From Gammaproteobacteria bacterium (GTDB lineage Bacteria > Pseudomonadota > Gammaproteobacteria > Pseudomonadales > Azotimanducaceae): a stretch of DNA of 32,866 nt. Numbering within the stretch: the stretch's first letter is position 1; each line of letters opens with the position of its first letter. A program made the translations under genes and the position numbers. This document shows positions 1-32,866 of this stretch, one piece after another. The stretch covers positions 6,666-39,531 of the forward strand of contig JAPPIX010000186.1 of the NCBI GenBank assembly GCA_028820495.1. Direction: 5' to 3'. The notes beneath the pieces were generated by a model. It did no database searches. It was not told the DNA's origin and saw nothing but the letters and a program-made list of their open reading frames with translations.

Positions 1-63
1 TCCCCCCCCCGGTCGTTGCTGTCGTCGTCCCCCCCGGCGCCCCCCCCCCCGCCCGGCCCCCCG
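1..63. other. low-complexity poly-C contig edge, probable artefact
   Basis: The first 63 bases are dominated by runs of six to ten cytosines and would translate to a proline/serine string. Recognisable helicase sequence starts abruptly afterwards at the motif II region. No SNF2 helicase has such a proline tract directly before motif II, and motifs I and Ia are absent. I infer low-quality sequence at a contig end rather than a biological N-terminus. Confidence 0.6.
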
Positions 64-2565
64 CGCCTGCCTTGGGACTTCCTGATCGTCGATGAGTGCC
101 ACAACCTCATGCCTTCTCCCTTTGGCGATGACAGCGAGCTCTGCCATATGCTGCGCATCATCGCCCCCCTGTTCGAGCACAAGCTGTTCCTTTCCGCCAC
201 GCCCCACAACGGCCACACCCGATCGTTCACCGGCCTGCTGGAAATGCTGGACCCGGTGCGCTTCACCCGCAGCAACGAACTGACTCCAGCCACCCGCCGC
301 CGGGTGCGGGACGTGGTGGTGCGACGGCTCAAGCGCGACATCAACGGCATCGGCCAGAAGCGCTTTTGCACACGGCGAGCACCGGAAGGATTAATGCTGG
401 CACCAGATTCACGGGAAGCGGCACTGACTGCGGCGTTTGCCGAGTTTCGACGCACGGTGCGGACGTTGATTGCCGATAGAAGCCGCTCGCATCGCCGTGC
501 TGGTGCCTTCGCCGTTGAGATTCTCGGCAAACGCTTGCTGTCTTGCCCCACCGCGTTCGCCGAATCCTGGCGCCGCGCTCAACAGGGCTTGAGAGAAGAA
601 GGCGTCGCCACCGAAACCGAGGTGATTGCCGCACAACGCGCCGTGCGGCAGGAGACCGGCGATGACCGGGAAGCCGCCCAGCGCGAAGCCACCGCCGCCA
701 CGGTGGCCGGCGCTTGGCTGAAGGCGCTTGCCACGGACTTGGCCGCACCGATGGCGGCTCTGCAAAGGGCCTTGGACGATCTCGGCTTCGACCTTGATGA
801 CCAAACGCCCACCGTGGCGCAGACGCCCAGGGCCGATGCCCGCTTTGATGCGCTGCTCGCCCTTATCAAGCGCACCCTGCTTGAGGGCGACGAATTCCGC
901 GAAGATGAACGCTTGATCGTGTTCACGGAGTACAAGACCACCTTGGACTATCTGGCCCGCCGCCTGCGCGAGTGCTTTGCAGAGGAACGGATACTGACGC
1001 TCTATGGCAGTGGTTCCGCCGAGGGCATGGGCGATGTGGAACGAAGCCACGTTAAAGCGGCCTTCAACGACCCCAGCGCTCCGGTGCGCATCCTGGTGGC
1101 CACCGACGCCGCATCCGAAGGCCTCAACCTGCACCGCACCGCCCGTTACCTGCTGCACTACGACTGCCCTTGGAATCCTTCCCGGCTGGAGCAGCGCAAT
1201 GGCCGCTTGGACCGCTACGGCCAAGCCCGGGACGTGACGGTGCATCACTTCGTCAGCGAAGCGGATGCCGACCTGCAATTCCTTGCCCACGTCATCCACA
1301 AAGCCGATGAAATCCGGGAAGACTTGGGTTCAGTGAACGAGGTCTTTGACCGCGCTGCCCATCAGCGCTTGATTGAAGGTGAGGACGCCGCCACGGTGCG
1401 CCAGACGCTTGATGCGCATCTCGACGCCAACCAAGGCCGCGCCGCGATCGACGCCGACGACCGTATGGCGATCGACGATGGCAGCGGTCACGACTCGACG
1501 CTTGAGGCGCTTGCCGCCGAGATCGACTTGGATCCCGGCGCATTTGGCGAAACGCTGGAATCCGCCATGGCCATTCCCGCTGGACGCCCCCAACTCAAGG
1601 TCACTGAGGAACGGGCCACCTACCGCATCATCAGGCCAGACCTGCCGCAGTGGCGCAAAGTGATCGACGACTCGGTGCGTCGGGACGCCCCCAACGGGGT
1701 CAAAGGTCCGGTGCCGCTGCTCGCCTTCAGCCCGGAGCCTTTCATTGAGCGCTTAGGGGAGCTGTCGGTGTTTTCGCCCCGCCGGGATGCCCTGCTGATG
1801 CACCTCGCCCATCCAATGATGCAGCGAGCGCTGACCGTGCTCTCTCGCCGCCGTTACCCCGGGGGTGAAACCGCCGAAAAGGCGTCCCGCTGGACGGTGC
1901 GCCGGGGCGGCGTGCCTTCGGGTGCCGACGCCATGGTGCTGCTCAGCGTGGAGGAACTGGCGGTCAACCGCCTGCGGGAGACCTTCCATCGTTGGGTGCG
2001 CACCTTGGCACTGTCCGTCCGTGATGGCGAACTGGGCGAGCCGCTGCCGCACGTTCCCGCCTACCGCCTGCGCGGCGGGCGCGATGCCCGTTCGCCGACG
2101 GATACCACATTGGCCAACGAACTGCTCGAAGACGTGGAATCCGGCCTCAAGGCTGTCTTGAAAGGACATCGGGAGGCGTTGACCCAAACTCTTCGCCAGC
2201 AGCTTCAAACCGACGGCCAAGCCGCCCGTGCCACCGAGGATGAGCGCTACCGGGAACGCCAAGGAGAGGTGTCCGCTCTCATCGAGCAAACCACGTCAGC
2301 GCGGCTGGAGCGGGAGATTGAGCAACTCAAGTTCCAACGGGCTCAAGGCGCCCTGTTCGACGGAGACGAACAGCTCACCGGAATCGACCGCTCCATCGAG
2401 GAGAAGCAGCGCGAGATCGAACGCCGCCGCCACCACTACGAGGACATCCGCGGTCAATTGCGCCGGGAACGCGAACGCATCCTCGACCACCTGCTCCCGG
2501 CCCGCTACGCCTTGGCGGGCGAAGTTCAGGTCTTTCCAGTCACGGTGGAGGTGCGGCTACCGTGA
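1..2565 (+). CDS. drmD: SNF2-type helicase, DrmD-like (5' truncated)
   Basis: This is the 3' part of a superfamily 2 SNF2/RapA-type ATP-dependent DNA translocase. Visible motifs are motif II DECH at 91-102, motif III SATPHNG near 193-213, a helicase C-terminal domain with VFTEY near 920, motif V ATDAASEGLNLH near 1099-1134, and motif VI QRNGRLDRYGQ near 1192-1224. The Walker A motif is missing because the window starts inside the gene. The last 150 residues are charged and probably coiled coil (2230-2510). The frame is open from base 1, but real homology seems to begin near 64, so no start codon can be given. In class 1 DISARM a DrmD SNF2 helicase precedes an adenine methyltransferase, and the same order occurs here with two small genes between. 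Helicase identity is secure; the DrmD label is inferred from motif class and context. A generic RapA-like defence helicase is the alternative. Confidence 0.8.
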   Translation, partial: SPPRSLLSSSPPAPPPPPGPPRLPWDFLIVDECHNLMPSPFGDDSELCHMLRIIAPLFEHKLFLSATPHNGHTRSFTGLLEMLDPVRFTRSNELTPATRRRVRDVVVRRLKRDINGIGQKRFCTRRAPEGLMLAPDSREAALTAAFAEFRRTVRTLIADRSRSHRRAGAFAVEILGKRLLSCPTAFAESWRRAQQGLREEGVATETEVIAAQRAVRQETGDDREAAQREATAATVAGAWLKALATDLAAPMAALQRALDDLGFDLDDQTPTVAQTPRADARFDALLALIKRTLLEGDEFREDERLIVFTEYKTTLDYLARRLRECFAEERILTLYGSGSAEGMGDVERSHVKAAFNDPSAPVRILVATDAASEGLNLHRTARYLLHYDCPWNPSRLEQRNGRLDRYGQARDVTVHHFVSEADADLQFLAHVIHKADEIREDLGSVNEVFDRAAHQRLIEGEDAATVRQTLDAHLDANQGRAAIDADDRMAIDDGSGHDSTLEALAAEIDLDPGAFGETLESAMAIPAGRPQLKVTEERATYRIIRPDLPQWRKVIDDSVRRDAPNGVKGPVPLLAFSPEPFIERLGELSVFSPRRDALLMHLAHPMMQRALTVLSRRRYPGGETAEKASRWTVRRGGVPSGADAMVLLSVEELAVNRLRETFHRWVRTLALSVRDGELGEPLPHVPAYRLRGGRDARSPTDTTLANELLEDVESGLKAVLKGHREALTQTLRQQLQTDGQAARATEDERYRERQGEVSALIEQTTSARLEREIEQLKFQRAQGALFDGDEQLTGIDRSIEEKQREIERRRHHYEDIRGQLRRERERILDHLLPARYALAGEVQVFPVTVEVRLP

Positions 2566-2642
2566 CTCTTGCTGAATTGTTTGCTTGAATGTTGTTGCAT
2601 AGACGCTACTATTCCCTCATTAGGGCTGGAGTGGGCAGATTC

Positions 2643-2825
2643 ATGGGCAACGGACGAAACGACCGCACTGAGCAGGAGTACGGGCCCGCTGTGCGGTTCG
2701 ACAGTCAAGGCCGTCCATACATCACTGGGGAGGATGTGGCCCGTAGTCCGGTTTGGCGCAAGAAAATCAAGTGGTTGGCGGAACACGGGGACGAACTCCT
2801 TTTCAAGGAGCGATCACAACGCTGA
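2643..2825 (+). CDS. small hypothetical protein (60 aa)
   Basis: A 60-residue protein beginning MGNGRND and rich in charged residues, with no signal peptide or membrane segment; I do not recognise a family. The frame is open further upstream to an ATG at 2589, but that start has no ribosome binding site. The ATG at 2643 has a GGAG about 10 nt upstream and is preferred. It lies 77 nt after the helicase stop and 50 nt before the membrane protein gene on the same strand, so it is probably part of the same operon. It could be a small accessory or regulatory protein, or a non-functional ORF. Confidence 0.45.
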   Translation: MGNGRNDRTEQEYGPAVRFDSQGRPYITGEDVARSPVWRKKIKWLAEHGDELLFKERSQR

Positions 2826-2875
2826 CTGCCTAGCTCCTACCGCATAGAAGAGATCATTCGCTTTGCAGGTTCCTC

Positions 2876-3577
2876 ATGGGATTGGGTTTGTTGCTGGTGC
2901 CAGCTCTTGGCGGTTACTGGTTCCTAACGCGCTACTGGGGTACTTGCTACAGGATGCAGCGGACCAGTGGCTACGATGTCGTTCTACGGTCCGCTGTGGT
3001 CGGCATCGTCCTTTTCGCCATTGCCCGGGCTTTGTTGTTTGCTTTTAGCGGCGCACTTCCTCAAGTTGAGGCGGCTTGGCAAGCACTTTTCCCTTTTGAC
3101 TACTCCGGCACATCAGCCTTGGCGGTCGCTTTGGGCATGATCGCGCCCATAATGCTGAACCGTTCCAGCAAAAGAGCAGCAGCTCTGATTCGAGTGGCTA
3201 GGGAGGACGGCAACCTCATTGAATTGATGGTGACTGACTCCATAGAGCGCGGCATGTTGGTTGAACTCTCCCTGCGAAGCGGCAAGTCCTACATTGGAAT
3301 CGCCAAGAGTATCGGTGTTCCAGTCCGCGACCACGCTGACATAGCGCTTGTTCCAATGATGAGCGGGCACCGCCACAAAGACACGGCGGAACTGCGCATC
3401 ACTAGAATCTACGGACCTGCCATCCAGAGCATTTTGAATGATCCAGAAAGTCCGCAGCACTTGGCATTTGATGACTTTCAGGTGATCGTTCCTTGGCGGG
3501 AAGTTGTCTCGGCGCGTCTTTTCGATCCGGTAGCCCATCGGCGCCTCAATGCGGACGATCAGCAGCAAGCCGCCTGA
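2876..3577 (+). CDS. membrane protein of unknown function
   Basis: A 233-residue protein with three probable transmembrane segments in its first 105 residues: roughly 2-20, 38-60 and 78-95. A soluble domain of about 130 residues follows (from RSSKRAAALIRVAREDG onward), containing short beta-rich stretches. I do not recognise the family. The ATG at 2876 has a weak AGG 6-8 nt upstream. The stop at 3575-3577 is followed after only 6 nt by the ATG of the large methyltransferase gene, which implies translational coupling and a shared role. Because it sits between a DrmD-like helicase and a DrmMI-like methyltransferase, it may tether or regulate the complex at the membrane; this is inference from position only. 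Confidence 0.7.
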   Translation: MGLGLLLVPALGGYWFLTRYWGTCYRMQRTSGYDVVLRSAVVGIVLFAIARALLFAFSGALPQVEAAWQALFPFDYSGTSALAVALGMIAPIMLNRSSKRAAALIRVAREDGNLIELMVTDSIERGMLVELSLRSGKSYIGIAKSIGVPVRDHADIALVPMMSGHRHKDTAELRITRIYGPAIQSILNDPESPQHLAFDDFQVIVPWREVVSARLFDPVAHRRLNADDQQQAA

Positions 3578-3583
3578 ACGGCC

Positions 3584-6500
3584 ATGACCGCCGACCTCCC
3601 CGGCTGGGATCGCCTGCGCCATGGCGGCCTGCTGCTTGACACTGCCCGCTTGGCCCAAGTGGTCGAGCCCAGCCTGCCGCCCCTAGACGAATTCACCGAG
3701 CGCCGCCTGCGCAAGCTGGGCGGAGAGGTTCTGAACGGGCAGGGCGATGCGCCGGGCTTTGCCGCTTTCGTGCTGGAGCGTGTTTGCGGCTTCGATGCCA
3801 GCCTCGGCCAATGGCGGCGGGGCAGCCAAGTGCCCGCGTCCTTCGGACGCCGAGCTGTCACTGGGGAGATGGTCAGGCCGCGTCAACTCTGGACAGGCCC
3901 GCACGGCGCCCAACTGCCGGTGTTCTTCGATGTCGGCAAACGCATCGGCATCGGACACGGCAGGCGGGTGGTGAGCCAAGCCTTGGGCTGGCTGCGGGCG
4001 GGGAAGGGACACTTGGCGCTGGTGACCAACGGCCGCCAGTGGCGGCTGCTGTTTGCAGGCCTCGACTTCGATGCCTGGTGCGACTGGGACCTGGACCTGT
4101 GGTTCGAAGAGGGTGGCCTGTCCCCCCAAGTGACCGCCCTGCGCACACTGTTGCGGCCCGAACTCTGGATGCCCGAAGGCGAAGACGCCGCTCCGCCGCT
4201 GCTCAAGGCGGTGCGCGACACCCGCAAGGGTCAGGCCGAACTCTCCGAAGTGCTCGGCGAGCGGGTGCGCGAAGCGGTGGAGATTCTGATCGGCGGGCAC
4301 GGCGAACCGCTGAAGACCCACTGCCCCAACGCGGCCCCCGAGGACATCTACCACGCCGCCTGCCGGGTGGCGATGCGGCTGGTGGTGATCCTGTTCGCCG
4401 AAGCCCGAGACCTGTTGCCGCGCGACAACCCCATCTATCAGGACAGCTACGGCCTGAACGGCCTGCTGGAGCGCTTGGAACGCGATGCCTTGCGCAATCC
4501 GGGACGGGTGGCGAGGGACCACAGCGGTTGGCCGCGAATTCTGAGCCTGTTCCGCTTGGTCCATGAAGGCTCCCATCATCCCGAACTGCCGGTGCCCGAA
4601 TACGGCGGCGAGCTGTTTGCGCCGGGTAGCCGCGACGCAGCGGGCCTCAGCCAAGCCCTCTGGGTGTTCGAGAACGGCTGTTTTGAGGCGGAACTGCTGT
4701 CTGATGCCCAAGTCCATGAGCTGCTTCAACTGCTGACCCGCACCCGCATGCGCATCCGTCAGGGCAGGGCCGTCTCCTGGGTGGCCGCGCCGGTCGATTT
4801 CTCCGACCTCTCCACGGAATACATCGGCATCCTCTATGAGGGCCTGCTGGACTACGAGTTGAAGACCGCCCCGGACGACGACGCGGTGGTGTTCCTTTCG
4901 GTGGGCGACCAGCCCGCCCTGCCTTTGTCGCGCCTTGAGGACATGGACGACAAAGCCCTCAAGGCGCTGTTCCGATCCCTCAAGGACAAGCCGGCTGGCG
5001 AGGTTGAGGAGGCGGGGGAGACTGCGAATGAAACGGTGCCCGCGCCAAGCGATGATCTTCTCGCCGCGGCCGAGCCTCACCCCGAACCGGAAGCGGAGCC
5101 TGCTGGACAGGTGCGCGAACCCGCCAGCGAGTACGTCATCGATCTACGGCAGGAAGTCAGCGACCGCACGGAATCCTGGGCGCGCCGGGCGGTGCTGGCG
5201 GCGGGCATGATGAGCAAGCCTCGCGGCAAGCCCTCACCGGAACGCCGTCTGGCCTTCGACCACCAAGTGGGGAACAAGGCGCGCCAGCTTCTTGCCCGCA
5301 CGGTGCTGCCCGGCGAGTGGTACTTGGTGCGTTGGGGCGGCACCCGTAAAGGCAAGGGCACCTTCCACACCCGCCCCGGCCTCGCGGTGCCCACCATGCA
5401 GCGCACCTTGCGCCCATTGGCCTACGATCCGCCCACCGACCGCAAGGGCGAGCCCGACCGCAACGCGCCACCGTCGGCTTGGACGCCCAAAACGCCCGAA
5501 GCCATCCTAGATCTGAAGGTGTGCGACCCCGCCTGCGGCTCCGGCACGTTCCCCTTGGCGGCGCTGCGCTTTCTGACCGATGCCCTCTACGCCTCACTGC
5601 TGCATCACAAACGCATTCAGGAGGACGGCCAACGCGCCCTCGTGCGCCTGTTGGGCATCGGCGAGGGCGATGAAGACGCGGGCGCCATCGAGCGTCCGGG
5701 CGATGAGTTGATCCCCTGCCCACCCGACGATGACGACTTCGAGCCGCGCCTGCGCGCCCGGCTGCGCCGCTATGTGGTGGAGCGCTGCATCTTCGCGGTG
5801 GACGTGGACCCTTTGTCCGTCGAGCTTTGCCGCCTCTCGCTATGGATAGAGACCATGGACCGGGAACTGCCGTTCGGCTTCCTCGATCACAAGATCAAGT
5901 GCGGCAACGCCCTCATTGGCACTTGGTTCGACCAGTTCCAGCACTATCCGGCGATGGCGTGGAAGAACCGGGACGGCGGCGACCGCAACCACGGCAACGG
6001 GGAGCACTTTAAGAAGAACGAGCGCACCCAAAAGCTCAAGGCTTTCGTTGAGAAGCAGCTCAAACCACACCTTCAACTGGCGCTGCACGGCCCGGACCTC
6101 TTCGCGGGCGACCTGCAAGCGCACATCGTGCAGGCCCATCATGGTGCGCTGCAAGCGCTGACCGCCATGCACGCCATGCCCGTTCAGGATGCCAAGCGGC
6201 GCAGCGAAGCCTATCGGCGCGATTTCCTGGGCTCCGAAGCTTGGCGGGCGTTGAAGGACGCGATGGACCTCTGGTGCGCCTGCTGGTTTTGGCCCATCGA
6301 CGAGATCGAGAACGCGCCATTGCCGTCGGCCTTCACAAACCCCTCGCCGGACACCCGAAAGGTGGCGGCCGAAGTGGCGGCGCGGGAGCGCTTCTTCCAT
6401 TGGGAACTGGAGTTTCCGGACGTGTTTCGGGAATCGGGCGCGGGCTTTGACGCCGTGTTGGGCAATCCGCCTTGGGACATCGCCAAGCCGGTGTCTAAGG

Positions 6501-8656
6501 AGTTCTTCTCCAACATCGACCCACTCTACCGTTCCTACGGCAAGCAGGAGGCCCTGCGGCGCCAGCGTGGTTACTTTCAGGGCGATGCCGCCATCGAGCG
6601 CGATTGGCTGGACTACAACGCCCGCTTCCGTGCCCAATCCAACTTCATGAGCCATGCCGCCAGCCCCTTCGGCGACCCGGACGACAACGCCAAGCCCGCA
6701 AGCCGCTTCACCATCGCCCGCGGCAAGCAGAACTTCATCTTGCACCACCTGTGGCGGGAAGCCCGCAGCCACTCCCGAGGCTTTGCCGATGCCCAGCACC
6801 CCTTTCGGCACCAAGGCTCGGCAGACCTCAACCTATACAAGCTGTTCATGGAAGGCGCCCACGGGCTGCTTCGCGAAGGTGGGCGGCTGGGCTTTGTGGT
6901 CCCGTCCGGGCTCTACTCCGACCACGGCACGGGGGCGCTGCGCACGCTTTTCCTGGAGCACTGCCAGTGGGAGTGGCTGTTTGGGATCGAGAACCGCTTG
7001 GCCATCTTCCCAATTCACCGGAGCTACAAGTTCAACCCCGTGGTCATCCAGAAGGGTGGCACCACCGACGCCATCCGCACCGCCTTTATGCGCCGCGACT
7101 TGGAGGATTGGGAGCGGGCGGAGGAAGTGACCACCCATTACGGCCAGGCTCAGGTGGTGCGCTTCAGCCCCAAGAGCCGGGCGATTCTGGAGATTCAAAG
7201 CCAGCGGGACTTGGAGATATTGGAGAAGATCTACGCCAACTCGGTGCTGCTGGGCGACGACGGGCCGGACGGGTGGGGCATCAAGTACACGCGGGAATTC
7301 GACATGACCAACGACTCCCACCTGTTCCCGCCCCGCCCGCAGTGGGAGGCCAAGGGCTACCGGCCCGACGAATACAGCCGCTGGCTGAAAGGCGACTGGC
7401 GCCCGATCGGCGAACTCTGGGCAGAGATGGGCATCGACCCGAACAAGCCGGTGCCCGCCGACGTGGAACTGGAGGGCTGGCTGTTCGACACCAGTGCGGA
7501 TCCTGAGCGGCGTGAGGCGGAGAAGCAGTTTGTGCATGGGCATCTGCTGAAGCCTGGCGATGTGGCGCGGACTAACTGGCGGGTGCGGTGCGCCCAGCCG
7601 CCCTATGATTCGCTGCCGATTCCTCGGGCGGACTTGCCGGAGGGCGTGGTGCTGTCGCGGGAGGCGGACGCTTGGATCCCAGCGGATCGGATTGGGGATG
7701 TGGCTTTGCCGTTGTATCAGGGGATCATGATTCAACCCTTCATGCCCAGTGCCCGAGGTTGGTTGAGCGGGACGGGCCTTCGGGCTAAGTGGGATTACAT
7801 TACTACCGATCGTCTGGTATGGAATCCGCAGTACTTGATGGCCCAATCTGATGCTGCGAATCAGCATCGCTGCGTTCCTCATCTCAAGGTAGGTTTTCGG
7901 GACGTCTCCCGAGACACTGACGTTAGATCCTTCATTGGTGGGCTTCTCCCTCCGTTTCCGTGTGGAAATTCAGCGCCGGTGCTCCACAAAACTCCCGATG
8001 ACATAGATGTAAGCGCTTTGGCGTTCCTCAACTCGTTTGTCTTTGACTGGGTAACTCGCCAGCGAGGTGGTACAGCACACTTAAACTGGGGTTTGTTGTC
8101 TGAAATGGCGCTGCCGAATCCCGAGTCGATCGAAAAACCCATGGCTGAACTTGTGGCGCGATTGAGTCTTTGGCCACAGCCCTTTGCTCTATGGGAGTAT
8201 TCCGACTACTCACTCGCTGCCGTGGCGGCCGGGGAACGCGCACGATTGCGAGCTGTTCTCGACGCAATGGCGGGGGCGATCTACGGTTGTGATACCAACG
8301 ACCTGGCGCACTTGCTTTCCGAAACCGACTTGCCGGTTTTGATGCTCAACAGACAGAGCCATCTATTGGATCCGTGCGGGTTCTGGCGCGTCGATAGAGA
8401 CAAGCCACCCCAACTTCGGCATACGATTCTCACCCAAATCGCGCACTTCGATCTGAACAAAAAAATTAAGGCGGCGAATGGTGAAGCAGCGCAGGGAATC
8501 GCAGCGTTTCTCGACCTGAACAATGGGGACGGCTGGATGGTTCCGGAGACGATTTGCTTGTCCGACTACCGCCTCGGACAGGATAACTACGCGGAAAGTC
8601 CTCAGCCCGCTGCTAGCCGACTTGGGGCTCGTTTTTTTGACTGGCAGCTCAGTTAG
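3584..8656 (+). CDS. drmMI: Eco57I-type N6-adenine DNA methyltransferase, DrmMI-like (1690 aa)
   Basis: Predicted to transfer a methyl group from S-adenosylmethionine to adenine in DNA. The gamma-class signature is clear: SAM-binding motif I DPACGSGTF near residues 648-657, an acidic AVDVDPLSVELC stretch near 740, and catalytic motif IV NPPW at residues 961-964. The roughly 600 residues before motif I form a separate N-terminal region resembling that of large type IIG/BREX-type enzymes; I see no certain nuclease motif there. The C-terminal part (about residues 1380-1560) looks like a target-recognition region, with the family-typical phrase LNSFVFDWVTRQRGGTAHLN. In DISARM the methyltransferase marks host DNA as self. 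From about 7500 onward codon third positions become visibly less GC-rich, suggesting a replaced recognition domain. It starts 6 nt after the membrane protein gene. Methyltransferase identity is firm; the DrmMI label rests on context, and a PglX-like or type IIG enzyme is the alternative. Confidence 0.82.
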   Translation: MTADLPGWDRLRHGGLLLDTARLAQVVEPSLPPLDEFTERRLRKLGGEVLNGQGDAPGFAAFVLERVCGFDASLGQWRRGSQVPASFGRRAVTGEMVRPRQLWTGPHGAQLPVFFDVGKRIGIGHGRRVVSQALGWLRAGKGHLALVTNGRQWRLLFAGLDFDAWCDWDLDLWFEEGGLSPQVTALRTLLRPELWMPEGEDAAPPLLKAVRDTRKGQAELSEVLGERVREAVEILIGGHGEPLKTHCPNAAPEDIYHAACRVAMRLVVILFAEARDLLPRDNPIYQDSYGLNGLLERLERDALRNPGRVARDHSGWPRILSLFRLVHEGSHHPELPVPEYGGELFAPGSRDAAGLSQALWVFENGCFEAELLSDAQVHELLQLLTRTRMRIRQGRAVSWVAAPVDFSDLSTEYIGILYEGLLDYELKTAPDDDAVVFLSVGDQPALPLSRLEDMDDKALKALFRSLKDKPAGEVEEAGETANETVPAPSDDLLAAAEPHPEPEAEPAGQVREPASEYVIDLRQEVSDRTESWARRAVLAAGMMSKPRGKPSPERRLAFDHQVGNKARQLLARTVLPGEWYLVRWGGTRKGKGTFHTRPGLAVPTMQRTLRPLAYDPPTDRKGEPDRNAPPSAWTPKTPEAILDLKVCDPACGSGTFPLAALRFLTDALYASLLHHKRIQEDGQRALVRLLGIGEGDEDAGAIERPGDELIPCPPDDDDFEPRLRARLRRYVVERCIFAVDVDPLSVELCRLSLWIETMDRELPFGFLDHKIKCGNALIGTWFDQFQHYPAMAWKNRDGGDRNHGNGEHFKKNERTQKLKAFVEKQLKPHLQLALHGPDLFAGDLQAHIVQAHHGALQALTAMHAMPVQDAKRRSEAYRRDFLGSEAWRALKDAMDLWCACWFWPIDEIENAPLPSAFTNPSPDTRKVAAEVAARERFFHWELEFPDVFRESGAGFDAVLGNPPWDIAKPVSKEFFSNIDPLYRSYGKQEALRRQRGYFQGDAAIERDWLDYNARFRAQSNFMSHAASPFGDPDDNAKPASRFTIARGKQNFILHHLWREARSHSRGFADAQHPFRHQGSADLNLYKLFMEGAHGLLREGGRLGFVVPSGLYSDHGTGALRTLFLEHCQWEWLFGIENRLAIFPIHRSYKFNPVVIQKGGTTDAIRTAFMRRDLEDWERAEEVTTHYGQAQVVRFSPKSRAILEIQSQRDLEILEKIYANSVLLGDDGPDGWGIKYTREFDMTNDSHLFPPRPQWEAKGYRPDEYSRWLKGDWRPIGELWAEMGIDPNKPVPADVELEGWLFDTSADPERREAEKQFVHGHLLKPGDVARTNWRVRCAQPPYDSLPIPRADLPEGVVLSREADAWIPADRIGDVALPLYQGIMIQPFMPSARGWLSGTGLRAKWDYITTDRLVWNPQYLMAQSDAANQHRCVPHLKVGFRDVSRDTDVRSFIGGLLPPFPCGNSAPVLHKTPDDIDVSALAFLNSFVFDWVTRQRGGTAHLNWGLLSEMALPNPESIEKPMAELVARLSLWPQPFALWEYSDYSLAAVAAGERARLRAVLDAMAGAIYGCDTNDLAHLLSETDLPVLMLNRQSHLLDPCGFWRVDRDKPPQLRHTILTQIAHFDLNKKIKAANGEAAQGIAAFLDLNNGDGWMVPETICLSDYRLGQDNYAESPQPAASRLGARFFDWQLS

Positions 8657-8802
8657 GGTGCAAACGGAATTAGGAATCGATCTCCACTGGCACCTAGCCG
8701 GCAATGATCGCGCTGGCAATCAAGAGGAGTTGATGGGGCTTGCGTGCCCCTCAGCACCGTGTGTCAAGCGCTTGGACGTACGATAGCAGGGCGCTGACTG
8801 CT
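8657..8802. other. convergent intergenic spacer
   Basis: This 146-nt spacer separates the convergent stops of the methyltransferase and the HamB-like helicase. It contains a short hairpin (GGGGC, six-base loop, GCCCC) near 8733-8748 but no T-run on either side, so terminator function is doubtful. No ORF with a credible ribosome binding site is visible. Confidence 0.4.
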
Positions 8803-11800
8803 TCACGACCTTGGGCTGCCGGGTGCCACACGAGTTTCGCCTGAAAGCACTTCCCATACACGCCGATACCCACTCCCGGACAACGGTGCTCCAGTCGGTC
8901 GTACGCTTTCCCAGCCACTGTCCTGGAGGTGGGTCAGGAAGTCGCGAGCCTGGCTGACCGAGTAGTTGTTGTCACTTGGGCTTACGGTGTCACGATAGAG
9001 AGCACCAAGCCGTTCTGAAATGGTGCGTGGGGCGGAGTTCATGCGCATAAGCACAGCGTCTTCGGTTCGCACACCGTGGTAAATCATTGCTGGGAGCGTA
9101 TTGATGCTGCGTTTTTCTGCATCTGAGAGTGTGTCGAAGTCAATGCCGGAAACGCGGCTCAGGGCAGAGATGCCCCATGTGGCGTTGTTGGTAATGGTTC
9201 GATAGATGGCCTTGCAGGCGTCTGTCAATGCGCGTGTGTTGGTATCTTCGCTGTCGCGCTGGAAATAGGTACGTGCGATGTCGTGGATGCTGTGGCCGTT
9301 GACCCAATCGCTGGTTATTTCGGAAATGCGAGTGTGCGTTGTGCCTTGACCTGCGACTTCCTCTAAGGCCTTGTTGAGTTGGGGTACCTTCAGCATGATC
9401 CCAAAGAGATCAGCGATCCTGCCGCCACCATTGAAAAGGCTATCTGCAGTCCAGTCGGCGGGCTTGAGCTTGGTCTCCAGAGTGCTTAGCTCCCGCATCG
9501 CCCGTTGCACTCCTTCGGGCGAGAATCCGGTGGAATCCGCGAGTTCTGCTGTTCCGGCGGGCATGTTGGCGAGCTTCTGAGCGTAGCTTTGGGTGGCGCT
9601 GAGAAGAGCGTCGGCTTTGTCTCGTTGCGCCGGATCATTACGCAGCGAAGTGTATCCGTAGGTGTGGCGCAGGAGCTGGTCCGCATCGGTGAGCACCGCG
9701 TCAAGGTTCTTTTTCTCCGCCCAGAGATGGGCGACGTAGCAACGGAAGTCATCCCACTGCTCCTGCCAGATGCATTCAGATAGTTGGTCGATGCCCTCAT
9801 CAGCAGCAAGTTCATTGAGCAGAACGACCAAGCGGGAAACCAGTGCGCCGGTGCTTCGGCTGACGAATTCGAGTGCCTCGTCACGATCGGAGCCTTGGCA
9901 GAGCCCAACCACGCCGATGCTGTCATGGCCAAGGCGACCCGCGCGCCCGGCGAGATTCCAAAACTCTCGGGGTGCCATTTCGACAGAGTGGCCTGGCTGG
10001 GGTACACGCCGAGATTGCAGGAATACCGACGAGACCGGAAAGTCGATGCCTTGGGCGATTGTGGATGTGGCGCAGAGCATGCGGAGTGTGCCGGATTCGG
10101 CGAGCCACTCCATGAGTGCGCGGACGTCGTCGGATAGCCCAGCGTGGTGAACGCCGACGCCCTTTTTGAGTAGGTCGATGAGCGTGAAGTCCGAACTGAT
10201 TTCTGTGCGCAGGAAGTCTTGGACGAGTCGGATGTCATCAGGTAGGACATCCATGTCTGGTAGCGCGGAAGCGGCTTTCTGTGCCATTTTCCAAACGGTC
10301 TGGATGTTGTTCGCAACGGCAATGCTGGTGCCGAGGCCGGACATTGCGGCGCTGATCGCTGCGGTTTGCAGGCCAAGCCCGGTCTGCCTGCCGCTCTGGA
10401 GAACCTGACTCTTGGGGACGTCAACGGGCCTGACGTCCCCTACGCGGTGGGTGCCATGCAGTGGCATTGCGCGCTCCGTAGCGGTGAGCGTGTCGAACAC
10501 CAATCGCCACCCGGCTCGCACTGAGTCGTCAGCGACTGCCCTGAAAAGCCCGACAATGCGCTCGTTGGGTTTCCACGGTGAGGTGCCTAGGCTGATGGCG
10601 TGTCCGGCGTTGACATCGTGGGCCAACCATCTGGCGATGGCTTCGGGCTCCTCCACGAATGGCATGAGGAGCAGGAAGTTCGTTTGGGGGCAGTCACGCT
10701 TCACGGTTGCGAGGAGGAGTTCTATCCTGAGACCACGGCTCTTCTCTTCTAGATTGTGGGCTTCGTCCATGACCACTAAGGCGAGAGGCCGATCAACTTT
10801 CCGGTTGCGAACTAGGAGTGAGAGTTTCTCGGGTGTCGCCACGAGGATGTCGAACGGGGCCTGAGCGTCGGTGAGGAGCTCTTCCTCAAAGGCATCGATT
10901 TCGATGGCGCCGGCAAGCTGCTCGACACGTACGCCGATTGGTTCAAAGTCACGCCTTAGTCGTCTGCATATCTGGGCAGACAGGGCTCGGGTGGGGACGA
11001 CGTACACCACCCAGCCCCCTTCGGACTGAAATTGGTTCAGGGCTTGGAGGATGCGGAACTGGGCGAGAAGGGTCTTGCCTCCAGAGGTTGGCATGTCGAT
11101 TACGATCGCCGTCTTGGCTTGGTCGAGGAGCCCTTGTTCGAGAAGCGCTGCGCGTTGCGGCGGGAGCAGTTCAAACATGGCTTGATGATCGCGTTGGGTT
11201 AGGGAGCGCACGAACTGGGATACGCGCGAATTGACGGCGCGGGCGGCCCACCAAAGGGAGTTGGTCACCATTATTCGAGCTGCAGCATGCAGCCAACGAA
11301 CAACCATTTCTAGTTGCGCATCACTGGAGGCGACGGCAGCTTTGATCGCCGAGTCGAAGTGCTTGTCGAACGTGCCGAATGGATCGGGGGGTTCGCCTTG
11401 AAGCATGTAAGTGGCAAGAGTCTCAGTAGCCTTGGCCCAGTTGTAGAGGGCGATGAGGCGAAACGCGATCGGGCGGCTGGCGGGGGAAGCGCGATCAAGC
11501 AGCTCGTCCTCGTAGGCGCCTTGGTCCACACGGAGTCCCGCGATGATCTCCCGGATGCGGTCGAGATCGTCCCAACCGTGTTTGCGGAACAGACGGATCC
11601 AGCAGTTGAAGAGTCGATAGAGCAGACGGCGGTCCCAGGAAACTTCGGCAACGGTAGGGGTCGAGGTGTCAGTTTGCTCGTCACTGAACCAGCGGCGGAG
11701 GTCGGTCCAGCGGTCGCCGCAGTAGGCGGTCGCGGAGATCTGCAGGACGAAGTAGATTCGGTCGAGGGCATCGGTGGGGAGTGGCAACAGGCGGCGGATC

Positions 11801-12099
11801 TCGAATGCGGCGTAGGATGCGGCGACGGTCCTTTGGCGGAGAGACGAGTCAGCTCCGGTCGGTCGGCTGAGTTCGTCCAAACCTTCAATGGCAGCTAGTT
11901 CGTAGGCAAGAGCTGCGCGTTCCAGCAATAGGTTGTCGTCTGCATCTTGCGCGAACGAGAAAGTGATCTGTCTGCCGACCGCGCGATGGGCGAGGCGCTC
12001 GTTGACGCTCGCGTTCACGCGTGCAAGTTCGTCGGCACCGATGGCGGCGATGGCCCAATGGTCGTTGAGGGCCTGCAGCATGGGATCGGACAGGTTCAC
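8803..12099 (-). CDS. hamB: Ski2-like DEAD/DEAH helicase, Hachiman HamB-like
   Basis: A 1098-residue superfamily 2 helicase, predicted to act on DNA or RNA with its nuclease partner during phage defence. An all-helical N-terminal region of about 330 residues is followed by Walker A PTSGGKT (about 336-343), VPTRAL (Ia), ATPEKL (Ib), motif II DEAH (445-448), and in the second RecA domain VHHAGL, ATSTIAQGIDFP (about 675-686) and NLAGRAGRLG (about 714-724). The last motif is typical of Ski2-like helicases. The start is GTG at 12099-12097, overlapping the TGA of the upstream gene by 4 nt (GTGA), which indicates translational coupling. HamB of Hachiman and AbpB are helicases of this type encoded after a small nuclease gene. 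The family call is an inference from architecture plus partner. Confidence 0.8.
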   Translation of the reverse strand: MNLSDPMLQALNDHWAIAAIGADELARVNASVNERLAHRAVGRQITFSFAQDADDNLLLERAALAYELAAIEGLDELSRPTGADSSLRQRTVAASYAAFEIRRLLPLPTDALDRIYFVLQISATAYCGDRWTDLRRWFSDEQTDTSTPTVAEVSWDRRLLYRLFNCWIRLFRKHGWDDLDRIREIIAGLRVDQGAYEDELLDRASPASRPIAFRLIALYNWAKATETLATYMLQGEPPDPFGTFDKHFDSAIKAAVASSDAQLEMVVRWLHAAARIMVTNSLWWAARAVNSRVSQFVRSLTQRDHQAMFELLPPQRAALLEQGLLDQAKTAIVIDMPTSGGKTLLAQFRILQALNQFQSEGGWVVYVVPTRALSAQICRRLRRDFEPIGVRVEQLAGAIEIDAFEEELLTDAQAPFDILVATPEKLSLLVRNRKVDRPLALVVMDEAHNLEEKSRGLRIELLLATVKRDCPQTNFLLLMPFVEEPEAIARWLAHDVNAGHAISLGTSPWKPNERIVGLFRAVADDSVRAGWRLVFDTLTATERAMPLHGTHRVGDVRPVDVPKSQVLQSGRQTGLGLQTAAISAAMSGLGTSIAVANNIQTVWKMAQKAASALPDMDVLPDDIRLVQDFLRTEISSDFTLIDLLKKGVGVHHAGLSDDVRALMEWLAESGTLRMLCATSTIAQGIDFPVSSVFLQSRRVPQPGHSVEMAPREFWNLAGRAGRLGHDSIGVVGLCQGSDRDEALEFVSRSTGALVSRLVVLLNELAADEGIDQLSECIWQEQWDDFRCYVAHLWAEKKNLDAVLTDADQLLRHTYGYTSLRNDPAQRDKADALLSATQSYAQKLANMPAGTAELADSTGFSPEGVQRAMRELSTLETKLKPADWTADSLFNGGGRIADLFGIMLKVPQLNKALEEVAGQGTTHTRISEITSDWVNGHSIHDIARTYFQRDSEDTNTRALTDACKAIYRTITNNATWGISALSRVSGIDFDTLSDAEKRSINTLPAMIYHGVRTEDAVLMRMNSAPRTISERLGALYRDTVSPSDNNYSVSQARDFLTHLQDSGWESVRPTGAPLSGSGYRRVWEVLSGETRVAPGSPRS

Positions 12100-12953
12100 G
12101 GAGCGGTCCCCGGTAGTTGTGCCGCCAATGCGGTCCCGATGCCCTCGATTCTGCCAGTGGGGAGGTAGAGCGCAAGCAATTCGATTTCGGTGGCCGTGGG
12201 ACAGTGGCTGCCTAGGGCATCCGTGCGCGCCTTCAGGTCGTCTTCGTGTGGCTGGACGTCACGCACAAGGAACCCCAAGAGCAGAAAGTCGGTCGGATTG
12301 GCCAAGTAGCGGGCTGCGGCGTTCTCGAATTCCTCGCGCCACGGGGCACCGCGGGCACGGTGCGTGAGATAGACGACAAGGGTATTGCGGATGGCTTGAT
12401 CGTCGCGGAGATCCTCAAGCTGCTTCTTTAATCCAGTGGGTCCGTACATGGTGCTAGGCGGATGGTTTTGATCGCTTGAGGTTTTCACCTCGCCGAATGC
12501 CATGCGGTGGCCGTTGGCGTCGGCAGCGAAACCGACAAGGTCGGCGCCCGGTAGGCTGGAACCTCGTTTGCGCTCGTCTCGACCGTCCGGCCAAGGGAAC
12601 CGGCAAGCCCGGTGGTCGGTGAGATAGGTCTCAGCGATGGCTTCTCCGATCCGCCAATCTTCAATGGCTGGCGTGTGCTCAAGCAGCCGCTGCAACCCCT
12701 CCTGGGCGAACTCGGTGTCGGCAACGGCTCCGAGAATCTCGCGGATGTTTGCTTTTCCCTCATCGTCGAACAGGACAGTTGCCATCGGTGCCATGGCTTC
12801 GTTCAGTTGCTCTTCGGTCCAACGCAACCCGCGCCCAGTACAATTGCTGGCGCCAAGTTCGTAAACCGGTTCACCGGCTGGAACAGTCACCCATGCCCTC
12901 GTGAACTTTGTTCGCCCAGCACTTATGCATGTGAGCGCGTTGTAGTGGGGCAA
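12096..12953 (-). CDS. hamA: HamA/DUF1837-like nuclease of a Hachiman-type system
   Basis: A protein of about 285 residues with a PD-(D/E)XK-like signature: GADLVG with Asp138, then 16 residues later FGEVKTS with Glu155 and Lys157. HamA proteins (DUF1837) are nucleases using such an E-x-K motif, kept inactive by HamB until it unwinds foreign or damaged DNA. The length fits the family. The longest start is TTG at 12953, without a clear ribosome binding site. A GTG at 12890 (giving about 264 residues), with AGGG just upstream, is an equally plausible start, so the N-terminus is uncertain. The gene overlaps hamB by 4 nt and lies on the strand opposite to the flanking defence genes. AbpA is the closest alternative assignment within the same broad group. 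Confidence 0.68.
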   Translation of the reverse strand: MPHYNALTCISAGRTKFTRAWVTVPAGEPVYELGASNCTGRGLRWTEEQLNEAMAPMATVLFDDEGKANIREILGAVADTEFAQEGLQRLLEHTPAIEDWRIGEAIAETYLTDHRACRFPWPDGRDERKRGSSLPGADLVGFAADANGHRMAFGEVKTSSDQNHPPSTMYGPTGLKKQLEDLRDDQAIRNTLVVYLTHRARGAPWREEFENAAARYLANPTDFLLLGFLVRDVQPHEDDLKARTDALGSHCPTATEIELLALYLPTGRIEGIGTALAAQLPGTAP

Positions 12954-13387
12954 TCATCACTTATCGTGACTTCCTTGATACAACCTCGACGTCGCCGCTC
13001 AGACGCTTGCGCAGTTCAAGAGGTCACGGCTGCAAGTACGGCATGAGCTACGCCAAGCCGCCACTCCCAGCGGCTGACCCGTCCATTATGACCGGGATGG
13101 CTGTTGGGGGGCAAAGCCACAACAATCGTGGGCAGCCGGTGAAATGCCATGTGCATTTCTTGCCCCGCTCTCATTTTGGCTTGACGCGGAATTACTCGTC
13201 CCATTGGAACCTCGGCCCAAAAACGGGGTGGCTAGCCTTATGATGGGCAAGTGCTCGTCCTGTCGGAAACTGCTCCTAACGCGCCGACGACATCGCTCAC
13301 ACCCTGTGCGCCATTGGCTCAAGACAGCGGGTTGCGGGGCTGCTACAGTTTCCCCAACAGAAAGCGGAGTCGTCCGCGGGAGACGAC
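12954..13387. other. divergent intergenic region, leader of the HEPN operon
   Basis: A 434-nt region between the divergent nuclease gene and the HEPN operon, so it must hold promoters for both. I find no convincing sigma-70 pair and no ORF with a supported start. Two blocks of it, 13159-13200 and 13283-13348, align by eye to 15893-15932 and 16202-16268. This shows that the leader has a degenerate second copy about 2.7-2.9 kb downstream. Confidence 0.6.
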
Positions 13388-13693
13388 GTGCAGGAGCTAA
13401 CGGAACAACAGATCGAAACGGTCGAAGCCATCATTCACGGTGTGCTTAAGGAGGTGCTCGGTCACGTCGAATTCGCCCTTGTCCAGGCCCGCTACGCCGG
13501 CGACCTGTGGGACGACGACTACGGCGACTACTTGAAAATAAACGCTGTTTATCGAGGCGAATGCGAGGATTTGGGTAAGAAGACGCTTGAAGTGCCGCAC
13601 TTGCTCATCCCGCGCCTTGAGGAGGCGGGCTTCACGGCCTATCCCATCGTCTATTACATCTCGAAGTCGGATTGGGACGAGTATCCCGAATGA
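13388..13693 (+). CDS. small acidic protein, partner of HEPN-like protein
   Basis: A 101-residue acidic protein starting at GTG 13388, with GGGAGA about 4 nt upstream. The middle (DLWDDDYGDYLKINAVY) and the end (PIVYYISKSDWDEYPE) recall the general plan of minimal nucleotidyltransferase-like partners of HEPN proteins. The canonical GSxxxG...DxD catalytic motif is not present, so I would call it a degenerate relative at most. The stop overlaps the start of the next gene as ATGA (13690-13693), so the two are translationally coupled. In MNT/HEPN pairs the small partner usually restrains or modifies the HEPN toxin; an antitoxin-like role here is inference. The last 14 codons recur almost unchanged in a remnant at 16281-16322. 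Confidence 0.75.
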   Translation: MQELTEQQIETVEAIIHGVLKEVLGHVEFALVQARYAGDLWDDDYGDYLKINAVYRGECEDLGKKTLEVPHLLIPRLEEAGFTAYPIVYYISKSDWDEYPE

Positions 13694-14178
13694 AGCCGGA
13701 TGACCTAATTGCGACCGCCCGCGATTTGCTGAGCACTGGGCGCGGTGCGCCGCGGCAGTCGAACCTGCGACGGGCGGTCAGCACCACCTACTACGCCTTG
13801 TTTCACTGTTTGGCGCGATGCTGCGCCGACTCCATGGTGGGCGCGGTCGGGGCTAGGCGCAGTGAAGTTGCGTGGCGACAGGCATATCGAGCGCTGGAGC
13901 ATGGGGGGGCCGCCGCAAGATGCCAATTGCCATTGGTTCGCCATTTCCCGGTTGAAGTCCGGAACTTCGCAGGGGAGTTTGCGCGGGCTCAGTTTGCACG
14001 TCACGAGGCCGACTATGAAGCTGGGGGACGGTGGCAAAAGTCCAAGGTGGATCAGCTGATTGCCGACGCGGAATCAGCGCTGCACGACTTCAAGCGGGTA
14101 TCGCTCAAGGACCGCAAGGCTTTTGCCGTTCACCTCACATTGAAGCGCCGTATCCCTCACAACGCGCGTCTGAGGTGA
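13690..14178 (+). CDS. HEPN-like domain protein (possible toxin/effector)
   Basis: A 162-residue all-helical protein beginning MKPDDLIATARDLL. The conserved pattern RRAVSTTYYALFH (about residues 28-40) and the later ARHEADYE are typical of a HEPN-type family often annotated in defence and toxin-antitoxin loci. Many HEPN proteins are RNases with an R-x4-6-H motif. Here the only fit is R-AQFAR-H just before EADY, so RNase activity is possible but unproven. An in-frame ATG lies 18 nt upstream (13672), but the 13690 start is chosen because it forms an ATGA overlap with the preceding stop. The stop TGA overlaps the GTG of the ATPase gene (14175-14178). Overlaps at both ends strongly suggest a complex made with defined stoichiometry. 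Confidence 0.75.
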   Translation: MKPDDLIATARDLLSTGRGAPRQSNLRRAVSTTYYALFHCLARCCADSMVGAVGARRSEVAWRQAYRALEHGGAAARCQLPLVRHFPVEVRNFAGEFARAQFARHEADYEAGGRWQKSKVDQLIADAESALHDFKRVSLKDRKAFAVHLTLKRRIPHNARLR

Positions 14179-15308
14179 AACTAAACCGGATCATCGTTGA
14201 GCGGTACAGATGCATCCGTGACGAAACCATTGAGTTGGGAGGTCTTGATGTCTTCATCGGAGGAAACGCCACAGGAAAGAGTACGATCCTTGATGTTCTT
14301 CGGTTTCTTCAAGACGGCGTCGAGGCACGGGATTTCAAAGCTGCTGTGTCAGCGCGGGGTGGGATCGGGCTATTGGGCTGGAAGGGGAAGGCGGCAAGCG
14401 ACATCCGGCTGGGTGCCCGCATTCAGGACGGGGACGCTGCTTTTGAATGGACTGTATTGCTGGTTCGCGAGAAATATGGCTTCCATGTGGCTGAACAAGT
14501 CGTCCAGTCACGAGAGACCGAACCCCCGGTCACGTTACTGGAGGCTAACAAGGGCGTTGGCTGGTGGCGGTCGGGCGAAACGCTTGAGCGTGTTTCGCTA
14601 GAGGTCGAGCCCACTGGGTGCGCCCTGGCGGCGGCGTCGGTGGATGCGTCGTTTCCCGCCCGCCAAGTCGCAGAGTTCATCAACCATTGGGGGATTCTGG
14701 GCCGTAACCCTTTCCTTCTTCGGCAAGATGGGGCGGGACTGAGCTCAAACAGCTTCGACCCTTATGGGCGGAATCTCGCTGAGACCCTTCACAACCTGAC
14801 CAATTCGTCACCCGAAGTTCTGGAGAGAATCGTCCAGGCCACAGGGGACGTTCTTGGCGTTCCCTCAAGCATTGAGACCCGCGAATTCGGCGGCCGCTTC
14901 CACCTTGTCTTGAGCGATCCGAACCTTGATTTTCCGGTGCCTCAGCTAGCGGCCTCAAGTGGCACGTTGCGGATGCTGGCGCTGGCCACCGCGCTGTTTT
15001 CCGAGCCGAGGGCTGGATTGATTGGCATTGAGGAACCGGAGAACGGCGTTCATCCAACCGCTCTTTCCGGCCTTGTTGACCACTTGCGGAGTGCAAGCCG
15101 CAACACACAGTTTGTGGTCACGACACATTCGCCGTTGTTGTTGGATTGCCTCGATGAGCCTGAGGCCATCAGCGTTGTGCGGCGCGATGGGCATGGAGGC
15201 GCTTCGGTGGCGAAGCAGAACAACTTGGCTGATATGCGCAAGGCGTTGGCCGAGTCCGGCTTCGGCTTGGGGCAATACCACGAAACCCAAGGTTTTGGTG
15301 TCGATTGA
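14175..15308 (+). CDS. AAA/ABC-type ATPase (OLD/RecF-like)
   Basis: A 377-residue ATPase of the AAA_21/OLD-like group. Walker A is GGNATGKST at residues 29-37, after the typical N-terminal strand and RYRCIRDETIEL. The signature region is SSGTLRML (about 258), Walker B is GLIGIEEPENGVHP (about 281-294), and the H-loop is TTHSPLLLD (about 316-324). No TOPRIM nuclease domain follows, so unlike OLD proteins this one carries only the ATPase. The frame is open to an ATG at 14031, but that start would lie deep within the HEPN gene. GTG 14175 is preferred because it makes a GTGA overlap with the HEPN stop and starts exactly where family homology begins. ATPases of this type often act as sensors controlling a separate effector, which fits a HEPN partner. 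Confidence 0.83.
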   Translation: MKLNRIIVERYRCIRDETIELGGLDVFIGGNATGKSTILDVLRFLQDGVEARDFKAAVSARGGIGLLGWKGKAASDIRLGARIQDGDAAFEWTVLLVREKYGFHVAEQVVQSRETEPPVTLLEANKGVGWWRSGETLERVSLEVEPTGCALAAASVDASFPARQVAEFINHWGILGRNPFLLRQDGAGLSSNSFDPYGRNLAETLHNLTNSSPEVLERIVQATGDVLGVPSSIETREFGGRFHLVLSDPNLDFPVPQLAASSGTLRMLALATALFSEPRAGLIGIEEPENGVHPTALSGLVDHLRSASRNTQFVVTTHSPLLLDCLDEPEAISVVRRDGHGGASVAKQNNLADMRKALAESGFGLGQYHETQGFGVD

Positions 15309-15325
15309 TTTTGCGAAGCCTTTCG

Positions 15326-15342
15326 GCGCCATCACCTGGCGC
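15326..15342. terminator. hairpin between convergent genes, possible terminator
   Basis: A perfect 6-bp stem (GCGCCA / TGGCGC) with a five-base loop lies between the ATPase stop at 15308 and the kinase stop at 15346. Its position between convergent genes suggests a bidirectional transcription stop. There is no T-run on either strand, so intrinsic termination is only weakly supported. Confidence 0.3.
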
Positions 15343-15345
15343 AGT

Positions 15346-15891
15346 TCAAGGGGCACTGCCCAGCAACGCTTCCTCCGTCTGCTGAATGATGCTTTCAACT
15401 GTCTCAGCGATGTCCATCGCCGACGTGTCCAGCCAAAACCCCAGCCCCCGCATCTGTGCGCGGAGTTCTTCGTCCAGATAGGAGAATCTCGCCGCGACAT
15501 GCTTCTCCACCCGCTGCTGATCCCGCTCTAGGGCCACTTCAATGGTGGGTGCCAGCACTACCAACCGGAGCGGCCAGCGCGAGAGGGTTTTCCGGTACTG
15601 CGTTAGCTGTAGCCGCAGAATGACATCGTCAACGACCGGCGTGAACCCCTTGGTCATAAGGGAATCGGAAAGCAGCGCCGCATTCCGCGCCCCAAGCTCC
15701 AACTGGGCGTTTGACTCGGCCAGAGGCTCTTGGCCGGGGGCGACGTATCCGCCCACAACCATCTCCCGCACCCGATCAACCTCAATGTGTGCCGATCGGG
15801 GGAGCCTTTCGGCAAGCGCCTTGGAAACCGAGGTCTTCCCAGAACCGGGGATGCCGGTGATAAGCCATATGCAGTCCGTGGTGAGTGGCAT
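15346..15891 (-). CDS. P-loop kinase (AAA_33/zeta-toxin-like)
   Basis: A 181-residue P-loop kinase-like protein. Walker A is GIPGSGKT at residues 13-20, followed by an acidic position in HIEVDRVREMV, a second acidic stretch TPVVDDV, and a basic region ERDQQRVEKHVAARF that could be the lid. This layout fits small kinases such as chloramphenicol phosphotransferase, gluconate-kinase-like and zeta-toxin-like proteins; the substrate cannot be told. The frame runs open upstream to 16179, but that extension crosses a hairpin element and reads as non-protein sequence. ATG 15891, with a purine-rich AAAGGGAGCAGGGCAGGA just before it, is the start. It is convergent with the ATPase gene. Its upstream region matches the region upstream of the HEPN operon, implying that an ancestral kinase/HEPN divergent pair existed here. 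Confidence 0.75.
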   Translation of the reverse strand: MPLTTDCIWLITGIPGSGKTSVSKALAERLPRSAHIEVDRVREMVVGGYVAPGQEPLAESNAQLELGARNAALLSDSLMTKGFTPVVDDVILRLQLTQYRKTLSRWPLRLVVLAPTIEVALERDQQRVEKHVAARFSYLDEELRAQMRGLGFWLDTSAMDIAETVESIIQQTEEALLGSAP

Positions 15892-15966
15892 CCTGCCCTG
15901 CTCCCTTTTGGCTTGACGGGATTCTACTTGTCTCAAGCCAGCTCCCACCCCGGCCCGCCGGGTGAC

Positions 15967-16145
15967 GTGCGGGGAATAAGCGTCTCCGTGCGGGAAACTG
16001 ATCGCGCAATGCACCGGCGCTTCGCGCCGTCCGAGGGCAAGATGCCCTCGATCCGAGGTGGACGCTCGTTTTGGGCGGGATCCCGAACCAAGGGCGTCCC
16101 GCCCTCGCTTTGAATCGGGGTTTTTCATGGAATCCTTGGCTGAAT
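15967..16145 (+). repeat. hairpin-rich REP/MITE-like element, copy 1
   Basis: An insertion of about 179 nt bracketed by the 8-bp direct repeat CGGGTGAC (15959-15966 and 16146-16153). It contains three hairpins: CGGCGC/GCGCCG at 16016-16030, GAGGGC-AAGAT-GCCCTC at 16033-16049, and AGGGC-GTCCC-GCCCT at 16091-16105. The homologous leader at 13200-13283 lacks it and serves as an empty site; the length difference between the two leaders is about 183 nt. No transposase is encoded and no clear terminal inverted repeats are visible. A non-autonomous mobile or REP-type element is the best reading. Confidence 0.6.
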
Positions 16146-16201
16146 CGGGTGACCAGCTTGATGGTGCCAGTCCCTGCACTGTTCGAAATTGCCAGAAGTG
16201 T

Positions 16202-16352
16202 GCTGACGAGATCGTTTAGACGCTGTGCGCCATCGGCTAACGACAGTCTGTTGTGGGGGGTGCTAAAGTGCGCCGGACCACTACACCATCTCGAAGTCGG
16301 ATTGGGATGAGTATCCAGAGTGAAGCCGGATGACCTCAAAGCGATTGCCCGC
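16202..16352 (+). pseudogene. remnant of a second small-gene/HEPN module
   Basis: Bases 16281-16352 align without gaps to 13651-13722, with 61 of 72 positions identical. They encode the same last 13 residues of the small acidic protein (one difference), a stop, and the overlapping start of a HEPN reading frame (MKPDDLKAIAR), after which homology ends. Bases 16202-16268 align to the leader at 13283-13348 with one gap. The two blocks are 302 nt apart in the intact copy but only 12 nt apart here, so about 290 nt covering nearly the whole first gene is lost. Several differences in the coding tail are synonymous, suggesting the copy was functional before it decayed. Confidence 0.72.
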
Positions 16353-16380
16353 AATGGGGGTTCCAATTTTCATGTATATG

Positions 16381-16408
16381 AATACAATACTGTATTTATG
16401 AACATAAT
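16381..16408 (+). promoter_or_regulatory. AT-rich promoter/operator with inverted repeat
   Basis: In an otherwise GC-rich window, about 16365-16415 is strongly AT-rich. It contains a perfect inverted repeat AATACA-ATAC-TGTATT (16381-16396), and an overlapping 20-mer at 16388-16407 matches 15 of 20 positions of the E. coli LexA consensus, with one change in the CTG-N10-CAG core. A CATAAT -10-like hexamer lies at 16403-16408 without a good -35. It sits about 45 nt before the likely GTG start of the methyltransferase gene, so it is a plausible controlling site. SOS control is speculative. Confidence 0.35.
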
Positions 16409-16453
16409 TGTTTTGGAGCGCCGGATGGGTTGCCGGGCGCGAAGGGTGTCCAA

Positions 16454-19400
16454 GTGAGCGCTGTACAGGTCGAAAGCTGGCTTGAGGGGCTTGGCTATTC
16501 AGACCAGCCGGAGTTTTTGCATCGCCGCGGCGAGGTGGTTCCCCCTACACACCCTTACGCGCTGGAAATCCACGCCCTGCTGCAGGGCGATGGGACCGTG
16601 CGAGCTCGGGCTGTATTCGACGTGGAAGGTGTCCCGACCATCGTGTTTCTTGATGACGACGCCAACAGTGGTGTGCGGGTGCATGCTTTGGATGAGGTTC
16701 GCAAGCGAATCTGGAACCAGAATCTAGCCACTATAGTGCTCCATGTGCGGGGCGAGCGGGCAGTCGCGCTCCCTGCTCGGAAGCTGGAATCAACCGAGTC
16801 CGAGCACTCGCTGCGATTAGAGGAAGTTCGGCGAGACGGGCCGTTTTCCGCATCTGATGTCCAGTCGGCCAGGCTGACGACACGTCTTCCGGATTGGTTC
16901 GACAGGGAAGCCCGCGTTGATCACAAGCTGCTCGACAACATTTCCAAGGCCGTCCAGAGACTGACTCAGGTAGGCTTCGATGGGGGCGGAGAAGAGCCGC
17001 AGCGCAAGAAGCTAGCCGAATTGCTCATGGGGGAGATTCTCTTCGTCTCCTATCTCGAACATCGCGGAATTGTTGGCAAGACTTATCGCAGCAGACGCGA
17101 TGTGAGACCACTGCTCGATATGGTCGGCGGCGAGGACCGACAAGGCGTCCAGAGGCTCATTGAATCGCTTCGGTCGGACTTCAACGGGGACTTCCTCGCG
17201 GGCGACAGTCTTGATCCGTGGCGCCTCCTCACCCCGCTCGGATACGATCTCCTGAGCCAATTCCTGCGCCGCACGGACATGCAAACGGGCCAGGAGGACT
17301 TTTGGAACTACGACTTTAGCCATATCCCGGTTGAGCTCCTGTCGGGCTTATACGAGATGTTTCTATCGCCGAAGGAGCAAACCAAGCAAGGAGCCTTCTA
17401 CACGCCTAGGCATCTGGCAGCTCTGGCGGTGGACCAAGCGTTTGAGCACTCGGAGAATCCGCTAGCGGAGACCATTTTCGACGGGGCATGTGGGTCCGGC
17501 ATTCTCCTCACCACTGCTTACAGGCGGCTGATCGCCCTATCGGAGCAGCAGCAGGGCCAGCGGCTCACCTTCGCTGAGCGGTGCGAACTTCTGCAGCGAA
17601 CCATATTCGGCGGTGACACGAACCCAATGGCTTGCCGCGTTACGGCGTTCAGTCTCTACCTTTCCATCTTTGAAGGGCTTAAACCGGCCGACATCATTCA
17701 AGCTCAAGAACGCGATGCGGCCAAGCTCCCAACCCTTAAGGGTTCAAACTTGGCCGTGGGGCCGGAAGCTGGCGACTTCTTCAAGGATGATCATTCGTTC
17801 GCGGGGAGGTGCTTCTCCCTGGTCATTTCCAATCCACCATGGCGCGAACCCGCAGGAGACGAACAGACCACGGCGGATGCTTGGGCCGACAGCAGCGGCG
17901 CCCCGGTCACAAGGCGGCAGATCGCTGGAGCCTATGCGCTTCGCGCCTTGGAGTTCCTGGAGAATGGCGGTCAAGCCTGCCTACTCCTTCCGGTCGGGCA
18001 GTTACTGGGCGACACCAGCGTGAAGTTCGTCACCCGCCTCATGTGGCGGTATCAGCCGCTTCGGATCATCAACTTTGGTGATCTGCAGGGCCTCCTCTTT
18101 CCTGCAGCCAGCCATGCCTGTCACTTGTTTGTCGGCCAGCGCAGGCAAGACCACGATCGGCTGGTCTTGCCGTTCCGCGAAACCTTCGACTACTGCGTTC
18201 CTAAAGCCGATTTCACGGTCTCGCTGGGCCACTTCACATTGCAGTCAGCGGATTTGCACCGTCTCCAAACCGTCTCGGTTGTGGATGATCCCCAGCGGCT
18301 GGTCAGGTTGATGTGGGGTGATGCTAGCGATTTGTCAATTTGGGCTAGGCTTAGCGTTCGCGGAACCTTGGGGGAGTTCGCCAAGTCGGCGCGGGGTGGT
18401 TGGACTAGGGTTTGCCGCAAGGGTGTTCACTTGACCGACAAGGGGCGAACCAGTGTGTCGGCCGAGCCCTTGCGTGATTTGCCGCATCTTCGGGCCGATG
18501 CACTGAAGACTGGATCCCCGATGATCCACAAGGACCTTTTGGGGGCATGGCCTAAGGACAAGACGACCGTAGTTGGGCTAAATGATGCGCTCTTGCGCGT
18601 GTTCGATGGCCCCAGAGTTGTTTTCCCGGATGGTTTCTCGAAGCAAGAACTCAACCTGCGCACGCACTACTACGGCGGCAAGGCTACGTTCACTCACAGC
18701 GTCGGCGTGATCAGCAGCAGCAGAGAAGAAGATGCGCCACTGTTGAAGTTTGTGGCCGTTTACCTCCGGTCCAACCTAGCCCGGTACTTCCTCATGCTGT
18801 GTGCTTGGAAGATGCTCTGCGAGCGCAATGGGGTTCACCTCAAGGATGTGAAAAAGTTCCCTTTTTTTGAGCCGGAGGCTGCTCCAAACCCCGCCGCGGC
18901 CCGCAGGGCTCTCTTGTCCATTTGCGCACACATGGATGACCTTGCTGAGTTGCCTTCCCACCAGCAACCGGGGCGTTTCAAAGAACTGCGTCGAGAACTC
19001 GACCAGCTTGTGTATGAGTACTTCGGGTTGACCGGTGAAGAACAAGCGCTGATCGAGGAGACTGTTGCGCTGCTGATGCCGTCAGTCCGGCCTCGCAGCT
19101 TGACAGGCCTCAACACTCTTGCTCAGCGAATAGTGGATTTTGAGGGTTACAACATCTATGCAAGTGCCCTTGGCGAGGCGCTTACTTTGTGGCGGATGAG
19201 AATGAATGGAGACGGGCGCTTCCGCGTTACCGTAACCGGCAGCCAACCGACCCGTGAGGGGCCTTTGGGAGTCGTTCGCATCGACCGCGAAGGGGGTGAT
19301 GGGGCGCCAGTATGCAAAGTGCTCGTCGATGACAGTGTGGTCCTGCAGACCCTCGCAATGCTCCAGAGCTCCGGACTGCGCCGGATTTGGTCTGGTCCCG

Positions 19401-19549
19401 CCCTGAGTCTCGTTCCCGACACTCATGTCTGGATTGATGGTTCGCTCTATCTGGTTCGACCGGCGGCCAAGCGGAATTGGACGATCCGCCAAGCTCGCAG
19501 AGACGCAGAGCACGTTGTGCGGATTGTTCAGCGAAACGCCACTGCATAG
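16454..19549 (+). CDS. N6-adenine DNA methyltransferase (1031 aa)
   Basis: A gamma-class amino-methyltransferase. A 300-residue N-terminal region precedes the family-typical phrase GLYEMFLSPKEQTKQGAFYTPRHLA, followed by SAM motif I DGACGSGILLTTAYR, GGDTNPMACRVTAFSLYLS and catalytic motif IV NPPW (about 17830). A specificity-like region fills the C-terminal half. It is distinct from the Eco57I-like enzyme at 3584-8656. The frame is open to TTG 16430, but GTG 16454 has GAAGGG exactly 7 nt upstream and is preferred. The next gene, 18 nt downstream, encodes a PD-(D/E)XK-like protein, so the two could form a restriction-modification-like pair, or serve the DruE-like helicase that follows. Druantia type II carries a cytosine methyltransferase, so an adenine enzyme beside DruE would be unusual. 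The function is secure at the methyltransferase level; the pathway is inferred. Confidence 0.82.
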   Translation: MSAVQVESWLEGLGYSDQPEFLHRRGEVVPPTHPYALEIHALLQGDGTVRARAVFDVEGVPTIVFLDDDANSGVRVHALDEVRKRIWNQNLATIVLHVRGERAVALPARKLESTESEHSLRLEEVRRDGPFSASDVQSARLTTRLPDWFDREARVDHKLLDNISKAVQRLTQVGFDGGGEEPQRKKLAELLMGEILFVSYLEHRGIVGKTYRSRRDVRPLLDMVGGEDRQGVQRLIESLRSDFNGDFLAGDSLDPWRLLTPLGYDLLSQFLRRTDMQTGQEDFWNYDFSHIPVELLSGLYEMFLSPKEQTKQGAFYTPRHLAALAVDQAFEHSENPLAETIFDGACGSGILLTTAYRRLIALSEQQQGQRLTFAERCELLQRTIFGGDTNPMACRVTAFSLYLSIFEGLKPADIIQAQERDAAKLPTLKGSNLAVGPEAGDFFKDDHSFAGRCFSLVISNPPWREPAGDEQTTADAWADSSGAPVTRRQIAGAYALRALEFLENGGQACLLLPVGQLLGDTSVKFVTRLMWRYQPLRIINFGDLQGLLFPAASHACHLFVGQRRQDHDRLVLPFRETFDYCVPKADFTVSLGHFTLQSADLHRLQTVSVVDDPQRLVRLMWGDASDLSIWARLSVRGTLGEFAKSARGGWTRVCRKGVHLTDKGRTSVSAEPLRDLPHLRADALKTGSPMIHKDLLGAWPKDKTTVVGLNDALLRVFDGPRVVFPDGFSKQELNLRTHYYGGKATFTHSVGVISSSREEDAPLLKFVAVYLRSNLARYFLMLCAWKMLCERNGVHLKDVKKFPFFEPEAAPNPAAARRALLSICAHMDDLAELPSHQQPGRFKELRRELDQLVYEYFGLTGEEQALIEETVALLMPSVRPRSLTGLNTLAQRIVDFEGYNIYASALGEALTLWRMRMNGDGRFRVTVTGSQPTREGPLGVVRIDREGGDGAPVCKVLVDDSVVLQTLAMLQSSGLRRIWSGPALSLVPDTHVWIDGSLYLVRPAAKRNWTIRQARRDAEHVVRIVQRNATA

Positions 19550-19567
19550 GGCATCCGGGGACTATCC

Positions 19568-20242
19568 ATGGACGTTGTTCCTGAGTGGCTGGGAACCTTT
19601 CCGCTTCAGAAGGCAATAGCTGCTACCGAAGCGCTCATGCAAGGATGGCACGACCGCACTTCCCACAATCGCCAAGACTTCAGCCCGAAAACCAAGGAAA
19701 CGGACCTGACCAAACGGCTGAAGATTTACGTGGAAGACCATGTTGGTCCCAACCGCGGGTTGCTCGGCATGTGGGCAGCCGAAAACACCATCGGCAGACT
19801 AGATCCGTCCACCGGGGAGCTTGTGGAGGAACGACGCACGGACATCGTCTTTGGCTGGAATGACGATAGGCGAAGTTTCCAGCTTGTGTTTGAATTCAAG
19901 CGGCTGAGAAGAGGGAAAAAGTACAGAGATCAATACCTTGGCGAACAGGGCCTCGCCCGGTTCGTCACCGGGATTTACAGCAAGGGAGAAGCCATCGCGG
20001 CGATGGTGGGCGTCCTCCTTGCGCCGGAGGTTGAAATCGTCCCACCGATTAAGGCCGCACTGACCGAACCGAACCGAGCCAAGGCGCTTCGCTTGCGGAA
20101 GGCGGAGAATGGCCAGCCCTACAGCGAACCATCCACTCTATTTCCGAAAGCGGCTTTCGATACCGAGCACCACCGAGACCAGCCGCTGGCGCCACCCCAT
20201 GGATACATCCGCGAGGCGCACTTCTTCGTGAAATTTGGATAG
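19568..20242 (+). CDS. PD-(D/E)XK-like nuclease (224 aa)
   Basis: A 224-residue protein with a plausible PD-(D/E)XK nuclease core: Glu44 in a helix (KETDLTKRLK), Asp92 in RRTDIVFGW, then FQLVFEFK with Glu109 and Lys111. The spacing D-x16-E-x-K is normal for this fold. It begins with ATG 18 nt after the methyltransferase stop and probably shares its transcript. I do not recognise a named family. It may be the cleaving partner of the methyltransferase, or an accessory subunit of the DruE-like system encoded 285 nt downstream. The motif was assigned by eye, so nuclease activity is an inference. Confidence 0.7.
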   Translation: MDVVPEWLGTFPLQKAIAATEALMQGWHDRTSHNRQDFSPKTKETDLTKRLKIYVEDHVGPNRGLLGMWAAENTIGRLDPSTGELVEERRTDIVFGWNDDRRSFQLVFEFKRLRRGKKYRDQYLGEQGLARFVTGIYSKGEAIAAMVGVLLAPEVEIVPPIKAALTEPNRAKALRLRKAENGQPYSEPSTLFPKAAFDTEHHRDQPLAPPHGYIREAHFFVKFG

Positions 20243-20310
20243 GTCCTCCGGTCAATCCCGTTCCGAATCACGTCTATATCAACGCGGGGCTTCCACGGAA
20301 TTCCGAATCT

Positions 20311-20440
20311 CCGGATGGAAAGCGCCTTCCAACAACCCAATCGAAGGCAAGATGCCCTTGGTCCGGGGGACCCGCTTCGGTCCGGGGATGATGCACAGTT
20401 CGGGCGTTGACCTTCGGACCGAGGGCGTCCCGCCCTCGTC
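20311..20440 (+). repeat. REP/MITE-like hairpin element, copy 2
   Basis: A second member of the hairpin family. The first hairpin (20343-20359) shows AAGAT as loop with one stem mismatch. The second, GAGGGC-GTCCC-GCCCTC, is perfect at 20421-20437. The two are about 60 nt apart, as in copy 1, and in the same orientation. It fills most of the gap between the nuclease gene and the DruE-like gene; the rest of that gap holds no supported gene. I see no clear direct repeats at its ends. Confidence 0.65.
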
Positions 20441-20527
20441 TTGAACCAGGGTAGTTCCGTGCGGGGATGATGTGCTTTACTCGCCCGCCATGCGTAGGAG
20501 CGCCACCCACCGACCTGAGCCGCACCC

Positions 20528-23500
20528 ATGGCCCTGAACCCGATCGCCTACACGGAGAACGTCCTCAAGAGCTTCTTACGCTATCAGTTCACCGCCTACG
20601 CCTTCACCGACCAACGGCTGCGAAAGCAAATGCGCCGCCTCCTTTCATTGGATGAAACCCGCTCATCGCCGCTGCTCAAAGGTCCCTACATCAGCCTGTC
20701 CCGGCCATTCCGCCAAGGTGCATCCGTTGAGTCCCTGATCGGTGAAGGCTTGCTGCACCCTCACTTGCGCGAACGCATTGCGCCCGAAATCTCGCATCTG
20801 TACAGCCACCAGGAAAAAGCCATTCGGGCCATCGCTGCGGGCCGCACCACGCTGGTCTCCACAGGCACTGGCTCCGGTAAAACGGAGTGCTTCCTTTATC
20901 CCATCGTCAGCCATTGCTTGAAGTTGCGCGACCAAGGGGCGCCGCCGGGCATCAGCGGGGTCATCATCTACCCCATGAACGCATTGGCGGAGGACCAGTT
21001 GATGCGCTTGCGGCTGTTGCTCGCAGGCACCCAAGTACCCTTCGGCCTGTACGTGGGCAAAACACCGGAGCGTGAAGCGGAAGTGGCCGGTGTGCGTCTG
21101 CCTGCCGGGTCTTCCCGAGCGGACTACGAGGCACGGCTGGCTCAAGCGCAGCAAGAGGGCAGTGGCGAGACGGTCTATCCGCCGGAGGAGCTCTGCTCTC
21201 GGGAACGGATGCGCAGCGCTGGGCAGCAACCGCGCATTCTGCTCACCAACGTCAAGCAGTTGGAGCTGCTGCTGACGCGGGCTCAGGACGTCGATCTCTT
21301 TGCTGATGCCCGCTTGGACTTCCTAGCCTTTGATGAGGCGCACACCTTCACCGGGGCGCTGGGTGCGGAAACCGCTTGCCTGACCCGGCGTCTGCGGTCG
21401 TTTTGCGGCCGCGGCCCGGAGCAGACCGCTTGCGTCGCCACCTCCGCAACCATTGTTGATGAGCAAACGCCGGATGCGGCCCGTATGTTTGCTTCCCGCT
21501 TCTTTGGTGTGCCGATGGAATCAGTGGCCCCAATCGGCGAAGACTATGAGGAGGAAGCCTGGTCACCGCAGCGGCATCTGCCGCCCGCCCCGAGTGGCAA
21601 CCCGGCCGAGCTTTTGAATCGCTGCGTTCAGGCGGTCGAGGACGAAGACCCTGCGGGGGGCAAGGTGCGGGCGGTGTACCAAGCCTTGGCAGGCCAAATG
21701 CTGGGCGATGGCCCTTGGCCGGGGGCTTTGCGCCAAGCGCTTTCGGAAAACGAACTGGTCTGCCGTTTGAACGACGAACTGGCCGTGCCCCGGCCCTTGG
21801 CTGATCTGCCGCCGGTCTTGGAACGGGCGGTGAATCGGTCAGTCAGCGAAGCGGAGATACTGGCTTGGCTCACGTTGGGTGCCGCAGCGCGGCATGAGGG
21901 CCGCCCCTTGCTCCGTCCAGTGACCCATGCGTTCGTGCGCGGCATCGGCGGCGCGGTCGTCACTTTCCCCGCGGATGCCGACGGCCCGCGCCTGTGGCTG
22001 GCAGCGGAGGACGAGGCAAGCCCGCAAGAGGGCGAAGTTGACGACGGCTCCGCAAGCGCCCATGCGCACTTTCCCATAACCACCTGCAACACCTGTGGGC
22101 AGCACTACTACATCAGCTATCTCAAAGACTTTTCCTACGAGCGCAACCAGCCGGGCGGCGGCGAAGTGGGCGCCACGGGAACCTTTTGGTTGCCGCAAGC
22201 GGAGTCGTTGGGCGGCAAGCGAGCCGTGCTCATCGACCGCTTGATCGCCGGCGATGACGACGAGGATGTGCCCAGCGCCCGTACCACGCTGCTGTACTTT
22301 TGCCGCCACTGCGGATGCGCTCACGCAGACGACGAGGGTCCGTGCCAGAGTTGCGGCCATCCCGAATCACGGGTGGCGCTGAGCGCCATTCGTCAGAACC
22401 GCAAGAATCCCGGCATGCTTAGCAGTTGCCTATCCTGTGGATCGAATGGCCGCTTGGTGGACGGGCACTACCGGGAGCCGGCCCGGCCGGTGCGGGCCAC
22501 CAATGTGGCCGATGTTCATGTGCTGGCTCAGGACATGGTGCATCGCGCAGAGCGGCCCCGCCTGTTGGTGTTTTGCGACAATCGGCAGGACGCCGCGTTT
22601 CAGGCCGGCTGGATGAAGGACCATGCCCGCCGGTTCCGGTTGCGCGCATTGATGGCGGAGGGGCTGCACGCCGGGTCTCGCTCTGTGGGCGACCTCAGCG
22701 CTTGGCTGGTGGATCAGTTGGAGGCCGATGTCGCCCTCTCCGTGGCGCTCATCCCTGAAGTGTGGCAGGTCGCCCGACGTGAAGGCCCCGGTGGACGCCA
22801 CGAAGAGGAGCGGCGCAAATACTTGCGCATTCAGGTGCTGCGGGAACTGACCTTGTCCTCGCGCCAGACCTTGGGGCTTGAGCCTTGGGGGCGCATGAAG
22901 GTGGACTACGATGGCCTTGACGAGTCGCTGCCTTGGATTCAGGAGCAGGCGCATCGGTTGGGGCTGTCCCCACAGAGGTTGCGCGAGGGGGTCGCCAGCG
23001 TTCTGGACTACCTGCGCCGCAAGCGGGTTCTCCACGATCCGGAGTACGGCGTCTTCACTCGCTACTGGATAGACGGCAACAAGGAAATTCAGCAGGGCTA
23101 TCTGCCCAACTTCCGCAGCCCCAGCGCCACCAAGCTGCGCCGCGACTCAACCGACAAGCCCGAATGGGTCACTCAATGGCTGAGTGACGCCGGCGACACC
23201 ACTTTGAGGCAGATTGCCCGCAAGTGGGGCGCTGCGTCCGATGCCGTGGCCGATCTGTTGGAGAGCCTGTTCGGTCTGTTGGTGGAGCGGGGCTTGCTCA
23301 CCCCCGTGCAGCTCAAGGGGTCTCAAGGCAAGCCGTTGCCGAACGTCAGTGGCGTTTACCAAGTCAACGCCGATCGCCTGCGCCTAAGCCCGAACCGGGG
23401 CGTTTACCGATGCGCGAGCTGTCGGCGTACCAGCGTTCGCTCCACGCCCAATGACCGTTGCCCTGCCTGGCGCTGCGAAGGCGAGCTGCAATGGGTGCAG

Positions 23501-25945
23501 GAAGACGAGGACAACTACGACCTGCGGGTGCTCGACGGCGCATACGCCATGCTGCGTCCTGAGGAGCACACCGCGATGGTGCCACCGGATCAGCGCGAGC
23601 GTCTTGAGAACCTGTTTCGGGGTAGTTCCGATGCGGTGAACTGCTTCGTCTGCACCCCGACCTTGGAACTGGGCATCGACATTGGCCAACTCGATGCCGT
23701 GCTGATGCGCAACGTGCCGCCATTGCCCGCCAACTACTGGCAGCGGGCCGGTCGCGCCGGTCGCCGCCACCGCATGGCGGTGGACCTGACCTACTGCCGC
23801 CCCGCCTCCCACGACCGGGCCTATTTCGCTGACCCTCTAAAACTGCTGGCCGGGCGCATCGACCCGCCCGCGTTTAACTTGCGTAATCAGCTAATGGTGG
23901 CCAAGCATGTTCACGCCACCGTCTTGACCCAGTTGCAGCGCTACGCACGGGATGCGTCTCGGCCGGAAGCTGAGCGGGACGTGGTCCGCTCCGCGCTTGA
24001 TCAGTGCCTGCCGCGCCGGGTTGCGCCCTATCTTTTCGATGGCGGCAAATTGCGCAACGCACCCTTCGACTTTAGCCCGCTGCGCACGGCACTGGCCATC
24101 GTTGGCCCTGAACTGGCTGCTGCGGTGGAAGAGGTGTTCCGCCAAGGCTGGCCTCAGGGGGATGGCGATGTCGTCGCCCCCGCCGAGCTGCATAGCCACT
24201 TGGAGGCATTCTCCGACGAATTGGAATTGGTGGTGGCACGCCTTCGGCGCCGCTTGAATTGGGCGATGGAGCAGATTCGCCGACTCAATGTGCGACGGGA
24301 AGAGGAAGGGACGCTATCGCCGCTGGACGAAACCCTGTTTCGCCGCTGCGACCGGTTGGTGAGGCGGCTAAAGGGCGCAACCGGTCGAAGCCGCCGGGAA
24401 GCGGAGGGCCATGACGACTTCAACACTTTTAACGTCTTGGCTGCGGAAGGCTTCCTGCCTGGTTATGGGTTGGAAATCGGTTCCATCATGGGCTGGGCGG
24501 AGATTCCCTTTTGGCAGACCGGGGCGATGAACTTCGTGCTGCCGCGCCCACCTGCTACGGCGCTGCGGGAGTACGTGCCCGGCAACCTGATCTATGCCAA
24601 CGGCCACCGCTTCGTGGCCCGCCGCTTCCACCGGGATCTGTCTGAAGATCAGGCGGAACTGCCTACCTACGAGGTGTCTCCTGAGCGGCAGGCGGTACGG
24701 CCTGCGGCTGAGAGCGCCATGGCGATGCTTGCCGGTCAGCGTCTTCGTGCGATGTCAGTTTGCGATGCGGACTTGATACATAGCTCACAGATTTCCGATG
24801 AAGAGGAGTTGCGCTTTCAGTTGGGTGTCGCGGTGTACGGCTTGGAGCTCGGCCAGCATAGCGGAGGCAGGGAGTTGCGTTGGGGCAGCCAGCCGCTTCA
24901 TCTTCGCCGGGGCGTGCGTCTGCGGTTGGTTAATGTGGGCGCCTCTCGATCCATCGAAGGCGAACAGCGCTACGGCTATCCGGTCTGCACGGTCTGCGGG
25001 CACAGCGTTTCCCCATTGTCCAGCGAACGGCAGCGAGAGGATTTCACCGAATCCCACACGGAACGGTGTGGACGGTCCCCGGAGGCCATCGGCTTCTTTG
25101 CCGACGTGACCGCCGATGCGCTCTCGCTCAACGGCTGCGAGAGCGCGGAGTCAGCCTATAGTGTGCTTGAGGCCTTGCGGTTCGGCGCAGCCCAAGTCTT
25201 GGACATGCATACCGAAGATTTGCAGATTCTGGTCATCGGCCACGTGGACCGGGATGACGTGGATGGGCTGCTGTGGGATCCCATGCCCGGCGGCTCGGGT
25301 CTGTTGAATCGAATTTGCGAACGCTTTGATGATGTGGTCCGTGCTGCCAAGGGGTTGGTGGCCCACTGCCCCGCCGCGTGCCCACATTCGTGCATCGACT
25401 GTCTGCAGACCTTCCGCAACGCCTACTACCATCGCTACCTGAATCGCATGCTGGCGGCTGAACATCTGGAGAACTGGGGCGAAGCGCTCACCTTTGGCCA
25501 CGAAATACCACCCCTGCAACCGACGGAAACCCCACCGCTTAGCGCCGTGCCGACCAATGACGCGGAAGCCAAGCTGCGCCACCTGCTGCTGGCAGCGGGC
25601 TTCAACGAGGGCACCCGGAACGAGCAGATTCGCTTGGACCGGGTTCTGGGCAGCACCACGCCGGATGTGATCTATCGAGCCGAGGACGACATAGCGGATG
25701 AAGGCCTATGCATTTACCTAGATGGCCTGAGCCAGCATCTTCACGGCGACCCTGAGCGGGCGGCAACAGACCGCGCCATCCGTGACGCGCTGCGCAACAA
25801 CGGCTACGAGGTGATTGAAATCAGCGTTGTGGACCTTGACGACGTGGGCGCCATGACCCGCCACTTTCGACGCTTGGCAAGCTATCTGGGCGATCGGGAC
25901 CTGCGGGCTCGATTGCGCGGCGATCAATCGTGGTTCAGCGTTTGA
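20528..25945 (+). CDS. druE: DruE-like helicase-DUF1998-Vsr-like nuclease fusion (1805 aa)
   Basis: A very large superfamily 2 helicase. Walker A is GTGSGKTE (about 113-120), then YPMNALAEDQ, motif II DEAH (269-272), and in the second RecA-like domain LELGIDIG (about 1047) and QRAGRAGRR (about 1073). Cysteine pairs, probably zinc binding, occur in CNTCG (about 519), CRHCGC with CQSCG (about 593-620) and CASC...CPAWRC (about 961-985). A DUF1998 domain ends in CPAACPHSCIDC (about 1613-1625). The last 120 residues have a Vsr/MTES_1575-like nuclease pattern: Asp1713 in TPDVIY, then YLDGLSQH with Asp1732 and His1737. Size and order fit DruE, the core protein of Druantia. ATG 20528 lacks a strong ribosome binding site. 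It ends 11 nt before a convergent metabolic gene and marks the island edge. MrfA/YprA-like repair helicases share the first modules but are far shorter. Confidence 0.8.
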   Translation: MALNPIAYTENVLKSFLRYQFTAYAFTDQRLRKQMRRLLSLDETRSSPLLKGPYISLSRPFRQGASVESLIGEGLLHPHLRERIAPEISHLYSHQEKAIRAIAAGRTTLVSTGTGSGKTECFLYPIVSHCLKLRDQGAPPGISGVIIYPMNALAEDQLMRLRLLLAGTQVPFGLYVGKTPEREAEVAGVRLPAGSSRADYEARLAQAQQEGSGETVYPPEELCSRERMRSAGQQPRILLTNVKQLELLLTRAQDVDLFADARLDFLAFDEAHTFTGALGAETACLTRRLRSFCGRGPEQTACVATSATIVDEQTPDAARMFASRFFGVPMESVAPIGEDYEEEAWSPQRHLPPAPSGNPAELLNRCVQAVEDEDPAGGKVRAVYQALAGQMLGDGPWPGALRQALSENELVCRLNDELAVPRPLADLPPVLERAVNRSVSEAEILAWLTLGAAARHEGRPLLRPVTHAFVRGIGGAVVTFPADADGPRLWLAAEDEASPQEGEVDDGSASAHAHFPITTCNTCGQHYYISYLKDFSYERNQPGGGEVGATGTFWLPQAESLGGKRAVLIDRLIAGDDDEDVPSARTTLLYFCRHCGCAHADDEGPCQSCGHPESRVALSAIRQNRKNPGMLSSCLSCGSNGRLVDGHYREPARPVRATNVADVHVLAQDMVHRAERPRLLVFCDNRQDAAFQAGWMKDHARRFRLRALMAEGLHAGSRSVGDLSAWLVDQLEADVALSVALIPEVWQVARREGPGGRHEEERRKYLRIQVLRELTLSSRQTLGLEPWGRMKVDYDGLDESLPWIQEQAHRLGLSPQRLREGVASVLDYLRRKRVLHDPEYGVFTRYWIDGNKEIQQGYLPNFRSPSATKLRRDSTDKPEWVTQWLSDAGDTTLRQIARKWGAASDAVADLLESLFGLLVERGLLTPVQLKGSQGKPLPNVSGVYQVNADRLRLSPNRGVYRCASCRRTSVRSTPNDRCPAWRCEGELQWVQEDEDNYDLRVLDGAYAMLRPEEHTAMVPPDQRERLENLFRGSSDAVNCFVCTPTLELGIDIGQLDAVLMRNVPPLPANYWQRAGRAGRRHRMAVDLTYCRPASHDRAYFADPLKLLAGRIDPPAFNLRNQLMVAKHVHATVLTQLQRYARDASRPEAERDVVRSALDQCLPRRVAPYLFDGGKLRNAPFDFSPLRTALAIVGPELAAAVEEVFRQGWPQGDGDVVAPAELHSHLEAFSDELELVVARLRRRLNWAMEQIRRLNVRREEEGTLSPLDETLFRRCDRLVRRLKGATGRSRREAEGHDDFNTFNVLAAEGFLPGYGLEIGSIMGWAEIPFWQTGAMNFVLPRPPATALREYVPGNLIYANGHRFVARRFHRDLSEDQAELPTYEVSPERQAVRPAAESAMAMLAGQRLRAMSVCDADLIHSSQISDEEELRFQLGVAVYGLELGQHSGGRELRWGSQPLHLRRGVRLRLVNVGASRSIEGEQRYGYPVCTVCGHSVSPLSSERQREDFTESHTERCGRSPEAIGFFADVTADALSLNGCESAESAYSVLEALRFGAAQVLDMHTEDLQILVIGHVDRDDVDGLLWDPMPGGSGLLNRICERFDDVVRAAKGLVAHCPAACPHSCIDCLQTFRNAYYHRYLNRMLAAEHLENWGEALTFGHEIPPLQPTETPPLSAVPTNDAEAKLRHLLLAAGFNEGTRNEQIRLDRVLGSTTPDVIYRAEDDIADEGLCIYLDGLSQHLHGDPERAATDRAIRDALRNNGYEVIEISVVDLDDVGAMTRHFRRLASYLGDRDLRARLRGDQSWFSV

Positions 25946-25956
25946 TTGCAGCCCGG

Positions 25957-26424
25957 CTATTCGCGTTCCAGCCGAAACACCGCGGCGCTGTCGGCGCCTG
26001 CCGCATCGTTGCGGAAGCCCGCCACGATCTCCGGGTAATCGGGCTCGTACTTGTCCAGCCAGGCGCCCAGGATTGCTTCCGGATCTTCCGACACCGCGAC
26101 CGCGTTCAATGCGAAGGTGCTGTCGCCAAGCCGCAGTTCCACGGGCGAAGCCGTGCCGATCTTGCGTACCCAGCCGCTGCCCTTATCGCCCACGACGTAC
26201 AGGTCTCCGGCCACATCGACGATCCAGATGATCACCACCCGCGGCAGGCCGCCGGGCACCTTGAGTTTGACTTCATGCACCGAAGACGTGTCTGGCCAGG
26301 TTTCGGGGGGTTGCGCTTGCTCACCGCCGATGAAGAACCCGGGCATCGGTCCGATCGGCGCAGCGACGGCCACCCCAAGGGCCAAGGCGATCAGCACGGC
26401 ACCCAGCACTTTCAAAATCTTCAC
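25957..26424 (-). CDS. membrane-anchored split-barrel (nitroreductase-like) protein
   Basis: A 155-residue protein starting at GTG 26424 with GGAGGA about 5 nt upstream (a longer in-frame TTG start is less likely). Residues 3-24 form an N-terminal membrane anchor or uncleaved signal (ILKVLGAVLIALALGVAVAA). The soluble part contains VVGDKGSGWVRKI followed by a strand-rich section and DPEAILGAWLDKYEPDYPEIV. This resembles the split beta-barrel fold of deazaflavin (F420)-dependent nitroreductase-like and FMN-binding proteins. It lies downstream of an LLM-class oxidoreductase on the same strand, about 100 nt away, so it may be part of that operon. Cofactor and substrate are not determinable. The family call is moderate. 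Confidence 0.6.
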   Translation of the reverse strand: MKILKVLGAVLIALALGVAVAAPIGPMPGFFIGGEQAQPPETWPDTSSVHEVKLKVPGGLPRVVIIWIVDVAGDLYVVGDKGSGWVRKIGTASPVELRLGDSTFALNAVAVSEDPEAILGAWLDKYEPDYPEIVAGFRNDAAGADSAAVFRLERE

Positions 26425-26523
26425 GCTTTCCTCCAAGGACTCTGTTGTGAACTAAGGTCCGCAATCAATCAAAATTGCTGCTGTGCTGTCAACTGCAATC
26501 AACTGCAATGCGAAAAGCAGCTT

Positions 26524-27546
26524 TCACGCGGTGCCCCGGATCACGCTCATCTGCTCGGCCAACGTCTGCTCAGACTCTCGTATTTCAAGCGTCACTCGAT
26601 CGACGACGCCGTCGAATCGTTGCTTGATGAGCTTCGCTGCCGGTACGGGTTCGCCTACGGCAGCAAAGGTCTTCAGCACCTCATCGCTGATCTCACCGGC
26701 CAACTCATTCCACTTGCCTTCCTTGGTCATGCGGTTCAGGACCGGCTGAATGTCACCCCAACCGTGCAGGTCCAGCACGCCCTTGTATGCCGGGGTGGAT
26801 GCGTAGTAGCCAATTCGGTAGCGAATGGCCTCACGGCTTTTGTTGAGTTGCTCCTCGGTGTCACCAGTCGCCATGAAGGCAGGGTATTGAATTTGGAAGT
26901 CATCCAGAGTTTTGCCTCTCGATGCCAGTTCCCCTTCCAGGACCGGTAGGATGACCTCCTTCAAATACGCTTCGGTGCAGAACGGATGAATGATGATGCC
27001 ATCCGCCACTTGAGCAGCCGTTTTCACCATAAGAGGCCCGACCGCAGCCAGAAGCACCTTGGGCCGACCGACCGCCTGATTGGGCGGCGTGAATTCAGGC
27101 GTCATCAGCGTATGCTGATAGAACTCACCGGTGTACTTAAGGGGCTTGCCGTCGTACCAGCAGTCCCAGATTGCGTTGATCGCCTCGATCATCTCCCGCA
27201 TCTGCTTGGCTGGCCCATGCCATGGCATGGAGAACCTTTTCACGATGTGCGGCCTGATCTGTGAGCCTAGCCCCAGCACAAAGCGGCCGTTGGAAAGCGC
27301 GTTTAGATCATGGCCGACATTCGCCAGGTTCATGGGGCCTCGGGCGAAGGCGACCGCGATGGAAGTGCGCAGCTCGATTTTCGAGGTTTGGTGCGCCGCA
27401 AGGACGAGCGGCAGAAAGGGATCGTGGGCCACTTCCGCAATTTGCAAACCGTCGTAGCCGAGTTCTTCCAGTTGTTGCGCTCGCGCCACAATGGATTCCG
27501 TGGACTCCATGACGGGACCGGCGCCAAACATGCCGTCAACTTTCAC
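26524..27546 (-). CDS. LLM-class flavin/F420-dependent oxidoreductase
   Basis: A 340-residue luciferase-like monooxygenase family protein (TIM barrel), about the usual length. It begins MKVDGMFGAG, with GTG at 27546 and GGAGG 7 nt upstream. Family features are an early RAQQLEELGYDGLQIAE, TSIAVAFARGPMNLA, LSNGRFVLGLGSQIRPH, and AAVGPLMVKTAAQVADGIIIHPF. It resembles the group of F420-type LLM oxidoreductases common in actinobacteria and in some marine proteobacteria. It probably oxidises or reduces a hydrophobic intermediate, using reduced flavin or F420. It lies on the same strand as the SnoaL-like and TetR genes but is separated from them by a hairpin repeat. Confidence 0.85.
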   Translation of the reverse strand: MKVDGMFGAGPVMESTESIVARAQQLEELGYDGLQIAEVAHDPFLPLVLAAHQTSKIELRTSIAVAFARGPMNLANVGHDLNALSNGRFVLGLGSQIRPHIVKRFSMPWHGPAKQMREMIEAINAIWDCWYDGKPLKYTGEFYQHTLMTPEFTPPNQAVGRPKVLLAAVGPLMVKTAAQVADGIIIHPFCTEAYLKEVILPVLEGELASRGKTLDDFQIQYPAFMATGDTEEQLNKSREAIRYRIGYYASTPAYKGVLDLHGWGDIQPVLNRMTKEGKWNELAGEISDEVLKTFAAVGEPVPAAKLIKQRFDGVVDRVTLEIRESEQTLAEQMSVIRGTA

Positions 27547-27611
27547 TTGCTTGCCTCCAATGTCTTTAAGGTGCGTTGGGTGGGTTCACCCATTCCGCAT
27601 CTCCTGACAGA

Positions 27612-27726
27612 AAGCGCATTCAATTCGTTCAATCGAGGGCAAGATGCCCTCGCTCCGGGAACCCACCCGATTTGGGCGACAACCCTTGGAGCGAGGGCGT
27701 CCCGCCCTCGGAGGGCGCGTAGCGCC
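27612..27726 (+). repeat. REP/MITE-like hairpin element, copy 3
   Basis: The third family member, outside the defence genes. It has perfect hairpins GAGGGC-AAGAT-GCCCTC (27635-27651) and GAGGGC-GTCCC-GCCCTC (27693-27709), plus a third short GGCGC-type hairpin (27712-27726) on the right side; copy 1 has the equivalent hairpin on its left. The segment before the first hairpin (AAAGCGC..TTC..CAATCGA) matches copy 2. It lies between the LLM and SnoaL-like genes. Confidence 0.7.
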
Positions 27727-27743
27727 GTTGGTCCACGCCCACA

Positions 27744-28175
27744 TCATCCGCCAGCCCCCAGATGCTCCTGCACGTAGTTCATCATTTTCTGAGCTTCTGC
27801 CGACGGAATCGTATCGACCAGCTTCTGGATGCGCCCGTCCGCAAACCACGCCTCTTCTTCCATGTAGAAAACCAAGGACGGGGCACCCGGAAGCGAATAA
27901 TGAATGTTGCCGGGAATCTTCAGATAATCGCCTTCTTCGACGACTTCCGATTCAATGACTTCGATGCGACGCTTGAGGGGGAACTGTCGGTCGAATTGAT
28001 CGAGTGAGCCCTTGAACTGAGCCAGAATGGCATCACGCCCTTCAACGCGTCCGCCGCGCGGCGCATCGTAGATCGCATCTTCTGCGAAGAACTCGCCAAT
28101 CGGTTCCCACGCATCCGAATCAAAGGCGACTTCAAACGCCTCAAAGTAGTCGTTGTAAATGTCCCTGATGCTCAC
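27744..28175 (-). CDS. SnoaL/NTF2-like protein
   Basis: A 143-residue protein with the cone-shaped NTF2-like fold typical of SnoaL-type isomerases, dehydratases and hydrolases. It has an N-terminal helix MSIRDIYNDYFEAF, FAEDAIYDAPRGGRVEGRDAILAQF (the family hallmark), then alternating strands, ending in NYVQEHLGAGG. The start is GTG 28175 with GGAG 8 nt upstream. It is in the same orientation as the TetR gene (130 nt gap) and the LLM gene, and is probably co-regulated with them. NTF2-like proteins in such clusters often act on epoxide, steroid or polyketide-like intermediates; the substrate here is unknown. Confidence 0.78.
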   Translation of the reverse strand: MSIRDIYNDYFEAFEVAFDSDAWEPIGEFFAEDAIYDAPRGGRVEGRDAILAQFKGSLDQFDRQFPLKRRIEVIESEVVEEGDYLKIPGNIHYSLPGAPSLVFYMEEEAWFADGRIQKLVDTIPSAEAQKMMNYVQEHLGAGG

Positions 28176-28305
28176 GGCCTATTCTCCAACCTGTCCCATG
28201 TCGCCCGGCGTTTTGAATCACTGCGCTATTGCTGAAATTAGAACTTATACTCTATTTCAAGCGGAAATCCGACGCAAGGCGCGAGCTTTGGCCAGCCAAG
28301 TGAAA

Positions 28306-28998
28306 CTACTCGGAAATCTGCAAGTAGCCAGCAGCCATGGCGCGCATCTCCTTCACAAAGACCTCTTCACTTTGCTTGGGCATCAGGGTCGGATGCGACG
28401 GATTGCCGAGCTGGAGCCGACGGTCGATCATCGCGCGCAGCGTTTCGAGGGTCAGGCCCAATGCTTCCTTGGGGCGTGGGTGCTTGATCTGGGCAATTTT
28501 GGGTTCCAGTATCGCCATGATGGCGCGGCGCGTTTCTTGGTTTGTTCTATCCCAACGCCGGGCGATGTTCGGATCCTCCCTGGCCAGAACCTGTTGCGCC
28601 TCCAGCAATCCGGGGTTGCGTTTGCCGTTCTTGAGTGCGAAGCGCAAATAGCCATCCAAAATCTCCAGCACGGGCACGTCTGCCCAAATGGCCGGGTCCA
28701 AGCCCTGGGTGACGGTCACTGATATCTCGATGGACCGACGCTCCACAACCGCGTAGAGGAGCGCTTTCTTGTCCTGAAAATAGTGGTAGAAACTGCCATT
28801 GGAGGACTGCGCGAGCTTGGTGACCTTGGCTATCGTCACGCCCGCAATCCCCTCCTTGGCCAGGAGTTCTTCGGTGGCGTTCAGCAACTGCCCCCGGGTG
28901 CGCGCGCTGCGGTCCTGCTGAGGTTCACGAACCCACTTTAGGTCCCACAGTTGGCTGCTGGTTGCCGGTCGCTGCCTGTTCTTTGCCGGGGCTTTCAT
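28306..28998 (-). CDS. TetR-family transcriptional regulator
   Basis: A 230-residue regulator starting at ATG 28998 (MKAPAKNRQRP), with GGAG upstream; the longer open frame to 29073 lacks a ribosome binding site. After a basic N-terminal tail comes a TetR DNA-binding domain: RTRGQLLNATEELLAKEGIAGVTIAKVTKLAQSSNGSFYHYFQDKKALL, with the helix-turn-helix in the second half (shown here as two pieces of one domain). The C-terminal ligand-binding domain is helical and not recognised. It is divergent from the cytochrome P450 gene across 136 nt, the typical arrangement for a repressor that controls its neighbour and itself and responds to the pathway substrate. Confidence 0.88.
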   Translation of the reverse strand: MKAPAKNRQRPATSSQLWDLKWVREPQQDRSARTRGQLLNATEELLAKEGIAGVTIAKVTKLAQSSNGSFYHYFQDKKALLYAVVERRSIEISVTVTQGLDPAIWADVPVLEILDGYLRFALKNGKRNPGLLEAQQVLAREDPNIARRWDRTNQETRRAIMAILEPKIAQIKHPRPKEALGLTLETLRAMIDRRLQLGNPSHPTLMPKQSEEVFVKEMRAMAAGYLQISE

Positions 28999-29066
28999 CC
29001 ATCCAATCTCCGCAAGGCTTGAGCGGTGCGCCAGTACATGGCTGCTGCCTCCAATAGCAACAAGGA

Positions 29067-29096
29067 TTGCCATTCACGCGGATCGCAGAGTAACAT
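29067..29096 (+). promoter_or_regulatory. candidate sigma-70 promoter for the P450 gene
   Basis: TTGCCA at 29067-29072 and TAACAT at 29091-29096 are separated by 18 nt and lie 38 nt upstream of the P450 start. The pair is an acceptable but weak match to the -35/-10 consensus. A TetR operator would be expected nearby, but I could not identify a convincing palindrome. Confidence 0.3.
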
Positions 29097-29134
29097 CAAA
29101 ATTGGAGTACGCAATCTGATTCCATGGAGGCCTC

Positions 29135-30472
29135 ATGTCCGAGCTAGCGCTGCCGTTTCCCGAAGACAGGATATTGGACACGACCTACTACGGTAACCAT
29201 GGCGTCCCGCATGAGCTGTTCTCTTGGCTGAGGGCAAACGACCCTGTGCGGAAGTTCCAGGTCGCGGACTACCTGCCCTTTTGGGCCGTGACGAAAAACG
29301 AACACATACACGAGGTCGAAAAGCAGGCCGAGTTGTTTCGCAGCCACCCGCAACCCACCCTCACGCCCAGAACGCGTCGCTTTGGCGACGATGAAGGCAT
29401 GTCCGATGAAGCTCAGGCCTATGTCGCGGAGCTGTTTAGAGGTTCGCCTGTTGCCGAGTGCTTTCAGACGGGCGAAATCATGCGCACGCTCATTCACATG
29501 GACGCGCCGGATCACCAAAAGTACCGCGATCTGGTGCAGCCTTGGTTCAAGCCCAGCAACCTAAACGCCTTTGAGGCGCGCATGCGCGAGATTACGCGGG
29601 AGCTGCTCGACCAGATGATGGGGGATGGGGGAGAGCGAAGCTGTGAATTCGTCAACAGCGTGGCCGTTTACCACCCGCTGCGCATGCTCTGCGACCTGCT
29701 CGGCGTGCCTCATTCGGACGAAGGGTTCCTCTTAAGGCTCACCAACGAGTTCTTCGCGGGGGATGATGAGGACCTTCAGCGCGGCGACGATCCGATGGAC
29801 TTTTTGGCGACCGTTAAGGAAATCTACGAGTACTTCTATGCGTTGGCCGAAGAGCGCCGCCGAAACCCGACGGAAGATCTGGGCAGCTACATCGCCAACG
29901 GCATGATCGATGGCAAACCGCTGCCGCTCAAGGAGCTCGTCTCCTACTACCTGGTCATCGCAACGGCTGGACATGACACCACCCGCAATGCCATCGCGGG
30001 CGGGCTCTTAGCGCTTCTGCAACACCCGGAGGAGCTCAAAAAGTGGCAAGGCGATCTTTCCCTCACCAAGCTGGCAGCCGAGGAGATCATTCGCTGGACG
30101 GTACCGGTCATCCAGTTTGCCCGCACGGCGAGCGCGGACTACGAGCTCGCAGGCAAACACATACGCGCGGGTGACCTGATTGGCTTGTTCTACGCATCGG
30201 GCAGCCGAGACGAAGACGTCTTGGAAAACCCGTTCGAGTTCCGCATCGACCGACAGCCCAATAGGCATGTCGCGTTTGGCAGCGGTCCACATATCTGTTT
30301 GGGTATGCTGCTGGCCCGCATGGAGGTGAGGATATTCTTCAATGAGTTTTTGGCGCGGGTGCAGTCGATTGAACTCGCGGGCGTTCCGCAAATGATCAAG
30401 TCGTCCTTCATTCACGGCGTGAAGCGCCTGCCCATTCGCTATCAACTCAAGCCGGCTTCCAGCGGAAATTGA
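29135..30472 (+). CDS. cytochrome P450
   Basis: A soluble bacterial class I cytochrome P450 of 445 residues; it would hydroxylate a hydrophobic substrate using electrons from a ferredoxin not present here. Diagnostic motifs are the I-helix AGHDTT (about 277-282), ExxR as EIIR (about 317-320), and the haem loop AFGSGPHICLG with ligand Cys388. ATG 29135 has GGAGG five nt upstream. It is divergent from the TetR gene and is followed by VOC, Rieske and SDR genes, which suggests a shared degradation route. The P450 family number cannot be told by eye; several bacterial families acting on sterols, terpenes or fatty acids share this layout. Confidence 0.93.
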   Translation: MSELALPFPEDRILDTTYYGNHGVPHELFSWLRANDPVRKFQVADYLPFWAVTKNEHIHEVEKQAELFRSHPQPTLTPRTRRFGDDEGMSDEAQAYVAELFRGSPVAECFQTGEIMRTLIHMDAPDHQKYRDLVQPWFKPSNLNAFEARMREITRELLDQMMGDGGERSCEFVNSVAVYHPLRMLCDLLGVPHSDEGFLLRLTNEFFAGDDEDLQRGDDPMDFLATVKEIYEYFYALAEERRRNPTEDLGSYIANGMIDGKPLPLKELVSYYLVIATAGHDTTRNAIAGGLLALLQHPEELKKWQGDLSLTKLAAEEIIRWTVPVIQFARTASADYELAGKHIRAGDLIGLFYASGSRDEDVLENPFEFRIDRQPNRHVAFGSGPHICLGMLLARMEVRIFFNEFLARVQSIELAGVPQMIKSSFIHGVKRLPIRYQLKPASSGN

Positions 30473-30473
30473 T

Positions 30474-30665
30474 GTGAAGCTTGCAATTGAGATAGGGTCG
30501 GCGCAACCCGACACACTCAATCTAACTGTCGAATTGGTGCAGCTTGCCGAGCGGATTGCGGATTTGCGCCTGGTCATGCAAGCGCCGCTCGACTACTTGG
30601 AGGAAAAGCTCAGCGACTGCGCGTTGCGCGGATCCCAAAGCCGCCGCTCGGTGTCGTGTTCGTAA
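30474..30665 (+). pseudogene. possible N-terminal fragment of an LLM-family oxidoreductase
   Basis: Directly after the P450 stop a GTG opens a 63-codon frame. Its first part (MKLAIEIG...TVELVQLAERIADL) looks like the beginning of an F420-dependent LLM oxidoreductase, but the rest does not continue the fold, and the frame runs into the 3' end of the oppositely oriented VOC gene. It could be a truncated gene remnant or chance similarity. No ribosome binding site separate from the P450 end is evident. Confidence 0.2.
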
Positions 30666-31156
30666 CCTTTGCCTTGAGGATATGAGATGAGTTCCATCTG
30701 CATCCCCCAGGGTGTCAAGAAGTAACACGAGCGCAGCCCCGCTTCGGGTCCCTCCTCAATCTCCGGCCCGCCGCCTCCGGGCATCAGATGCACGTCATGG
30801 GTTCGCAAGTGATCCATGGCGGTGTCGAAATCGTCCACGTACAGGGCAATGTGATGCCCGCCCCAGTCGCTGTTTTTCGGCATTTCCCGGCGCTGGTCCG
30901 GGGCGGTGTATTCAAACACTTCTATGTTGGTGTTGGCGCCGCAGCGATAGTGGCGCACGCGCTCGATGACCGCGCGCGGATGCACGTTCAGCATGTCGTG
31001 CATCCAGTCCTCCTCTTCCGACCCGAATGGCCCGTGCTCGTAAAACGGCTCGAAGCCGAGCACGTTTTCGAAGAAGTCCGCCGCCTGATCCAGGTCCGGG
31101 ACCGTGAGGCCGATATGATCGGTCCCGCGCAGCCCCGGCATGCCGTTTGATGTCAT
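30593..31156 (-). CDS. VOC-family (glyoxalase/extradiol dioxygenase-like) protein
   Basis: A 187-residue vicinal oxygen chelate protein with two beta-alpha-beta modules. Metal ligand candidates are His in TDHIGLTVPD, His in GGHHIALYVDD and Glu in GMQMELISYP. The start is ATG 31156 (MTSNGMPGLRG) with GAGGA upstream; the frame extends to 31252 without a better start. VOC proteins include ring-cleaving dioxygenases, glyoxalases and epimerases. Beside a Rieske oxygenase, a ring-cleavage or isomerase role is possible. It is divergent from the Rieske gene across a 227-nt promoter-bearing gap in which I found no confident promoter. Confidence 0.85.
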   Translation of the reverse strand: MTSNGMPGLRGTDHIGLTVPDLDQAADFFENVLGFEPFYEHGPFGSEEEDWMHDMLNVHPRAVIERVRHYRCGANTNIEVFEYTAPDQRREMPKNSDWGGHHIALYVDDFDTAMDHLRTHDVHLMPGGGGPEIEEGPEAGLRSCYFLTPWGMQMELISYPQGKGYEHDTERRLWDPRNAQSLSFSSK

Positions 31157-31383
31157 GTGTCTGCGTCCTCGCTGGCGCACGCTAGCGCCCGATATGTGTG
31201 CTGACTGACTCCCTTTATCGCATAACAGTCCCCCTTTGGCCATTTCAGTCACGACCCCATGTCACGCACCGCAATCCCGTGGCAACTGCCCACAGCAGTG
31301 AAGACGAGCCCCAAACCAGATAGCATTGGCTGGGGATTCTTTGGAGCAGCTGGTCAAAGCTGCCGCAATGGATTTGGGGGAAC

Positions 31384-32763
31384 ATGGCGGAATCAATCTC
31401 AAACAAGCCTGGCGCAGCCCGCTGCCCTGGCATCTCGGTGCAGGATCTACTGGCGAGCGACAGTCGCCGCGTGCCCGATTATCTGACCACGCAGAGTTAC
31501 GAGTTTCTGGGCGACGAAGACATTCCTTTCTCGCGCTACACCGATCGTGCCTTTTTCGATGAGGAAATCGTCAAGGTCTGGTCGCGAACCTGGCAGTGGG
31601 CTTGCCGCGAAGAGCACATTCCCGAAGCCGGCGACTACTATGTGTACGACGTCGGCCCCTACTCCGTGATCGTAATGCGCACCGACAGCGGCGAGATCAA
31701 GGCCTATCGCAACGCCTGCATGCATCGCGGCACTAAACTCAAGCCATCGTTCACGACTGGTTTCTGCACGAGTTTGCGCTGCCCCTACCACGGCTGGGAA
31801 TATGCACTGGACGGCACGCTGAAGTCGTTTCCGTGCGAATGGGACTTTCCCCATGTCAACCCGTCCGCGATGAGTTTGTCCGACGTGCGCGCGGAACTCT
31901 GGGGTGGCTTCGTGTTCGTCAACCTGGACCCGGATGCGGTGCCCCTGCTCGAGTACCTGGCGCCCCTGCCGGAACACATCGATAGCCGTGTGTTCGAACA
32001 ACGTTATGTCGCTCAGCACATTCAAAAGGAACTCAACTGCAACTGGAAGATCGCCTCGGAAGCTTTTCTCGAGGCGTATCACGTCATGGAAACGCACAGC
32101 CAGCTGATGCGCACCAACGGCGACGCCAACACCCAGTACGACTTCTACAGCGACCACGTGAACCGATTGATCAACGTCGCTGGAACGCCGAGCGTGTTCC
32201 TCAAGGAAACACTAACGGAACAGGAGATTCTCGACCTTTTTCTGATCGGCGACCGCGACGACGTCGGTGCGGAACTGAAAGTACCCGAAGGGGGCACGGC
32301 CCGGCAGGTCATGGCTCAGCACTTTCGCGACAGCGTTGGCGCAAGCGGGCCCGATCTTTCCGAGGTGAGCGACTCCGAGATCGTCGACTCCATCGCCTAC
32401 TTCGTCTTTCCCAACCAGCAGTTTTTCTCCGGCGTCTCGTTTCCCATCGTGTACCGCTTTCGTCCCTTGGGAATGCAACACGACAAAACGCTGTTCGACC
32501 TCATCCTGCTCAAGACGCGGCCCATGGATGGCTCGCCCGTGGCAACCGCTGAACCCTATCCCCTCAAAGCGGACGAGTCCTACACCAGGGTACCCGGCAT
32601 GGACCCCTATGTGGGTCACGTGTTCGACCAGGACACCGGCAACATGCAAGCCGCTCAGGAAGGTGCCATGGCGACCGACAAGGCCGGCGCCACCCTGGGC
32701 AACTATCAGGAAATACGCATACGGCACTTTCATCAGACGCTCACCAAGTATCTGAGCGACTGA
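31384..32763 (+). CDS. Rieske non-haem iron oxygenase, alpha subunit
   Basis: A 459-residue terminal oxygenase component of an aromatic-ring-hydroxylating (or related) Rieske oxygenase. The [2Fe-2S] centre is Cys112-x-His114 (ACMHRG) and Cys133-x2-His136 (CPYHGW). The mononuclear iron site follows with EAFLEAYHVMETH, giving His233 and His238; the third, acidic ligand is not pinpointed. ATG 31384 has a GGGGGA tract just upstream. It is followed after 14 nt by an SDR gene, a common pairing in which the dehydrogenase acts on the dihydrodiol or alcohol product. No beta subunit, ferredoxin or reductase is visible in the window, so electron transfer partners must lie elsewhere. The substrate is unknown. 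Confidence 0.92.
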   Translation: MAESISNKPGAARCPGISVQDLLASDSRRVPDYLTTQSYEFLGDEDIPFSRYTDRAFFDEEIVKVWSRTWQWACREEHIPEAGDYYVYDVGPYSVIVMRTDSGEIKAYRNACMHRGTKLKPSFTTGFCTSLRCPYHGWEYALDGTLKSFPCEWDFPHVNPSAMSLSDVRAELWGGFVFVNLDPDAVPLLEYLAPLPEHIDSRVFEQRYVAQHIQKELNCNWKIASEAFLEAYHVMETHSQLMRTNGDANTQYDFYSDHVNRLINVAGTPSVFLKETLTEQEILDLFLIGDRDDVGAELKVPEGGTARQVMAQHFRDSVGASGPDLSEVSDSEIVDSIAYFVFPNQQFFSGVSFPIVYRFRPLGMQHDKTLFDLILLKTRPMDGSPVATAEPYPLKADESYTRVPGMDPYVGHVFDQDTGNMQAAQEGAMATDKAGATLGNYQEIRIRHFHQTLTKYLSD

Positions 32764-32777
32764 ACAAGGGAGAGACC

Positions 32778-32866
32778 ATGACCACGGTGCTCATCACCGG
32801 CGCGGCTCGCGGAATCGGATTCGAACTCGCGAAGCAATACTGTCAGCAAGGCGACCGGGTCTATGC
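32778..32866 (+). CDS. short-chain dehydrogenase/reductase (3' truncated by window end)
   Basis: Only the first 29 complete codons are present. They show the NAD(P)-binding start of a classical SDR: MTTVLITGAARGIGFELA, with the glycine motif TGxxRGIG. ATG 32778 is preceded by AAGGGAGAG. It is 14 nt from the Rieske stop, so probably co-transcribed with it. The fragment is too short to assign a substrate. Confidence 0.85.
   Translation, partial: MTTVLITGAARGIGFELAKQYCQQGDRVY

Follow-up and report, generated by a model that had tools for sequence, protein, structure and literature searches.

A YprA/DUF1998 helicase as the probable ArmC-like subunit of an ARMADA-like system with variable cargo between its core genes

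Results

The window analysed here, a stretch of 32,866 nucleotides from a Gammaproteobacteria bacterium of the family Azotimanducaceae, holds on one strand the gene set named ARMADA, that is, YprA together with a BrxHII-like helicase and a PglX-like methyltransferase (Bell et al. 2025 preprint, PMC12458937). PADLOC and Pfam place these genes at 1..2565, 3584..8656 and 20528..25945, and 11.9 kb of further genes, here called cargo, lies between the PglX-like and the YprA gene. The features are as follows.

1..2565, forward: DrmD/BrxHII-like SNF2 helicase, probable ArmA-like core gene (PADLOC DrmD, 410 bits)
2876..3577, forward: 233-aa protein between the DrmD-like and PglX-like genes, no family matches
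3584..8656, forward: PglX/DrmMI-like adenine methyltransferase, probable ArmB-like core gene (PADLOC, Pfam Eco57I)
8803..12099, reverse: cargo, PDC-M23B, a HamB (Hachiman)-like DEAD helicase (PADLOC PDC-M23B, 1382 bits)
12096..12953, reverse: cargo, PDC-M23A protein, partner of PDC-M23B (PADLOC PDC-M23A, 318 bits)
13262..14179, forward: cargo block common to the sibling locus (88% DNA identity to L117 18107-19024)
14031..15308, forward: cargo, AAA_21 (AbiEii-like) ATPase (Pfam AAA_21, E 1.6e-28)
15346..16179, reverse: cargo, AAA_33-type P-loop protein (Pfam AAA_33, E 2.2e-9)
16287..16355, no strand: 87% duplicate of 13657-13725, directly upstream of the cargo methyltransferase (repeat search, alignment)
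16454..19549, forward: cargo, N6-adenine methyltransferase, longest ORF from TTG 16430 (Pfam N6_Mtase, PADLOC, NPPW motif)
19568..20242, forward: cargo, PD-(D/E)XK-like protein of 224 aa, partner of the methyltransferase (motif; adjoins a methyltransferase in 8 other places)
20528..25945, forward: YprA/DUF1998 helicase of 1805 aa with a Vsr-like C-terminal motif, probable ArmC-like core gene (Pfam, upstream PglX-like gene in relatives, tree)
25565..25771, forward: conserved residues E1680 to D1748 of the Vsr-like motif (nine positions invariant)

Rfam returned no match and ARAGORN no gene in the window. The original prediction had singled out the methyltransferase, the 224-aa protein and the 1805-aa helicase as one possible system. 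All three are genuine open reading frames on the forward strand and lie where it had placed them; the in-frame GTG at 16454 is the start it gave for the methyltransferase, and the longest frame runs from a TTG at 16430 to 19549. Its assignment of this gene as an N6-adenine methyltransferase is borne out by Pfam N6_Mtase (E 7.7e-15). So is the pattern D92-x16-E109-F-K111 in the 224-aa protein, which is more than a chance occurrence because it is invariant, along with E44, in all six aligned sequences (window included).

The helicase matches Pfam DEAD, Helicase_C and MZB (the MrfA zinc-binding domain). Its best PADLOC matches are DruE models, with DruE3 scoring highest at 334 bits, in a library that dates from 2023 and predates the ARMADA preprint. 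The Vsr-like pattern proposed for its C-terminus is present, but the histidine had been placed two residues off: H1739 is the invariant one, and H1737 of the proposed LDG-x3-H is not conserved. Nine residues (E1680, T1710, D1713, Y1730, D1732, G1733, H1739, G1740 and D1748) are invariant in 76/76 aligned sequences, the window protein among them, and would fit an active site. Profile matches to the region were weak (3r3p at E 0.058; REase_MTES_1575 in 3/15, best E 0.016). An AlphaFold2 model of residues 1150-1805 (pLDDT 75, pTM 0.51) has long helices at about 1183-1205, 1218-1260 and 1265-1282. In Foldseek it matched MrfA with E 1.5e-6, but with a TM-score of 0.20; no Vsr chain was among the 50 rows listed, where TnsA appeared at E 1.1.

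Two genes at 1..8656, one DrmD-like and one PglX-like, are the conserved partners of the helicase; the original prediction had overlooked them in the same window. The DrmD-like gene reaches 429 bits against NCBIfam DISARM_DrmD, under the cut-off of 610, for a gene copy that is incomplete; its N-terminus is not defined because a run of N in the contig lies directly upstream of window base 1. The PglX-like protein scores 1247 bits against PADLOC REase_MTase_IIG and 377 bits against DrmMI. We surveyed loci by tblastn of ten window proteins, ORF maps and whole-genome searches for 19 loci. The relatives considered here are 82 loci with helicases 47-95% identical to that of the window: 80 genome loci (L019-L098, the best 80 of 191 confirmed candidates), one viral contig (L018) and one Synechocystis plasmid (L012). 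A further 16 viral loci (L099-L114) at 23-40% identity were excluded. A PglX-like gene lies upstream of the helicase on the same strand in 60/82 of these loci (best 80 of 191, plus 2). Among the remaining 22, sixteen have less than 3 kb of upstream DNA in the sequence examined, and in four (L043, L058, L062, L066) a PglX-like gene lies on another contig of the genome. No PglX match was found at E 1e-30 in two helicase genomes (L054, L083; G204, G212). When genomes of the order were searched for the helicase at E 1e-100, one of 194 matched, namely its own. The sibling locus (L030/L117) encodes a YprA protein 95% identical to that of the window, and DrmD, most of PglX and YprA are 92-94% identical in DNA, with 92-93% for the first two; the 233-aa protein at 2876..3577 is 48% identical there. 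The DNA match of the PglX-like gene to the sibling ends at 7723, and the two diverge from about there on.

The helicase phylogeny comprised 30 rows, including 18 of the window clade, five type I and three type II ARMADA references, with E. coli Druantia III as outgroup. The references were taken from plasmids and typed by gene order, and the labels are our own: type II from E. coli, Haematobacter and Pseudanabaena (SNF2, methyltransferase, YprA, UvrD), and type I from Nocardioides and Roseomonas (YprA first), Haloquadratum, Natrinema and Thermus. A branch with an SH-aLRT of 100 separates the 18 window-clade rows from the rest, and the references of both ARMADA types group away from them (96). 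AU tests reject a grouping of the window with type I (p 0.0001) and with type II (p 0.023), and the window helicase falls inside neither clade as we labelled them. The deep branching order is unsure because the branches are long and the tree method was quick. The base of an earlier tree was unresolved.

Across the 60 loci, the gap between PglX and YprA ranges from 0 to 18 kb. It is below 0.4 kb in 16 loci, 0.4-2 kb in 15 and at least 2 kb in 29, of which 13 reach at least 10 kb; L077, for which ORF calling gave -5414, was placed in the class below 0.4 kb, to which its siblings L073 and L096 belong. The division into gaps of at least 2 kb and less needs 15 changes on the tree. Between DrmD and PglX, genes intervene in 2/36 loci, by about 1 kb each (L081, L117), and also in the window (233 aa); three values (L124, L040, L044) are ORF-calling artefacts and were scored as contiguous on the basis of where homology ends. 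Seven plasmid references have the order helicase, methyltransferase, YprA, and the largest insert among them is a single gene of 282 aa. The methyltransferase position of the Thermus reference holds two hypothetical proteins.

The cargo differs between loci with closely similar helicases. Counting cargo ORFs of at least 150 aa, L037 and L063 (helicases 97.5% identical) carry 9 and 8, L039 and L065 (95.7%) carry 9 and 8, and the window and L030 (94.8%) carry 7 and 8, with a single homologous pair in each comparison. L036/L051 (93.6%) and L024/L032 (87.2%) have two cargo ORFs in common each. Against this trend, L027/L074 (77%) have both of two cargo ORFs in common. A homologue in the cargo of another locus was found for 53/192 cargo ORFs. 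At the DNA level, the cargo is a mosaic with some long common blocks, among them one of 4.6 kb (95.6% identity) in L121/L127 and about 5 kb, in pieces, in L116/L118. Homology breaks within the 3' part of PglX, where the target-recognition part is expected to lie, in 5 of the 8 pairs compared (window/L117, L121/L127, L116/L118, L051/L124 and L067/L068); there is no such break in L119/L126 and L036/L051, and L019/L092 gave no clear call. Sampled cargo matched DarG, Dsr1, a cytosine methyltransferase, E1-E2 and PDC-S01. We rejected an enrichment of defence genes in the cargo over the downstream flank, there being no clear difference in PADLOC matches (6/20 versus 4/20) between random ORFs of at least 150 aa drawn from 185 cargo and 164 flank ORFs.

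Within the window cargo, the genes at 8803..12099 and 12096..12953 have no DNA match in the sibling L117. The common block at 13262..14179 holds two small ORFs (13388..13693 and 13672..14178) without a Pfam match, which by eye only look MNT/HEPN-like. The duplicate at 16287..16355 is perhaps a remnant of cargo shuffling. The idea that specific repeats (16032-16126 and 20342-20457) bracket the methyltransferase and its neighbour was rejected: the element has 48 matches in the window's own genome and is therefore a common dispersed repeat.

The cargo methyltransferase scores 784 bits against PADLOC REase_MTase_IIG (PDLC03623), and its NPPW motif is invariant in 4/4 aligned sequences (window included). 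The 224-aa protein had no match in PADLOC, Pfam, NCBIfam or PHROG and no credible PDB chain; its AlphaFold2 model, built from three rows, reached a pLDDT of 37 and was discarded. This pair is found in 0/82 helicase loci by tblastn and in 0/13 of the long gaps fetched whole, and the sibling has no DNA match to 14487-20420, which holds the pair, except for a small duplicate at 16281-16355. The two genes sit next to each other on plasmids of five lineages, on two viral contigs and in genome G511. The plasmids are those of Paracoccus, Bradyrhizobium, Pseudosulfitobacter (12 records, in which only the C-terminal half of the methyltransferase is matched), pRSB223 (methyltransferase in two ORFs) and Ciceribacter (nuclease 28% identical). 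On Bradyrhizobium pBbPL7HG1 and viral contig L149 the genes overlap by 4 nt. No match of the window helicase was found within 14 kb of the pair on the five plasmid lineages, within up to 8 kb on the viral contigs or within about 1.5 kb on each side in G511. A third viral contig, L152, carries a 39% identical methyltransferase without the nuclease; a first viral scan with the methyltransferase had confirmed 0/10 candidates. Among 398 genomes of the phylum, the window's own being one of them, the nuclease profile matched five at E 1e-8 and the methyltransferase profile four at E 1e-60. In G385 distant relatives of both genes also lie side by side; G351 has just the methyltransferase, and G516 and G227 show nothing beyond weak matches to the nuclease.

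The co-occurrence test that had been named for the three-gene system came out against it, and as written it is refuted, because the pair is absent from the loci of the 82 relatives and recurs without the helicase nearby. The alternative offered with it, an independent restriction-modification pair beside an orphan DruE, holds for the pair; the helicase, by contrast, is no orphan. Judged from its motifs and neighbours, the pair looks like a separate type-II-like restriction-modification unit carried as cargo in the PglX/YprA gap. It resembles standalone type II restriction-modification pairs in joining an N6 methyltransferase to an adjoining small D-x16-E-x-K protein, and differs in that searches of Pfam, NCBIfam, PADLOC and PHROG gave no family for the small protein.

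Many relatives of the helicase extend beyond the Vsr-like region. Among 75 full-length relatives, which exclude helicases without one open frame of more than 1700 aa, 47 have a further 108-205 residues; the window protein has none. Pfam Peptidase_S24 (LexA/UmuD-like) matches 39/47 of these tails at E up to 0.001, with a best value of 9.2e-14. This is the independent figure, since our home-made S24 profile was built from the tails and matches them by construction. A profile of all 47 tails against the PDB found the unrelated chain 8fre first (E 0.014) and LexA structures next (E 0.026-0.07), two of them covering LexA residues 75-184. Many tails carry an Ala-Gly site together with a serine of the GxSM type and a lysine of the VKxY type, which we take to be the LexA-type cleavage site and catalytic pair. 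As regular expressions, the serine pattern occurs in 34/47, the lysine pattern in 35/47 and the Ala-Gly-type site in 42/47, and all three, with a stricter lysine pattern, in 23/47; seven tails that match the home-made profile do not have the serine pattern. The S24 label, assigned with that profile (41 rows), needs 11 changes on the tree. The same profile found no separate S24 gene in the tail-less loci, the window or 12 reference loci, with a reach that is limited because it missed an annotated S24 peptidase gene in L128. The words S24, LexA, peptidase, protease and UmuD do not occur in the main text of PMC12458937. Among the papers listed in literature searches none had such a helicase-S24 fusion, which may nonetheless have been published.

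Discussion

The 1805-aa protein is, with high confidence, an ArmC-like subunit of an ARMADA-like system that includes the DrmD/BrxHII-like and PglX-like genes, and the 11.9 kb from PglX to YprA is cargo. Gene content and order, conservation in relatives, a separate clade and invariant nuclease-like residues are direct observations. The system shares with ARMADA I and II a YprA/DUF1998 helicase whose C-terminus bears a Vsr-like nuclease motif, a BrxHII-like SNF2 helicase and a PglX-like methyltransferase. Its gene order (SNF2, methyltransferase, YprA) is that of type II and also that of archaeal and cyanobacterial type I. It differs from both types in that the helicase sits in a clade apart from the references as we labelled them, that in loci of the window type the cargo between PglX and YprA can be as long as 18 kb, and that many members have a C-terminal S24 tail. 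Unlike ARMADA II, the window has no GajB-like UvrD helicase after YprA, a Pfam scan of the six ORFs past 25945 yielding none; one clade member, L081, has a UvrD gene there. The main text of PMC12458937, in its passages on insertions and gene order, does not describe a cargo slot between PglX and YprA. A parallel exists in BREX, a PglX-type system in which unrelated defence genes also lie between core genes, as with brxU between brxC and pglX (PMC8565348) and with nuclease effectors embedded in core loci (PMC12839542). The core is different here, near-identical cores differ in their cargo, and that cargo reaches 18 kb.

ARMADA II is described as protecting by a direct, non-abortive mechanism (PMC12458937, abstract). 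By analogy, the PglX-like enzyme could mark host DNA by methylation at sites set by its variable C-terminal part, while the helicases might engage and track along unmarked incoming DNA, which the Vsr-like domain would cut. The cargo pair would act as a restriction-modification unit in its own right, methylating its own site and cutting the same site if unmethylated. The PglX/YprA junction may serve as a cargo slot in which genes turn over faster than in the core, probably through recombination in the conserved flanking genes.

It is possible, and we put this forward tentatively, that the window clade represents a third ARMADA lineage with a built-in slot that swaps defence genes among near-identical cores, often together with the target-recognition part of PglX, and with a helicase-nuclease that is often fused to a self-cleaving S24 domain and would thereby be wired directly to the SOS response. 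RecA on phage or damaged DNA could then trigger a cut that separates the nuclease from its tail and switch the activity of the enzyme. The window member would have lost the S24 tail or never had it.

A doubtful but serious alternative is that the large gaps reflect ordinary accretion of a defence island and that the PglX/YprA junction is no special slot. The near-equal frequency of PADLOC matches downstream of the helicase and in the gap would fit such accretion, as would the extra nuclease genes reported inside BREX core loci (PMC12839542). Accretion without a preferred site accords poorly with the DrmD/PglX junction, which is interrupted in only 2/36 of the same loci, and with the repeated opening of the PglX/YprA junction, at 15 changes on the tree. 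We think it rather unlikely that the core has recruited its cargo, in the sense that the swapped genes cooperate with the ARMADA core, for example by cutting DNA that the core has unwound. The cargo does sit inside the core gene set, gaps of at least 2 kb occur in 29/60 loci, and ARMADA II has been reported to act in synergy with a Druantia III beside it (PMC12458937). Against recruitment stand the relatives with a contiguous core (gap below 0.4 kb in 16/60), the different contents of near-identical cores and the cargo ORFs that lie on the opposite strand.

An undescribed Druantia variant, in which the methyltransferase, the PD-(D/E)XK protein and DruE form one system, is very improbable. Druantia types have specific partners, DruA-D, DruM/F/G or DruH. 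The three genes do share a strand and close spacing, DruE of Druantia I-III is a related YprA/DUF1998 helicase, DruE models are the best PADLOC matches of the window protein, and Vsr domains occur in some Druantia-type helicases (PMC12458937, main text). Apart from the presence of the pair in 0/82 helicase loci and its recurrence elsewhere without the helicase nearby, the 95% identical sibling has a helicase without the pair, the window helicase lies far from E. coli Druantia III DruE in the tree, and no druH, druM or other partner model was among the PADLOC matches listed (best 25 per protein) for the eight window proteins scanned, a set outside which 14031..15308 and 15346..16179 fall. A DISARM class 1 remnant, suggested by the DrmD and DrmMI models matching the two upstream genes, is equally improbable: helicase and DUF1998 are fused in one ORF and not split as DrmA and DrmB, no model of drmC, a DISARM gene (PMC12458937, main text), was among the matches listed for the same eight proteins, and the curated DrmD cut-off was not reached, though by an incomplete gene copy.

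In place of the three-gene system stands an ARMADA lineage whose cargo slot is exchangeable and whose helicases frequently carry LexA-like tails, and this is worth following. The locus illustrates how adjacency alone misleads: the conserved partner gene of the helicase ends 11.9 kb away because unrelated genes lie inside the system. Should the slot prove real, new defence genes could be sought in ARMADA-like loci, between two fixed markers. If the S24 tail cleaves as LexA does, the link from an SOS signal to a phage-defence nuclease would be directly testable.

YprA relatives and a second helicase in the same genome

A tail lying C-terminal of the Vsr-like region is carried by 47 of the 75 full-length relatives of the window's YprA/DUF1998 helicase, and 39 of these 47 tails match Peptidase_S24 (LexA/UmuD-like); the window's own helicase is without the tail. 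The genes immediately 3' of YprA vary among the relatives, with AAA_5, GmrSD_N and UvrD helicase domains being found at this position.

C-terminal tails in relatives' loci (examples; 44 further loci)
L041, 15407-15925
L068, 15410-15955
L019, 15401-15934

Genes directly 3' of YprA (domains AAA_5, GmrSD_N, UvrD helicase)
L068, 15955-18159
L057, 15403-17181
L081, 15751-17796

One relative, sharing 65% identity with the window's helicase, is encoded in a record titled as a Klebsiella pneumoniae MAG (L029). It clusters among relatives from environmental MAGs, and the Klebsiella pneumoniae label looks doubtful. The window's own genome encodes another YprA/DUF1998 helicase, of 2121 aa, on contig C210 (L011, 7898-14263), which clusters with the ARMADA type II references, a label that we assigned ourselves.

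Sequence surrounding the window's helicase

The DrmD-like gene (window 1-2565) is read without its N-terminus, as a run of N (about 6655-6665 of the contig, L009) directly precedes window base 1. Further downstream, a dispersed repeat (window 16028-16130 and 20342-20457), with 48 matches across the genome, has one copy on either side of the methyltransferase-nuclease pair. Inside the cargo, on the opposite strand, lies a PDC-M23A/B pair (window 8803-12953), a candidate HamAB/Hachiman-like defence system.
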